Below, piece after piece: positions 1 through 54,784 of a stretch of DNA of 54,784 nucleotides. Below the pieces are notes generated by a model. It made no database searches and was not told where the DNA came from. It saw nothing but the letters and a program-made list of their open reading frames with translations. The stretch comes from a virus. Made by a program: the position numbers and the translations under genes. The stretch spans positions 1-54,784 of the IMG/VR virus record IMGVR_UViG_3300048928_000674; one strand, written 5' to 3'. Position 1 is the stretch's first letter, and each line of letters begins with the position of its first letter.

Positions 1-621
1 GATGATCATGGTGCTGTTGCGCGCCGTGAGGATCGTTTCCAGCCAGCGGATGGTGTTGATGTCCAGGTGGTTGGTCGGTTCGTCGAGCAGCAGCACGTCC
101 GGGTCCGAGAACAACGCCTGGGCCAGCAGCACACGCAGCTTCCAGCCCGGTGCCACTTCGCTCATCGGGCCGAAGTGCTGGTCCAGCGGAATCCCCAGGC
201 CCAGCAGCAGTTCACCGGCGCGCGATTCGGCGGTGTAACCGTCCATCTCGGCGAATTCGGTTTCCAGCTCGGCGACGGCCATGCCGTCTTCCTCGGTCAT
301 TTCTGGCAGCGAGTAGATACGATCGCGCTCGGCTTTGACCTTCCACAGCTGGCCGTGGCCCATGATCACCGTATCGATCACGGTGAATTCCTCGTAGGCG
401 AACTGGTCCTGGCGCAGCTTGCCGAGGCGGGTGTTCGGCTCGAGCATGACCTGGCCACCGGACGGCTCAAGGTCGCCACCTAGGATCTTCATGAAGGTCG
501 ACTTACCGCAACCGTTGGCGCCGATGAGGCCGTAGCGGTTGCCGTTGTTGAATTTGACGGAAACGTTTTCAAACAGCGGCTTGGAGCCGAACTGCATGGT
601 GATGTTGGCGGTGGAGATCAA
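1..621 (-). CDS. ybiT: ABC-F family ATPase YbiT, N-terminal 207 residues (partial)
   Basis: Translation leftward from a TTG at 619-621 gives an ABC-F ATPase that continues past the window edge. It opens [20 protein letters not shown], has a Walker [10 protein letters not shown] near residue 40, and shows [11 protein letters not shown] (Walker B/D-loop) before the edge. The N-terminus matches E. coli YbiT, a cytoplasmic ABC-F protein of the ribosome-associated type, closely. The first nine codons lie inside the prophage attachment repeat, so everything upstream of the start is now phage DNA. The integrase stop is only about 20 bases upstream on the same strand. The TTG start is inferred from homology; no strong ribosome site is visible, only AGGT a few bases upstream. 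Confidence 0.9.
594..621. repeat. Left attachment repeat of the prophage, inside ybiT
   Basis: This 28-bp segment recurs as a direct repeat at 49858-49885 with 26 matches. The first 19 bases, GCATGGTGATGTTGGCGGT, are identical. The integrase gene begins 20 bases away. On the minus strand the repeat encodes the start and first residues (MISTANITM) of YbiT in both copies. This is the expected layout of an attachment core in the 5' end of a host gene. The exact crossover point cannot be seen. Confidence 0.85.
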
Positions 622-641
622 AGGGCTTACCTATCAGTAAC

Positions 642-1835
642 TTACGACGCTGGGCTTTCAGCTGATACCGATTTGATACCAATCTTGAGTTTTTCCAGCT
701 CGCTCCAGTCAGAGCTTGAGTTAAGCCAACGGGCATACGTCGACAGCAGCATCTGCACGCTGTGACCCAGCTGTTGGGCGATAAATGCGGGGTTGAGGCC
801 GGACATTAAGCATATTGTCGCATAGGTGTGACGGCAGTTGTATGGGGGACGACGCCTGATCCCCAATTCATTGAGCACAGGCACCCACTGCTTGTGGAGG
901 TCGGACGTCTGTTTCACGTACTCGGCGTTCTTCGATGGCGGGAACAGGAACGGGGTTTCGGTCACCGCCCCCTTACCATCTCTGCGGCGATCCGCGTATT
1001 GCCTGGCGAACTGGATAGCCCGTAAGGCCCTATCGTTCAGCAGCACGAAACGGTCCCGGCCGGTTTTCGTCCTTTCCTCCACCTCGCCCAGGGCGACGGT
1101 CCTCTTGACGTGCACCGTCTTTCTTCCCATATCGATCACATCCCACCGTACCGCCAATGCCTCCGACAGGCGGAGGCCGGTGAAGAACATGAACTCGAAC
1201 AGAGCGGCATAGATCAGGCTAGGCCAGTGCTTGTGCTGATACAGCTTGTCGATGATGCTATTGGCTTCCGCCAGGCTGAATGGGTCGATCTCCTTCTTCG
1301 ACCGCTTCGGCAGTTCGATCAGCTCGGCGGGGTTCTTGACTAGCAGGCCCTCCCGGGTCGCTGCCGCTAGGATCGTCGATAGTCGGGTAATCGCATTGCG
1401 CTTCACGTTTGCCGAGGTCCATTCGGTTTCAATGATGACGCGGCGGAGGAGATTGGTCGTGATCAGGTCGACACGGACCATGGCCAGCCGCGGTACCCAG
1501 TAGAGGTTCAGGGCGCTTTTGTAGTTGTTGTGCGTACCTTGAGTGATTTCGCGGCTGTCCAGCCAGAGCTGAGCATATTCGCCAAAAGTCGGCTTACCGC
1601 CGACCGCAGCTTGCGAGCTTGGAAACAGCTCGGCGTATTTGTCTGGATCAAGCAGCCCGAGCTTGTTGAGGCTGGTTACCTGATCGCGAAGGCTGGATGC
1701 AGCCTTGATCCCTTTTTGTGTCGGGGGATAGGGGAGCGTTTCGCATCGACGGATACCGTCCCATGTGAAACGAATGCGGACGGAGTTGCGGAAGATTTCG
1801 ACCCCACGGGGTAAACCCATTGGCTTTCCAGCCAT
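642..1835 (-). CDS. int: Phage integrase, tyrosine recombinase with DUF3596-type arm-binding domain
   Basis: This 397-residue site-specific recombinase should integrate and excise the prophage. The N-terminal 60 residues (GVEIFRNSVRIRFTWDG) look like the DUF3596 arm-DNA-binding domain, followed by a SAM-like core-binding region. The catalytic domain shows the expected residues: Arg in TGLRLSEAL, HxxR in CRHTYAT, His in LGHS and the nucleophile Tyr in LSTYARW. It is the last gene of the leftward early operon and lies against the left attachment repeat. The start could be the Met at 1835 or MGLPRG five codons later. The upstream excisionase-like gene overlaps its first 160 bases in another frame. 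Confidence 0.93.
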   Translation of the reverse strand: MAGKPMGLPRGVEIFRNSVRIRFTWDGIRRCETLPYPPTQKGIKAASSLRDQVTSLNKLGLLDPDKYAELFPSSQAAVGGKPTFGEYAQLWLDSREITQGTHNNYKSALNLYWVPRLAMVRVDLITTNLLRRVIIETEWTSANVKRNAITRLSTILAAATREGLLVKNPAELIELPKRSKKEIDPFSLAEANSIIDKLYQHKHWPSLIYAALFEFMFFTGLRLSEALAVRWDVIDMGRKTVHVKRTVALGEVEERTKTGRDRFVLLNDRALRAIQFARQYADRRRDGKGAVTETPFLFPPSKNAEYVKQTSDLHKQWVPVLNELGIRRRPPYNCRHTYATICLMSGLNPAFIAQQLGHSVQMLLSTYARWLNSSSDWSELEKLKIGIKSVSAESPAS

Positions 1836-2008
1836 TCGTCATACCTCTTTTTGCTGTAAATGATCCGGCCGCCGTGCTTCATCCAGACGCCCGCGGGAAT
1901 CTTCCCATCCAGGCGTCGGTGTTCTAGGGAGCGTTTAGTGCAGCCGATGAGCTCGGCCATTCGCTGCTCGGTGACCTTGTCTACGTCACCGGTGCTCTCG
2001 ATATCCAT
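1676..2008 (-). CDS. Excisionase-like small DNA-binding protein
   Basis: The 110-residue product has a helix-turn-helix segment (EQRMAELIGCTKRSLEHRRL) followed by GRIIYSKKRYDEWLESQW. This resembles the putative phage excisionases grouped as DUF1233. Such proteins bend DNA and direct integrase toward excision. GGAG lies nine bases before the ATG at 2008. It sits just upstream of int. The recognisable domain ends near residue 67; the last 40 residues are read through the start of int in another frame and may be a dispensable tail. Assignment rests on the motif and on position. Confidence 0.65.
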   Translation of the reverse strand: MDIESTGDVDKVTEQRMAELIGCTKRSLEHRRLDGKIPAGVWMKHGGRIIYSKKRYDEWLESQWVYPVGSKSSATPSAFVSHGTVSVDAKRSPIPRHKKGSRLHPAFAIR

Positions 2009-2044
2009 GGGATGGTCTCCACGCCGCCGGTGGCGGCAGGTTAG

Positions 2045-2686
2045 TTATTCTTCGTCGTCGGTCCGGCCTGTGACTTCACGGGCGAAGGCCCGCCACTTGT
2101 CTTGCTGGGCTTCGGTCATTTTGTTCCACGGTCCAGCGCAGTCCTGCTCCACCAGGTCGCCACCCTTGAGCTTCAGCGTGCCGCAGTTGCTGCCGAGGTG
2201 TTCGTCGGCGAACACGACTGTGATTTCTTCGGTCGGGTGAAGGGCAGAAAGAGCCTTGAAAACCGGTACCGGCGCGTTCCAGGCCGTATCGAAGGACAGC
2301 GAGCAGTCTTCAACGTCGATCTTCTGGCTATATGCGTTCCACTTGGTGCCCCAGGCCTTGCGGGCGAAGTCCATGCAGTGCATGTATCCGGTCTTGCGGT
2401 GATTGCGCAGCATCTGGACGAACTGCTCGAAGCTTTCGTCGCTGAGCTTCGTCACCGAGGATGTTTCGCGACTGTGCCGCTGCATGCCGGCGAGCATCGG
2501 GTTGTTGCTCAGGGGCAGATTGATTGCTGCCTCCGCAGCGGTTTCAGCGGCGCCGCAGATACCATCCCAAGGGAATTCGCCCTCGAACTTGATGAGCTTG
2601 CCGAAGTCGATTCGGCCGTCTCCGTTGATCAGCGATGTGAGGACGTGAGCTGGCGCGCTGACTTTGTTGGTGATGTGGTTTGGCAT
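2045..2686 (-). CDS. DUF1281/YubB-type ferredoxin-fold protein
   Basis: The 213-residue product begins MPNHITNKVSAPAHVL, the opening typical of the DUF1281/YubB ferredoxin-like family found on phages and plasmids. Its C-terminal half (AWGTKWNAYSQKIDVEDCSL, then FDTAWNAPVPVFKALS) matches the family's conserved Trp-rich core. No molecular function is established. GGAGAG eight bases before ATG 2686 fixes the start, although the reading frame is open further upstream. It belongs to the leftward early operon. Confidence 0.8.
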   Translation of the reverse strand: MPNHITNKVSAPAHVLTSLINGDGRIDFGKLIKFEGEFPWDGICGAAETAAEAAINLPLSNNPMLAGMQRHSRETSSVTKLSDESFEQFVQMLRNHRKTGYMHCMDFARKAWGTKWNAYSQKIDVEDCSLSFDTAWNAPVPVFKALSALHPTEEITVVFADEHLGSNCGTLKLKGGDLVEQDCAGPWNKMTEAQQDKWRAFAREVTGRTDDEE

Positions 2687-2742
2687 GGCAATAGCTCTCC
2701 ATGCCCGCGCATGTCGGCGGGCTTGAGTAGTAGGGGGAGGGG

Positions 2743-3054
2743 TTACTTGATGCGGTCGAAGAAGTTGCCGCCACGACGCTGATACGAGAGCCCCGACCAG
2801 CGGGAAGCGGCGCTGCCGGCCTGACGGATGCAAACGGCATCCGCCGCATAGCCCACATGCAGAACTTCGTCGCCGGCGGCGCTGCTGAGCACGATCATGG
2901 CTGCGAGCGGTTCGTGCTCGACCTCGTTACCCTCGATGTGCTGGGCGATGGCCCGAAACCAATCGGCCAGCCTCTTGCGCTCGGCTTGGTTGGCCGCAAC
3001 CTGGTTGTTGTGCACTCGGCGGGTGGTGGGGAACTGGAAAACTTCGGCTGTCAT
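2743..3054 (-). CDS. Small phage protein of unknown function
   Basis: This 103-residue protein was not recognised. It begins MTAEVFQFPTTRRVHNNQ, has a helical middle (AERKRLADWFRAIAQHIEG) and an Ala-rich segment AAMIVLSSAAGDEVLHVGYA. There is no signal peptide or membrane helix. Its ATG at 3054 overlaps the stop of the upstream micro-ORF by four bases, so translational coupling is likely. It is part of the leftward early operon. Confidence 0.75.
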   Translation of the reverse strand: MTAEVFQFPTTRRVHNNQVAANQAERKRLADWFRAIAQHIEGNEVEHEPLAAMIVLSSAAGDEVLHVGYAADAVCIRQAGSAASRWSGLSYQRRGGNFFDRIK

Positions 3055-3101
3055 CTCGGCCCCCTGTAGATCAGGTAGGCCATGTAGGCGAGGGCGATCA
3101 T
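3051..3101 (-). CDS. Possible 16-residue hydrophobic micropeptide
   Basis: A 16-codon frame reads MIALAYMAYLIYRGPR. Its ATG overlaps the stop of the gene upstream (3098-3433) and its stop overlaps the ATG of the gene downstream (2743-3054), both by four bases. That exact coupling on both sides is why it is listed. It may be a real small membrane peptide or simply a coupling device. Size alone gives no support. Confidence 0.4.
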   Translation of the reverse strand: MIALAYMAYLIYRGPR

Positions 3102-3433
3102 GGCTTCCACCTCTTGCCGACGCGGTACACCGTCATCATGTTGTGATGGAGTGGCACTTTCAGGACGTGGTCGAAGAACTCGCCCTTTCCAGAGATGAAT
3201 CCGGTAGGCACCTTGGTTCCTCCGGCGCCGAACTCACGCCAGCATTCTTCGCCGCCGTTCTTTTCCCAGTAGGCGCGCTCGCGCTTTGGAATCTCATCGT
3301 AGGTTTTTTCGAATACGGAGATATCCGGGATATCGCAGATCCGGCGCCATGCGGGATTGCGTTTGCACCATTCAGCAGCATGCTGAGAGGCTTGATCGAC
3401 AGAGTAGAATTCCTTTGTGCTTTGTTCGGTCAT
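3098..3433 (-). CDS. Phage protein of unknown function
   Basis: The 111-residue product starts MTEQSTKEFYSVDQASQHAA at ATG 3433; the frame is open upstream but that extension overlaps the neighbouring gene. It is rich in Trp and charged residues (RERAYWEKNGGEECWREFG). No family is recognised. Its start overlaps the stop of 3430-3828 and its stop overlaps the next start, giving tight coupling inside the leftward operon. Confidence 0.75.
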   Translation of the reverse strand: MTEQSTKEFYSVDQASQHAAEWCKRNPAWRRICDIPDISVFEKTYDEIPKRERAYWEKNGGEECWREFGAGGTKVPTGFISGKGEFFDHVLKVPLHHNMMTVYRVGKRWKP

Positions 3434-3828
3434 GGCATCAGCTCCTTGGGCACCTGGACGGTATCCCCGAGCTTGGCTTTGACCAGGCCTCGACAGAAGG
3501 AAATTAGCGCAGTTGGGCCGTAGCACCAGAAACCGGTCCTGCCTGGCCCAGAGCTGTAGCGGAAGTTCGCGTCGGCCAAGTGGGCCTCGTAGTGCAGCCC
3601 GCCGTTGTGCTTGTCGATCAGCGGGCCGCCCTGGTCCCAGTTAGTGGATGGTCGAAACCCGAAGCCTTCGGAAGCGCCGCGAATGCTCACGCTGGTGAAG
3701 ACGCCCCGGGGACTGATAATCGTCAGGTAGTTTTCGGTGTCTTGCTTGTAGCCTTCAGCCATGGCCACTGCCCAGTCCAGCGGCGCACCGATTAGGTTCG
3801 ATACCCTCACTTCGATCAGGTCAGTCAT
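3430..3828 (-). CDS. DUF2591 (NinX-like) phage protein
   Basis: This 132-residue protein has the DUF2591 pattern: LIGAPLDWAVAMAEGYK near the N-terminus, a central RPSTNWDQGGPLIDKH, and a C-terminal PTALISFCRGLVKAKLG. Related proteins (NinX and others) are common accessory early proteins of lambdoid phages; their function is unknown. ATG 3828 overlaps the stop of the preceding gene. It forms part of the coupled leftward early operon. Confidence 0.82.
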   Translation of the reverse strand: MTDLIEVRVSNLIGAPLDWAVAMAEGYKQDTENYLTIISPRGVFTSVSIRGASEGFGFRPSTNWDQGGPLIDKHNGGLHYEAHLADANFRYSSGPGRTGFWCYGPTALISFCRGLVKAKLGDTVQVPKELMP

Positions 3829-4064
3829 GCTTGCACCGCCTTCGGTTCAAGCCTGGCAAGCCGATCGCGCAGCGAGTTGATTTCGTCTTGGTATTCATCG
3901 GCCAGCTTGGCCAGGTCATCGAAGTTGACCCAGTTGCCATGCTTGTCTGGCACGCGGATGACGGTTCCTTTCTCGTCCTCTCCGCCACGCCAGAAGTTGA
4001 ACCTTGGAAGCTGGTGCGCCTTGTCCCAAAGGTCATAGCCCTCTCGAGTTTTGATGTTCCTCAC
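3825..4064 (-). CDS. Small phage protein of unknown function
   Basis: The 79-residue protein starts at a GTG (4064) that overlaps the TGA of 4061-4312; GAGAGGT lies about ten bases upstream. The N-terminal half is Trp- and Arg-rich (DLWDKAHQLPRFNFWRGGED). The C-terminal third is a short predicted coiled coil (LAKLADEYQDEINSLRDRLA). No family is recognised. Confidence 0.72.
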   Translation of the reverse strand: MRNIKTREGYDLWDKAHQLPRFNFWRGGEDEKGTVIRVPDKHGNWVNFDDLAKLADEYQDEINSLRDRLARLEPKAVQA

Positions 4065-4312
4065 AGCTGATACCTCTCATCAATCCAGCGCCCAGGCGCC
4101 AGAGCGGGTGTAGGTTCGGGTTGGGTTTCGTGCGGGGAGAGCTGGCGCTCGTTGCCGGCCTGCAGCTGGCTGTCGGGGATGCAGCTGATGGCGATCCCGT
4201 TGAGCAGGTAGCAGGTGACGCCGCGCTGGCTGTCGTGCTGCACATCGATGACGTTCTCGGTTGCGCTGGCGCTGGTGGCCAGCAGCAGGAGATAGAGGGT
4301 GAGGCGGGTCAT
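4061..4312 (-). CDS. Small secreted phage protein with signal peptide
   Basis: The 83-residue product begins with a clear signal peptide, MTRLTLYLLLLATSASA, and a mature part with two Cys residues (GVTCYLLNGIAISCIPDS) that could form a disulfide in the periplasm. Function is unknown. The gene is the last in the coupled run before the rightward putAbiC gene. A truncated second copy of its signal-peptide region lies at 5636-5695, on the other side of that gene. This copy has therefore lost the upstream gene to which it would normally be coupled. Confidence 0.75.
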   Translation of the reverse strand: MTRLTLYLLLLATSASATENVIDVQHDSQRGVTCYLLNGIAISCIPDSQLQAGNERQLSPHETQPEPTPALAPGRWIDERYQL

Positions 4313-4507
4313 GCGTGCTTCCTTTTATTCCGTGAGCTGTGATAGAGCACGTTTCTTTGACTGGTCTCGCGCAAGCCAGTAGCAATCTGAAAGGCTGCGT
4401 TGTCTGCAGGGGATGGGGTCTCTGGCTCGCGCGTCTGAGGCCTCCGACCTGAAGTCGTGATGGTTTTTTGCTACTATCGTGTCAATTTTTTTGATGTGGA
4501 TTGTGTT

Positions 4508-5584
4508 ATGAAGGATCAGACTCCCCCTGAAAAACTAAGCGATAAAGGGGTTCGAAATCTGGAGGATCTGTGGCAGGTTTATCCGGAAGAGCAGTTGGAG
4601 AACTTAAAAACAAGAATTAGGCTGGCGTGGGGCGCGATCCGAAGAAGTTATATTTTAATTCTTGTGCTTGTTGCGGTAGTGCCTATCGTTTTAGTGGGTC
4701 TGGCTGTAGTGGCTCATTTTCAATTTGGCGCTGATATTCCTTGGCTGGCTGTACATAATGCGAAGACTGCGGAGCATTGGGGGCAGATTGGTGACTTCGT
4801 TGGAGGTGTTTTAAATCCGGTTCTCAGTTTCTTTGCGTTTCTTGCCGTGCTAATTAACTTAATATTGCAACGCCACGACTTGGCTCTTGCGCGCACCGAA
4901 GCAAGAGAAGCATATGAAAACCAGAAGACGCAAAGTTTAATATTCGAAAAGCAGAACGAGAATGTTGAAAAGCAAAACTTTGAAGCGACTTTTTTTCGTC
5001 TCTTGGATGTGCATTCTCAGCAGTCGATTGCTGCGTCCCTCACTCCGAAGCACGAAGACGAGCGATTGGTAGGAGCAGAATGCTTTGCATGGATATCAGA
5101 TAATATGTTCCCTACCGTGACTTATGGTGCCAAGCCTGTCGTTGTTGTGTCAGATAGAGTCAAAACGTTTGCCGCGGAATACTCATCAGCCATGGCGCGC
5201 TATTTTTTAAATTTGCATCAGATTTTGAAATACATTGATGGTTACGGTGATAAGGGCGGTTTGCGCCAAGCAGCATATCCAAAAATGAAGGCATTGAGAG
5301 CGATTCGGCACTACTCTGAGCAAAGGGTGTACGCTAATATACTAAGAGCTCAGCTTAGTAATGGTGAGCAATGCGCAATATTTATAAATTGCTTAAATCC
5401 TCGCTGGTCAGAGCTGAGGTACTATGTTGAAAAGTTTTCATTATTGAAGGGTGTTGATTTTAAGGAGATTTATAGCGGTGATGATGTCCGGAGTTTGTAT
5501 CAAGGCATTGCCTATGCTGATAGTGAAAGTATTTCCCGTGATGAATTGAGTAGAGTAGTTTCTCAAAAATATAATCGCGAATAG
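4508..5584 (+). CDS. putAbiC-type phage abortive infection membrane protein
   Basis: The 358-residue protein starts MKDQTPPEKLSDKG. It has a membrane helix at about residues 48-70 (ILILVLVAVVPIVLVGLAVV) and a second at 97-120 that contains FVGGVLNPVLSFFAFLAVL. A charged coiled coil (120-160) follows, then TFFRLLDVHS. This architecture matches the putative phage abortive infection (putAbiC) family, thought to block other phages from the inner membrane; no activity is shown here. It runs against the flanking leftward genes and is much more AT-rich, so it looks like separately acquired cargo. A longer start at 4457/4460 is possible, but 4508 gives the family-like N-terminus. Confidence 0.8.
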   Translation: MKDQTPPEKLSDKGVRNLEDLWQVYPEEQLENLKTRIRLAWGAIRRSYILILVLVAVVPIVLVGLAVVAHFQFGADIPWLAVHNAKTAEHWGQIGDFVGGVLNPVLSFFAFLAVLINLILQRHDLALARTEAREAYENQKTQSLIFEKQNENVEKQNFEATFFRLLDVHSQQSIAASLTPKHEDERLVGAECFAWISDNMFPTVTYGAKPVVVVSDRVKTFAAEYSSAMARYFLNLHQILKYIDGYGDKGGLRQAAYPKMKALRAIRHYSEQRVYANILRAQLSNGEQCAIFINCLNPRWSELRYYVEKFSLLKGVDFKEIYSGDDVRSLYQGIAYADSESISRDELSRVVSQKYNRE

Positions 5585-5635
5585 CAGGTAGTGCCGCGCT
5601 GGCTCTGGTGCCCCACCTAGATGGCATTGCGTGGC

Positions 5636-5695
5636 CTAGGGTGATGCGCTCGCGCCGGTGGCCAGCAGCAGGAGGCAGAGGGCGAGGCGGGTCAT
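5636..5695 (-). pseudogene. Truncated copy of the secreted-protein gene (signal peptide only)
   Basis: Nineteen codons read MTRLALCLLLLATGASASP and then stop. The DNA closely resembles the first 50 bases of the intact gene at 4061-4312 (MTRLTLYLLLLATSASA). Its ATG overlaps the stop of 5692-5880 by four bases, exactly as an intact member of the operon would. It is best read as the 5' stump left when the putAbiC cargo entered this locus, with the intact copy now lying beyond the cargo. Confidence 0.7.
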
Positions 5696-5880
5696 TCTTT
5701 CACCTCGATGGCAACGTCATCATGGATCCACTCGATACCGAGCAGATCGTCCTCAGTGATCTGGTCCTCCCTGGTGTCGCTCATACTCACCAGGTCCTGA
5801 ACTTCATCATCCGGCACGTTCTCCATGACCTTCCGGAAGTTCACGACCGCCTTCCCGGTCAAGATGATTGTTTTGCCCAC
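5692..5880 (-). CDS. Small acidic phage protein of unknown function
   Basis: The 62-residue product starts at GTG 5880 with AAGGA six bases upstream. It reads MGKTIILTGKAVVNFRKVME, then a very acidic half (DDEVQDLVSMSDTREDQITE). No family is recognised. It is a member of the leftward operon, coupled to the truncated signal-peptide fragment downstream. Confidence 0.65.
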   Translation of the reverse strand: MGKTIILTGKAVVNFRKVMENVPDDEVQDLVSMSDTREDQITEDDLLGIEWIHDDVAIEVKE

Positions 5881-5961
5881 GGTCGTTCCTTGGCCGCCAT
5901 ATCGCGGCAGTGAATAGAGGGGAGAGGGGTTACAGCGGGGTGGGGTACAAATGTGCTCCAG

Positions 5962-6993
5962 TCAGGATTGCCAGATTTTCAGCTCAGTCGCGCCGCTGCA
6001 AGCATCGCAGGGTCGATCAGTCGGTTGTTCAATCTTGCAGGGCTGGCACGACCAGGTAGGAACGCTCGGCTCTGCGCTGGCGGATAGGGCGGCGTCTATG
6101 CTCGATCCCCAGTCGCGCAGCAACTGTTCAGTAGGCATGACGCACCCATTGCAATGGTCGGCTATCTCACGCAGCAGCAAATCCCACTTGGCCAGCTTGG
6201 CGCGCAGGTCGTCAATGTGCTTGAAATCCGCTGCGACTTGGGCTTCATGCTCGGCACACGCGCTCTTGCATTCAGCGAGCGCTTCCCGCAGCCGCTCGAC
6301 CTCTGCGCTCGCATTGAACTCATTACGCCGCGCCTCTTGCAGGTCCAGGCGCAGGGCGTTGGCATCCCCTATATGGACCGGATCGCCAATGGTTCGCCTA
6401 TCGATGAAATCGGCAATGTCGGCAAGGTATCCGGTAGCGATTGACGCCTGACCATTGGAACCTGCTACAAGCCGACCGACGAACGCCTTGATATCTCCTA
6501 GTGCGTTCTTCGCATGCTTATGGTTTAGGGCGTTGGTGTCAGCACGCGACCTCTGGCGCTCAACCTCGCCAGGATCGGCGTGGGTGTAGAGCGGCCCGAG
6601 CTTGGCAATTTCATCAAGGCATGCGCGCCATCCATCTGCGTAGCCCTGATCCCAGTCGTGGCCCATGCTCAGTTTGGCCTTGCAGGCCGGCAGCACCGCG
6701 GGCTCGCCTGGGTGCTGTTCTACTTCGCTAGTGAGTGGTCCGAACGGAATCATTGGCAACCCGGTCGCCGCCGCATCCCTTTCTGCCTCTTCTTTGGTCC
6801 ACCAGAAGGCAGTACCAACCATCCAGGCTATGGGCTCGGGGTGGGGCTGCGGGGCTGGATGATCGAGGAGGGCTCGCATGCGTCGGGAGAAATCGAAGAT
6901 CTGCGCTTTGGCGAAGCGTGCGCATGCGGCTTCAATATCCTCGCGCGGCACGCTGACCATCTCGGTGTTGCTGGATCGGTTTTCTGTTGGCAT
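5962..6993 (-). CDS. Phage protein with coiled coil and C-terminal zinc-ribbon motif
   Basis: The 343-residue protein (MPTENRSSN start at 6993, with GAGG nine bases upstream) has an N-terminal EPIAWMVGTAFWWTKEEAER segment of a kind common in phage early proteins. A charged helical stretch follows (AEVERLREALAECKSACAEH). The C-terminus has four cysteines (WSCQPCKIEQPTDRPCDACS) that probably bind zinc. A Met six codons upstream (7011) lacks a ribosome site. The function is unknown. It is in the leftward operon, divergent from the HNH gene at 7112. Confidence 0.75.
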   Translation of the reverse strand: MPTENRSSNTEMVSVPREDIEAACARFAKAQIFDFSRRMRALLDHPAPQPHPEPIAWMVGTAFWWTKEEAERDAAATGLPMIPFGPLTSEVEQHPGEPAVLPACKAKLSMGHDWDQGYADGWRACLDEIAKLGPLYTHADPGEVERQRSRADTNALNHKHAKNALGDIKAFVGRLVAGSNGQASIATGYLADIADFIDRRTIGDPVHIGDANALRLDLQEARRNEFNASAEVERLREALAECKSACAEHEAQVAADFKHIDDLRAKLAKWDLLLREIADHCNGCVMPTEQLLRDWGSSIDAALSASAEPSVPTWSCQPCKIEQPTDRPCDACSGATELKIWQS

Positions 6994-7111
6994 GGGGATA
7001 CCTCGAGCCATATTTTGGCAGTGGATGGAGAAGCGGGTCTGTACGAATGGAAGGATTGCTGCTAGTGCGTGATGGCAATATGATTCCTGCTTTTGCGCTC
7101 AGAGGTGACTG

Positions 7112-8305
7112 ATGAGTAAGTACATGCCCCTGGCCGATTTTCTTCGGTCCCAGACTGTTAACTCCGTTGAGCTGACCTTTGCGCAAATTGATGAGCTAGT
7201 GGGCGGTCTGCCACCGGTCGCGAGAAATCACAACGCTTGGTGGGCAAATTCAAGGACTGATGATTCACACACCTGGGCCCATCTTTGGATCGAAGCTGGC
7301 TGGGAACGTAAGTGCCTTGACCTGAGTGCAGAGGTTGTCGTATTCGAGCGGCATTCACCCGAGCAAGAAACTTCGCGCTTCTGGTGGGTCAACCATAAGC
7401 AGACTTACCAAGCCGAACTTGAAGGGGGTTACATCTGGTCACCCACAAAAAATAAAAATGGCGCTCGAAACCAGACCTACATCAACCTGACGTTGGTTAG
7501 AACCGGTGACGTAGTTATTTCGTACGCTGGGGGGCAGATTCGGGCTATCGGTGTTGCGACTTCACTTTATACCGAACAGGCGAAGCCGGAAGCTTTTGGT
7601 CAAGCCGGGCTGAACTGGTCGGATACGGGATGGCTAGTTCCTATCGAGTGGACCGAGTTGGACAAGGCTGTTTCACCTAAGGACCACATTACTGCTATCA
7701 CAAGCCTCTTACCCGCGAAAAACTCCCCTTTACAAGAAAATGGCAACGGCAATCAGAGATGTTACCTCGCTAGTATCTCGCCCGAACTTGGCTCTCTCGT
7801 TCTCCGCCTATCCAATAGTGCTGGGAGCGCCATTCTCGAGCGGGTTCATGAGCTGGAGGACCAGGTGAGAGCGGACGAAGCCGAACGTGAAATCCTGTTG
7901 AATCAGGAACTGGCTTCTACAGAGCGGGAGCAGTTGGTCCGATCACGTGTCGGCCAGGGAACATTCCGCCTTCAGGTGCTGGAGCGTGAGAAGTCGTGCC
8001 GTCTGACCGGAGTTTCCGATAAGCGCTTCCTGATCGCTAGCCACATCAAGCCTTGGAAGGATTGCTCGAATGCAGAGCGATTGGATGGGAGCAATGGTTT
8101 GATGTTGGCCCCTCACGTGGACAAGCTCTTCGACCGTGGCTGGATAACTTTCCAGGACAACGGGGATTTGTTGGTTGCCGACGCTGCTAAGGAAATCGTG
8201 TCTGCCTGGGGGCTGACATCTAGCTTGAATGTCGGTAGCTTCACACTGGAGCAGCGAAGCTACCTGAGCCACCACCGCTCAGAAGTTTATAAGGGCAGGG
8301 TGTAG
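7112..8305 (+). CDS. Three-part HNH endonuclease with EVE-like domain, candidate modification-dependent restriction enzyme
   Basis: The 397-residue protein appears to have three parts. Residues 5-75 (KYMPLADFLRSQ ... AHLWIEAGW) resemble a small DUF7662-type domain. Residues 88-195 (FWWVNHKQTYQAE ... GDVVISYAGGQIRAIGV) look like an EVE/PUA-fold domain that reads modified bases. Residues 279-356 are an HNH_2-type nuclease with His311 (ASHIKPW), Asn328 and His335 (LAPHVDKLFD). Such combinations are known in restriction systems that attack modified DNA; that role is inferred. It has its own ribosome site (GAGG) and runs against the leftward operon. It is less GC-rich than its neighbours, which suggests defence cargo. 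Confidence 0.78.
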   Translation: MSKYMPLADFLRSQTVNSVELTFAQIDELVGGLPPVARNHNAWWANSRTDDSHTWAHLWIEAGWERKCLDLSAEVVVFERHSPEQETSRFWWVNHKQTYQAELEGGYIWSPTKNKNGARNQTYINLTLVRTGDVVISYAGGQIRAIGVATSLYTEQAKPEAFGQAGLNWSDTGWLVPIEWTELDKAVSPKDHITAITSLLPAKNSPLQENGNGNQRCYLASISPELGSLVLRLSNSAGSAILERVHELEDQVRADEAEREILLNQELASTEREQLVRSRVGQGTFRLQVLEREKSCRLTGVSDKRFLIASHIKPWKDCSNAERLDGSNGLMLAPHVDKLFDRGWITFQDNGDLLVADAAKEIVSAWGLTSSLNVGSFTLEQRSYLSHHRSEVYKGRV

Positions 8306-8364
8306 GAAAACGAATTGCCGGCACGCATCCACCTGGGCGGCCTGAAAGTGTAGTTGGAATGTGG

Positions 8365-9315
8365 CTATTCGCAGAGGCCGTAGGCAGAAGAGCATTTCTG
8401 TTTGCTGTCGGTGCGCGCTATCAGGTCGACCATGTCGAACTGGCGTCCGCCGCGGGATGTGTTAGCCCAGTCCACCATGCGGTCAATGCCATGGGTTTCG
8501 GCGCTGACCTTATCGTCGGATCGGACGGTGGGGTCAGTGACTGTGGCAAAAAACGTGGCCGCACCACGCTTGCTGGCGATGCTCACTAGGCGTTCCCACT
8601 CGCGCACTCTGTCCACTTCTTCCGGCCACCTGGAGGCGATCTCGCGGAGCTCATCCTTCGCGCAGTTGACGCATGGCATGCACCCAACACGGTTGCAGCC
8701 TTGGAGGTATAGCGGGTTTGGCTTGATGCCTGCGGCTCGGTGCGCCTCGAACACCGCATCCACAGGCCATTTAAGAATGGGGCGGTAGTTAAACAGGCCA
8801 CCGCCGACCTCGTCGCACTCAGGGAGGTAGCGGCGATTCAGTGACTCATCAGCCCGAACACCCTGCCACGAGAGCACCAGGTTTTCCCCAGTCATCAACG
8901 GCATGAACATGTCCTCGATGATCGGGTTTCGCTTAAGCTCATCTGTGCAGAAGCGGGCTTTAGTGCTGGGGAAGCGTCCCTTCCAGAGGCACATGTCGAG
9001 GAACGGGTTGCCAGTGGGATGCAGCACCTCCAGGGCGGCCAGCACTACTGCCTCGGGCACTCCATTTTCGCGCCACTTCGTCTCAATGAACTTGCGTTTC
9101 CCAGCAATCTGCCTGGCAAAGTCGGCCTTTACCCAGCGGATCGGCACCCCGACCGCCTCGGCCAGGTAGTGCACGTAGTCATAGGTGGCCGGGTGTTCGT
9201 GCCCGGTGTCAGCGAAAACGGCACTGAGGTTGGGCACCTCCAGCTCGCGGGCAACCAGCAGGGTGGCCGTACTGTCTTTGCCGCCGCTCATGCTGACGAT
9301 GTTGTATTCGGCCAT
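8365..9315 (-). CDS. PAPS reductase/ATP pyrophosphatase-like phage protein
   Basis: The 316-residue protein starts MAEYNIVSMSGGKDSTATLL at 9315 with AAGGA seven bases upstream. SGGKDS is the PP-loop of the adenine nucleotide alpha-hydrolase family. Downstream are FADTGHEHPATYDYV and a cysteine cluster (GCNRVGCMPCVNC) that may hold an iron-sulfur cluster. Phages often carry such proteins; DndC, which works in DNA phosphorothioation, has the same core but is longer. Whether this one acts on DNA, tRNA or sulfur metabolism cannot be told. It lies in the leftward operon, convergent with the HNH gene. Confidence 0.83.
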   Translation of the reverse strand: MAEYNIVSMSGGKDSTATLLVARELEVPNLSAVFADTGHEHPATYDYVHYLAEAVGVPIRWVKADFARQIAGKRKFIETKWRENGVPEAVVLAALEVLHPTGNPFLDMCLWKGRFPSTKARFCTDELKRNPIIEDMFMPLMTGENLVLSWQGVRADESLNRRYLPECDEVGGGLFNYRPILKWPVDAVFEAHRAAGIKPNPLYLQGCNRVGCMPCVNCAKDELREIASRWPEEVDRVREWERLVSIASKRGAATFFATVTDPTVRSDDKVSAETHGIDRMVDWANTSRGGRQFDMVDLIARTDSKQKCSSAYGLCE

Positions 9316-9417
9316 CGTGTGGTCCTTGCGTGCAGGCGCCGCCCTCGCCGGGCTGGCGTTGATATATGGTTTTGGGTTATGAGATAGGTTCAGATAGAGC
9401 TCTGTGGAGGGCTTGAA

Positions 9418-9627
9418 ATGACAGTTCGTGCGAAGCCAATTTTTAAGGTCAAGGAATACGCAGAAGGGCAGCCATGGATCTGCGTCGAGTACTGGGACAA
9501 TGAGCCAGGCATGCCGATGGGTACGTTCGGATTTGACCTTGCTCCGGAGACAACCCTCCAAAAGGCGCAGGAAGTGGCCAAATTCATGAATGACAACCTT
9601 GAGCAGTTCTCCTTTACTAAGTTGTGA
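9418..9627 (+). CDS. Small protein of unknown function, opposite strand to the operon
   Basis: The 69-residue product starts MTVRAKPIFKVKEYAEGQPW with GGAGGG eight bases before the ATG. It is compact and hydrophilic (YWDNEPGMPMGTFGFDLAPE) with a C-terminal helix. No family is recognised. It lies divergently just upstream of the PAPS-reductase-like gene, so it must have its own promoter. Confidence 0.6.
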   Translation: MTVRAKPIFKVKEYAEGQPWICVEYWDNEPGMPMGTFGFDLAPETTLQKAQEVAKFMNDNLEQFSFTKL

Positions 9628-9690
9628 ATTCTGTCCTCGCGGGGGAGGCGTTATCGTTGAATAGGGGAAGGCGCTGGCGGGCAGCTCGGG

Positions 9691-10254
9691 TTAGGCGGCT
9701 TTGCGTTGCTGAAGGATTTGCTGGCGCGCAGCTTCAAGCTCGCTTGCCATGATCTCCGTGGCGCCTTCGACCTGGTCGCCGTCATCGCTGAGCTTGAATC
9801 CGAGATGCAGGTAAACGGTGCCCTCCAGCTCGAAGAACACGCCGCCGCTGAGCCAGATCGTTCCCCAGTCGAGGCCAACGGCCTTCCATGTGTCATCGGC
9901 GCTGATCCGTGCCGGGCAGTGCTCGAGCCAAAGAGCCTTGAGTCGGTCATGCTCAGCCTTGATTGCAGGCCTTGCCTCCTTGGCGGTGCCCTTGGGAATT
10001 TTCGCGGCGGTTCGCAGCGATCTGTAACCGTGGTCATCCGGCCGACACCAATGCACATCCAGATCCCGGCTGGCGCTGATCTTCACGCCGCCGACGTACT
10101 TGTCGTTTCCGCTGTACATCGGGGAGCCAGGCCCGCCAAAGACCTCGGCGAGCCTCTCGCGCTTGAGGTGGAAGGCCTTGAGTTTCTCATCCCAAGCGCG
10201 CACCGCTTCGATCACGGCCGGGCAGGTGGTTTTGTAGTGGTAGCTGGTGCTCAT
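9691..10254 (-). CDS. Phage protein of unknown function
   Basis: The 187-residue protein starts MSTSYHYKTTCPAVIEAVRA at 10254, with GGAG six bases upstream; a Met four codons earlier (10266) is also possible. It has helical ends (ASELEAARQQILQQRKAA) and a beta-rich centre (WGTIWLSGGVFFELEGTVYL). No family is recognised. It belongs to the leftward early operon. Confidence 0.7.
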   Translation of the reverse strand: MSTSYHYKTTCPAVIEAVRAWDEKLKAFHLKRERLAEVFGGPGSPMYSGNDKYVGGVKISASRDLDVHWCRPDDHGYRSLRTAAKIPKGTAKEARPAIKAEHDRLKALWLEHCPARISADDTWKAVGLDWGTIWLSGGVFFELEGTVYLHLGFKLSDDGDQVEGATEIMASELEAARQQILQQRKAA

Positions 10255-10364
10255 GGCTTTCTCCATGCATGCGCCGCCCTCCGTGGCCGGATGCGGCATG
10301 GTGGTAAAGTGGATTGAGATCAGGTATGAAGTCGGCTCGATTCCCATGCCAACAAGGAAGGAAA

Positions 10365-10571
10365 ATGACCGATCTACGTATCATTGAGGAAAGCAATGCT
10401 CTTCTTGCCGTAATGAGCGCCGCCTCTGCAAAGCTGAAGGAGTTCTACGCTGAGCACGACAAGAATGAGGAGGGTTTCCGTGAGAAATCCCGTGAGCTTC
10501 AGCGCGCAGTGTTCCAGGCCCATTCGAAGTGGCTCAAATACGCGGAGCAGAACTTCGAAAACTGGGGCTAA
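10365..10571 (+). CDS. Small helical protein of unknown function, opposite strand to the operon
   Basis: The 68-residue product starts MTDLRIIEESNALLAVMSAA, with AAGGAAGG just upstream. It is almost entirely charged helix (AKLKEFYAEHDKNEEGFREK). Its last 38 bases overlap the end of the convergent gene 10534-10908. No family is recognised. It is the second short rightward gene in the otherwise leftward operon. Confidence 0.6.
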   Translation: MTDLRIIEESNALLAVMSAASAKLKEFYAEHDKNEEGFREKSRELQRAVFQAHSKWLKYAEQNFENWG

Positions 10572-10908
10572 CAACCTCATCGCCTGGATCCCGCCTAAGC
10601 TCAGCAGCGCTTGCCGCTTCGAACTGACGCGCTAGTTTTGGCGAGATGTAAAAAGCTGGCGCGTCAGGTCGTTCAAGACGGCGCGCCCGCTCTTCAGCAT
10701 CCTGAGCGATCCACGATAAGGCGAGGTCCTGCCAGAGCTCCTGCACTTGGTCATAGCCGTGACGCTCGATCTCGGCAGCCATGGCGGCCTTGATCCCTTC
10801 CGGCATGTTGAAGAACACCTTCTCTATGCCCAGCTTCTTCGCCTGGGCCTTCTGCCGGTTCCGGTAATCCGCAGAGTGCTTCGCGACACCCGTCTTTCCC
10901 TCGGCCAT
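10534..10908 (-). CDS. Small phage protein, possible ribbon-helix-helix type
   Basis: The 124-residue product begins MAEGKTGVAKHSADYRNRQK. A segment follows, LGIEKVFFNMPEGIKAAMAA, then a helix, that could form a strand-helix-helix DNA-binding fold like other small phage regulators. The C-terminal 40 residues look disordered. The DNA-binding idea is inference from the pattern. It is in the leftward operon, downstream of 10990-11535. Confidence 0.65.
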   Translation of the reverse strand: MAEGKTGVAKHSADYRNRQKAQAKKLGIEKVFFNMPEGIKAAMAAEIERHGYDQVQELWQDLALSWIAQDAEERARRLERPDAPAFYISPKLARQFEAASAAELRRDPGDEVVSPSFRSSAPRI

Positions 10909-10989
10909 GGCCGATACCTCCCAAGCCGCTGGGCGGCAGATTGATGTGCTGCTGGCGCCGGCCGTGCCGGACGCGCGCGGTGATGCGTT

Positions 10990-11535
10990 TCATGCTGTGT
11001 TGGCTTCTCGCTTTTCGGCGGTAGTCGGGAAGTTGATCTCGAACTCACGCAGCAGCCGCTTTAGCTGCTTGTCGGAGATCTTCATCAGCCGCACCACCTG
11101 ATATCTGGTCATGCAGAGGTTGCGGTAGGCGATGATCTGATCCGCTTTGTCCCTGTCGGCAGCCGGGTCGCTGAGCTTCTTGCCCAGGTTGCCCTTGCCG
11201 CGCCTTGGATCTGGCTTGAATTTGAATTGGCCGTCCAAGGCGTAACGGCTCAGGCAGCTCAATGACAGGCCGGTGTATGCAGCGGCTTCGGCATAAGTCA
11301 TGCGCTTCGCCAACTCGCGCACTTCTTCAATACGCATCTGGCGTCTTTCAGTGCGGGTTTTCAGCGGAGCGGCTTGCGCTCGTGCCGGCTCAAGATCACG
11401 GTGCGCGCGCCGCGGCACATAGTCTTTGGTCGGCAGGCTTTGCACCTGGCCGCCGTCGAGAAAGAAGCTGTCGATGCTCGCATTGAGCTGGGCTAGCACT
11501 GCACTGCGCTGGTCTTGATTTGGGCTGCCGATCAT
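10990..11535 (-). CDS. Phage protein with helix-turn-helix segments
   Basis: The 181-residue product has a central helix-turn-helix-like segment (MTYAEAAAYTGLSLSCLSRY) and a second one near the C-terminus (MTRYQVVRLMKISDKQLKRL), with basic linkers (PDPRRGKGNLGKKL). It is likely to bind DNA, but no target or family can be named. Its start overlaps the stop of 11532-11801 by four bases. Confidence 0.72.
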   Translation of the reverse strand: MIGSPNQDQRSAVLAQLNASIDSFFLDGGQVQSLPTKDYVPRRAHRDLEPARAQAAPLKTRTERRQMRIEEVRELAKRMTYAEAAAYTGLSLSCLSRYALDGQFKFKPDPRRGKGNLGKKLSDPAADRDKADQIIAYRNLCMTRYQVVRLMKISDKQLKRLLREFEINFPTTAEKREANTA

Positions 11536-11801
11536 TGAAGTCCGCCTCCCTTGCTCGCCGCACCTGCCTCCATCGCGTTAACAAAGCGCATGACGGCCCG
11601 ATAGGTGAAGGCATAGCCCTGAACGGCGCCAGTGGAGATCTCCACCACATCCCATTTTCCGTCCTTGCCCGATGCCTGGTACCGCGGTGCGGGCTGGTTG
11701 ACCTTGGCGTGCGCCTCGGCCCTCACTGACTTACTGCGCTCGAGCAAGGCCGCGAGCACGGCAAGCTTCTGCTCGAAAGCAGGGTGCATTGCTGTCTGCA
11801 T
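11532..11801 (-). CDS. Small phage protein of unknown function
   Basis: The 89-residue product starts MQTAMHPAFEQKLAVLAALL, with GAGGA about ten bases upstream of ATG 11801. A helical N-terminus precedes a segment GKWDVVEISTGAVQGYAFTY. No family is recognised. It is coupled to 10990-11535 by a four-base overlap and lies 20 bases downstream of the LuxR-type gene. Confidence 0.7.
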   Translation of the reverse strand: MQTAMHPAFEQKLAVLAALLERSKSVRAEAHAKVNQPAPRYQASGKDGKWDVVEISTGAVQGYAFTYRAVMRFVNAMEAGAASKGGGLQ

Positions 11802-11820
11802 GGGGTGATCCTCGGTAGGG

Positions 11821-12204
11821 TCAGGCGTGGTACTCGAAGGCCTCGGCCTTGCGAACGATTCGAACTTGGGCGGTGCGGCGCTCCGGCGCGCGGCGATCGC
11901 GGCGCATGGGGTCGCTGTCGTCGATCACCGCATGCATGGTGATGAGCGCGGCTAGGGCGATGCAGATCGGGCTGATGATCTGTTGGCGCATGGCCTTGGT
12001 GACCGCCTCGATGCGTCGGCCGGCTTCCAGCTTGAACAGGGCAGCCTCGATGCGGTTGGCCACGGTGCCCGGGCTTACCGCCATCTGGCGGGCGATTTCT
12101 TTGGTGGTGAGGCCCTGGGCCACCCACAGCAATGCTTCGAGCTCACGGGGAGCCAGCGCCTTGCCGAGCTGGCCAATCCATGACCCGCAAGTGATCGTTT
12201 CCAT
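11821..12204 (-). CDS. LuxR-type helix-turn-helix regulator with C-terminal hydrophobic helix
   Basis: The 127-residue product starts METITCGSWIGQLGKALAPR, with GAGGA seven bases before ATG 12204. Residues 18-65 are a LuxR/GerE-type DNA-binding domain (ELEALLWVAQGLTTKEIARQ, MAVSPGTVANRIEAA). A hydrophobic helix (ISPICIALAALITMHAVI) follows and then a basic tail. There is no receiver or ligand domain. It probably controls phage genes; the inverted repeats directly upstream are candidate targets. The frame is open upstream to 12336, but that part has no ribosome site. Confidence 0.78.
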   Translation of the reverse strand: METITCGSWIGQLGKALAPRELEALLWVAQGLTTKEIARQMAVSPGTVANRIEAALFKLEAGRRIEAVTKAMRQQIISPICIALAALITMHAVIDDSDPMRRDRRAPERRTAQVRIVRKAEAFEYHA

Positions 12205-12506
12205 GAAGTGTCCTCGGTGGGCTGCATTGGTCGTGACGCTCGCTGCCGCAAACCTCCCGGACCAGGGGAGGGCGAACGTCACGACCGATGCAGTCGAAAT
12301 AAGGTTAACGGTGGTGTTAATAGAGTTAACACTCATGGTGATGAGCCTTAAGTCTGCATCGGGGTGTGATCTGGGGGATCGTCCAGGCGAGGCCAGCTAG
12401 GCCCTGTAATCATTCCCCATTTACTCGGGGCGGCCTGCCATTCAGTTTCAGATCACACTCCGATGCAGCCTGGTGATGGGGAACCAGCTAGATCGGGCAG
12501 TTTTCG
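12205..12506. repeat. Gene-free segment with two long inverted repeats and a palindrome
   Basis: No gene is seen here. Arms CTGCATTGGTCGTGACG (12222-12238) and its near-complement at 12277-12293 form one inverted repeat, with a CCTCCC/GGGAGG hairpin nested inside. Arms at 12353-12372 and 12449-12468 form a second with 19 of 20 bases matched. All four arms begin or end with the same CTGCAT-type motif. Between them GTGTTAATAGAGTTAACAC (12313-12331) is a palindrome with 7-bp arms. This looks like a regulator-binding or RNA-structured region upstream of the LuxR-type gene. Confidence 0.6.
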
Positions 12507-12731
12507 TCAGGCTGACGTGGAGCAGGCTTCGAAGGCGGCGCGCTCCAGTTCGAGGCATTGCTCGTAGTGAGCCATCGCGATCGGCATGTGATAGCTATCC
12601 AGAGGCCATTTACTGACCTTGCAGCCTTGACCTGCCGGGCAGTGAAAGACGAACAGCTCGCCTTCTTCCTTGGCCATCTCCAGACTCACCTGGGCACCGC
12701 TATCGAAGCGGTCTTGAATAATCGTGGTCAT
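12507..12731 (-). CDS. Small phage protein of unknown function
   Basis: The 74-residue product begins MTTIIQDRFDSGAQVSLEMA and has two cysteines in a short FHCPAGQGCKVSKWP segment. No family is recognised. Its ATG overlaps the stop of the 42-codon frame upstream by four bases. It is the first clear gene downstream of the leftward promoter. Confidence 0.7.
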   Translation of the reverse strand: MTTIIQDRFDSGAQVSLEMAKEEGELFVFHCPAGQGCKVSKWPLDSYHMPIAMAHYEQCLELERAAFEACSTSA

Positions 12732-12856
12732 CTCGAATTGCTCCAGTGGACTCCCCCTGATGCGCCCCGCTTGAGGCGCACCGGGGAATCGTCTGGCGTC
12801 ACCGCCTCAGATGGCAGCTCTGCGCTCATTGCGTTGGCCTTGGGCTTCCCTCGCAT
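12728..12856 (-). CDS. Possible 42-residue early protein
   Basis: This short frame reads MRGKPKANAMSAELPSEAVT and then a basic stretch (SPVRLKRGASGGVHW). Its TGA overlaps the ATG of 12507-12731, the same coupling used throughout this operon, which is the main support. The ribosome site is poor. A 29-codon alternative frame (12807-12896) is Arg-rich (QRNERRAAI) and overlaps it. One of the two could occupy the place of lambda N, but there is no sequence match to prove that. Confidence 0.4.
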   Translation of the reverse strand: MRGKPKANAMSAELPSEAVTPDDSPVRLKRGASGGVHWSNSR

Positions 12857-13167
12857 CGCCTTCAATCTGAATACGGCGGTGGTCGTTGGGGATCATGTTG
12901 CTCCGCGCTTGAGTGCAGCCCTTCGGCCGGCTGAGTAGGGCACGTATGCGCGGATTGCCGACCCGTTTTGTCGGCTGGGCTTAATGCTTCATTGGCAGGT
13001 TCCTCCTATGGTTTTTGATCCGCTCCACGCTCATCGCCGGGTTTCCCCACCACTGCCTGCTGCAGCTACTGGCTACGCATCAGGTGGCTCGCATGGTTTG
13101 GCGTCCTCCCATGGGGGAGTCCGGCAGCTATCCAGAGGCTGCGTGGTCGACGACTTAGCTTGTCCCG

Positions 13168-13223
13168 ACCCAGGTAATGGCCTGGGTGCGTCGAGGTGGT
13201 CACGTCTGGTTGTGTAAAGAGCG
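13168..13223 (-). promoter_or_regulatory. nut-like site: boxA plus stem-loop in the leftward leader
   Basis: On the minus strand CGCTCTTTACACA (13211-13223) closely matches the boxA element of lambda nut sites and ribosomal leaders. About 25 bases further downstream ACCCAGG and CCTGGGT (13168-13187) form a 7-bp stem with a 6-base loop, in the place of boxB. It lies 50 bases downstream of pL. Function as an antitermination site is inferred. The roughly 300 bases between it and the first leftward genes hold only a strong AGGAGG in front of a three-codon frame. Confidence 0.55.
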
Positions 13224-13269
13224 GCGGCTGCCGTAGCTGCCTGCCGGTGTCGATCCGGCGACGAGGTCA

Positions 13270-13311
13270 AAGTTAACCGGCGGTAAATTTCACGTCAATA
13301 CCGGCGGTTAA
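13270..13311 (-). promoter_or_regulatory. Leftward early promoter pL with operators oL1 and oL2
   Basis: On the minus strand TTGACG (13293-13298) and TAACTT (13270-13275) are spaced 17 bases, a good sigma-70 promoter. Two 15-bp sites of the consensus TTAACCGGCGGTTAA lie on it: 13273-13287 in the spacer and 13297-13311 over the -35. Their centres are 24 bases apart. The same motif occurs three times beside cI and cro. Repression by CI is therefore expected. Confidence 0.8.
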
Positions 13312-13348
13312 TTATTTTTTCGATCGGGCGCGATAAGATCGTGGAAGG

Positions 13349-13364
13349 CTGTACGCATATACAG
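13349..13364 (+). promoter_or_regulatory. LexA (SOS) box upstream of the DUF1654 gene
   Basis: CTGTACGCATATACAG fits the LexA operator form CTG-N10-CAG and is nearly palindromic. It lies 16 bases before the ATG of 13380-13709, overlapping its likely promoter. A second such box is at 47035-47050. The gene should be induced by DNA damage through host LexA. Confidence 0.75.
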
Positions 13365-13379
13365 TATTGGAGGTAGGAA

Positions 13380-13709
13380 ATGGGAGCGGCACAAGGATTT
13401 GCTATGTCAGCGCCTCGCGAGGAACTGACAGGCATGGAGAAACTGGGGCTGAGAGTCTCTGCAATGATCAATTCCCCGCTTGCCCAGTTCGGGAGGAAGG
13501 TTCTGATCCATCAGCTGGACACGGACAGTGATCAGGATTGGGGGGCGATCATGGAGCTGCTGTCAGAGACTGACGGCCTGGACATGACGTTCTGTGACGA
13601 CGGATCGGTGATCCTGCAATGGGATGCGCCGACGGATGACGATCGGATGATCGAAAGGGATGTGGAGCTGGGGGTGGTTAGGCAGGAAGAGGAGGAGGCG
13701 CCTTTCTGA
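13380..13709 (+). CDS. DUF1654 protein, SOS-regulated
   Basis: The 109-residue product contains MEKLGLRVSAMINSPLAQFG and, further on, DWGAIMELLSETDGLDM and DDGSVILQWDAP. This pattern is the DUF1654 family, found almost only in Pseudomonas. Function is unknown. It has a strong ribosome site (GGAGG) and a LexA box just upstream. It stands alone between the leftward promoter and the GHKL-Shedu gene, on the opposite strand from both, and converges on the latter. Confidence 0.83.
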   Translation: MGAAQGFAMSAPREELTGMEKLGLRVSAMINSPLAQFGRKVLIHQLDTDSDQDWGAIMELLSETDGLDMTFCDDGSVILQWDAPTDDDRMIERDVELGVVRQEEEEAPF

Positions 13710-13713
13710 CTGT

Positions 13714-13736
13714 GATGGGCCTATAGAAGGCCCATC
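13714..13736. terminator. Hairpin between convergent genes
   Basis: GATGGGCC and GGCCCATC form an 8-bp stem with a 7-base loop between the stops of 13380-13709 and 13749-15764. There is no long T-run, so termination strength is uncertain. The position suggests a two-way terminator. Confidence 0.55.
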
Positions 13737-13748
13737 GCCTGAATCGGG

Positions 13749-15764
13749 CTAAGCTCCCGCCGGCTCAGCGACAGGGCTGCGCGTGGTGAGATCTGCCAAT
13801 AACTCTTCTTTGGTAGCTGATGAAAGGTCAGCTCTCTGAGTTTTCAGGTTTTCTAATAAGTAATCATTAGTGAGTTCAAATTCATCAAAAATTCTGGGCC
13901 AGGTTTTGATATAAGTCTTGATCTTGGGTGTAACGGTCACTAATCCCGGCTCACCATGAAGCTTTGAGGTATCTAGGCGATTATGGATTCCAAATGCCTC
14001 ACTTGAAATACTTCGACCAACGAGAAGTAGCTCGAATCGAGTTAAATCGCTGTTAAAAGCAGGGTACCTACTCAAAATTGAAGCATACGTGTCCAGTTGT
14101 TGTAGATGTTTGTCATTCAAAGCGACACCGGGGCGCTTGATCTCTACTATGACGCAACGGAAGTATTTTCTGCCGCTTGGGTCGATCTGAGGCTGTCTTC
14201 GGACAAGTAGCAGATCTACCTGCTTTTTCGCTCCTTCAATTTCGACGCCATCAGCCAAGTCGCCCACATCTACTCCCTCAATCTCTTTAATGGTTGAGCG
14301 AAGATTTCGGGTGGTTTCCGTGAAGCTAGCCTCTTCAGCTCCGAGGATTTCGTACGAAGCCCCAAAGAGCCATGTATTACTTTCGATTACGGCCTGAAGG
14401 TCAGGGGTCTCTCGAACTGTAGCATAATGAGTGTTCATGATTTCCTTGATTTGGGAAATCGCTAGTTCTCGATTTTGCAGTATCTCAATGGTGTTTATGA
14501 TGTTGTCGAGCTTGGTTTTTTTGAGCTGTTCAGCAAGTTTTGTCATGGCGGTGGCATCTAAATTTAGAATGCTTTCTAAGATTTCGAATATGCCACTATT
14601 TTCGTTTGAAACGGAAAGTCTGTCTAATAATCTTATGATTAGTCGACGTTGTTTTTTATTATTTCCAACTAGTAAACTTGGCTCGCGAACCAATACAGCC
14701 TTCACGATGTCTTTCACATGTGACAAGCGCCATTGTGACTCTTGAATATCCAGATTGGGATATTCTGGGAAGTCGCCGTCCTCTTCAAATTGGGATACGT
14801 GCTTTTCAGCTTGTTTGATGAGGAACTCAGCATACATGCGCTTGGCGAATACGCCAATTTCACTCTCGAGCTCCTTGAACTGATTGCTTACAAGAAATGC
14901 CCCAATTGGTTCGTGAAGAGAGTCGCTGTCGTCGCTGTATCGGTCAAATAACGCGGATCTCACATAAATTGATGAGTAATATCCACGCTTGCGGTTCAGG
15001 CTACTATGAAATTTGTAAAGAATTTTGCTATTGGTGTTGATTAGATGGATGAATGACTTTTCTGAACCAGGCTTCTCTTTCCAATGAAGTAGTTTAACCT
15101 CAAATGAGTTGCCTTTGGAATTCACCGTCATTTCATATAGGTCATGATCTTGTGGTGTAACAGGGGCTCCATTCACGCGCAAAGATTTATGTGGCATTAA
15201 GGCGAGGTGTGCGCCAAAAATCCGCCGAAATTCAGAAATGATAAAATTTTGACTAGGAAAATTGCTCCTAAAGTCTGAAAGGACGACGCAGGTTCCGGAA
15301 ATACTCCCATCAAGAAAAGAGTGCTGGTCAACATCCGGGATAGTGCGGCCTTCGATGTCGCTAAGATTGCTGCTTACCACTCTAATTATTGCGTTGTCGC
15401 TCTCGTATCTTGTGTACCATGTAGCTGTATTGCAGATTTTATGAAACGCAAGTCGGCCTCGCCCGTGAGATCCATGCGTGTCATAAGAATCCTTTTTTAA
15501 GGAGTCGTTAAATCGGCGAAAGTTGTCTTGCGGTGATTTGAAATTGATTCCTTTCCCGTTGTCTAGAATAGTTAGTAGCTCGGTCCCGTCGATATCATTG
15601 CTTTCAATTAAGATATTGACAAATGAGGCGCCTGCGTCGAACCCATTCCATACTAGCTCGGCTAGTGCTTGCACTGGCTCTACTGTTTTGAAGTGCTTTA
15701 AAATACCGCTGTGAGTAATCGTATTTGAGCCGGAGAAGTCCTGGGATACAAAGTTGATTGACAA
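13749..15764 (-). CDS. GHKL ATPase fused to a Shedu-like (DUF4263-type) nuclease
   Basis: The 671-residue protein has an N-terminal GHKL ATPase domain: N-box ELVWNGFDAG (E36, N40, D43), DNGKG (68-72) and a glycine lid HGSHGRG (97-103). A long middle region follows. Residues 456-600 form a PD-(D/E)XK nuclease of the Shedu type: D517 in QVDLLLV, E541-x-K543 in VIVEIKRP and the downstream HLQQLDTYASIL. It starts at a TTG with GGGAGA seven bases upstream, 28 bases after cI and on the same strand. It is far less GC-rich than the phage. An antiphage role is inferred from the nuclease family and from its position, which matches lambda rexAB. Confidence 0.8.
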   Translation of the reverse strand: MSINFVSQDFSGSNTITHSGILKHFKTVEPVQALAELVWNGFDAGASFVNILIESNDIDGTELLTILDNGKGINFKSPQDNFRRFNDSLKKDSYDTHGSHGRGRLAFHKICNTATWYTRYESDNAIIRVVSSNLSDIEGRTIPDVDQHSFLDGSISGTCVVLSDFRSNFPSQNFIISEFRRIFGAHLALMPHKSLRVNGAPVTPQDHDLYEMTVNSKGNSFEVKLLHWKEKPGSEKSFIHLINTNSKILYKFHSSLNRKRGYYSSIYVRSALFDRYSDDSDSLHEPIGAFLVSNQFKELESEIGVFAKRMYAEFLIKQAEKHVSQFEEDGDFPEYPNLDIQESQWRLSHVKDIVKAVLVREPSLLVGNNKKQRRLIIRLLDRLSVSNENSGIFEILESILNLDATAMTKLAEQLKKTKLDNIINTIEILQNRELAISQIKEIMNTHYATVRETPDLQAVIESNTWLFGASYEILGAEEASFTETTRNLRSTIKEIEGVDVGDLADGVEIEGAKKQVDLLLVRRQPQIDPSGRKYFRCVIVEIKRPGVALNDKHLQQLDTYASILSRYPAFNSDLTRFELLLVGRSISSEAFGIHNRLDTSKLHGEPGLVTVTPKIKTYIKTWPRIFDEFELTNDYLLENLKTQRADLSSATKEELLADLTTRSPVAEPAGA

Positions 15765-15792
15765 AATAAATCTCCCTATAAAATTTGTCGAT

Positions 15793-16680
15793 TTAAACTT
15801 TTCTGGCGTTCCATACGAGCAGTACTTTTGCGTGTATTGTTACGTCATCGAAACGGGCGGGTTGCTTGTCGTAGATCTTGTTGTCCGAAATCAACCAGAG
15901 GTGCTCTTCGTCTTTACGTTGCAGTCGCTTGATTAACAGATCTCCGTGCCAGGTGAGAACATATACTCCTTCGCCCTGGTATTCATTGACCCCTCGATCA
16001 ACGATTACGGGATCTTTATCGTTAATCGTCCCCTCCATGCTCTGTCCCCATCCTGTGATCATCGACAGAGCCTGGGCTGAGGTGTACGTCACACCCTTCT
16101 CGCGCAGCACCTCTTCCCGGATGACCACATTCCTTATGACTTCGCTGTACTCAGCTGGGACCTGGCCGTGGCCCATAGCTGCCCGGATGTCGTACTGAGG
16201 TATGGAAATATCGCCATGGCCTGGCGTGACCATTATCGGGGCATGGGCAGGTTGAGCCGCTAAAGCTGGCGCTTCCGCAAGGCTATCAGCGACTGCCTTG
16301 GCGATTTTGTCCTGGGCGGTGGCGTCCAATGACTTGCCCCCATGCTTGCGCAGCATTTCCAAGACCTTTTCCGCTGCACTACTGCCGGAGTTGCCTCCGC
16401 CCTTTACCTGTGCGCGTTGCATTTGTGCGAGCTCAGCGGCCAGCCGTGGGCTGAACCGGTCCACCGGCTCTTGCAGAAGCCTGGACAGCACCACTGCGAA
16501 TTTCGCATTTAGGGGGTTGGTGCCGTTCAGGTACATGGCAACGCCGGCCGGCGAGATATCCGCAGCCTCGGCGACCTTTGCCTGCGTAAGGCCAAGAGCA
16601 TTTTTCTTCTGAGTGAACAGTCTTTTGGCTGCATCGCACTCGGCCTTCAGTTCGGGGGATAGATCTTTCTTTTTCGTCAT
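15793..16680 (-). CDS. cI: Lambda CI-like repressor with S24 self-cleavage domain
   Basis: The 295-residue protein begins MTKKKDLSPELKAECDAAKR. Its helix-turn-helix region (KKNALGLTQAKVAEAADISP, then GVAMYLNGTNPLNAKFAVVL) aligns well with lambda CI. The C-terminal half is an S24/LexA-type protease domain with the active Ser in GWGQSMEGTI and a Lys in HGDLLIKRLQ, so RecA-triggered cleavage is expected. It maintains lysogeny by binding the operators at 16690-16753 and 13273-13311. It is divergent from cro. The downstream GHKL-Shedu gene probably shares its transcript. Confidence 0.93.
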   Translation of the reverse strand: MTKKKDLSPELKAECDAAKRLFTQKKNALGLTQAKVAEAADISPAGVAMYLNGTNPLNAKFAVVLSRLLQEPVDRFSPRLAAELAQMQRAQVKGGGNSGSSAAEKVLEMLRKHGGKSLDATAQDKIAKAVADSLAEAPALAAQPAHAPIMVTPGHGDISIPQYDIRAAMGHGQVPAEYSEVIRNVVIREEVLREKGVTYTSAQALSMITGWGQSMEGTINDKDPVIVDRGVNEYQGEGVYVLTWHGDLLIKRLQRKDEEHLWLISDNKIYDKQPARFDDVTIHAKVLLVWNARKV

Positions 16681-16689
16681 GCGCGGAAT

Positions 16690-16756
16690 TTAACCGGAGG
16701 TTAATTTATCTGCCTCAACCGGCGGTATTGAAGAAAAACTAACCGGCGGTTAACAT
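16690..16756 (+). promoter_or_regulatory. oR operators and rightward promoter pR
   Basis: Three 15-bp sites lie between cI and cro: 16690-16704 (TTAACCGGAGGTTAA), 16715-16729 (TCAACCGGCGGTATT) and 16739-16753 (CTAACCGGCGGTTAA). Centres are 25 and 24 bases apart, as in lambda oR. The rightmost fills the spacer of a promoter with TTGAAG (16728-16733), a 17-base gap and TAACAT (16751-16756), which should drive cro. The leftmost abuts the cI start and would control pRM. Confidence 0.85.
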
Positions 16757-16784
16757 CATGTGCATTCACCTCTGAGGCAATGCC

Positions 16785-17009
16785 ATGAACCGAACACTGC
16801 TGCCTGAGCTTGTTGAGCGAATCGGCCAGGCCGCCGTCGCCAAGGGGCTTGATGTGAGCGCCCCTGCCATCGCCAAAGCGATGAAGGCTGGCCGGGTGAT
16901 TTTCGTAATTGAGAACGAAGACGGAACGATGAGCGGGGAGGAGCTACGTCCGTTTCCGAGCCGTCAGGCTTCCTGCGGGCTGAGGCCTGACGAGAAGGAT
17001 TATGCGTGA
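16785..17009 (+). CDS. cro: Lambda Cro-like repressor
   Basis: The 74-residue protein includes ERIGQAAVAKGLDVSAPAIA, then KAMKAGRVIFVIENEDGTMS and EELRPFPS. This lines up along almost its whole length with lambda Cro (RFGQTKTAKDLGV, NKAIHAGRKIFL, EEVKPFPS). Cro blocks pRM and damps early transcription at the onset of lytic growth. It is the first gene of the rightward operon, transcribed from pR. Confidence 0.88.
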   Translation: MNRTLLPELVERIGQAAVAKGLDVSAPAIAKAMKAGRVIFVIENEDGTMSGEELRPFPSRQASCGLRPDEKDYA

Positions 17010-17073
17010 CCTGGCATTGCGCCAGTAGATGACCGAAACACCTGCTGATCCATCCAGTACATGAATCGCAGGC

Positions 17074-17100
17074 ATAAAAAAACCGGGTGGCAGCCCGGCT
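17074..17100 (-). terminator. Terminator-like hairpin downstream of cro
   Basis: On the minus strand CCGGG and CCCGG pair around a 6-base loop and are followed by seven T residues. It would stop leftward antisense transcripts heading into cro. On the plus strand the hairpin is followed only by CTTCTTC, so rightward termination would be weak. A 16-bp palindrome (TAATCGAGGTCGATTA, 17115-17130) lies just beyond. Confidence 0.55.
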
Positions 17101-17233
17101 TCTTCAACAGCAGTTAATCGAGGTCGATTATGCACCGCATAGCCGATGCAGGCAATACCACGCATTCCACGTCAGTTTTTGGCATTTCGCCAAATCTGAC
17201 GCGTCAGGCTGTCAGTCATGGAGGGCGTTCGTA

Positions 17234-17962
17234 ATGGCACGTATCCGCACCATCAAGCCTGAGTTCTGGACCAGTGAGCAGGTCATGGAGTGCTCGGCGA
17301 TGGCTCGACTCCTGTTCATCGGGATCTGGAACTTCTGCGACGACGCAGGCAACCACCCCATGTCCCCCAAGACCATCAAGGCTCTCGTTTTCCCTGGCGA
17401 CGACATCACTGCGCTTGCGGTGGAAGGGCTGCTCACTGAGCTGGTAACGAACCGACTGATTACTCTCTACGAGGCAGCATCGAAGCAGTACTTGCACGTC
17501 AACGGATGGCACCACCAAAAGATCGACAGGCCTACGGTAAAACACCCTGAATTCGTTGAGCCATCGCCGAGCACTCGCCGAGGAGTCGGCGAAGGCTCGC
17601 CTAGCGGTGACCGAGGCCTCACCCCCGGAAGGGAAGGGAAGGGAAGTAATACACACTCTCCGCGTGAGCCGTTCGCGATGTTCCTCGAATGGATTCCTGA
17701 CCAGGCTCAGCTTGAGGCTTACGCCAAGCGCTCAGGGGTGGCCATAGAGGAGTTCTCGGAAAAGGCCATTTCGGGCTTTGTCGTCCATCACGACGCGAAG
17801 GGGCTGGCAAAAACCGAGAGCCAGTGGATTGCCGATCTGGTCGGCTGGAGAAAGCGCGACATTACGAATGCAGCGAAGGTCGTTCCTCTGAGGGCGGGGC
17901 CTGGTGGCCTGCAGCTCGACGACAGTGATACGTCGTGGATCGAGCAAGGAAGCGCCCAATGA
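17234..17962 (+). CDS. Phage replication protein with DnaT-like C-terminal domain
   Basis: The 242-residue protein starts MARIRTIKPEFWTSEQVMEC, the usual opening of a phage replication-initiator family with a winged-helix N-terminus. Residues 150-210 (FLEWIPDQAQLEAYAKRSGV, then ISGFVVHHDAKG) resemble the single-strand DNA-binding domain of DnaT. It should recruit the host replication machinery, in the place of lambda O. GGAGGG eight bases upstream supports ATG 17234. Its stop overlaps the next start (ATGA). Confidence 0.82.
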   Translation: MARIRTIKPEFWTSEQVMECSAMARLLFIGIWNFCDDAGNHPMSPKTIKALVFPGDDITALAVEGLLTELVTNRLITLYEAASKQYLHVNGWHHQKIDRPTVKHPEFVEPSPSTRRGVGEGSPSGDRGLTPGREGKGSNTHSPREPFAMFLEWIPDQAQLEAYAKRSGVAIEEFSEKAISGFVVHHDAKGLAKTESQWIADLVGWRKRDITNAAKVVPLRAGPGGLQLDDSDTSWIEQGSAQ

Positions 17963-18645
17963 ACCCAGTCGCAGTTGTAACTCATGGCCTGTGGGCCAAG
18001 GTTCAATCCGGCCAGCACGTCCCTGCTGGATACGAGCTGCCCGATAACGTGAAGGCAGAACTCAGCCGGAAGACAGCGAAGGTGATCAACGATCTGTTCC
18101 GCGATCTACGATCGATCTGCACCGCATGGAAGCAGGCTTGGCCAGACCAGGCCACATACGATGCGTCCAAACAGCAATGGCTGACCGCTTTTCTTGAGGC
18201 CGGCATCTGCAATCCCGAGCAGTTGCAGTTTGGGTTGATGCGCTGCCGCCAGTCGGGTGCAGCGTTCATTCCGCCACCCGGTGAGTTCATCCAGTGGTGC
18301 CAGCCGTCGCCCGAAATGCTCGGCCTCCCAGCATTGGCGGCCGCTTTCCGCGAAGCAACTCGCAATGCCCATCCTGCTATGGCTGGCAGGGGCAAGTGGA
18401 GTCACGACGCAGTATGGCACGCGGCTAAAGAGTGCGGCTTCGAGAACCTTAACAAGCTGCCGTCCGATGCCAGTTCGAAGCTGTTCGAGCGCAACTACAG
18501 CATTGCGGTTCGTCGGCTGATGGCTGGGGAGCCGCTGCAGAAGATGCCACTAGCCCTTCCCGCAGAGGTTGCCGCACGCAGCACCCCGCAAGTCGGAAAC
18601 TCTGCCCTAGCCGCCATGCGTGCCCGCTTGGCGGGGCGCCGATAA
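17959..18645 (+). CDS. Lambda P-like replication protein (helicase loader)
   Basis: The 228-residue protein has NVKAELSRKTAKVINDLFRD and KQAWPDQATYDASKQQWLTA, then FIPPPGEFIQWCQPSPEMLGL. This last motif is typical of the replication P family that delivers host DnaB helicase to the phage origin. ATG 17959 overlaps the stop of the DnaT-like gene. Together they form the replication module. Confidence 0.85.
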   Translation: MNPVAVVTHGLWAKVQSGQHVPAGYELPDNVKAELSRKTAKVINDLFRDLRSICTAWKQAWPDQATYDASKQQWLTAFLEAGICNPEQLQFGLMRCRQSGAAFIPPPGEFIQWCQPSPEMLGLPALAAAFREATRNAHPAMAGRGKWSHDAVWHAAKECGFENLNKLPSDASSKLFERNYSIAVRRLMAGEPLQKMPLALPAEVAARSTPQVGNSALAAMRARLAGRR

Positions 18646-18669
18646 ATAAACCTGCAAGGAGGCGATCTT

Positions 18670-18966
18670 GTGCGCCAAACAAAACTGACCAAGGCCGCCC
18701 GTGGCCGGGAGTGCCAAGTGCGCATCCCGGGCGTGTGCAACGGCAACCCGGAAACCACCGTTCTGGCGCACTACCGCATGGCCGGCACCTGCGGCGTGGG
18801 TCGCAAACCGAACGACCTGCAAGGCGCTTGGGCCTGCAGCGCCTGCCATGACGCCTGTGACGGCCGTAGCCGGCAAATCGACCGTAGCACTGCCCGCCAG
18901 TACCACGCCGAAGGCGTGATGCGGACGCAGGCTCAACTGATCAGCGAGGGAGTTCTGGTCGCATGA
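18670..18966 (+). CDS. DUF1364 (YbcO-like) putative nuclease
   Basis: The 98-residue product starts at GTG 18670, with AAGGAGG eight bases upstream. KAARGRECQVRIPGVCNGNP, LAHYRMAGTCG and ACSACHDACDGR match E. coli prophage YbcO closely; YbcO has an HNH-like zinc-bound fold. The role is probably recombination or DNA processing in the nin-like region. Its stop overlaps the start of the VRR-NUC gene. Confidence 0.87.
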   Translation: MRQTKLTKAARGRECQVRIPGVCNGNPETTVLAHYRMAGTCGVGRKPNDLQGAWACSACHDACDGRSRQIDRSTARQYHAEGVMRTQAQLISEGVLVA

Positions 18967-19391
18967 ATGCTCCCGCCCTTCGCACGTACAAGACCAAGGT
19001 TTCCCGCGCCAAGCCCGTGGACAGGGAAGGGCAGGAACAGGCTGCCCTGCTCGAAGAGATCCAGCTGCGCTATCCCGAAGTGTTCGAGCTGATCTACCAC
19101 GTCCCGAACGGCGGTCACCGGCACAAGGGCGTGGCGCTGAAACTCAAGGCCCAGGGCGTGAAAGCCGGCATCCCCGACCTGGTGCTGACCATGGCCCGAG
19201 GCGGGTACTTCGGTCTGTACATCGAATTCAAGGCGACCGTTGACCCGGCGCCTGTCTCCTCCAGCCAGCAAGCGTGCATTCGCCGGCTGAACGACCAAGG
19301 CTACCTGGCCGTTGTGTGTCAGGGGCATTTCGACGCCATGGAGTGCCTGAGGGCGTACCTGGCCCTGCCTAAAACGGAGGTTGCAGCATGA
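18963..19391 (+). CDS. VRR-NUC domain nuclease
   Basis: The 142-residue protein is a single VRR-NUC domain: EEIQLRYPEVFELIYHVPNG, then GIPDLVLTM with the catalytic Asp, LYIEFKA with the E-x-K pair, and QQACIRRLNDQGYLAVV. Such stand-alone phage enzymes can act on branched DNA. It may serve as the resolvase of this phage. It is coupled by 4-base overlaps to both neighbours. Confidence 0.87.
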   Translation: MNAPALRTYKTKVSRAKPVDREGQEQAALLEEIQLRYPEVFELIYHVPNGGHRHKGVALKLKAQGVKAGIPDLVLTMARGGYFGLYIEFKATVDPAPVSSSQQACIRRLNDQGYLAVVCQGHFDAMECLRAYLALPKTEVAA

Positions 19392-20677
19392 CCAACACCG
19401 CCGCTGTGAAAATCAGCGATGCAGAGATTCGCCGGCAGGCCGCCGGCCAGGTGCGCGACCTGCGTGCCCTGGGCAATCACGGCCTGTATTTTCGGTTCCA
19501 CCGTTCCCGTGAGCGCGGGTCCTGGTACCTGATCCACAAGGGTAAGTGGAACCTGATCGGCTCGTACCCAGAACTGAGCGCCGCCAAGGTGGCCGCGGCG
19601 CTGCCGGATATCCGTCTGCGACTGGAGGCTGGTGAAGGGTCGAGCTTATCGAGCTGGGTGCTGACTGGTGAGCTGCTGTCCTGGTTCGCTGAGCGCATGT
19701 CCCGTGACCGCAACCTGTCGGGCAAGCGCAAGAGCACGGCGGCGTCGGCTATCAAGCAGCACCTGGTGCCTCGCTTGGGCGAAATCCCGCTGGCCCAAAT
19801 CGACAAGGCGCTGCTCGATCGCGAACTGATGTGGCCACTGCAAGAGTCGCTGTCGATCGACTACGTGCGCCTGGTGTTCCAGCTGCTGGCACTGGCCTTC
19901 CGGCAGGCCACCAGGCTTGGCCTGCTCAGCTCCAATCCCATGGCCGGCATTCGCTTTGGCGACTTCTCGAAGGCCAAGGTCACGGTCAAGCCGTCGCGGC
20001 TGCGCGGTGTGCACCTGGAATACCTGATGTCGCGCATGAAGAGCACCCTGGCGAACCTCCCGCAGCATGGCGTACTGGCCCTGATGATGCTGTGCCACGG
20101 TACCCGGCTGGGTGAAACCCGACTGGCCCGCTGGAACCACATCAGCCTGGCCGAGCGGGAGTGGTTCATTCCTGCCGAGCACACCAAGACCGGCGTGCAG
20201 CACCGACTGCCACTGACCGACCAGGTGCGCTTCCTGTTGATGGCTTACCGCGAGATCCAGCGCAACCAGGGCTATGACGGCCAGTTCCTGTTCCCGGGCC
20301 GACAGGGCAAGCCTATGAGTGAAGCGAAGGCCTCCGCTGTGTTCACGGTCATGGGGCAAGGCGAATGGACCAGCCACGACCTACGCAAACTGGCCCGTAC
20401 CGGCTGGGCTGACCTGGGTGTTGACCACTTGGTGGGCGAGCTGCTGATCAACCATGCCATGGGCCACAACGTGAAGGTGTACATCCAGTCCGACGTGATG
20501 GCCCGCAAGCGTGAGGCGCTGGAGAAGTGGCATGCACACCTTGACCAGAAGGGTTTCGAGTCGGTTCACGGCTTGACCGGTGATAGATCAACGGATTCAT
20601 GGATTCTCTCCAAGGCCGCAGAGCGCGCGGGCTTCGGCGGACTTCCGGTATCCACCATAAGCGAGGATTCAAAGTGA
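19388..20677 (+). CDS. Second tyrosine recombinase, in the nin-like region
   Basis: The 429-residue protein has a P4-type N-terminal segment (GLYFRFHRSRERGSWYLIHK) and a tyrosine-recombinase catalytic domain: Arg in LCHGTRLGETRLARW, HDLRK, a His in INHAMGHNVK, and Tyr in KVYIQSD. It is separate from the integrase beside the attachment site. The gene is locked by overlaps between the VRR-NUC gene and the zinc-finger gene, so it is a resident of the replication region. Its job (dimer resolution, inversion or other) is unknown. Confidence 0.85.
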   Translation: MTNTAAVKISDAEIRRQAAGQVRDLRALGNHGLYFRFHRSRERGSWYLIHKGKWNLIGSYPELSAAKVAAALPDIRLRLEAGEGSSLSSWVLTGELLSWFAERMSRDRNLSGKRKSTAASAIKQHLVPRLGEIPLAQIDKALLDRELMWPLQESLSIDYVRLVFQLLALAFRQATRLGLLSSNPMAGIRFGDFSKAKVTVKPSRLRGVHLEYLMSRMKSTLANLPQHGVLALMMLCHGTRLGETRLARWNHISLAEREWFIPAEHTKTGVQHRLPLTDQVRFLLMAYREIQRNQGYDGQFLFPGRQGKPMSEAKASAVFTVMGQGEWTSHDLRKLARTGWADLGVDHLVGELLINHAMGHNVKVYIQSDVMARKREALEKWHAHLDQKGFESVHGLTGDRSTDSWILSKAAERAGFGGLPVSTISEDSK

Positions 20678-20994
20678 CAGGGAAGAGCTGCGGCCCCGCC
20701 TTCAAGAAGGCAGTGATCGAGTTGGCTCAATGCCCTTTGTGCCGTGGGAGAGCGGTCACCAAGGGTTTGTTCTACGAACTGCCATGCGACCACTGCAACG
20801 CCTCGGGCTTTGTGGCGGCTGCAACAGGCGAGGTCCTGGCACTAGATGAACTGGTGACCCAGCTCAGCATGGCCCTGCATGCCGCGCACCGGCAGATCGA
20901 GCAGTTGAAGGACCCTCAGGCATCCGGGCCTGAGGCGACATATCAGGGAAGCAACCGGCGCGGCGTCGGCGGCACCAACTACACCGGGGATTGA
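20674..20994 (+). CDS. Small zinc-finger phage protein
   Basis: The 106-residue product starts at GTG 20674, overlapping the recombinase stop. Two CxxC pairs (CPLCRGRAV and CDHCNASGF) form a DnaJ-like zinc knuckle at residues 20-45. A helical segment follows (LDELVTQLSMALHAAHRQIE). It is probably a nucleic-acid or protein binder. It lies just upstream of the candidate late regulator. Confidence 0.72.
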   Translation: MTGKSCGPAFKKAVIELAQCPLCRGRAVTKGLFYELPCDHCNASGFVAAATGEVLALDELVTQLSMALHAAHRQIEQLKDPQASGPEATYQGSNRRGVGGTNYTGD

Positions 20995-21006
20995 GGGGAA
21001 AGGACC

Positions 21007-21693
21007 ATGGTTTACAGCAGCGTTTCGGGTGCAGTAGTTGCCGCTCTGGCGGCGGGCGAGAAGGGATCGGCGAAGGCCCAGGTCTGGCAGAAGCTGTACA
21101 AGTCGGCAGAGGAGGAGGGCGCCTGCCTGGCCTCATTGGGAGGTCGATCAGGCGGCATCGACCGCACGCAGGTCGATTACTGGCTGTCGGCGCGCCTGCA
21201 CCACATGCTCAAGGGCAGGCACTGGGATGCCCTGGTCGCCAAGTACAGCACCAACAAGGCCAAGAAGGTACAGGCGATCACTCTGGTCAGACCGCTTGTC
21301 GCGAGCCCGGCGCCGACACTCTTCATCTACAAGGCAGTGACTGCCTGGGCCATTCCAAAACTCAAGGGTACACGTCGCAAGGCCCCGCAATCTGTTTCGG
21401 TGGATATCCCACTTGATTCGTCGCCATGGCGTCGCGAGGCCACTGTGAACGCTGCGGTTGCCGCCGGCCATGCAGCGAAGAAGCGCATCGAGGCGCTCGA
21501 AGAAGATGTGATCATCCTGCCGGACAGTTTCTACGACATGAACACTTGGGATCTTGACGCCACGCCGGAGTCGACGCGCCGTCGCTGGAGGCTGGAGATC
21601 AACGAGAAGCTCGACGGCATGATCGACGACGCTTTGGCAGAAGTGCAGGTGATTCTGGAGGCCGAGGGGCTGTTGATGAAAGAGGCTGCATGA
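21007..21693 (+). CDS. Phage protein in the position of a late antiterminator
   Basis: The 228-residue protein is not assigned to a family. It has VDYWLSARLHHMLKGRHWDA and NKAKKVQAITLVRPLV, and a helical, acidic C-terminus (EKLDGMIDDALAEVQVILEA). It is the last gene of the rightward early operon, directly before a possible promoter and a strong terminator. That is where lambdoid phages encode Q-type late activators. The Q role is inferred from position only. GGAAAGGACC precedes the ATG. Confidence 0.65.
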   Translation: MVYSSVSGAVVAALAAGEKGSAKAQVWQKLYKSAEEEGACLASLGGRSGGIDRTQVDYWLSARLHHMLKGRHWDALVAKYSTNKAKKVQAITLVRPLVASPAPTLFIYKAVTAWAIPKLKGTRRKAPQSVSVDIPLDSSPWRREATVNAAVAAGHAAKKRIEALEEDVIILPDSFYDMNTWDLDATPESTRRRWRLEINEKLDGMIDDALAEVQVILEAEGLLMKEAA

Positions 21694-21700
21694 CTGCCTG

Positions 21701-21730
21701 TTGACATCAGTGAGCGACTGAGCGAAATTA
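21701..21730 (+). promoter_or_regulatory. Possible late promoter (pR'-like)
   Basis: A perfect -35 box TTGACA (21701-21706) is followed after 18 bases by a poor -10 (AAATTA). The terminator at 21774-21800 lies 45-70 bases downstream. A promoter followed by an early terminator is how Q-dependent late promoters are built. The weak -10 makes this tentative. Confidence 0.4.
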
Positions 21731-21773
21731 TCTCCATCCTGTCATTCCTGCGCGTGTTGAGGAGTGATCATCG

Positions 21774-21800
21774 AAAGCCCGACAACTGAGTCGGGCTTTT
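21774..21800 (+). terminator. Strong intrinsic terminator at the end of the early operon
   Basis: AAAGCCCGAC and GTCGGGCTTT form a 10-bp stem with a 6-base loop, ending in TTTT. It lies 80 bases after the stop of 21007-21693. It should end rightward early transcription unless antitermination occurs. Confidence 0.85.
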
Positions 21801-21854
21801 GCGTTTCTGGTGCCTTTGCATCATCCTTGTCGCTCTGAACTGGGAGTGACTATT

Positions 21855-22391
21855 GTGGATAAGGAAATGATGGCGATGCTCAAGCCGGAAGTCGGCAGGC
21901 TTGTCGGGGAGATTGTGGACATCGCCAAAGCGCATGGCGACGCAGAAAGGCACCTTGAATTCTCGACTCCGTTAAATTCGGAGTACTTCGCATATGGAGG
22001 TGAGATTGCGGTGCTTCTCCAAGAGCATTTCCCCAACGCTGAAATCTTCGCAACCTTAGATGTTAAAGCCTTGCCCGATATGCTTAACGTGAAGGTTGTC
22101 TATCCTCCCCGGTACGAAGTTGATACACGTGACGGGCGATGGTTCATTGATGCTCCCTCTAAAGACTGTTGGTACTTCGAGGCGGCAAATGGCGAGAGCG
22201 CTAGGTCCTTGGCAAAACTTCTAAACGGCTTCCCGCACGCCAGAAATCTCCGTCGGCTTAGGCATGGCGTTGGCATTGACGAAGCATCCTTGAAGCTGCT
22301 GCTGCTGGGCTTCCGTGGTCAAGGAATCGAAGTGACCACCTTCGCCCACAAGGGTACCGGGATTTTCGATAGAGATAATCTCCTTAAGTAG
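21855..22391 (+). CDS. Unknown protein in its own transcription unit (moron)
   Basis: The 178-residue protein starts at GTG 21855 with GGGAG ten bases upstream and reads MDKEMMAMLKPEVGRLVGEI. It has a beta-rich core (DMLNVKVVYPPRYEV and DGRWFIDAPSKDCWYF) and an end with LLLLGFRGQGIEVTT. No family is recognised. Terminators on both sides (21774-21800 and 22422-22446) isolate it between the early and late operons. It is also less GC-rich than the late genes. This is the classic form of an added moron gene. Confidence 0.7.
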   Translation: MDKEMMAMLKPEVGRLVGEIVDIAKAHGDAERHLEFSTPLNSEYFAYGGEIAVLLQEHFPNAEIFATLDVKALPDMLNVKVVYPPRYEVDTRDGRWFIDAPSKDCWYFEAANGESARSLAKLLNGFPHARNLRRLRHGVGIDEASLKLLLLGFRGQGIEVTTFAHKGTGIFDRDNLLK

Positions 22392-22421
22392 ATACTGCTG
22401 TTAACTGTATGCACCATTTCG

Positions 22422-22446
22422 AGCCTCGGCATTTGCCGGGGCTTTT
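22422..22446 (+). terminator. Intrinsic terminator after the moron gene
   Basis: AGCCTCGGC and GCCGGGGCT pair (one G-T wobble) around a 4-base loop, followed by TTTTT. It separates the moron gene from the holin at 22537. Confidence 0.8.
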
Positions 22447-22536
22447 TCGTTTTCGGCTCCACCACTCCCATCGCTTCGAGCTGGGAGTGCTGCTTGGGGC
22501 TGAACCTATTGCGCTCCCCAAAAGGGAGGAACCGAG

Positions 22537-22860
22537 ATGCCAAACATGCCCGAGAAGGATCCTGGCCTGTGGGCCGCTGTGCTCGCCTGGGTGCTGGCGC
22601 ACCAGCCCCAGCTGTACGCTGCGGGCTTGTCGGTCGCGATCGCTGCCCTTCGAGTGGTGTACGGCGGCGGAACCCGACGGCAGATGATCTTGGAAGGTGC
22701 GCTCTGCGGTTTGATCACTTTGGCCCTGGTGCCGCTACTGGAATGGATGGGGCTGCCGCAGGGCATGGCTACATTCGCTGGAGGTGCTGTCGGCTTCATG
22801 GGGGTGGAGAAGCTGCGCGGCTACTCCGATTTATTTTTGTCTCGCAAAGCGCAGGGGTGA
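22537..22860 (+). CDS. Phage holin (Phage_holin_3 type)
   Basis: The 107-residue membrane protein has hydrophobic helices at about residues 25-45 (LYAAGLSVAIAALRVVYGG), 52-70 (LEGALCGLITLALVPLLEWM) and 75-92 (GMATFAGGAVGFMGVEKLRG). This pattern, including the GGGTRRQMILEG turn, matches the lambda-type Phage_holin_3 family that opens the inner membrane for lysis. AGGGAGGA precedes the ATG. The holin is placed at the head of the late operon, far from the endolysin at 44511. Confidence 0.87.
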   Translation: MPNMPEKDPGLWAAVLAWVLAHQPQLYAAGLSVAIAALRVVYGGGTRRQMILEGALCGLITLALVPLLEWMGLPQGMATFAGGAVGFMGVEKLRGYSDLFLSRKAQG

Positions 22861-22863
22861 CTC

Positions 22864-23184
22864 ATGCCTCTACCCATGACTGGAAAGAAACCAAGCCCAT
22901 ATGGCTACCGCTGGCAGCAGGCCCGGGAAGGCTGGTTGCGCAAGAGTCCAATCTGCACTCGGTGCGAGAACGCCGGTTTAAAGAAGCCCGCCACGGTCGT
23001 CGACCACATCCGCCCACATCGCGGTGATATGACCCTCTTCTGGGACAGGACGAACTGGCAGTCGCTGTGCACCAATTGCCACAACTCCTACAAGCAGCGT
23101 CTGGAGAAGTCAGGGCGCGAGACTGGCTGCGACGTGAGCGGGAGGCCGCTGGACCCCAGGCACCACTGGAATCGAGGTCCATGA
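22864..23184 (+). CDS. HNH endonuclease of the DNA packaging module
   Basis: The 106-residue protein has the full phage packaging HNH motif: two Cys in SPICTRCENAG, DHI in TVVDHIRPHRGD, and NWQSLCTNCHNSYKQR with the second CxxC. Such proteins next to terminase are needed with TerL for cos cleavage in HK97-like phages. It lies just upstream of terS and the possible cos region. Confidence 0.9.
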   Translation: MPLPMTGKKPSPYGYRWQQAREGWLRKSPICTRCENAGLKKPATVVDHIRPHRGDMTLFWDRTNWQSLCTNCHNSYKQRLEKSGRETGCDVSGRPLDPRHHWNRGP

Positions 23185-23318
23185 AGCCTCCCGGCGCTGC
23201 GGAGCCCCATGAAATGGGTAAGGGGGGTGGAAATGTTTTTTGGGAGCTGTTCCCTGACCGATCGCCCCCCTCCGTGCGCAAAACCGCGAAATGAAATGAT
23301 TTTTTTTGAGAGCAGAAA
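23185..23318. other. Gap between HNH and terS, possible cos region
   Basis: This 134-base gap holds runs of G (AAGGGGGGTGG) and C (CGCCCCCCTCCGTGCGCAAA) around a T-run. In HK97-like phages cos lies between the HNH gene and terS, so this is the likely site. The actual cut position cannot be read from the sequence. Confidence 0.4.
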
Positions 23319-23786
23319 ATGGCCGGGAGACGACCCACACCGACGGAGCTGAAGCTTGTCAGAGGGAATCCCGGTAAGCGCCCGATCAACAAGAACGAGC
23401 CTCAGCCAGCCAAGCGCATTCCCAGTGCCCCAGATCACTTGAGCCCGGATGGCCAGGTGGCGTGGGGGCGGCTCACTGTGCTGCTGGACCGCATGGGGGT
23501 GCTTACCGAAGCCGATGGCTTTGCGCTTGAGCGTCTCTGCGACTGCTATTCGGAAATCCTTGCTCTTCGAGACGTGATTGGCGAACAGGGGCGCACATAC
23601 GAAACCACCAGCACCCAGGGCGAACTGGTGCTCAAGGCGAACCCGGCAGTGGCCATGTTGGCCGACGTAGACCGTCGCTTCAAAAGCTACCTGGTCGAAT
23701 TCGGCCTGACACCGGCTGCGCGATCCAAGGTGCAAGTAAAAGACGATGAGCCAAAAGAAGACCAGTTCGCGGAGTTCTTCGGTTGA
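23319..23786 (+). CDS. Terminase small subunit, P27 family
   Basis: The 155-residue protein opens MAGRRPTPTELKLVRGNPGK, the hallmark of P27-family small terminases, and contains DHLSPDGQVAWGRLTVLLDR and NPAVAMLADVDRRFKSYLVE. It recognises the packaging site and hands DNA to the large subunit. It overlaps terL by 41 bases. Confidence 0.93.
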   Translation: MAGRRPTPTELKLVRGNPGKRPINKNEPQPAKRIPSAPDHLSPDGQVAWGRLTVLLDRMGVLTEADGFALERLCDCYSEILALRDVIGEQGRTYETTSTQGELVLKANPAVAMLADVDRRFKSYLVEFGLTPAARSKVQVKDDEPKEDQFAEFFG

Positions 23787-25554
23787 CGACCCTGCGACGC
23801 AGTACGCCAAGGAGGTGCATTCCGGTGAGCGTGTCGCGGGGCCAGACATTCGAAATGCGTGCGCGCGCCATCTGAGGGATCTGGAGGAGGGGCCGAAGCG
23901 CGGGCTGACCTGGGATTTGGCTGCGGCCAACAAAGCTATTCGCTTCTATCGCACAGTCCTCAAGTTGAACGGTGGGGAGTTTGAAGGGTTGCCGTTCGAG
24001 CTGTTGCCCTGGCAGAAATTCATTGTGGGCAGCATCTTCGGATGGAAGTCCAGTGACGGGTATCGCCGCTTCCGGGTCGTTTATGTAGAAAGCGGTAAGG
24101 GTTCAGGAAAATCGCCATTGGCCGCTGGGGTTGGGCTGACCGGACTGATCGCGGACAACGAAGCACGCGCCGAGATCTACGCTGCCGCGACCAAAAAAGA
24201 TCAGGCCATGATCCTGTTCCGGGATGCTGTGGCGATGGTGCAGCAATCTCCGGAGTTGACCAAGCGCCTGGTTTGCAGCGGCACCGGCCAGAACATTTGG
24301 AACCTGGCCTACCTCAAGTCAGGATCGTTTTTCAGACCGATCAGTTCGGATGATGGTCAGTCTGGTCCGCGGCCACACATGGCGCTCATCGACGAAGTGC
24401 ACGAGCACAAGACCAACATGGTCGTGGAGATGATGCGAGCCGGCACCAAGAGCCGTAAGCAGGCGCTCATTTTCATGATCACCAACAGCGGCTCGAACAA
24501 GCGCGGCCCTTGCTGGGAGTACCACGAGTATGGCTCTCGGGTTGCATCTGGGGCACTCACTGATGACGGATTCTTTGCCTACATCTGTTCGCTGGACGAG
24601 GGCGATGATCCTATTCAGGACGAAAGCTGCTGGTTCAAGTCCAACCCTTCGCTTCAGGATGCTGATCTTCCGGGCATGAAGTACTTGCGCGAACAGGTGA
24701 CCGAAGCCCGGGGGATGCCGAGCAAGGAAGCCATGGTGCGGCGCCTCAACTTCTGCGAATGGACCGGCGCAGAGTCGCCATGGATCTCTTGGGATGTCTG
24801 GAGCCAGGCTGAAGAGCGCGTACCCATGTCGCTGTTGCGCAATCGCCCCAGCGTTGGCGGACTGGACCTATCCAGCACGACGGACCTGACATCATTTGTC
24901 CTGCTGTTCTATCCGACCTACGAGGATCCGCACTGGCGGCTGTTGCCGTATTTTTGGATTCCCGATCACGAACTCGACAAGCGCGAAGCCCGCGACAAAG
25001 TGCCTTATGCGGCATGGATTAAATCGCGGGATCTAGAAACGACGCCAGGGCGTGCCATCAGCAAGCTGCATGTGTTGCGTCGGCTGCAGACCATCTGTGA
25101 CTTCTTCCAGGTGGACAAGATCGCGTTTGACCGCTGGCGGATCGAGGATATGCGGCAGCTGATGAGCGAGTACGACATCACATTGCCTGAGCTCGTGGAG
25201 TTCGGGCAGGGCTTCAAGGATATGGGGCCGGCGGTGGATGAGTTTGAGCGGCGGCTGCTCGGCATGATCGAGCCGCAACCAGAGGAAGAGGGTGGCGCGG
25301 CAGAGTTCTTCGATGATGCGCTGCCGGCCGAGGCGGTGGAGTCTCTGCGGCACGATGGCAATCCAGTAATGACCTGGTGTGCCGGTAACGCCGTGATTGT
25401 TTCCGATCCGGCAAACAACCGAAAGGCTGACAAGGCAAAAGCAACGGGCCGAATTGACGGAATCATTGCCGCGATCATGGCAACAGGTATTAGCGGGGCA
25501 GTGTCTTCCGGTAGCAGCGGCAGTTCCATTTACGACGAAGGAGTTGGGGTTTGA
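23746..25554 (+). CDS. Terminase large subunit
   Basis: The 602-residue packaging motor has an ATPase domain with Walker A (ESGKGSGKSPLAAGVG) and Walker B plus catalytic Glu (MALIDEVHEH), then coupling motif ITNSGSN. The nuclease domain shows GGLDLSSTTDLTSF with metal-binding Asp and, late, ADKAKATGRIDGIIAAIMA. It is of the HK97/P27-partner type. The ATG lies 41 bases inside terS; no better start in this frame is seen downstream. Confidence 0.95.
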   Translation: MSQKKTSSRSSSVDDPATQYAKEVHSGERVAGPDIRNACARHLRDLEEGPKRGLTWDLAAANKAIRFYRTVLKLNGGEFEGLPFELLPWQKFIVGSIFGWKSSDGYRRFRVVYVESGKGSGKSPLAAGVGLTGLIADNEARAEIYAAATKKDQAMILFRDAVAMVQQSPELTKRLVCSGTGQNIWNLAYLKSGSFFRPISSDDGQSGPRPHMALIDEVHEHKTNMVVEMMRAGTKSRKQALIFMITNSGSNKRGPCWEYHEYGSRVASGALTDDGFFAYICSLDEGDDPIQDESCWFKSNPSLQDADLPGMKYLREQVTEARGMPSKEAMVRRLNFCEWTGAESPWISWDVWSQAEERVPMSLLRNRPSVGGLDLSSTTDLTSFVLLFYPTYEDPHWRLLPYFWIPDHELDKREARDKVPYAAWIKSRDLETTPGRAISKLHVLRRLQTICDFFQVDKIAFDRWRIEDMRQLMSEYDITLPELVEFGQGFKDMGPAVDEFERRLLGMIEPQPEEEGGAAEFFDDALPAEAVESLRHDGNPVMTWCAGNAVIVSDPANNRKADKAKATGRIDGIIAAIMATGISGAVSSGSSGSSIYDEGVGV

Positions 25555-25739
25555 ACACCATTGCAATTGCTGCGTGGGTTGCGGGACTGCTTGGCTTCGG
25601 CCTGCTGGTCGCCGGCATCGCCCTGATCCATGTGCCCGCTGCGCTCATTTCTGCTGGACTGGGCCTGATCGGTTGGGCCTGGCTGGCCGACAAAGCTGCA
25701 GCTCGAGTACCCCTCAAACCCAGTCCAGAAGGAGGCTGA
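25551..25739 (+). CDS. Small membrane protein between terminase and portal
   Basis: The 62-residue product starts at TTG 25551, overlapping the terL stop, with GGAG eight bases upstream. It is nearly all two hydrophobic helices (AIAAWVAGLLGFGLLVAGIA and AALISAGLGLIGWAWLA). Its role is unknown; it could support lysis or superinfection control. Confidence 0.72.
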   Translation: MNTIAIAAWVAGLLGFGLLVAGIALIHVPAALISAGLGLIGWAWLADKAAARVPLKPSPEGG

Positions 25740-25741
25740 TC

Positions 25742-27013
25742 ATGTTCTTCAGCAATCTTCTCGGCGGCAGTGAAGGGCTGGTTTCGGATAGCGGCGGGGG
25801 CTTTTGGCGAGGCTTGATCGGCTCTAGTCGTTCGGCCGCGGGGGTGACGGTTACGCCGGATACGGCGCTAGCCATTACCGTCTTGCAAACTTGCGTCACC
25901 TTGCTGGCGGAGAGCGTGGGTCAGTTGCCGCTTGAGTTGTATCGCCGACTGGGTGATGGCAAGCGTGAGTCGGCTACGTCCCATCCGCTCTATGATGTTC
26001 TCCGTTATCAGCCAAACCCCTGGCAAACTCCTTATGAGTACCGAGAATCCGGCCAGCTCGCCCTGGGGCTGCGAGGGAACTGCTACAGCTTCATCGAACG
26101 CAACGACGACGGTTCGGTGAAGGCCCTGTATCCGCTGCGAAACGACAAGGTGGTGGTGCTCAAGGGCGGCGACCTACGTCCTGTCTACCGTATTGGCGGG
26201 CACGATCCGTTGCCCATGCGGCTGATTCATCATGTGCGCTGGCACACAAAGAATCATTACACCGGCCTGTCTCCCGTTGAGCTGCATGCCGATGCCGTCG
26301 GCCTGGCGCAGGCGGTAAGACAGTACGCGGGCAAGTCATTTGCCAACGGCACTGCGGTGAGTGGTGTCATCGAGCGCCCGAAAGAGGCGCCGCCGATCAA
26401 GGAACAGTCCAGTATTGACCGCATCCTCGATCAGTGGGGCAACAAGTTCTCAGGTATCGACAACGCGAAAAAGGTCGCGATGCTGCAGGAAGGCATGACC
26501 TTCAAAGCCGTGTCGATGAACAACGTCGACGCCGAGCTGCTCGGCATTCTCAAGGCCACCGGACTCGACATCGCTCGGATCTACAAGATTCCGCCGCACA
26601 TGATTAACGAGCTGGAGAAGGCCAGTTACAACAGCCTTGAACAGCTTCTGATCCAGTACGTGATCTTCGCCCTGATGCCCTGGGTGAAGCGCCATGAGCA
26701 GGCCATGATGCGCGACTTCCTGTTGCCGTCGGAGCGGCGGGATTACTTCATCGAGTTCAACCTGTCCGGCCTGCTGCGCGGCGACCAGAAAAGCCGCTAC
26801 GACGCCTATGCAATTGGCAGGCAGTGGGGGTGGCTGTCGATCAACGACATCCGGCGCCTGGAAAACATGCCGCCCGTTGCCAACGGCGACAGCTATCTGC
26901 AGCCGCTAAACATGACCGACGTGGCCAACGGCTTGCCCGATATGAATAACCCAAACGTCCGCGCCCAGCTGGAACAGCAGCGTGACGACATCCTGAGGAT
27001 GCTTGCCGCATGA
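25742..27013 (+). CDS. Portal protein, HK97 family
   Basis: The 423-residue protein has the HK97 portal sequence: ALAITVLQTCVTLLAESVGQ, HPLYDVLRYQPNPWQTPYEY, a GNCYSFIERN segment, and IYKIPPHMINELEKASYNSL. It forms the 12-subunit ring through which DNA enters the head. GAAGGAGG precedes ATG 25742, and the stop overlaps the protease start. Confidence 0.95.
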   Translation: MFFSNLLGGSEGLVSDSGGGFWRGLIGSSRSAAGVTVTPDTALAITVLQTCVTLLAESVGQLPLELYRRLGDGKRESATSHPLYDVLRYQPNPWQTPYEYRESGQLALGLRGNCYSFIERNDDGSVKALYPLRNDKVVVLKGGDLRPVYRIGGHDPLPMRLIHHVRWHTKNHYTGLSPVELHADAVGLAQAVRQYAGKSFANGTAVSGVIERPKEAPPIKEQSSIDRILDQWGNKFSGIDNAKKVAMLQEGMTFKAVSMNNVDAELLGILKATGLDIARIYKIPPHMINELEKASYNSLEQLLIQYVIFALMPWVKRHEQAMMRDFLLPSERRDYFIEFNLSGLLRGDQKSRYDAYAIGRQWGWLSINDIRRLENMPPVANGDSYLQPLNMTDVANGLPDMNNPNVRAQLEQQRDDILRMLAA

Positions 27014-27981
27014 AACGACATTTGCGCGCTGCCAGCTTGCTGTTCAATCAGCCGCTACTGACGACACCCGACATGCTGGACCTGGCAGTGCGTTGGGCCA
27101 ATCAGACGATGAGCTTGAACATCGTCAACCTGAACATGGGCGGGGCTGCAGCCAACCCATCGATGTTCTATGACGACGATGACTACCAGGCCGAGCAGGA
27201 CCGCCGTGAAGAGCAACGGCGCGCCGCTATTGCCCAGACCGGTATCGAAGTGATCCCCGTTCATGGTGTGCTTGTAAGCCGCGGTAGCCACTTGAACGCC
27301 TGCGAGACCATGACCAGTTACGAAGGTCTGCGAGCAGCCCTGAATAAGGCGATTGCTGACCCCATGGTTGAGCACATTGTGCTCGACATTGATAGTCCCG
27401 GCGGCAGCGCGGTCGGCGCCTTCGAACTGGCGGCCGACATTCGCGCGGCAACCAAGATCAAGCCCATCACCGGCCTGGTCAACTTCATGGCGTACTCCGG
27501 GGGCTACCTGATTGCGTCTGCTTGCACCGAGGTCGTGGTAAGCCTGACCTCCGGCGTAGGCTCCATCGGTGTAGTGGCCAGCCACATGGACCGCTCGAAG
27601 ATGATCGAAGGCATGGGGGTAAAGGTCACGACAGTATTTGCCGGCGCGCACAAGAATGACCTGAGTCCGAACGAACCCATTACCGAGCAATCTCTGCAGG
27701 TGCTGAACGAAGTCGTGCAGGAGAGCTATCAGCTGTTCACGACCCACGTGTCCGATTACCGAGGCCGCGACGTTGCCGAGATCATCGCCACCGAGGCCGC
27801 TTGCTATCGAGGCTCGGCAGCCATCGCCATTGGTCTGGCTGACCGGCTCGAATCGCCGCAGCTTGCGGTAGACAACCTCTCGCGTGCGGTCGCCCTTAGT
27901 CGCGCGCAGCGCCAAGGCGCACAGCCACAACAGCGCATCGGCGTGAGGGCTTCGGCCTTCGCCATTCAGTCTCAACTCTGA
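27010..27981 (+). CDS. Head maturation protease, S49/SppA-like
   Basis: The 323-residue protein has an S49-type core: IEVIPVHGVLVSRGSHLN, LDIDSPGGSAVGAFELAADI, the active Ser in MAYSGGYLIASAC, and TSGVGSIGVVASHMDRSKM. It should remove the N-terminal scaffold segment of the capsid protein during maturation. It lies between portal and capsid genes. Confidence 0.92.
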   Translation: MKRHLRAASLLFNQPLLTTPDMLDLAVRWANQTMSLNIVNLNMGGAAANPSMFYDDDDYQAEQDRREEQRRAAIAQTGIEVIPVHGVLVSRGSHLNACETMTSYEGLRAALNKAIADPMVEHIVLDIDSPGGSAVGAFELAADIRAATKIKPITGLVNFMAYSGGYLIASACTEVVVSLTSGVGSIGVVASHMDRSKMIEGMGVKVTTVFAGAHKNDLSPNEPITEQSLQVLNEVVQESYQLFTTHVSDYRGRDVAEIIATEAACYRGSAAIAIGLADRLESPQLAVDNLSRAVALSRAQRQGAQPQQRIGVRASAFAIQSQL

Positions 27982-28004
27982 CCGCGTTCGCGGCAGTGAC
28001 CACG

Positions 28005-28027
28005 ACCGCCTAACGGCGGTTTTTTTA
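28005..28027 (+). terminator. Short hairpin with T-run before the capsid gene
   Basis: ACCGCC and GGCGGT form a 6-bp stem with a 4-base loop followed by seven Ts, just before the capsid ribosome site. Similar elements recur at 33408, 41776 and 44471 inside the late operon. Confidence 0.65.
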
Positions 28028-28042
28028 TGCCCAGGAGGCAGT

Positions 28043-29356
28043 ATGTCCCTCGTAACTCAACTGCGTAGCGAACGCGCCACCATCAATGGTCAGATCCAGG
28101 CCCTGGCCCAGTTGGAAGCCGCTGGTACCGCACTCAGCGCAGAACAGCTCACCCAGTTCGAGCAGCTCAGCACCCAGTTCAGCCAACTGACGGAGAAACT
28201 CGCGCGCGCCGAAGCGGCCGAGCAAATGGCGACCGCGAGTGCGGTCCCGGTGAACGAAGGCGCTCAAGGCCTGAACGGCCCGCCCAGCAGCATCAGCGGT
28301 CCATTTGCTGCGAAGCCGGTGCCGGGTGCCAACATGGCGCAGATGGTCCGCGTGCTGGCCGCTTCTCGCGGCGATCAGCAAGCTGCCGCCAAGATGGCCG
28401 CAGACTCGGGCTACAACCCTGAAATCGCTATGGCGCTCAGCACCGTGACGCCAGGCGCTGGCGGGGTGCTGGTACCGCAGAGTTTCTCCAGCGAAGTCAT
28501 CGAACTGCTGCGACCCAAGTCGGTGGTGCGCCGCCTCGGCGCTGTCTCGCTGCCGTTGCAGAACGGCAACCTCACCGTGCCGCGCATCAAAGGTGGCGCA
28601 GTCGTCGGTTATATCGGCACCGAGGAAGACATGCCGACCACCGACATGCAGTTCGATGACCTTAAGCTGTCGTCGAAGAAACTCGCTGCCCTGGTGCCGA
28701 TCAGCAATGACCTGTTGGCTTACTCCGGTACCAACCCGAGCGTCGACCGCCTTGTCGTGAACGACCTGGTGGCATCCGTAGCGACAGCGGAAGACCTGTC
28801 GTTTCTGCGTGGCGCCGGTACCGGAAATCTCCCCAAAGGCCTGCGCTTCTGGGCCCCTGCCTTCAACGTGTTTGCCGCTCCGGCGGCGGTGACCCTGGAG
28901 GCCGTTGAGTTCGCGCTGTCCGCCCTGATTCTCCGCCTGGAGAATGCCAACTCGAACATGACCGCTCCAGGCTTTGCCATGGCGCCGCGAACCAAGCGCT
29001 GGCTGGCGGCACTGCGCGATGGCAATGGCAACAAGGCTTACCCCGAGCTGGATCAGAACATGCTGAAAGGCTTCCCGGTCGGTTCCACCACTCAGATCCC
29101 GATCAACCTGGGCGGCGATGGCGACGCGTCGGAGATTCACTTCGCGGACTTTGCCGACTGCTTCATCGGTGAAGACGATGCCATGGTCATCGATTTCAGC
29201 AAGGAAGCCACCTACAAAGACGGCAGCGGCAACGTGATCAGTGCATTCCAGCGCGATCAGACCCTCGTCCGCGTAATCGCCAAGCACGACTTCGGTCCGC
29301 GCCATGTCGAATCGGTAGCAGTGATGACCGATGTTAAGTGGGGTAGCTCCCTGTAA
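28043..29356 (+). CDS. Major capsid protein, HK97 fold
   Basis: The 437-residue protein has an N-terminal helical delta domain (about residues 1-100, QLRSERATINGQIQALAQLE) likely removed by the protease. It then has the HK97 coat sequence: PGAGGVLVPQSFSSEVIELL, VVRRLGAVSLPLQNGNLTVP, KKLAALVPISNDLLAYSG and VESVAVMTDVKW. AGGAGG precedes the ATG. Confidence 0.96.
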   Translation: MSLVTQLRSERATINGQIQALAQLEAAGTALSAEQLTQFEQLSTQFSQLTEKLARAEAAEQMATASAVPVNEGAQGLNGPPSSISGPFAAKPVPGANMAQMVRVLAASRGDQQAAAKMAADSGYNPEIAMALSTVTPGAGGVLVPQSFSSEVIELLRPKSVVRRLGAVSLPLQNGNLTVPRIKGGAVVGYIGTEEDMPTTDMQFDDLKLSSKKLAALVPISNDLLAYSGTNPSVDRLVVNDLVASVATAEDLSFLRGAGTGNLPKGLRFWAPAFNVFAAPAAVTLEAVEFALSALILRLENANSNMTAPGFAMAPRTKRWLAALRDGNGNKAYPELDQNMLKGFPVGSTTQIPINLGGDGDASEIHFADFADCFIGEDDAMVIDFSKEATYKDGSGNVISAFQRDQTLVRVIAKHDFGPRHVESVAVMTDVKWGSSL

Positions 29357-29408
29357 CGCAATACGCCCGGCACGCTGGGCATCCCATTTCAATTTCCTAG
29401 AGCACCTC

Positions 29409-29657
29409 ATGACCAAAGTCATTGTTACTTTCGAAAAAAACTGGCGCGGCTATGCCGCTGGTGAAACTGCCGGCTTCGAAACAGCTGTAGCCGAAGGGCT
29501 GATCGGCGCAGGGTATGCCAGCGAAGCGGGCAAGCAGGCGAAGAAAGCCAAACCCAATACGGGCTCCTCTACCACGCCAGGCAAAGATAATGGTGGCGAC
29601 GCTACCGGTGCGGCGGGTAAGCCTGATGACTCAGCGGGCTCTGACGGCAAGCCCTAA
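29409..29657 (+). CDS. Small phage protein of the head module
   Basis: The 82-residue product starts MTKVIVTFEKNWRGYAAGET. Its second half is a low-complexity Gly/Ser/Thr/Lys tail. Position between capsid and connector suggests a minor head or decoration role. No family is firmly recognised. Confidence 0.65.
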   Translation: MTKVIVTFEKNWRGYAAGETAGFETAVAEGLIGAGYASEAGKQAKKAKPNTGSSTTPGKDNGGDATGAAGKPDDSAGSDGKP

Positions 29658-29659
29658 TC

Positions 29660-30211
29660 ATGGCACGCCGCATCGCTTACACGGGGGCGCCCGTGCTGAC
29701 ATTGGAGCAGGTGGCCTTTCAGTGCCGCGCTGAGCCAGAAGATCTGCAGCCCGAGCTGATCAATCAGATCATCATCCCAGGCGTTACAGCACAGGGGGAG
29801 TCGAGGACGGGCGCGGCAATACGAGAGGCGCTCTACGAAGAAGATTGGCCGGCGCACTATCCCTCTGGTCGCCCTCTGGATGTGGGCCAGGCGGTCGCTA
29901 TCGAATCCGTCATGCTGCTCAGCGCTGCCGGAGCACCGGTGGAGTTCACCGGTGTGGTTGAGCTCATTCAGGGTGGCAAGGAAAGCTACCTGGAATTTCC
30001 CAGTGGCCGACCAGAAGGGCGCCTGCGCATTCGCTACCGCGCTGGTGTTGACTTAGGGGCGCACCCAGGGGTCGTGAGCTGGCTTCTGATGGCTGCTGAG
30101 ACGGCATTCACACATCGCGGGCTACTGATTGTTGGTCAAACTTTGACCGAGGTTCCGTCTGGGTTTGTGGATCACTTACTGGCGGATATCACTGTCCCTC
30201 CGAGGTTCTGA
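29660..30211 (+). CDS. Head-tail connector protein
   Basis: The 183-residue protein reads VLTLEQVAFQCRAEPEDLQP near its start, then HPGVVSWLLMAAETAFTHRG. This is the form of gp6-type head-tail connectors that sit below the portal. It follows the capsid genes in the usual order. Confidence 0.8.
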   Translation: MARRIAYTGAPVLTLEQVAFQCRAEPEDLQPELINQIIIPGVTAQGESRTGAAIREALYEEDWPAHYPSGRPLDVGQAVAIESVMLLSAAGAPVEFTGVVELIQGGKESYLEFPSGRPEGRLRIRYRAGVDLGAHPGVVSWLLMAAETAFTHRGLLIVGQTLTEVPSGFVDHLLADITVPPRF

Positions 30212-30213
30212 GC

Positions 30214-30588
30214 ATGGCTAGCTCTATAGGCACGCGTGAGCCGGAATCCGGCGAGCTGGACCGGCGCATCACTATTCGTCTGCGCGAAGACATCCCGATC
30301 GATGATGCAGGCCTGGACCCACTATTTACCCAACCTCGCCGGCGCTGGGCCAAGATCCGCGCCGTCGGTACTGCGGCCTACACCGACAGCGTGCAAACGG
30401 ACAACACCATCACCCACCGGGTGTGGGTCCGGCTCCTGGGCGGCGTTACCACTTCCCACGAGGTTGTGGATGGCGACGTGATCTACCGTGTCAAGCGCTG
30501 TGCGCCTTTGGGTGCGGGTAAGCGTTTCACGTTGATCGAGGTTGAAGAACTTGGTCAACAGCAAGGGGAAGGGGGGCTCTATGGCTAA
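30214..30588 (+). CDS. Head closure/head-tail adaptor protein
   Basis: The 124-residue protein (LDRRITIRLREDIPIDDAGL, RRRWAKIRAVGTAAYTDSVQ, THRVWVRLLGGVTTSHEVV) matches the SPP1 gp16-like head closure family. It joins the connector to the tail. It overlaps the next gene by eight bases. Confidence 0.85.
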   Translation: MASSIGTREPESGELDRRITIRLREDIPIDDAGLDPLFTQPRRRWAKIRAVGTAAYTDSVQTDNTITHRVWVRLLGGVTTSHEVVDGDVIYRVKRCAPLGAGKRFTLIEVEELGQQQGEGGLYG

Positions 30589-31084
30589 CTCGGCTTCCGT
30601 CGACGGCTACTTGCACATCGAGGGCTTCGACCAGTTCGGGCGTGAGACCTTTGACAAGAAACAGATCAGGAAAGGGATGCGCAAGGCTGGCCGCCTGGTC
30701 AGCCGCCGTGCCCAGCTGAACCTGGCCTTGGCCCGTGGACAAGACAACTACCCGGTCAGCCGAACCGGCAGGACCGTCGAGTCGATCACGTTCAAGGTCT
30801 CCCGGGCTGGTTTCCTGGTGAAGATTGCGCCGCGAAAGACCTCGTCCATGAAGGACTACTACCCGACCTACCTGCATTACGGCGTGAAGCAAGGGGCTCG
30901 CGTTCGTGGGCTCGCATCCGGCAAGCGCCGTGGTAAGGGCGAACGTGCCGCAACTCTCGCAGAGCGGGCCGCAAGCGGATGGCGCATCGCTCCACGGGCG
31001 AACTACATGGAAGACGCCCTGCAGGACGAAAAAGACCAAGTCCAGTCGATCCTCAAAGCAGCCTTCGCCGCCGCGTTGCGCTGA
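30581..31084 (+). CDS. Neck/tail completion protein, HK97 gp10-like
   Basis: The 167-residue protein (MRKAGRLVSRRAQLNLALAR, YPVSRTGRTVESITFKVSRA, YYPTYLHYGVKQGA) has the pattern of HK97 gp10-like neck proteins. A, G-rich AAGGGGGG precedes ATG 30581, which overlaps the previous gene. Confidence 0.8.
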   Translation: MANSASVDGYLHIEGFDQFGRETFDKKQIRKGMRKAGRLVSRRAQLNLALARGQDNYPVSRTGRTVESITFKVSRAGFLVKIAPRKTSSMKDYYPTYLHYGVKQGARVRGLASGKRRGKGERAATLAERAASGWRIAPRANYMEDALQDEKDQVQSILKAAFAAALR

Positions 31085-31114
31085 CCAGCAGGCCCGACGG
31101 GCCGGTGAATCTGT

Positions 31115-31708
31115 ATGAAAATCTCACCCATCATCGCGCATCTGCGCGAGTACTGCCCGAGCCTGGCTGACAGGATCTCGGGCGGGATCGACCTCGATGC
31201 CGTCAGTTCGTCGACCCTACTGAAGAATCCTTCAGCCTATGTGATCGCTGTTGATGACAAGGCTGGCGAGAACAAGGCACAGAACGCGGTAGCTCAGGAC
31301 ATCGAGGATCGTTTTGAGGTTGTGTTCGCTATGGACACCAAGGATGAACGTGGACAGCAGGCCGCCGACCTGCTGCACGACTTTCGCAAGGAACTGTGGC
31401 GGGCCTTGGTCGGCTGGCGCCCTGGTGATGAGTACGACCCCATCGTTTACGACGGAGGCGGGTTGGTGCTGATCAACCGTGCACGGGTGGTTTACCGCTT
31501 CAGCTTCTCGGCTGGCTTCCAGCTGGGCCGTAACCGCGGCAGTGAACTCGCCGAAACCTGGCACGAGTACGAGCTTGACGGCCTCCCGCCGCTGAAGGGC
31601 ATCGACTTCACCTACGACAGCCTGGACCCGAAAGACCCCAACCACACCGCGCCTGGCCCTGATGGTCGGGGCCAGGTGCGTTTTTCCACCGAACTCCCTC
31701 AAGAGTGA
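31115..31708 (+). CDS. Gp37-type tail terminator/completion protein
   Basis: The 197-residue protein has IIAHLREYCPSLADRISGGI and FEVVFAMDTKDERGQQAADL with ALVGWRPGD. This fits the Mu-like Gp37 family at the head-tail junction. It is followed by the tail sheath module. Confidence 0.82.
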   Translation: MKISPIIAHLREYCPSLADRISGGIDLDAVSSSTLLKNPSAYVIAVDDKAGENKAQNAVAQDIEDRFEVVFAMDTKDERGQQAADLLHDFRKELWRALVGWRPGDEYDPIVYDGGGLVLINRARVVYRFSFSAGFQLGRNRGSELAETWHEYELDGLPPLKGIDFTYDSLDPKDPNHTAPGPDGRGQVRFSTELPQE

Positions 31709-31713
31709 ACCCC

Positions 31714-31908
31714 ATGACTCAAATCACCGTGTACCCGGTAGAAGGGCGCGTTGCGCCTGATCCGGGCATGGGCGATACGGTGCCGGCCGAAGGGCGCACC
31801 GTGACGCTCGATATCTACTGGCAGCGCCGCCTGAACGACGGCGACGTGACCAAAGAGAAACCAGCCAAGGCGAAGGCCAAGGCCGCTACCGCTGGGAGCG
31901 CTGAATAA
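31714..31908 (+). CDS. DUF2635 phage protein
   Basis: The 64-residue product (MTQITVYPVEGRVAPDPGMG, TVTLDIYWQRRLNDGDV, Lys/Ala tail) is of the DUF2635 family, always found just before the sheath gene in Mu-like tails. The role is unknown. Its last base overlaps the sheath start. Confidence 0.83.
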   Translation: MTQITVYPVEGRVAPDPGMGDTVPAEGRTVTLDIYWQRRLNDGDVTKEKPAKAKAKAATAGSAE

Positions 31909-33392
31909 TGGCCATCAGTTTTAACGGCATTCCCAGCGACCTCAAAGTGCCGCTGTTCTACACCGAGGTGGATAACAGTCAGGCCAACACCGCCACCAGT
32001 TCCATGCCGCGCTTGATCGTCGGGCAGGTCAACGATGATTCCGTGGCCCCGGAAATCGGCAAGCTGACGCTGGTCCCCAGCCTGAGCTTGGCCAAGAGCA
32101 TCGGCGGCGTCGGCTCGATGCTGGCCGAGATGTACGACACCTGGCGCGGCATTGATCCGGCCGGTGAGGTGTGGTGCCTGCCGGTCAAGGCCACGGGCAC
32201 CAAGGCGACCGGCAAGGTGGCCTTCGTCGGCACCGCCACTGCCGGCGGCCAGATCAACCTGTACGTGGGCGGCCAGCGTGTGCGGGCCACCATCAGCAAC
32301 GGCGCCACGGCGACAGCGGCCGCGACAGCACTGGCAGCGGCGGTCAATGCGGCCGGGCTATCGGTGTCGGCCGTGGCCAACGCTGGTGATGTCACGCTGT
32401 CCTGCCGCTGGTCCGGCCTGAGCGGCAACGACATTCTGCTGCAGCTGAACCGCCAAGGCCGGACCAACGGTGAAATCACCCCGGACGGCCTGACCGTTAC
32501 CGTAACGGCGATGGCCAGCGGCGTGGGCACGCCCGACTTGGCTGCCGCCATTGCGGTGCTGGGTGACGAGCCGTTCGAGTTCCTGTGTGGTCCGTGGGCT
32601 GATGCCACGTCGCTGGACGCCTGGAAGGCCCTGATGAACGACAGCACCGGCCGCTGGAGCTGGTCGCGGCAGCTGTATGGCCATGTGTACACCGCTTCGC
32701 GCGGCACGCTGGGCGAGCTGGTGGCCTTGGGTGACCTTCGCAACGACGCGCATGTCACCGTCTACGGCTTTGAGAAACCCAGTTCGGACCCGGTGTGGCG
32801 ACAGGCTGCAGCCTATGCGGCACGGCAGGCCGTGTTTATCTCGGCTGACCCGGCGCGGCCGACGCAAACCGGCGAAATGAACAACATCACGCCGGCCCCG
32901 GCGGGCGAGCGCTTCATGCTGCTGGAACGCCAATCGCTGCTGAGCCACGGTATTGCCACGGCTTACTGTTCCAGTGGCACCCAGCGCATCGAGCGGGCGG
33001 TGACCACCTACCAGAAGAACGACTTGGGGCAGGTGGACAACTCGTATCTGGACAGCGAGACGCTGCACCAGTCGGCCTACATCATCCGCTTCCTCAAAGG
33101 GCGCATCACCAGCAAGTACGGCCGTCACAAGCTGGCCAACGACGGTACGCGCTTCGGCGCCGGTCAGGCGATCGTCACGCCGGGAGTAATCCGCGCTGAG
33201 CTGATCGCCGGGTACTACAACCTTGAGCAAATGGGACTGGTCGAGAACGCCGACGCCTTCGCACAGAACCTGGTGGTGGAGCGTTCGTTGACGGATCCGA
33301 CCCGCGTCAACGTGCTGTATCCGCCAGACCTAGTGAACCAGCTGCGGGTGTTCGCCCTGCAGTACCAGTTCCGTCTGCAGTATCAGGTGTAA
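31908..33392 (+). CDS. Tail sheath protein, Mu gpL-like
   Basis: The 494-residue protein is the contractile sheath: MAISFNGIPSDLKVPLFYTE, KLTLVPSLSLAKSIGGVGSM, FLCGPWADATSLDAWKALMN and, near the end, YYNLEQMGLVENADAFAQNL. Its presence makes the phage a myovirus even though the head is HK97-like. Confidence 0.95.
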   Translation: MAISFNGIPSDLKVPLFYTEVDNSQANTATSSMPRLIVGQVNDDSVAPEIGKLTLVPSLSLAKSIGGVGSMLAEMYDTWRGIDPAGEVWCLPVKATGTKATGKVAFVGTATAGGQINLYVGGQRVRATISNGATATAAATALAAAVNAAGLSVSAVANAGDVTLSCRWSGLSGNDILLQLNRQGRTNGEITPDGLTVTVTAMASGVGTPDLAAAIAVLGDEPFEFLCGPWADATSLDAWKALMNDSTGRWSWSRQLYGHVYTASRGTLGELVALGDLRNDAHVTVYGFEKPSSDPVWRQAAAYAARQAVFISADPARPTQTGEMNNITPAPAGERFMLLERQSLLSHGIATAYCSSGTQRIERAVTTYQKNDLGQVDNSYLDSETLHQSAYIIRFLKGRITSKYGRHKLANDGTRFGAGQAIVTPGVIRAELIAGYYNLEQMGLVENADAFAQNLVVERSLTDPTRVNVLYPPDLVNQLRVFALQYQFRLQYQV

Positions 33393-33407
33393 GTAAAACA
33401 TTCACCG

Positions 33408-33434
33408 AAGCCCGCCGTTGCGCGGGCTTTTTTG
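33408..33434 (+). terminator. Short hairpin with T-run between sheath and tube genes
   Basis: AAGCCCGC and GCGGGCTT form an 8-bp stem with a 6-base loop, then TTTTTT. It may reduce transcription past the sheath or protect the mRNA end, unless late antitermination overrides it. Confidence 0.7.
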
Positions 33435-33446
33435 TAGGAGCTGCCC

Positions 33447-33794
33447 ATGGGCAAGAAAGTCGCGGGTACCGCCTTCATCAAGGCAGACGGTACCCAATTC
33501 ACTGTAACGGGCGGGGTAGAGGCCCCGCTGATGGACAAGAAGCGCGAGAGCGTGGCGCCGGGCTACTTCAAGGAAGAAGACCTAGTGCCCTATGTGGCAG
33601 TCAGCGTGGTCGATGACCCCGACCTGCCCATCGCGCAAATCACGGCGGCCACTGATACGACGGTGACCGCTGAGTTTGCCAACGGCCGCGTTTACGTGCT
33701 GTCGGGGGCATATCTGGTTGGCGAGCCGGCCGCCAAGGGCGATGACGGTACGCTGGAGCTGCGTTGGGAAGGTACCAAGGGGGTGTGGCAATGA
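33447..33794 (+). CDS. Tail tube protein, Mu gpM-like
   Basis: The 115-residue protein (MGKKVAGTAFIKADGTQFTV, GGVEAPLMDKKRESVAPGYF) matches the Mu-type tail tube family that lines the sheath. AGGAG precedes the ATG. Its stop overlaps the next start. Confidence 0.9.
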   Translation: MGKKVAGTAFIKADGTQFTVTGGVEAPLMDKKRESVAPGYFKEEDLVPYVAVSVVDDPDLPIAQITAATDTTVTAEFANGRVYVLSGAYLVGEPAAKGDDGTLELRWEGTKGVWQ

Positions 33795-34141
33795 AAGAAG
33801 TGATTCAACTGTCTGTGCCTATTCAGGCGCACGGTGAAGAAGTGAGCGTGCTGGAGCTGCGCCGGCCGACGGTTCAAGAGGTGCGCGCGATCAAGGCGCT
33901 GCCGTACAAGATCGACAAAGACGAAGCCGTTACCCTGGACATGGATGTGGCGGCCAAGTACATCGCCGTGTGCGGCCATATCCCGCCGTCGTCGGTCAAC
34001 CAGCTGGACCTTGCCGACCTGAACGACGTTTCCTGGAAGGTAGCCGGTTTTTTCATGACGCCGGCATCACCGAGTACGAAGACCTCATCGCCGTCGTCTA
34101 CGACCTCGCCTGGTTCTGGAGATCCGACCCCGAACAAGTAA
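33791..34141 (+). CDS. Tail assembly chaperone, short form
   Basis: The 116-residue protein (LSVPIQAHGEEVSVLELRRP, TVQEVRAIKALPYKIDKDEA) is of the Mu/P2 gpE-like tail assembly family. The frame-0 end (TPASPSTKTSSPSSTTSPGS) is low complexity, as expected past a frameshift site. ATG 33791 overlaps the tube stop. Confidence 0.87.
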   Translation: MKEVIQLSVPIQAHGEEVSVLELRRPTVQEVRAIKALPYKIDKDEAVTLDMDVAAKYIAVCGHIPPSSVNQLDLADLNDVSWKVAGFFMTPASPSTKTSSPSSTTSPGSGDPTPNK

Positions 34142-34224
34142 TGGCCCGAACGCTGGACGTGATTCTGGAGGCAGGCATGCACAGCGAGCGCATCGCGGAA
34201 ACGCTGAGGGGGGAGGATGGCTGA
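33791..34224 (+). CDS. Tail assembly chaperone, long -1 frameshift form
   Basis: T TTT TTC at 34048-34054 is a classic slippery heptamer. A -1 shift there leaves frame 0 and continues as HDAGITEYEDLIAVVYDLAW, ending RIAETLRGEDG at 34224. The long form joins the chaperone head to a second domain, as in P2 E/E' and lambda G/GT. The position just before the tape measure gene is the usual one. The feature is shown as one span and includes the shift. Confidence 0.8.
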
Positions 34225-36127
34225 CAAGTTTCAGCTCAAGGCGCTGATCACCGGCGTCGACAAGCTGTCGCCAACGCTTGCCGGCGCGCGCAAGAACATT
34301 GCCGCGTTCCGCAAGAATCTGGAAAGCACCGGCCTTGGCAAGATCGGCTGGAGCGATATCGTCACCGGCGGGGCCATGGCGGCCCCGTTCATTGCCGGCG
34401 CCAAGGCGGCCATCGACTTTGAGTCGCAGATGGCCGACGTGCGCAAGGTGGTGAACTTCGACACGCCAACCCAGTTCAAGGAAATGGGTGATGACATTGG
34501 CCGAATGTCTGAACGATTGCCCATGGCCGCGACGGACATTGCCAAGATCGTCGCGGCCGGTGGGCAGTCGGGCATTGCCCGTGATGAGTTGCTGGGCTTC
34601 GCCGAAGCGGCGGTGAAGATGGGCATTGCCTTCGATCAGACCGCCGATGAATCCGGCGACATGATGGCGAAGTGGCGCACCGCGTTTCGCATGAATCAGG
34701 CCGAGGTGGTTGGCCTGGCTGACCGTATCAACTACCTCGGCAACACCGGCCCGGCCAACACCAAGCAGATTTCCGCCATCGTCACCGAAGTCGGCGCGCT
34801 GGGTGAAGTCGCGGGTATGTCGTCGGCGCAGGTCGCGGCCATTGGTGCCACCATGGCCGGGGTGGGCGTCAAGCAGGACGTGGCCGCCACGGGCATCAAG
34901 AACTTCATGTTGGCCATGACCAAGGGCACGGCGGCCACCAAAGCGCAGGCACAGGCCTACAAGTCGTTGCGGCTGGATTCCAAGACGGTGGCCGAGAGCA
35001 TGCAGAAGGATGCCCAAGGCACCATGCTGGACTTGCTCAAGCGTATCGGTCAGGTCGATGCGGCGAAGCGCCCGGCGCTGTTGGCCGAGCTGTTCGGTAC
35101 CGAGTCCATCGGGGCCATCACGCCGCTGCTGACCAACCTGGAGCTGCTGCGCGGTAACCTGGACAAGGTCAGCGATGCACAACAGTTCGCCGGTTCCATG
35201 GAGCAGGAATATGCGTCCCGGGCGGCGACTACCGCGAACAACCTGCAGCTGCTGCGCAACAGCGTGGCGGGTGTGGCCCGGGAAATCGGCAACGCCTTGC
35301 TGCCGGGGATCAACGCGGTGGTGGATCAACTGCGCCCGTGGATCTCTCAGGCGGCGCAAATGGTGCGTGATAACCCGCAGATGGTGCGCGGCATCGTCAT
35401 TGCCGGTGCGGCCTTCACGGCGCTGCGTGCGGCGGTGTTTGCCGCCACAGTGGCCACGCGCCTGCTGGGCGTGGCCTTTGCCGCCACACCGGTCGGCCTA
35501 ATCGCGGTTGGTATCGCGGCAGCGGCCGGCCTGATCGTTGCCAACTGGGAGAAGCTCGCACCGTTCTTCTCGGCCCTGTGGGAGCTGATCAAGGCTTACA
35601 GCGTTCCGTTCCTGGACTTCATGAAACAGCTGGTCGACTGGTCGCCGTTGGGCATGATCACCCGTAACTGGGAGCCTATCGTGGCCTTCTTCAAGGGGCT
35701 TTGGGATCGGGTCAGCCCATACCTGCAGCCGATCATCAAGCTGTTTGGCGAAGGTGACGGGGAAAGCGTGGCCGGCCGGGTCCAAAAGATGGCGGACGAG
35801 CAGAAGCGCCGTAACGCCGGGGCGGGTGGTGGCACGGGCGACATGCTCATGGCCGGCGCCGGTATCTCTGCCCGCAACCGGCAGGAATACAACAACCAGC
35901 AATTCGGCATCAATCCCGGCGCGCTGCTGCAGGCGCCTGGCCGTTTGCCGGCGGCGGGCTCTCTGTTGCGGCAGTCGGCGGGGGCTAACCAGACCCAGCT
36001 GGAAGGTGAGCTGCGAGTGAAGTTCGACAACGCACCGCCCGGCATGCGGGTTGAGTCTACCCAAAGTAATCAGCCCGGGCTGCTGGTTCGTTCCAACGTG
36101 GGGCAACGCTCCTTGGGAGGTGGCTAG
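34217..36127 (+). CDS. Tail tape measure protein
   Basis: The 636-residue protein begins MADKFQLKALITGVDKLSPT and has a TP901-type core (FESQMADVRKVVNFDTPTQF, GIARDELLGFAEAAVKMGI). Two hydrophobic stretches (GIVIAGAAFTALRAAVFAAT, TPVGLIAVGIAAAAGLIVAN) follow. It sets tail length and helps DNA exit; the size predicts a fairly short tail, near 90-100 nm. It overlaps the chaperone end. Confidence 0.93.
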   Translation: MADKFQLKALITGVDKLSPTLAGARKNIAAFRKNLESTGLGKIGWSDIVTGGAMAAPFIAGAKAAIDFESQMADVRKVVNFDTPTQFKEMGDDIGRMSERLPMAATDIAKIVAAGGQSGIARDELLGFAEAAVKMGIAFDQTADESGDMMAKWRTAFRMNQAEVVGLADRINYLGNTGPANTKQISAIVTEVGALGEVAGMSSAQVAAIGATMAGVGVKQDVAATGIKNFMLAMTKGTAATKAQAQAYKSLRLDSKTVAESMQKDAQGTMLDLLKRIGQVDAAKRPALLAELFGTESIGAITPLLTNLELLRGNLDKVSDAQQFAGSMEQEYASRAATTANNLQLLRNSVAGVAREIGNALLPGINAVVDQLRPWISQAAQMVRDNPQMVRGIVIAGAAFTALRAAVFAATVATRLLGVAFAATPVGLIAVGIAAAAGLIVANWEKLAPFFSALWELIKAYSVPFLDFMKQLVDWSPLGMITRNWEPIVAFFKGLWDRVSPYLQPIIKLFGEGDGESVAGRVQKMADEQKRRNAGAGGGTGDMLMAGAGISARNRQEYNNQQFGINPGALLQAPGRLPAAGSLLRQSAGANQTQLEGELRVKFDNAPPGMRVESTQSNQPGLLVRSNVGQRSLGGG

Positions 36128-37386
36128 TGAGTGAATGGCGTGACATGCGCCGCGAGGCCTCGTTTCGCGGCGTGCCATTCTGGGTCGACAGCGACAGTGT
36201 GCCGGTGGGCCGGCGCACCCAGTTGCATGAATACCCTAAGCGCGATCAGCCGCTGGTCGAGGACATGGGGCGGCGCACGCGTGAATATCGGTTTACCGGG
36301 TTCATCATCGGTGACGACTTCATCAGTCAACGTGACCGCCTGCTGGTGGCCCTGGACACGGCCGGGCCGGGCGAACTGGTACACCCTTGGTTTGGCCGCG
36401 TTACGGTAACGGCAGGGGATTGTGAAGTCTCCCATGCCCGTGATGAGCTGGGCATGGTACGGCTCAATCTGTCGTTCATTGACGGCATGCTGATGTTCCC
36501 GGTGCAGCGGGTTAACACCCGTAAGCAACTGGCGGCGCATGTGCCCAGCCTGCTGGAGTCGATCAAGGCGCGGTTCAATGCCTTGATGGACAAGGTGAAC
36601 TGGGCCAGGCAGCAGGTCAACGCGGTGCGACGAGCCATCGCCAGTGCCTATGCCTTCGCCATCAACTTCCTCAAGCCGCTGACATCCTTGGCGGCCGACC
36701 TTGGTGCCCTGGTGCAGTCGGTCATCAACGCACCCGGGGCATTGATGGCCAGCCTGCTGAGCGACGTGGCCAGCATTGAACGCTGGTTCAGCGGCTACGG
36801 TTCCAGCGGTTCGCTGCATTCGTCCAAGTCCAAGGCCGAAGCGATTGTGGCCCTGTCGCAGGAACGGCCGGCGACCAACGACCCCGATATCGCCATCATC
36901 CAGCAAGCGGTCATTGGCCTGGTGCAGGATGCCGCGCTGTTGGACTTGCTGCTGGATGTGGCGGAGGTGCCGGTGGCCGGGGTGCAGACGGTCGAGCAGC
37001 CGGCCGCGCTCAGTGTCCAGCTGGAACAAGGCGGCAGTACGGTAGAGGCGGGTAGCGTGATGGAGCCTACGGTTCCTGTCGCAGACGACGTGCTGGCCGC
37101 CAGAGACGCTATCAGCGAGGCGATGTGGGTCATTGCAGGGGAAAGCCTGCCGGATCACTTCGGCGTGCTTAGCGACGCGCGTTTGGCCATGGACAGGCAC
37201 CTGACCGAAGTGGCGCGCAGCGGCGTATGGCTTCGGCCCTATCAGCCACGGGTCACGGTGTCTTCGCTGGTGTTGGCCCACCGGCTGTACGGCGATGCCC
37301 TGCGCGGCGCCGAAATCGTTTCGCGCAATGCGATTCGCCACCCGGGCTTCGTGCCCGCCGTAGAACTGCAAATCGCCAAGAGTTAA
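36127..37386 (+). CDS. DNA circularization/tail protein, Mu gpN-like
   Basis: The 419-residue protein starts at GTG 36127, overlapping the tape measure stop. Its N-terminus (REASFRGVPFWVDSDSVPVG, HEYPKRDQPLVEDMGRRTRE) is the DNA circularization N-terminal domain of Mu gpN-like baseplate hub proteins. Confidence 0.9.
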   Translation: MSEWRDMRREASFRGVPFWVDSDSVPVGRRTQLHEYPKRDQPLVEDMGRRTREYRFTGFIIGDDFISQRDRLLVALDTAGPGELVHPWFGRVTVTAGDCEVSHARDELGMVRLNLSFIDGMLMFPVQRVNTRKQLAAHVPSLLESIKARFNALMDKVNWARQQVNAVRRAIASAYAFAINFLKPLTSLAADLGALVQSVINAPGALMASLLSDVASIERWFSGYGSSGSLHSSKSKAEAIVALSQERPATNDPDIAIIQQAVIGLVQDAALLDLLLDVAEVPVAGVQTVEQPAALSVQLEQGGSTVEAGSVMEPTVPVADDVLAARDAISEAMWVIAGESLPDHFGVLSDARLAMDRHLTEVARSGVWLRPYQPRVTVSSLVLAHRLYGDALRGAEIVSRNAIRHPGFVPAVELQIAKS

Positions 37387-37389
37387 CCC

Positions 37390-38499
37390 ATGGAACCAGA
37401 CAATACCGTCACCCTGAGCGTTGGCGGGCACGACTACGCCGGTTGGAAAGACGTGCGGATCAGTGCCGGCCTGGAGCGGCAAGCCCGGGATTTCAGTCTG
37501 GCGATCACCTGGAAGTGGCCCGGCGGCAGTGATGTGCCGCTGCGGGTGCGGCAGGGTGAAGTCGTCGAAGTACGCATTGGCGATGACCTGCTGCTGACCG
37601 GCTACGTGTTCAGCACGCCGATTCGCTATGACAGCCAGAACATCACCCTGAGCATTGTGGGCCGGTCGAAAACGGCCGACCTGGTGGATTGCGCGGCGAT
37701 CAACTCCCCCGGCCAGTGGCGCGGCCAGAGCGTGCAAAAGATTGTCGAGGCGCTGGCTGGTGAGTACGGCGTCAAGGTGATCAACGAGAGCCCGGGCACA
37801 CTGGGCCTGGACGATCACACCATCGAGCCGGGAGAAACCGCCTTTGAGAGTATCGACCGTCTGCTGACCCTTTCCCGGCTGTTCAGCACCGACGACGGCA
37901 ACGGCCGTCTGGTGATTGCCAGCCCGGGCACGGCAGGGCGCGCGGTCGACGCGCTGGAGCTGGGCAAGAACATTCTGGAAGCGGATACCGCGCTGGACTT
38001 TTCCAACGTGTTCTCCGAGTACATCAGCCGAGGCCAGCGCAGCGGTACGGATGGATCGTTTGGCGTGGAAGCCAGCGAGGTGGAGGCCAGCGTGGCGGAT
38101 GACCGGGTGGCTCGCCGCCGGGTCAAGGTGATCAACCAGTCAGGGCAGATGACCACCACCTTGGCCCGGGCGCGCGTCGAGTGGGAGCGGGCCAACGCCA
38201 TCAGTCGGGCCTTGACGGTCAACTACGTGGTGCAGGGGTGGCGGCAGAGCAGTGGCGAGCTGTGGCGGCACAACATGATTGTGCGGGTCATTGACCCGCT
38301 GATTGGCTTGGACCGCGACATGCTGATCAGCCAGATCAGTTACGACCTGGATGGCAGCGGCACCCTGACCAAAATGACCGTGGCCCCGCCTGATGGCTTC
38401 CTGCCTGAGCCCAACGACGCCTACGAGAGCCGCAAGCTCAAGAAGGGCAAGAAGACCGACAACTTTGAATACCTCATTCCTGCGGACTACAAGCCATGA
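37390..38499 (+). CDS. Baseplate hub protein, Mu gpP-like
   Basis: The 369-residue protein (TVTLSVGGHDYAGWKDVRIS, VRQGEVVEVRIGDDLLLTGY, WERANAISRALTVNYVVQGW) belongs to the Mu gpP/gpD-type hub family. It forms the tail hub with the spike protein encoded next. Stop and next start overlap. Confidence 0.92.
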   Translation: MEPDNTVTLSVGGHDYAGWKDVRISAGLERQARDFSLAITWKWPGGSDVPLRVRQGEVVEVRIGDDLLLTGYVFSTPIRYDSQNITLSIVGRSKTADLVDCAAINSPGQWRGQSVQKIVEALAGEYGVKVINESPGTLGLDDHTIEPGETAFESIDRLLTLSRLFSTDDGNGRLVIASPGTAGRAVDALELGKNILEADTALDFSNVFSEYISRGQRSGTDGSFGVEASEVEASVADDRVARRRVKVINQSGQMTTTLARARVEWERANAISRALTVNYVVQGWRQSSGELWRHNMIVRVIDPLIGLDRDMLISQISYDLDGSGTLTKMTVAPPDGFLPEPNDAYESRKLKKGKKTDNFEYLIPADYKP

Positions 38500-39008
38500 G
38501 AAACCCATTAGCGGGCGTGCTGGCCCGGGGCGTGGTCGTGCTCGCCAACTCGGCGCGCAAGCTGCAGGCGCTGCAGCTGCGCATCACCGCCGGGGAAGTC
38601 AAAGACGATGTGGAACACCTTGAGCCCTACGGCTACACCGCTTGCCCGCATGACGGCGCCGAGGCGCTGGTGGGTTTTCTCGGTGACCGCAGCCATGGGG
38701 TGGTGATCATGGTGGCCGACCGGCGCTTTCGCCTGCAGGGCCTAAAGCCCGGCGAAGTAGCGCTGCACACCGACGAGGGCGATTACCTGGTGTTTAAGCG
38801 CGGTCGGGTGCTTGAGGTCGAAACCATGACGCTCAAGGTCACGGCCGGGGAGTCGATCGACTTTGACACCCCGGTCATTCGCACCACCGGCCGGATCGAA
38901 TCGGAAGGCGACCAGGTGGCCGCCGGCATCAGCCAGATCGAGCACGTCCACGACGGCGTACTACGTGGCCAGCTCAGTACCAACAAGCCGGTAGGGGGTG
39001 GCGAATGA
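38496..39008 (+). CDS. Baseplate assembly protein V / Mu gp45-like spike
   Basis: The 170-residue protein (KDDVEHLEPYGYTACPHDGA, HGVVIMVADRRFRLQGLKPG, HVHDGVLRGQLSTNKPVGGG) matches Mu gp45/gpV spike proteins. The His-rich end could hold a metal ion at the tip. It overlaps both neighbours by four bases. Confidence 0.9.
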   Translation: MRNPLAGVLARGVVVLANSARKLQALQLRITAGEVKDDVEHLEPYGYTACPHDGAEALVGFLGDRSHGVVIMVADRRFRLQGLKPGEVALHTDEGDYLVFKRGRVLEVETMTLKVTAGESIDFDTPVIRTTGRIESEGDQVAAGISQIEHVHDGVLRGQLSTNKPVGGGE

Positions 39009-39391
39009 GCCGCGAAACCCTGCTGCGCCGGTCCGTGAGCATCAGCCTGTTCAGTTGGCGGCGCGCGGCCGCTGATGATCAGGTCGACGGCGATGACCGC
39101 CAAGGCTGGTGGGCCGATTGCGTGCCGACCGTGGCGGGCGACCAGATCGGTTCGCGCCTGTGGCTGCTGCGGCGGCGCACGATCACCCCGGAAACCCTGC
39201 GAGACGCCCGCGAGTACGCCGAAGAGGCGCTGCGCTGGATGACCGAAGACGAAATCGTCACCGCCGTTACCGTAACGGTCGAGCGTCAGGGCCTTGATCG
39301 GATCAACCTGCAGGTGCTGTTGACCGAGGCCCATGGCGAAACCCTGAAACTGGCGTTTGAGGACGCGTGGAGGTTGATCAATGCCGTATGA
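39005..39391 (+). CDS. Baseplate protein, Mu gp46-like
   Basis: The 128-residue protein (QGWWADCVPTVAGDQIGSRL, EYAEEALRWMTEDEIVTAVT) fits the GP46 family of wedge-type baseplate proteins. It sits between the spike and the gp47-type gene in Mu order. Confidence 0.9.
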   Translation: MSRETLLRRSVSISLFSWRRAAADDQVDGDDRQGWWADCVPTVAGDQIGSRLWLLRRRTITPETLRDAREYAEEALRWMTEDEIVTAVTVTVERQGLDRINLQVLLTEAHGETLKLAFEDAWRLINAV

Positions 39392-40421
39392 AATCCCGAC
39401 GCTGCCGGCGTTGGTCACGCGCGTCGAGGCCGATTTTGAACGCAATGCGCCGGATGCGTTGCGCCGTTCCGATGCCAAGGTGGCCGCCCGGGCGCTGGCC
39501 GGCGCGGCGTATCAGCTGTTCGGCCATCAAAACTGGATGGCAGAACAGGCGCATCCGGCGACCTGCGGCGAAGAAATGCTGCTGCTGTGGGCGGAATGGC
39601 GGCTTGAGGAAGGGCGCAAGCCTGCCGTGTCGGCCGCCGGCACCGTGACCGTCACGGGCTCGAACGGGTTTGTGGTGGACGTTGGCACGCTGTACCAGGC
39701 CAGTGATGGCCGGCGCTACATCGTCACGCAACCGGCCACGCTGGTCGCCGGCACCGCACAGCTTCAGGTCAAGGCCGAGACGCTGGGCACGACCGGCAAT
39801 ATCGAGGCCGGCATGCTGACTGCTGTCACGCCCGTGCTGGGCGTGAACGCATCGGCGGTTATTGGCCCGGCCGGCATTGTGGGCGGCGTCGAGCAGGAGA
39901 GCATCGAGGCGCTGCGCGAGCGGGTCAAAGCCGCCTTCAAGAACCCCAGCAAGGTCGGCAACGCAGAGGACTTTGTAGAGTGGGCGCTTGAGGTGCCTGG
40001 GGTGACTCGGGCATGGGCGCTGCCGCGCTGGATGGGGCCGGGCACGTTCGGCCTGGCGTTCGTGTGCGACGACGATGACGACATTTTCCCCAGTCCGGCG
40101 AAGGTGGTCGAGGTGCAAGCCTATCTGGAGCAAAAGCGCCCGGTCACCAGTGAAATCTACGTGATCGCTGCGCAGCGCCATGCCATCGCCCTACGCATCA
40201 AGGTGACGCCCGACACCACGGCCGTGCGCACTGCGGTGGCCAAGTCACTGGCGGTGCTGATCAACGAAGAGGGCGGGTCTGGTTCCACCATCCCGCTGAG
40301 CCACATTCGCGCCGCGATCAGCAATGCCCCGGGCGAATATGACTACCGCATGGACTCGCCAACCAGCGATGTGGTGGTGGCCAAAAATGAAGTGGCCATT
40401 GGGGTGATCACATGGCTATGA
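39381..40421 (+). CDS. Baseplate J / Mu gp47-like wedge protein
   Basis: The 346-residue protein (ARALAGAAYQLFGHQNWMAE, PGIVGG-type segment, QESIEALRERVKAAFKNPSK, WALEVPGVTRAWALPRWMGP) is a baseplate J family wedge. It overlaps its neighbours at both ends. Confidence 0.93.
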   Translation: MPYEIPTLPALVTRVEADFERNAPDALRRSDAKVAARALAGAAYQLFGHQNWMAEQAHPATCGEEMLLLWAEWRLEEGRKPAVSAAGTVTVTGSNGFVVDVGTLYQASDGRRYIVTQPATLVAGTAQLQVKAETLGTTGNIEAGMLTAVTPVLGVNASAVIGPAGIVGGVEQESIEALRERVKAAFKNPSKVGNAEDFVEWALEVPGVTRAWALPRWMGPGTFGLAFVCDDDDDIFPSPAKVVEVQAYLEQKRPVTSEIYVIAAQRHAIALRIKVTPDTTAVRTAVAKSLAVLINEEGGSGSTIPLSHIRAAISNAPGEYDYRMDSPTSDVVVAKNEVAIGVITWL

Positions 40422-41056
40422 CCGAACAGGACTACCGCGAGGCCCTGCGCGAGCTGCTGCCGCCGGGGCCTGCGTTTGACCCGGAGCTGCAGCCCGACAT
40501 CGCCCAGTTGGTGGCCAGCCTTGCGCCCGAGTTCGCGCGGGTGGAAGTGGCCCTTGACCTGCTGCTGCAGGAAATGAACCCGGCCACGGTCACCGCCTTG
40601 CTGGTGGACTGGGAAGATTACCTGGGCTTGCCAGACGTTTGCTCGGTGCCCGGCTCCCTGACGATCGAGCAGCGCCGGCAAGCGGTGCTGGACAAGCTGA
40701 CCGCCACCGGGGCGCCGCAGCGCAGTTACTACATCAGGCTGGCCCGGCAAGCCGGCGTGCCGATCACCATTGAAGAGTTCCGCCCGGCCCGGGTTGGCGT
40801 GACCAATACCGGCGATTTCCTCTACGGCGGTGGCTGGCCGTGGAGCTGGCTGGCTTGGGCGCCGCTGGAAGCCTACGGCACGCCCGAAGCGGCGTTGGCT
40901 GAATGTCGCTTGCAGGACCAGGCGCCCGAATATACCGACGTGGTCATGGGCTTCGGGCGTGAAGTGGCCGAACGCGTAACGGCCAGCATGGACCAGCTGT
41001 GGGGCGCTGTTCATTACGTTTCGCCGGCCGCCGTCGCCGGTATCGAGGATTTCTGA
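40412..41056 (+). CDS. Baseplate protein, DUF2313/Mu gp48-like
   Basis: The 214-residue protein (YREALRELLPPGPAFDPELQ, ADPRTVTALL-like segment, WEDYLGLPDVCSVPGSLTIE, RRQAVLDKLTATGAP) matches the YmfQ/gp48 family that links baseplate and fibres. It overlaps gp47 by ten bases. Confidence 0.9.
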   Translation: MAMTEQDYREALRELLPPGPAFDPELQPDIAQLVASLAPEFARVEVALDLLLQEMNPATVTALLVDWEDYLGLPDVCSVPGSLTIEQRRQAVLDKLTATGAPQRSYYIRLARQAGVPITIEEFRPARVGVTNTGDFLYGGGWPWSWLAWAPLEAYGTPEAALAECRLQDQAPEYTDVVMGFGREVAERVTASMDQLWGAVHYVSPAAVAGIEDF

Positions 41057-41057
41057 C

Positions 41058-41753
41058 ATGCAACGCATTGGATTTTGGAGCGACCTGGTATCACCCGGCG
41101 GGCTGTTCCGTTACGGCTCCGTCACCGAGGGCGAAGGCCCGACGCCGATCAAGGCCGAGTGGCTGAACATGCTGCAGGAAGAGTTGGTGAGCGTCATTCT
41201 GGCGTACCTGCCGGCACTGGACCATACGGACAACACCCAGTTGCTGCAGGCGCTGCGGGCCTTCGCTGCGCAGTTCCCGCAGAAGGCGGATTCGCTGGCC
41301 GGGTACGGCATCTTGGATGCCTTCACCAAGGCTCAGATCAACCAGATGCTGCTGAACAAGGCGGCGAAAGCGGACAGTCTGGCGGGGTACGGCATTTTGG
41401 ATGCGTTCACCAAAGACCAGGTGAACGAGATGTTGGCCGCCAAGCAAGACAAGAGCACGGCGCTGATGGCCGTCAACGGTTGGCGTCTGGATAAGGCCAC
41501 GGGCTTGCTTGAGCAGTGGGGCAGCGGGGTGGTGGGACCGGATTCAACCAGCGCGGCCATCAACTTCCCCACGCCGTTTGCCGAGGTCTACAACTGCTTC
41601 GGCAACAAGGTCACAGCCAACTCTGACGACGGCGACGGCAACGCGGCCGGCGCCTTCCACATCAGCACGACCCAGTACCGCCTGTTCAACGACACCAATA
41701 CCTATCAGGCCACGGTTCACTGGCGCGCCCTGGGCAAAGCCCCCGGCTACTGA
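41058..41753 (+). CDS. Tail fibre protein with tandem repeat
   Basis: The 231-residue protein begins with a baseplate-binding segment (FRYGSVTEGEGPTPIKAEWL). The unit KADSLAGYGILDAFTK is present twice in tandem at about residues 77-120. A C-terminal beta domain follows (DTNTYQATVHWRALGKAPGY). It may be the fibre stem or a short receptor-binding fibre. Confidence 0.85.
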   Translation: MQRIGFWSDLVSPGGLFRYGSVTEGEGPTPIKAEWLNMLQEELVSVILAYLPALDHTDNTQLLQALRAFAAQFPQKADSLAGYGILDAFTKAQINQMLLNKAAKADSLAGYGILDAFTKDQVNEMLAAKQDKSTALMAVNGWRLDKATGLLEQWGSGVVGPDSTSAAINFPTPFAEVYNCFGNKVTANSDDGDGNAAGAFHISTTQYRLFNDTNTYQATVHWRALGKAPGY

Positions 41754-41775
41754 CGGCTAACCACCCAACACCCAG

Positions 41776-41797
41776 ACCCGCACTAGCGGGTTTTTTT
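41776..41797 (+). terminator. Short hairpin with T-run between fibre genes
   Basis: ACCCGC and GCGGGT form a 6-bp stem with a 4-base loop, then seven Ts, directly upstream of the second fibre gene. Confidence 0.72.
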
Positions 41798-41816
41798 ACG
41801 TCTGGAGAAACACAGC

Positions 41817-44450
41817 ATGACCGACATTTCCTCACTGGAAGCGAGCGCGGCGAAGCTTTCCGAGGCTGCGCAACGGTCGAAAGCCGCGGCCGAGGTGCAG
41901 CACAAATACGTGCACGGTGACGAAAACACCGATGTGCAAACCGAGTCCGGGTTGGTGCCGTCACTGGCCAAGCAGGTACGACTGGTTTGGGAGCGCTTGG
42001 CTGAACTGGGCATGGGGATCTTCCAGGCGGCAGGCTTGGGTGCAATCGTGCGCACCTTTCAGGAGAAGATGCGCGACACGCTGTCGGTCAAGGACTTCGG
42101 CGCGGTAGGTGACGGTGAGGCCGAAGACACCGCTGCCTTTGTGCGCGCTGGCCCGGGCGCGTATCGGCCGCAGGGCACCTACAAGGTCGACCCGGCTCAA
42201 GTCGATATTCATACTTACCGGGGGCCGGGGTCCATCCTCGCCCTTGGCCAGCTGTTCAAGCGCAGCACGGATGACCTGCTGTCCCGGGCGCTGGTGCAGC
42301 GCCTCGGCGGAGTGCCGCAGTTCGGTTTCGTCGCGCCCGACGGCAGCGACAGCCAGATTTATCCGGGCGCCGGTAACGCCACTCAGGGTATCGCGTGGCT
42401 GCTGCACAACGGCGTCGAGAAGCTGTACATCACCCAGCGCGTCAGCGGCGCGTCGTGGGGAGCTGATGAGCGGGTGATTTTCAGTGAATGGCGATGGCTC
42501 GGCAACGGCGGCAGCATGAGCGTTGTCGCCTTTACTGAGCCGCTGAGCGTAGGTCACGGCTCCGACCTGTCGGTGCTGCTGGAAGACGGCGAAATCTGGC
42601 TGTACACCACGGCCGGTAACGCCGGCAGTTTCGAGGGCGGTACGTCGCTGGGCGGCAAAGGCTTTTCCAAGGTCAAGTGGCGCGGCGCGGCGACCTCGCA
42701 AGCGGATGTGCAGCGTTTCGAGGTGTTCGGCAACCCGGGCGACGGTACCCGCCTGCACTGGCCGCAACGGTCCAGTGTGTGCGTTACCAACGATGGCAAA
42801 CACGTCATCCTGGTGGCCACGTCCTACGAGGGTACAGGGCGTTTCTTCTTCCTGTACGACCGTGCCGAGGTTGAAGCGGCCGGGATCGATGCGCGCCACG
42901 TCGCGCCAGTCTTAGGGCCGGTGCCCTTCGAGCGGGCGCCAGGGGAATTTGGTTCCACGCTGCAGGGCATGACTTCGGACGGCAAGCACCTGTACACCGT
43001 GTGGGGGGCCGGGGCGCCGCGTGCGGCGCGCACCATCCAGATTTACGACATGAGCGGTCGCCTACGCCGAAGCCTGCCCTACGCGGGGCCGGCAGCGCTG
43101 TATACCGAAGATCAGCTGATGGGCATTACGGCCAGCGGCATTCCGGTTAGTTTCGAGCCGGAGGGTATCTGCCTGCGCGGTGATGAGCTGCTGACGTTGG
43201 CCATTGATGCCTGGAAGTTGCCGGGGGATGTCGTTTCCTCGGACGGCTTCAACTGGGCTTCGATGAACACGACGCCGACGGCGGGCAAGACGCCGACCAC
43301 CCGGGCTAATTGGGTGGTCACCAAGTTGCCGGCGAACAAAGCCTACGCATCGGACACGTTGTTTGCGGCCGGTGCCTACCTGCGCCGCGACAAGCGCATC
43401 ATGCGCATCAAGGTGCCCAGTCGCGAAGCAGGCGAGGTGAAGCTGCAAGCGGCGTCGACGGACGCGACCACCGGCACCATCAAGGAATACTTTCCCGGAA
43501 TGGATATCGGCTTTAACGCCGAAAATGGATCTTTCACCATCGGCAAGTTTTGGGAGGCGCTTGGACGCTACAGAAAGTTCCTGGAGCTGAATTACGACAA
43601 CAACCTGAACCTGTTCAGCACGGCGGTGGACGAGCTGAACACTCGCTGGGTGTCGATCAAGTCGGCGTGGGGCAGTGCCATGTATGGCCTGCAGCTGCGC
43701 TCGTCCGGTGGCCAGACCGCGCAGGGTGGGTGGGTTGACCTACACGCCAACGACTGCCCCAACTCGCCTGGCGAGTCCGTGGTGGGCTCTGGCCTGCCAA
43801 GCGTAGGGGTCCGGCTGCGCTGTGCAACGATCACCGCCATGGTGGCTACCACCGAGGGTTTGATCTACTACGGCAGCCAGTTCATTCGGGCGACCACCGA
43901 CAACGTCGTGGCGCTGGGGCGCTCGCTCAACCGGTTCTCGGTTGTGTGGGCCGGTACCGGCGTTATCAACACGTCGGATGCCCGGCTGAAAACGCCGGTT
44001 GAGCCGTTCAGTCTTGCGCACCTGCGGGCGGGAATCCGCCTGGTCGACGAGCTGGGCCTGTATCGGTGGCTGCAGAAGATCGAGGAAGAGCAGGAAGGCG
44101 GTGACGTAGCGCGCTACCACGCTGGCCAGACAGTTCAGCGTGCTATTGAGATTTTCCAAGAGGAAGGCGTGGATCCCTTTCAACTGGCGGCCGTCTGCTA
44201 CGACAAATGGGACGAGCACTACGAAGTGCTGGAGCCGGCCTTGTACGACGACAAAAAGGTGCTGATCCAGCCGGAAATCGTCCAGCTGGTGCCTGCCGGT
44301 GACCGTTTCAGTTTCCGCGACCACCAGCTGGCGTACCTGCTGATGGCCGCTATGGCTTGGCGGCAGCGAACCACCATCGAGCAGCAACAGGAAGTCATCC
44401 AGGTCCAGCAAGACATGCTGCGCCGCCTGGAAGCGCTGGAAGCTGCGTAA
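41817..44450 (+). CDS. Large tail fibre/spike with S74-type C-terminal chaperone
   Basis: The 877-residue protein has a helical N-terminus, then RDTLSVKDFGAVGDGEAEDT, a head segment shared by many phage spikes. A long beta-rich body follows. Near residue 715 is TGVINTSDARLKTPVEPF, the S74 (endosialidase chaperone) cleavage motif; Ser of TSDAR is the likely nucleophile. The chaperone trimerises the spike and removes itself, ending in a coiled coil (EQQQEVIQVQQDMLRRLEAL). No glycosidase motif was recognised, so the receptor is unknown. Confidence 0.9.
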   Translation: MTDISSLEASAAKLSEAAQRSKAAAEVQHKYVHGDENTDVQTESGLVPSLAKQVRLVWERLAELGMGIFQAAGLGAIVRTFQEKMRDTLSVKDFGAVGDGEAEDTAAFVRAGPGAYRPQGTYKVDPAQVDIHTYRGPGSILALGQLFKRSTDDLLSRALVQRLGGVPQFGFVAPDGSDSQIYPGAGNATQGIAWLLHNGVEKLYITQRVSGASWGADERVIFSEWRWLGNGGSMSVVAFTEPLSVGHGSDLSVLLEDGEIWLYTTAGNAGSFEGGTSLGGKGFSKVKWRGAATSQADVQRFEVFGNPGDGTRLHWPQRSSVCVTNDGKHVILVATSYEGTGRFFFLYDRAEVEAAGIDARHVAPVLGPVPFERAPGEFGSTLQGMTSDGKHLYTVWGAGAPRAARTIQIYDMSGRLRRSLPYAGPAALYTEDQLMGITASGIPVSFEPEGICLRGDELLTLAIDAWKLPGDVVSSDGFNWASMNTTPTAGKTPTTRANWVVTKLPANKAYASDTLFAAGAYLRRDKRIMRIKVPSREAGEVKLQAASTDATTGTIKEYFPGMDIGFNAENGSFTIGKFWEALGRYRKFLELNYDNNLNLFSTAVDELNTRWVSIKSAWGSAMYGLQLRSSGGQTAQGGWVDLHANDCPNSPGESVVGSGLPSVGVRLRCATITAMVATTEGLIYYGSQFIRATTDNVVALGRSLNRFSVVWAGTGVINTSDARLKTPVEPFSLAHLRAGIRLVDELGLYRWLQKIEEEQEGGDVARYHAGQTVQRAIEIFQEEGVDPFQLAAVCYDKWDEHYEVLEPALYDDKKVLIQPEIVQLVPAGDRFSFRDHQLAYLLMAAMAWRQRTTIEQQQEVIQVQQDMLRRLEALEAA

Positions 44451-44470
44451 CCCGTTCATATCTCACCCAC

Positions 44471-44494
44471 AGCCCGCCTTGTGCGGGCTTTTTT
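44471..44494 (+). terminator. Short hairpin with T-run before the lysis genes
   Basis: AGCCCGC and GCGGGCT form a 7-bp stem with a 5-base loop followed by TTTTTT, between the spike gene and the endolysin-like gene. Confidence 0.72.
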
Positions 44495-44510
44495 GTGCCT
44501 GGAGGAAACC

Positions 44511-44963
44511 ATGGCAGCAGCACTTCCACGCGGGGTTCGCAACTGTAACCCCGGCAACATCGACTACAACCCACGCAACGCTTGGAATGGTCAGCTTGGC
44601 CTGGAATTGGGTGTGGCCAACCCCCGCTTTGCCCGCTTCGACTCGCCGGAAAATGGTATTCGTGCGCTGGGCAAGCTGCTGCTGAACTACCGGGGTAAGG
44701 ACGGTATGCCCGGTGTCGGCCGTCCCGGTATCGACACCCCGTTAGAGTTCATCAGCCGCTGGGCGCCGTCCACCGAGAACAACACCCTGGCTTACGCCCA
44801 AGCCATAGCCAAGCGCCTAGGCGTAGGTGTCCGCGACTCAATCGACATCTCCAAGCCGCAGGTGCTGCGTGAGGCTGTGGTGGGCATCATCGTCCACGAG
44901 AACGGCGGCAATCCGTACAAGTCCGAGGTGATCGACGAAGGCATACGGCGGGCGCTGGCATGA
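44511..44963 (+). CDS. P5-like structural protein/endolysin candidate
   Basis: The 150-residue protein (RGVRNCNPGNIDYNPRNAWN, FARFDSPENGIRALGKLLLN, RWAPSTENNTLAYAQAIAKR) is of the family often annotated as structural protein P5 in Pseudomonas phages and has lytic-transglycosylase-like features. It probably cuts peptidoglycan. It precedes the spanin pair, as an endolysin should; the holin is 22 kb upstream. GGAGG precedes the ATG. Confidence 0.8.
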   Translation: MAAALPRGVRNCNPGNIDYNPRNAWNGQLGLELGVANPRFARFDSPENGIRALGKLLLNYRGKDGMPGVGRPGIDTPLEFISRWAPSTENNTLAYAQAIAKRLGVGVRDSIDISKPQVLREAVVGIIVHENGGNPYKSEVIDEGIRRALA

Positions 44964-45343
44964 TGGCGTCACCGGTAGCGGGCAGTCGCCTGGCTGTCTT
45001 ACTGCTGGGCTGTGTACTGCTGGCTGGCGTGGGTGGTGCTGGCGGTATCTGGTTTGCGGCGAGCCATTACCGGCCGCTCTTGGATCAGGCCAATAAGGAA
45101 GCTGCGGCCTGTGTGAGTGCCCGGGACAACTTGAGCGCCCTGGCGGCAGAGCAGGGCAAGGCGCTGGGCGACCTAGCTCTTGTTGCCAATGAGCGTCAGG
45201 CTGGCGCTGAGAAGGCAGTGCGCGTGGCCAAGGCAAGCGCAGATGTCGACTACGCCGCGGCGAACCGCCTTCAGCAGGAGCGCACCGGTGGCGACCAATG
45301 CGTAGCTTCCACCTCGATCATCGACAAGGAGCTAGGGTTATGA
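44960..45343 (+). CDS. Inner-membrane spanin (Rz-like)
   Basis: The 127-residue protein has one N-terminal membrane helix (LAVLLLGCVLLAGVGGAGGI) and a helical periplasmic region (ANKEAAACVSARDNLSALAA). This is the Rz-type i-spanin form. Position after the endolysin and before the lipoprotein supports it. A second ATG at 44963 is equally possible. Confidence 0.8.
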   Translation: MMASPVAGSRLAVLLLGCVLLAGVGGAGGIWFAASHYRPLLDQANKEAAACVSARDNLSALAAEQGKALGDLALVANERQAGAEKAVRVAKASADVDYAAANRLQQERTGGDQCVASTSIIDKELGL

Positions 45344-45684
45344 CGCTGGCGGTTAACTCAGAAACTTGTAGGAGCGGGAAGGATGCTTTTCGGGCCGCAT
45401 GCCGCATAGTTCGAGACTTTGCCTGTGGGGGCGGAATCGTTTTGACGCTTGCCCTGCAGGGGTGTACCGGACGCGCGGAAACGCAGGTGCAGTACGTGCG
45501 TGTCGAAGTGCCAGTGCGGGTGCCATGCCGTGCACCGGTAGTGGCAGTGCCATCATGGGCCGCTGCCGGCCTACGCAAGACAGATAGCCTGGAGGTGAAA
45601 GTGCGGGCGCTGCTGGCCGAGCGTCGACAGAGGATTGGTTACGAAAAAGAGATCATAGCTGCATTGGCTGCTTGCCATTATTAG
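45340..45684 (+). CDS. Outer-membrane spanin-like lipoprotein (Rz1-like)
   Basis: The 114-residue product overlaps the Rz stop by four bases. It has a hydrophobic segment ending in a lipobox (VLTLALQGC) around residues 32-40, then Val/Pro-rich sequence (YVRVEVPVRVPCRAPVVAVP). The lipobox and partner gene fit an o-spanin. The 30 residues before the hydrophobic part are unusual; translation could begin later, for instance at a GTG within the segment. Confidence 0.7.
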   Translation: MTLAVNSETCRSGKDAFRAACRIVRDFACGGGIVLTLALQGCTGRAETQVQYVRVEVPVRVPCRAPVVAVPSWAAAGLRKTDSLEVKVRALLAERRQRIGYEKEIIAALAACHY

Positions 45685-45742
45685 GCCTGTATGTGAGATT
45701 TGGCTCAGATCAAAAGCAGTAGCTTTGAACAGAGTCGGACAT

Positions 45743-46597
45743 ATGGCTAGCAAAAACAGGAAAGAGAAACGCAGAAATCCTGCGCCTAAGACCGGGATAT
45801 GCGCACTGCTGGGAGTAGAGGGAAAGTATGCCAAGTCTCATCTGATCCCTCAGGCGTTAACTTCTCACTCAGTGAAAGGTGAATATTTCATTGAGTCCGG
45901 ACGTGGGGCGAGACCGGTAAGGAGGTTCACTAGCTGGTTTGATCATAAAATGCTCATTGCAGAAGGAGAGGAAATCCTTAGCAAAATAGACTCGGATGGT
46001 ATAGATGAACTTCGCAAGCATAAATTGATATGGAGCGGATGGGGCGGCGCTAAGAAACTAAAGAAAGAAGATTTCGAGGTGCCTTTTCAGCCGGGCGCGG
46101 ATGTCGCCGTGCGTCTGCTAAGTGGTGTGGATGCCGCCAAGCTCAGGTTGTTTTTTTTGAGCATTTTATGGCGCTCGCTCAAGACTAAGATCAAAGAATT
46201 CGAATATCTGCCCAGAGAGGGTGTTGATTTAGATCGTCTAGGTCAAATGATTAAAGAAGGGGATTCTGGAAGTCCCGGATATCACCCAGTTGTACTTATA
46301 CAGATGAGTATCGGGTTTAATCATAATAAATCACCAACATATCATGAGATGGATTTGCCTGTCGGTGAAGGAGTTCGAAGGATTGGGTACTATCGATTGT
46401 ACATGCAAGGCCTGATTGCTCATATCTATCCTGAAGATTGCAGCGACCTTTTGGAAGAAATGGGGGCGTTATTTTTAGGAGGTCATGAGAAACTATGGGT
46501 AAGTTTCCGAAAGTTTACCGAGAGCAAACAGTTTCATGAGGCAAGGGATGAGGTCTTAACAGCTAACCAGCTATGGCCCTCGGCGGTTTTATTGTAG
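45743..46597 (+). CDS. Unknown cargo protein with HNH-like N-terminal motif
   Basis: The 284-residue protein starts MASKNRKEKRRNPAPKTGIC, then LLGVEGKYAKSHLIPQALTS. The Cys followed by SHLIP recalls the degenerate HNH/zinc segment seen in some uncharacterised phage-resistance proteins. Later parts (LIWSGWGGAKKLKKEDFEVP, LFFLSILWRSLKTKIKEFEY) are not recognised. It is clearly less GC-rich than the lysis genes before it, which suggests recent acquisition as a moron. A TTG at 45725 would add six residues. Confidence 0.65.
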   Translation: MASKNRKEKRRNPAPKTGICALLGVEGKYAKSHLIPQALTSHSVKGEYFIESGRGARPVRRFTSWFDHKMLIAEGEEILSKIDSDGIDELRKHKLIWSGWGGAKKLKKEDFEVPFQPGADVAVRLLSGVDAAKLRLFFLSILWRSLKTKIKEFEYLPREGVDLDRLGQMIKEGDSGSPGYHPVVLIQMSIGFNHNKSPTYHEMDLPVGEGVRRIGYYRLYMQGLIAHIYPEDCSDLLEEMGALFLGGHEKLWVSFRKFTESKQFHEARDEVLTANQLWPSAVLL

Positions 46598-46764
46598 GCG
46601 AGAATATAAATGAGCCACCCGCGCCGCCATGGTGCTCTCCGACCTGCTCACACGGGCTGATGCTCGAGCGGGAGAGCTGGCGAAAGCTTATGATCAATCC
46701 CGAATAGCCGGCCAGCTTTGCGAAGCGTCCTATAATGCGCTCATCAGATGATCGAGAGCGATCA

Positions 46765-46989
46765 ATGGACAAGCGCACCTTCATTGGCATGGTCGTGGCC
46801 GGCGAGCCGCTGATTAAGCAGGCTGTCGACGCCATGCGAGAGTATCACCAGGCCCAGGATCGCGGCGCGCCGACTGAGGAGGTCGAGCGCCTGCGCTTTC
46901 TGGCTGAATCGCTGTTCCAGGTGGTGTCCGATTACCAGCTTCGCGTGATTGCCACGATGCGCGGCAAGGAGCTGCCGCCTCTTCACTGA
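46765..46989 (+). CDS. Small phage protein of unknown function
   Basis: The 74-residue product (MDKRTFIGMVVAGEPLIKQA, EVERLRFLAESLFQVVSDYQ) is helical and not assigned to a family. The 167 bases upstream of it hold no clear gene. A weak GAGAG ribosome site precedes the ATG. Confidence 0.65.
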   Translation: MDKRTFIGMVVAGEPLIKQAVDAMREYHQAQDRGAPTEEVERLRFLAESLFQVVSDYQLRVIATMRGKELPPLH

Positions 46990-47034
46990 TCCGCTGGCCG
47001 GCAATTGCCCGCTGCGGATTCCAGCTATACGATA

Positions 47035-47050
47035 CTGTATCGATATACAG
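47035..47050 (+). promoter_or_regulatory. LexA (SOS) box upstream of the 47063-47658 gene pair
   Basis: CTGTATCGATATACAG is a full match to CTG-N10-CAG with a palindromic centre (ATCGAT). It lies 12 bases before ATG 47063, placing it across the promoter or early leader. Host LexA should repress the two downstream genes until DNA damage. Confidence 0.8.
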
Positions 47051-47062
47051 TGTTGGTGCGTT

Positions 47063-47356
47063 ATGTATTTCCTCCTCGTTCGCCGGCGCGTCAAGGGCGT
47101 AGCCATCCCGTCCAATCAGCTTCGGAAGGTCCAGCCCTTGCGGGCGGACATCCACATTGGCGACCATCAAAGCGAGCCGCTGGGCCGGGTGGCCACACAG
47201 GCCTGGGTGTTCAATCCGACGCCTGGGCCTGACATCATCCCGCGCCTGCATGATGCCAAGGTCAACGGCATGGCTCAGCTCGGGATGAATATCAACGGGG
47301 TTGAGGAAGTGGACGGCGCACTGTACGCGCAGTCCTGGTGGTGCAGGGCAGAATGA
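47063..47356 (+). CDS. SOS-controlled protein of unknown function
   Basis: The 97-residue protein starts [20 protein letters not shown] and has [20 protein letters not shown] and [20 protein letters not shown]. It is not assigned to a family. A LexA box precedes it. Its stop overlaps the start of the next gene, so the two form a DNA-damage operon. Confidence 0.72.
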
Positions 47357-47658
47357 TGGCCGGGATACCGCAGGCATGGTTGGATGAGCTGAACGACCAG
47401 TTCGCACTGATCACCGATCCGGACGGGCGCTCTGCAGTGCTCGATGAGATGGCTTATGCTGCCCATCGTCGGCGAGAGGTCAGCTCCGAGAACCTGGTCG
47501 ACATGCTGGAACTGTCCGAGGCGGCGAGGGCCTGGGGGTTGATGGAGTTCGAAGAGGCTTATCACATCGGCCTGTTCAAGTACGAATCGTGGGAGGGGAT
47601 GGGGAGTGATGAGCCTGGCCGGATCATCGTTGGCAGAACGCCAGGGCGGGGGTGCTGA
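47353..47658 (+). CDS. Second gene of the SOS-controlled pair, unknown function
   Basis: The 101-residue product ([57 protein letters not shown]) is mostly helical and unassigned. ATG 47353 overlaps the stop of 47063-47356 by four bases. No clear terminator is seen in the 270 bases that follow. Confidence 0.68.
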
Positions 47659-47932
47659 AGCTGTCTAAAACTGCTCGAAAGCTTCTCGGTTTTACTGGAT
47701 GAAATTCGCTGAAACTGGCCGAACTGTATTAGACAGGTCAGATGTACAGGCCGCTTGGGGCGCGGCCTGAGCGGCGAATCTCACGCTACTGCTGCAATGC
47801 AGGAAGGTCAGGGGCGCATCTCTGAAAGAAGGCCAGGCTTGAGCGGCAGAGAAGTGTGCGTACGAGATTGAAATCTACGACCGGAGACTGAATAATCGAT
47901 GCAGGGCACTATGCCGTCACGAGGGAAGTGAG

Positions 47933-48433
47933 TTGAAAAAGATTGTTCTAGTCGCTTTGACTGCTTGCAGTCTCGCTGGCTGTGTGAATGACGTAGCGTT
48001 CCAACCCATGACGGATGAGCAGCGTGAATTCACCTATGACTACAAGGTACCAGGAAAAACGAAAGATGAGCTGTTCAAAAGTGCTCGTAACTTCTTAGCG
48101 ACTGCTTACGGAGACTCTAAGGCGATAGGGCGAGTGGAGGACGAAGGTGAGGGTCTTATAATCGCGAAGGCAGTAACATTATGGAAGATGGATACTGGTA
48201 TGGTGGCGGTTTCGTGTGTGTCGGGTTATGACATCAGCTTCATTGCGAAGGATGAGAAGGCTCGGCTTCAATTAACCATTAATAAAGCGCTCCAGTCAAC
48301 GCCGGAGTGTGGCTGGAAAGAGCCTTCGAAGCAGGGGTATCCTGAGGTGGTTAGCAACTTGAATGCAACAGCAAAACAGCTTGGGGAGGCGCTCGAAGGG
48401 CGCTCTAGGATTGACAAGTTAAAAGATTTTTAG
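47933..48433 (+). CDS. Lipoprotein with DUF4468-like domain
   Basis: The 166-residue product starts at TTG 47933 with GAGGG upstream. It has a lipoprotein signal (MKKIVLVALTACSLAGC, lipobox SLAGC). The mature part (FTYDYKVPGKTKDELFKSAR, NFLATAYGDSKAIGRVEDEG) resembles the DUF4468 fold. Function is unknown; an envelope change in the lysogen is possible. Composition is lower in GC than the late genes. Confidence 0.75.
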   Translation: MKKIVLVALTACSLAGCVNDVAFQPMTDEQREFTYDYKVPGKTKDELFKSARNFLATAYGDSKAIGRVEDEGEGLIIAKAVTLWKMDTGMVAVSCVSGYDISFIAKDEKARLQLTINKALQSTPECGWKEPSKQGYPEVVSNLNATAKQLGEALEGRSRIDKLKDF

Positions 48434-48475
48434 GCTAGGTAGACTTCTCCATAGGGCATTAATTGACCAAGAAAT

Positions 48476-48551
48476 CGATTCCAAAACTGAAACGGCGGTC
48501 CTTGCAGTATGTGGCCTGTAGCCGTGCCGTTTCGTCTTTGTTTTGGAATCG
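48476..48551. repeat. Long imperfect hairpin after the lipoprotein gene
   Basis: CGATTCCAAAAC (48476-48487) pairs perfectly with GTTTTGGAATCG (48540-48551). Inner GAAACGGC and GCCGTTTC extend the stem. TTTTTG follows on the plus strand, so it could end rightward transcription. It might also be a dispersed repeat unit. Confidence 0.5.
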
Positions 48552-48624
48552 TTTTTGTCCCTGACGCCGCACGAATTGGGCGTTTGTACCACGGTCTTGA
48601 AAACCGCTGACATCTGGCTGTAAA

Positions 48625-48649
48625 TAGCCCCCCCCTACGAAGGGGGCTA
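48625..48649 (-). terminator. Terminator of the leftward gene 48653-49426
   Basis: TAGCCCCC (48625-48632) and GGGGGCTA (48642-48649) form an 8-bp stem just past the stop of the leftward gene. The short TATTTA tail on the minus strand makes it a moderate terminator. Confidence 0.6.
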
Positions 48650-48652
48650 CCT

Positions 48653-49426
48653 TTACGCTAAGTAAAGCTTTTGAGCTGAAGCGCGCAGCTCTGGTGAAGC
48701 GTGTTTAAGGTATTTCTCCAGATTCAACGGTCGTTTTACTCCGCGCTCTTTCTCTACCTGTGCAATAATAGCGTTGCGGTATTCTTGCGGAATCCCGATG
48801 AGTTTAAGAGACTGATCGATTTGAAGATTGCTTGGGATGTTGGTGTAATCGAGCAATGATGTTTGTGCGTAATACGCGATAGCATTTGTGGCTACATCCG
48901 AGATACCTGAGCTCTCGAAGTTGTAAGTCCAAAGGCAATAATCAATTCGTACGGGAACGTATGTTTCTTCGATGCCTTTATTTGGATCGCCTGCGTGTCC
49001 ATCGAGTGCGATTAGATAAAGCTTCTTGTTGCTTGATGCACCTGATGAGTTACCGATTAACGTGTCTAGAGCAGTTCCTATCAGTCCGGTTAAGGCATCC
49101 CGCCATTTCGCTTCCGGATTATGTAGTAGACTGTCGACAGCATTCTTGATGCCTGCCGACGGTCCAGAGGATGACATTACATGAGTCCCCTCATCCTGCA
49201 TCATGTAAAGACCTGGAGGAATCTGGGTTGGCGATCCAGATTTAGCGTCAGACTTGGATTTGGCAATGTCGTCTTCAACAAGCCGTTTTATTTCTGAAAG
49301 CTTTGTTTGAGCGAGTACATCTAACATCTGCAAAGAAGCTTTTACTTCTTTTGCTTTTTCGTCAGCGCGCTTCTCTAAATCCCGTATCGCGTTTTGAATA
49401 ATTCCCATTTCTAGCTCCTTGCTCAA
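48653..49426 (-). CDS. Unknown protein at the prophage right end
   Basis: The 257-residue protein was not recognised. Residues 10-60 are a charged coiled coil (AIRDLEKRADEKAKEVKASL). A Gly/Ser segment with DALTGLIGTALDTLIGNSSG could be a short hydrophobic helix. NKKLYLIALDGHAGDPNKGI and the Tyr-rich RIDYCLWTYNFESSG follow. There is no signal peptide. It is AT-rich and stands alone on the minus strand between the late cargo and the right attachment repeat, so it is probably a lysogenic cargo gene. Confidence 0.7.
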   Translation of the reverse strand: MSKELEMGIIQNAIRDLEKRADEKAKEVKASLQMLDVLAQTKLSEIKRLVEDDIAKSKSDAKSGSPTQIPPGLYMMQDEGTHVMSSSGPSAGIKNAVDSLLHNPEAKWRDALTGLIGTALDTLIGNSSGASSNKKLYLIALDGHAGDPNKGIEETYVPVRIDYCLWTYNFESSGISDVATNAIAYYAQTSLLDYTNIPSNLQIDQSLKLIGIPQEYRNAIIAQVEKERGVKRPLNLEKYLKHASPELRASAQKLYLA

Positions 49427-49857
49427 ATTATCCTTTGGAGAGAGTTCTTGAAAGATTCAAGAATGAAAATATCTAGCACAGAACTAAGAATTCGGCCACC
49501 CGCAGCCCGAAAGCGTTTTCGAAAAATGTGGGCCCATTGGTCCTGATCTTGCCCTTGGACGTAGTCGCCCTGGGTCGGTCGTGGACTCGCCGGCCCTTGT
49601 AGGATGCGCATTACAGGTCGGCAAATCCCGCTTAGTTGTGAAACTGCTTTTTCATGCCCAGCCAGCATGAATCGGCGATTCTCAAGTCGGATTCGCAAAT
49701 CCGACTACTGGAACGCTGGGCGGGTAGCTCTGAGTGTGCCTGGGAAGCGCCAGGCGATACCAATTTTGATACCACTGATAAGGGAAAGAGGGGGATAGAG
49801 GGGCGTTTTGCCGAGTAAAATCAACCCTTTGCCACCACCAGACACCACTAAAAAACC
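49427..49857. other. Gene-free right arm of the prophage
   Basis: No convincing gene is seen. GTCGGATT/AATCCGAC (49686-49705) forms an 8-bp hairpin. Two GATACC hexamers at 49756-49761 and 49768-49773 repeat at 12-base spacing; a matching pair with 11-base spacing is at 664-680, inside the end of int. They could be integrase arm sites. Confidence 0.5.
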
Positions 49858-49885
49858 GCATGGTGATGTTGGCGGTAGAAATCAA
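49858..49885. repeat. Right attachment repeat of the prophage
   Basis: This is the second copy of the 28-bp core (26/28 identity with 594-621). On the minus strand it again reads MISTANITM from a TTG at 49883-49885, then leaves the YbiT frame. Beyond it lies an older integrase remnant, so this copy is also the left border of an earlier element. Confidence 0.85.
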
Positions 49886-49917
49886 GTGCTTGTCCTGCGG
49901 GGGTTCCAGAGGTGTAT

Positions 49918-50341
49918 TTAGGCCCTCGTGTCAGTTTTGGGCCAATTTTGGGCCAATTCGACGCGGGGCGGCAGCTTCTCCAGCTCCCTCCAGTCCGAGG
50001 AGGAGCTGATCCATTTCGCGTAGGTAGAGAGCAACATTCCAACGCTATGGCCGAGCTGATTCGCGATGAACGCAGGGTTCATCCCAGGCATCAGGCACAG
50101 GGTTGCGTAGGTGTGGCGGGTGTCGTACTGACGGCGATCACGGATGTCCAGCGCTTGAGCGCTGATTTGAATGGGCGGATTGTAACACTTGGATCGCAGC
50201 TCCACAGCCCACCTTTGCTTGGTTGGACCACGAAAGGGCTGGCAGGGGGCACGGACTTGCACGCCATGCGTTGGAGCGTTGCGAACTGCAGGGCTTGCTT
50301 GATGGCGTTAAGGGCCCGCTCGTCGAGTAGGCTATCCGGTG
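49918..50341 (-). pseudogene. Remnant of a second integrase
   Basis: Two frames together cover the C-terminal third of a tyrosine recombinase. From about 50341 one frame reads DSLLDERALNAIKQALQFA and SPFVVQPSKGG. After a frameshift near 50155 the other reads RRQYDTRHTYATLCLMPGMN and NQLGHSVGMLLSTYAKWISS. These match the prophage integrase (RHTYATICLMSGLNPAFIA, LSTYARW). HxxR and Tyr remain, but the N-terminal two thirds are lost. It is dead. It has the same orientation and distance to the attachment repeat as the intact int. Confidence 0.85.
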
Positions 50342-50417
50342 ATGATGGAGAGCATCGGTGCCTTTTTTTAACGTGTTTACCTGAGAAGCGGTACGGCCGC
50401 CTATTCTGCAAAGGTCT

Positions 50418-50443
50418 GCCCTCGCGTAAAAATACGCGAGGGC
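50418..50443 (-). terminator. Terminator of the leftward gene 50457-51056
   Basis: GCCCTCGCGTA and TACGCGAGGGC form a perfect 11-bp stem with a 4-base loop, 14 bases past the stop of the leftward gene. The T-run after it is poor. Confidence 0.7.
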
Positions 50444-50456
50444 AAACCCTAGATAA

Positions 50457-51056
50457 CTAGAACCAACCTGAAATTAAGTGCGAAACATCAGAGAAGAAGT
50501 TTTTAATCGAAGACCAAGCGTTAGCTAACCACTTAACAACGCTTTGGACGATGGAGGTGAAGAAATCAACAATTGCACTGTACACCTTGTTGGCCAACGC
50601 GCACACGCTTTCGAAAGCGATAAGAATAGCATTGCCGGCCCCAGGGTTTTCCTTGTTGATCTGCTTGGCTTTTTCGCGCCAGCGGTCAATGGCCGAGGCA
50701 TTATCCCTTTTGGCTTTGTCAGCCATTTCATCAATTCTTCGGCTAAATTCATCCTGGTTCTGCGAGGACTGCAGCGCAGTCGTATAGTCCGACGTCTTGC
50801 TGTGGAAGGCAGCGCTGTCAGTATTCAGATCGGCCTTGCAATCCCCCGTAAACTTGCTGATTACTTGATCGTTACCACTGTCGCTCAGCGAGCTAACGGC
50901 CAGTGATACAGGCTCCAAGCCGCCATACAATTCATTCAGTACTTTTGACTCAGTGCTGTAACTCTGAGCCCTGCTGTCGCTTTTAAAGTGAGCGGCCATG
51001 TCATCGATTATGCTCTCGAAATCATTGCGAGCAAGAACCAAACTTTGTGCTGGCAT
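50457..51056 (-). CDS. Unknown protein with amphipathic Trp-rich C-terminus
   Basis: The 199-residue protein begins MPAQSLVLARNDFESIIDDM and is mostly helical (DEFSRRIDEMADKAKRDNAS). Its last 60 residues are amphipathic or hydrophobic (VYSAIVDFFTSIVQSVVKWL, ANAWSSIKNFFSDVSHLISG). This suggests membrane contact, but there is no signal peptide. AAGGAGAAG precedes the ATG. It is AT-rich and lies next to the integrase remnant, so it may be cargo left by an older element. No family is recognised. Confidence 0.68.
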   Translation of the reverse strand: MPAQSLVLARNDFESIIDDMAAHFKSDSRAQSYSTESKVLNELYGGLEPVSLAVSSLSDSGNDQVISKFTGDCKADLNTDSAAFHSKTSDYTTALQSSQNQDEFSRRIDEMADKAKRDNASAIDRWREKAKQINKENPGAGNAILIAFESVCALANKVYSAIVDFFTSIVQSVVKWLANAWSSIKNFFSDVSHLISGWF

Positions 51057-51485
51057 TTTCTTCTCCTTGAAAATTAGAAGCGATGTTTTTCATAGCCTCC
51101 TTAGCGTAGTGTGGTTTTGATCTGCATCAAGCGCTTGATTGTTTTAATTGTATATAATTACTTCCTACTGTCTTCAGGTTGTAATGGGTGTGCGTTCGTA
51201 ATCGCTCTTATGCTGATGTTTAGATTGCGCAGTTGCAATCTATCCAAACAGAATGATCACAGCGCTAAGAGACATCCACGTGAAGTGAACTGACGCCCTT
51301 CAAGTGTTCTAAAGATCCTTGGGCTGATCGAGTATTGGGGCACCCTCTGGCGCTACGTGGGGGGCCTGGAATGAATGGCTTTTTCAGCGCTTGGCCCGCC
51401 GAGCTTCACGATAAATGCTGAGCTGCTGGCGGGCGGCGCCTAATCTATTTGGTTAGGCTGGCTGTTCTGAGTAATGAAAGCGGGC
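51057..51485. other. Gene-free segment
   Basis: No supported gene lies here. The part near 51100-51170 is AT-rich (TTTTAATTGTATATAATTAC) and probably holds the promoter for 50457-51056. A 60-codon rightward frame (51111-51293) has no ribosome site. Confidence 0.5.
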
Positions 51486-51740
51486 TTACCCTCGGATCAC
51501 CTTAAGGCGCGCCCGCCCAGCGTCCGTGATGGCGTTTTCGCCTTCATCGCTGATGCGGTAGCGACCTGACACTGACTGTGTAATGGTGAACCTCACCAGT
51601 CCGCTCTTGGACAAAGCCTCACCCACTTCAAAGCTCATTGCACGCTCTAGATCGAAGATTTTTGTTTCTCCGATTTTATAGCGGGCAAACGCAATCAGCG
51701 CCGAATCTATCGCCGCTTGGTCTATCACCTCAACACGCAT
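51486..51740 (-). CDS. Small protein of unknown function
   Basis: The 84-residue protein (MRVEVIDQAAIDSALIAFAR, FDLERAMSFEVGEALSKSGL, SGRYRISDEGENAITDAGRA) looks like a small winged-helix fold, but no family is named. AGGAGG lies just before the ATG. Confidence 0.65.
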   Translation of the reverse strand: MRVEVIDQAAIDSALIAFARYKIGETKIFDLERAMSFEVGEALSKSGLVRFTITQSVSGRYRISDEGENAITDAGRARLKVIRG

Positions 51741-51891
51741 TGGACCTCCTGGTCTGAATCGCCCAGGTCCGTGGGCTTGCGGTTAACGGACCTGGAAGTT
51801 CGTAGAATGCGCAACGCTACTACGGAGCCGGGCGTGTTAGTTACTGGCTTTGCGTCCATGCTGGATGGGTGGCCAGTCATGATCGTTAGTT

Positions 51892-52605
51892 TTAGTCTGC
51901 GTGCGGCGCTGCAGTGTCCGTTAACGACATCTCTTTTGGAAACACGTTGATAAACGCACTAATAGCAGGCTTGTCGTCATCATCAATATTGATCTTCGGT
52001 GTTTGCGACGATCGACTGATGTCCGTTGCAAAATTAGCGGCCCTGAGCGCACGTTCGATTTGCTGGCTTCCCGGGCTGTCATACAGCACTGCCTGAACGC
52101 CTGTGGCCTCTTTGGTGAGCATCAACTGCTTTATTTGTACCCGCACGCCCGCTTTGGTCAGGGCAACGGCGATTTGTTTGGAGAACGCCAACGCTTCGTC
52201 GTCGTTTCTGACGATATTGAGCAGTACGGTTGGGGCTACTTTGTCTTTGGCGAGCGCTGCCGCCAATGCCTGGAACGCGGCCTGTGCCTGCGCTGTCAGC
52301 TTTCTGGGCCGCAGGCGATGTTCAATGGCCTGGCGCTCTTTTTTCGCGGCGTCCAGTTGTGCCGTCAACGCCGCGTTCTGTTGCAGGAGCTCTTCGATTT
52401 TCAACTGGGATTGGGCGGCGGACTGGTTGGCTGTGGCGATCAGTTGGCTGGCCTCGGCCATGGACCTGTCTGACTCGCTGCTTTGCACCTCGGACGTCAG
52501 GTGCGCCAGGATGACCGCGCAGGCCGAGACTAAGGCGGCAATGATGGCGGTTGTTGTAGCAATGCTGTGAATAAGGCTGGCGTTATCTGCTGAAATTTCT
52601 GGCAT
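51892..52605 (-). CDS. Membrane-anchored coiled-coil protein
   Basis: The 237-residue product starts MPEISADNASLIHSIATTTA. It has one membrane helix (IIAALVSACAVILAHL, residues 21-36) and a coiled coil (QLKIEELLQQNAALTAQLDA). A globular C-terminal domain (APTVLLNIVRNDDEALAFSK, QIERALRAANFATDISRSSQ) follows. Function is unknown. The frame is open to 52722, but that part lacks a ribosome site. Confidence 0.68.
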   Translation of the reverse strand: MPEISADNASLIHSIATTTAIIAALVSACAVILAHLTSEVQSSESDRSMAEASQLIATANQSAAQSQLKIEELLQQNAALTAQLDAAKKERQAIEHRLRPRKLTAQAQAAFQALAAALAKDKVAPTVLLNIVRNDDEALAFSKQIAVALTKAGVRVQIKQLMLTKEATGVQAVLYDSPGSQQIERALRAANFATDISRSSQTPKINIDDDDKPAISAFINVFPKEMSLTDTAAPHAD

Positions 52606-52879
52606 TAGCGTGCTCTTGAAATTTAGTTTCCATGATTTTGCGTTTTTGATTTCGCGGCAGATTGCCATAAATTCACCGTGCAAGCGACCTCTGGCGTCGA
52701 CTGTCGGTGCTTGATTTGGCATGACGTGTCGGCCTGCGTGGGCAAACGAATAACGCTTTGTTTACAGGTGATTGCCAGTTGTCCGATTCAGCTCACATTT
52801 CGACTGAGTACAGTTGCGCGCCGTTTGCCTTTGGCTATGGTGGCTTTAGGTATACAACTAAAGTCGTAGGAGGGGCGAC

Positions 52880-53179
52880 ATGCGGATTCGCGGCGACGTT
52901 TTCTGGGGCTGGGCTGACCCAACGCTTCACCATCGGACTCACGACGAAACGTTAAGTGACGGCAGCTACATCGATGTCCAGGTGCGACTGTCGCGAACAG
53001 GCAATACGCAGATGTTCATGGGGGTTTATGCCCCCAGTGGCATGGCCATTCACGAAGAAGCATTCGATTCGCGTCCAGGCGAGTCGATGACCCGTGCCTT
53101 GGCGTGGGGCGTGGGCAGGGCGCGGCGGATAGCAAGCGATGCGATTCCCGTGACCGAACAGTTCGCCTGCGCTAAGTAG
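52880..53179 (+). CDS. Small protein of unknown function
   Basis: The 99-residue protein (MRIRGDVFWGWADPTLHHRT, VQVRLSRTGNTQMFMGVYAP, RALAWGVGRARRIASDAIPV) was not recognised. GGAGG six bases before the ATG supports the start. It is GC-rich, like the host chromosome. Confidence 0.65.
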   Translation: MRIRGDVFWGWADPTLHHRTHDETLSDGSYIDVQVRLSRTGNTQMFMGVYAPSGMAIHEEAFDSRPGESMTRALAWGVGRARRIASDAIPVTEQFACAK

Positions 53180-53213
53180 CGAGCTCTGAAGGTTGCCGTG
53201 GGTTGGGCGTGGG

Positions 53214-53423
53214 TCAGGTCTCATCCTTGATCTTTGCTGCGACGGACCTCAACTCACTGGCAACCCCATCGATGGACTTGATATGAGCGCGTACATCGAT
53301 CTCGCTGTCTGAGGTCGCCCGCGCTTCCATGAACTTGGCGTGCCCGGTCATGGCTTTGCTGAGTTCATTCAGGTGGTCGGCGGTTTTGACGAGATCGGCT
53401 TTGATGGTATGAAGCGGTTCCAT
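53214..53423 (-). CDS. Small helical protein of unknown function
   Basis: The 69-residue product (MEPLHTIKADLVKTADHLNE, LSKAMTGHAKFMEARATSDS, GVASELRSVAAKIKDE) is all helix with a heptad pattern. No family is recognised and the ribosome site is weak. Confidence 0.55.
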   Translation of the reverse strand: MEPLHTIKADLVKTADHLNELSKAMTGHAKFMEARATSDSEIDVRAHIKSIDGVASELRSVAAKIKDET

Positions 53424-53473
53424 GAGCGTGAGTGCGTTCCTTGAAGTGTGCGTCTACAACCCTGTCCGGCTGT

Positions 53474-53935
53474 TCAGCGAAGCGTGCGTGACATCAGCCA
53501 CTGCAGGTTGCCCCACGCTTCGAACTGCTCAATCACCGTCCAGCCACGCTTGGCATAGTAAGCCTGTTTATCATGGGTGTGCAGGTACAAGGTTTCGTGG
53601 CCGGCAGTGCGCGCATGGGCACATAGGCGCTCAATCAGGTCCTCGGCGATACCGGCTCCTCTGGCTGTCGGGTCAACGAACACGCAGGCAAGCCAAGGGC
53701 CGAGGTCCGGACGGGAAGGCAGGTCTTGGGCTGCTAGAGCGGCTCCGCCCAACAACTGACCTTGCTCCAGGGCAATCAGGCATTGCCAGTCACCATTGCC
53801 CTGGCCTTCTGCGAACTCATGCTGCCATCGCGAAAGCTCGATGCCGTCGAACTCATACGTGAATTGCTGATGAATCCACTGAGCAAAGGCGTTGCAATGG
53901 TTCATGTGGTTCGCGAGCCAATCAAACTGAGGCAT
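53474..53935 (-). CDS. GNAT family N-acetyltransferase
   Basis: The 153-residue protein has the GNAT fold: ALEQGQLLGGAALAAQDLPS, WLACVFVDPTARGAGIAEDL with the acetyl-CoA loop RGAGIA, and LYLHTHDKQAYYAKRGWTVI. The substrate is unknown. It is a chromosomal-type gene. The Met two codons upstream (53941) is possible but too close to the AGG ribosome site. Confidence 0.88.
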   Translation of the reverse strand: MPQFDWLANHMNHCNAFAQWIHQQFTYEFDGIELSRWQHEFAEGQGNGDWQCLIALEQGQLLGGAALAAQDLPSRPDLGPWLACVFVDPTARGAGIAEDLIERLCAHARTAGHETLYLHTHDKQAYYAKRGWTVIEQFEAWGNLQWLMSRTLR

Positions 53936-54013
53936 GGGCATCCTGCACGGTAGTACCTGTTCAGCGCATCATGACACAACCAGCAAGTGGACACGCAAGT
54001 GAAGCTTTTCATG

Positions 54014-54235
54014 CTAAGGCTGGTCAGTGTCCGACTTGCCGCCTTCGTTACTTTGCACCTGCAAGACTGAGCCTTTATCGTCCGTTGCCAACAAGGCACT
54101 TTGTGCATTGTCAGTGTGCAGTTCTGCATACGCGATGTTTGCTACACCCCGAAAGATACCGCGGCTTTCTTCACCTGTTTTCACTGTGCTCAGGTTATCG
54201 CTCTGGTAGAAAAAAAACGTGCGAGTGGGTGGCAT
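54014..54235 (-). pseudogene. Truncated RHS-family protein (N-terminal fragment)
   Basis: The 73-residue product (MPPTRTFFFYQSDNLSTVKT, FRGVANIAYAELHTDNAQSA, LLATDDKGSVLQVQ) matches the N-terminus of small Pseudomonas RHS-repeat proteins. Those proteins then continue through an RHS core to a variable tip. Here the frame ends at SNEGGKSDTDQP before the core. AAGGAG precedes the ATG, so a short peptide may still be made. Confidence 0.65.
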
Positions 54236-54454
54236 GTGGAGCGCTCCTTGTGGTGCTTCAAGATAATGTGTATCCGCACGGTCACTCTCTACCCGCTTCA
54301 CGGCTTTGGCTACTAGCAGAATTAACAGGTGCCCGCTTTAGTGAAGCTTCAATAGAATGTTCACTCATAAGCAAAATGCACCACGACCTTGGTTGATTGG
54401 AACCAAGTTGCAACGCTGGGTAGAATGCCCCGTATCCCTAATGGTCAATTGCAA

Positions 54455-54784
54455 ATGCCTACATTTCGTATCTTTGTTTGCACCTTGTTGACTGCCAGCC
54501 TTGCCGGTTGCGCAACACCGGGTAACCCCACAGCCAGTAAGCTGACTTCCAAAACCCCTGCACAATATGCCGCCTGTGTAATGCCCAAGTGGCAAGCACT
54601 GGCGCCCCTTGCCAACCAGAAATCGATCGCCCACGGCTATCGATTGACCGCGCCAAGCGCAGTGGCCTCTGACGATGTCCTCGAGGTGGTTGAGTCGCGC
54701 GACGGCAGCCGCGCCACGTTCTACAAAGGCAGCTTCCTTTCGGGCGACAAACTGCGCCAGGCTGCAAGAGAGTGCCTGGAATGA
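54455..54784 (+). CDS. Small lipoprotein of unknown function
   Basis: The 109-residue product begins MPTFRIFVCTLLTASLAGC, a lipoprotein signal with lipobox SLAGC. The mature part (KTPAQYAACVMPKWQALAPL, EVVESRDGSRATFYKGSFLS) resembles small Pseudomonas envelope lipoproteins of unknown role. It ends on the last base of the window. A start at 54425 is possible; neither has a strong ribosome site. Confidence 0.75.
   Translation: MPTFRIFVCTLLTASLAGCATPGNPTASKLTSKTPAQYAACVMPKWQALAPLANQKSIAHGYRLTAPSAVASDDVLEVVESRDGSRATFYKGSFLSGDKLRQAARECLE

Follow-up and report, generated by a model that had tools for sequence, protein, structure and literature searches.

What does a large ATPase-nuclease do when its gene stands directly behind the repressor gene of a prophage, and is that place peculiar to one phage or shared by others? 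The window analysed is an entire IMG/VR virus record of 54,784 bases, from a temperate virus of Pseudomonas that carries such a gene.

The gene behind cI and its surroundings

The features on which the argument depends are as follows.

13749..15764, minus strand: gene for a GHKL ATPase joined to a PD-(D/E)XK (putatively Shedu-like) nuclease; TTG start, 671 aa
15772..15776, minus strand: Shine-Dalgarno-like GGGAG, 7 nt ahead of the TTG start
15793..16680, minus strand: cI-type repressor with HTH and S24 peptidase domains (Pfam), the upstream partner of the slot
16785..17009, plus strand: cro-like regulator, divergent from cI (phrog_35, transcriptional repressor, E 2e-7)
13380..13709, plus strand: small convergent DUF1654/phrog_2707 gene, the distal boundary of the slot
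13714..13736, no strand assigned: hairpin between the convergent GHKL-nuclease and DUF1654 genes

The stop codon of cI and the TTG of the GHKL-nuclease gene are separated by exactly 28 nt on the same strand, and the terminator scan called nothing between the two genes on that strand. The gene is thus directly downstream of cI, co-directional with it and with no called terminator between, which is a rex-like position. The earlier note had given this distance and orientation, together with a TTG start and low GC, and all are borne out (GC is 43.8% in the gene vs 58.4% over the window); the TTG and the GGGAG before it are common to near relatives. Two of its descriptions hold in part. The hairpin at the end of the gene is real (z -2.7), but it lacks a U-tract, lies equally at the end of the convergent DUF1654 gene and was passed over by the terminator scan. 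The control region and a P-like helicase loader fit the term 'lambda-like', but the term holds for the control region only, because the tail genes (34217-44450: tape measure, baseplate hub, Gpu-like, tail spike) look contractile-tailed and point to a contractile/Mu-type tail.

Lambda RexAB and the RexABpp of P. putida prophage P1 are exclusion genes that stand behind a repressor gene and are expressed in the lysogen; RexABpp consists of two genes, has validated antiphage activity and follows a cI-like repressor at a distance of two genes (PMC12894663). The likeness of the window gene to these is positional: RexAB is a DNA-binding sensor with a membrane protein, whereas the window protein is an ATPase-nuclease. 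Comparison with PHROG returned phrog_6203 ('unknown function') over nearly the full length (E 4.7e-86). Elsewhere in the window, 8365-9561 on the minus strand carries a phosphoadenosine phosphosulfate reductase-like moron (phrog_424, E 9.6e-73).

The ATPase half

15075..15764, minus strand: GHKL ATPase and transducer (S5-like) region, residues about 1-230; Pfam HATPase_c_3, invariant columns, MORC/MutL fold match

The GHKL ATPase proposed in the earlier note is found where it was placed, with DNGKG at residues 68-72 and HGSHGRG at 97-103. The full motif set comprises E36/N40/D43, D68/G70/G72, G98/G101/G103 and G157/T158, and Pfam matches the protein with HATPase_c_3 (E 4.5e-16). When solved structures were searched with the family profile, MutL/Mlh1 (E 9e-10) and MORC2 (E 2e-4) were recovered. 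The note had also asked for a structure prediction: an AlphaFold model (mean pLDDT 73.7) used as a Foldseek query placed MORC4, MORC2 and MORC3 of human and mouse first (E about 1e-11), with RIIA proteins as further fold-level matches. Among the best 50 matches listed per library for the whole model there was no Shedu nuclease, all being GHKL-type or unnamed. Motifs I-IV and the predicted fold together firmly support membership of the GHKL ATPase superfamily, MORC/MutL-like. A helical middle region joins this half to the nuclease.

The nuclease half

13815..14447, minus strand: PD-(D/E)XK nuclease domain, residues about 440-650, with D517, E541, K543 and Q556; invariant columns and hhalign to SduA domains

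The active site described earlier, D517 with E541-x-K543, is present at those residues. The assignment of the domain to the Shedu/DUF4263 type is less simple: profile comparison favours it, while the family models do not match the window protein itself. The comparison set consisted of SduA domains collected from Pseudomonas genomes via Pfam PF14082, and hhalign of the window-family nuclease against them gave a probability of 86.5 (E 4.6e-6). None of 20 column shuffles exceeded 0.9%, and the reversed profile and Mrr each reached 0.2%. A Vibrio GHKL-nuclease, L192, itself matched by a Shedu HMM (E 4.3e-7), gave a probability of 95.7 (E 9e-9) in profile comparison, and BLASTP aligned L192 with the window protein at both ends (E 3e-5 and 2e-4). 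Against this, the window protein matches neither Pfam DUF4263/SduA_C nor the PADLOC SduA models and does not reach the Shedu cut-off; the PADLOC models match 14 of 40 family members weakly (best E 6.6e-5), the window protein not among them, and a search of solved structures with the nuclease profile recovered no Shedu structure, nor anything else. By its sequence, then, the window nuclease is too divergent for the Pfam and PADLOC Shedu models. Given that HSDR_N_2, another PD-(D/E)XK family, reaches a probability of 75, a Shedu-like domain is the favoured assignment by profile comparison and falls short of proof. A separate model of the nuclease domain gave weak restriction-type matches (MspJI, MUS81, McrBC) amid noise; these were set aside, with no confident PDB match.

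Conservation and selection

In an alignment of 40 homologues of the window protein, E36, N40, D43, D68, G70, G72, G98, G101 and G103 of the ATPase and D517, E541, K543 and Q556 of the nuclease are invariant, T158, E461 and E477 are nearly so, and both active sites are kept in every member (40/40). Comparison of the window gene with two relatives about 93% identical gave dN/dS of 0.043 and 0.062. Given the (nearly) invariant catalytic residues and the low dN/dS, the reading frame is beyond chance, and a chance ORF or pseudogene is ruled out. Three chromosomal relatives (L029, L037, L047) have the frame broken within about the first third, possibly by decay or assembly error.

Relation to known proteins

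The fusion of a GHKL ATPase with a nuclease is already known, from paraMORC3 (2008) and VcSduA (2025), and any novelty would lie in the slot. VcSduA, of the Vibrio cholerae WASA lineage, is antiphage; either E27A in the ATPase or K557A in the nuclease abolishes protection, the protein functions alone in E. coli, and its authors, who class it as Shedu type I-D, propose that the nuclease is under the control of the GHKL domain (PMC12137116). Like the window protein it has an N-terminal GHKL ATPase and a C-terminal DUF4263/PD-(D/E)XK nuclease in one chain. The ATPase Glu precedes the ExK Lys in both (E27/K557 in VcSduA, E36/K543 in the window protein), at a spacing of 530 in VcSduA, 507 in the window protein and 501-520 in the window family. 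VcSduA sits in VSP-II rather than in a cI operon, and the comparison made here is with its published residues; a search of Vibrio genomes for VcSduA itself found no protein with E27/K557. The Vibrio protein nearest to it in layout is L192 (E34, spacing 535), whose match to the window protein is weak. Vibrio loci L179-L191 hold longer GHKL proteins.

In the part of Iyer et al. (2008, PMC2292703) drawn on here, paraMORC3 is a GHKL, S5 and restriction-endonuclease-fold protein with an E-D-ExK signature; standalone members occur in proteobacteria, the standalone nuclease-bearing genes are without conserved neighbours, and that part mentions no prophage or cI-linked subclade. By its architecture and signature (E452 or E461, D517, E541-x-K543, with W465 and Q556 also conserved) the window protein would be a paraMORC3. 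With classical Shedu (SduA, PF14082) it shares a related nuclease domain, 'LQ..IE.N.WLFG', the D and ExK-P; classical SduA has no GHKL module, and the window nuclease lies below the family cut-off.

The interval between cI and DUF1654

The DUF1654 protein, used as the single bait, retrieved 36 IMG/VR loci, near-duplicates included, and in all 36 a cI homologue lies on the opposite strand facing DUF1654 (E below 1e-110). The two genes lie between 65 bp, in four loci that are effectively empty, and 4,152 bp apart. The 65-bp intervals hold little besides a GC-rich hairpin, which stands at the same place in all four of them and in most of the filled slots; since empty and most filled loci keep it, the entry point of the cargo would seem to lie after the cI stop and before the hairpin. 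The ORF proximal to cI is on the cI strand in 28 of the 32 filled slots, as are 18,609 of the 19,970 aa of slot cargo. GC is lower in the slot than in its flanks in every filled locus (32/32; medians 46.5% vs 60.1%). Near-duplicate loci, among them L057/L058/L059, L072/L075/L076 and L081/L082, bring the number of independent fillings below 32. Named Pseudomonas phages likewise have small genes between cI and DUF1654. These loci strongly support the earlier proposal of a rexAB-like position, which is a recurrent cargo slot.

The fillings were named via PADLOC, Pfam and NCBIfam, and several are known or candidate defence systems:

L051, L060: IetAS (E 3e-100)
L084: RosmerTA RmrA (E 9e-100)
L056, L064: sce7725/7726 (sce7726/beta; beta/sce7725 E 4e-160)
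L052 and similar loci: PDC-M53AB (PDC-M53A E 1e-153)
Four members: PDC-S42 (PADLOC candidate)
L050: RelA/SpoT-domain protein matching PDC-S33
L080: DNA methylase and AAA ATPase
Further loci: HipA-like, DUF3037 and DUF1828 proteins

As a control, 79 flanking ORFs in the slot loci drew six weak PADLOC models (best E 1.7e-7), an imperfect control, since not every one of these ORFs need be a real gene. The GHKL-nuclease, where it fills the slot, stands alone between cI and DUF1654.

This distribution bears on the reading that the protein is an enzyme of phage DNA metabolism, for repair or recombination of the phage's own genome, which lies beside cI by chance. GHKL domains do occur in MutL and phage topoisomerases, and the RIIA fold matches would suit such a role. 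Nevertheless it is very improbable: first, an enzyme of this kind would be expected in an early lytic operon and not in the repressor operon; second, sister phages with an empty slot or with unrelated cargo do without the gene; and third, its low GC is that of other slot cargo.

A clade that stays with the slot

A tree of 45 sequences places the window protein in a 14-member clade (support 99/97), and an S24 repressor lies upstream in 13 of the 14. The sole exception, L108 (G203, 5859-16668), is chromosomal and lies beside genes that read, by inspection only, as HsdM and HsdS of type I restriction-modification. Among relatives at most 46% identical no cI linkage was seen, and most of the distant homologues are in bacterial chromosomes, away from cI. 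A lack of cI at L005 was considered and rejected, as a more divergent S24 repressor lies upstream there with other ORFs between.

The neighbours of L108 raise the possibility that the protein assists restriction and depends on a methylase or helicase encoded elsewhere, and the part of Iyer et al. used here places paraMORC families in restriction-modification operons (PMC2292703). This scenario is unlikely, given that the gene is alone in the prophage slot, that standalone nuclease-bearing paraMORC3 proteins are reported in the same part of that work, and that VcSduA is sufficient by itself in E. coli (PMC12137116).

The window clade stands behind repressors whose N-terminal halves differ; found behind several different cI proteins, it stays with the slot and not with one repressor. 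This pairing is one of several points against a role in which the protein regulates or maintains the lysogenic switch of its own prophage and has at most a secondary part in exclusion. Such a role would account for the place in the cI operon, and an effect of lambda RexA on PRM, the repressor promoter, is discussed in PMC12894663. It is nonetheless decidedly unlikely: no DNA-binding regulator domain was found in the window protein, its nuclease site is intact under strong selection, and the empty slot of four sister prophages implies that the switch does not need the GHKL-nuclease.

Proposed function

It is suggested that the GHKL-nuclease is probably a superinfection-exclusion (antiphage) nuclease, expressed in the lysogen, gated by ATP-driven dimerisation and carried as cargo. 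In its favour are the conservation of both active sites, the low dN/dS, the MORC-like fold, the relation to SduA, the precedents of VcSduA and P1, the type I restriction-modification-like neighbours of L108 and a slot that holds known antiphage systems in sister prophages. The repressor promoter would give a weak transcript of cI and the gene together, and the TTG start may keep the dose low. ATP would bring two GHKL domains together, as in MutL, MORC and (by model) VcSduA, to form a clamp that closes on DNA; on engaging suitable DNA of an invading phage, this clamp could align the two C-terminal Shedu-like nucleases and the DNA would be cut. Upon induction and the loss of CI, expression should stop and replication of the phage's own DNA would be spared. 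The ATPase as sensor or clamp, as the earlier note had it, is consistent with the VcSduA mutants (PMC12137116). Placed in the repressor operon, a Shedu-like, ATP-gated nuclease would be expressed for as long as lysogeny lasts and should fall silent on induction; this may be a simple explanation of how a prophage can afford so dangerous an enzyme.

The slot as a possible source of antiphage genes

Hotspots of prophage defence have been described in P2/P4 of E. coli and, between cI and integrase, in Vibrionaceae prophages (PMC9122126). These hotspots too have a fixed position in the prophage and changing antiviral contents, and one of them adjoins cI, but they belong to other phages and have boundaries other than cI and DUF1654. 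The Pseudomonas cI-DUF1654 interval is not among the prophage hotspots found in the literature, and no Pseudomonas hotspot linked to DUF1654 or placed 'downstream of cI' was found in open-access literature. On balance, the interval would seem to be a slot for antiviral cargo that is widespread among temperate phages of Pseudomonas and has not been described before, with the GHKL-nuclease clade as one long-term resident. As the fillings sit between the cI stop and the hairpin, transcription of each would start at the repressor promoter.

Several fillings have no such names as those given above:

L072:682-1572, L075:5163-6053, L076:816-1706, minus strand: single-gene filling of 297 aa, with no name among the family matches listed
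L053:6370-7380, minus strand: other filling
L067:6360-8444, minus strand: other filling, a three-gene set
L081:4372-5281, minus strand: other filling

The 297-aa gene is a candidate antiphage gene. PADLOC gave no match at 1e-5 for the main ORF of either L053 or L067. If the slot is what is proposed here, the nameless fillings (L072/L075/L076, L053, L067, L081/L082) would be unrecognised antiphage systems, and the interval a precise address at which to seek new ones in Pseudomonas prophages. In several of the loci L077-L085 a small ORF (about 71-79 aa, 'SLTKPNQELRRDLQGLASDLKWSAVELMRIA') lies right after cI, ahead of the variable cargo, and is possibly a fixed part of the frame in that phage group.
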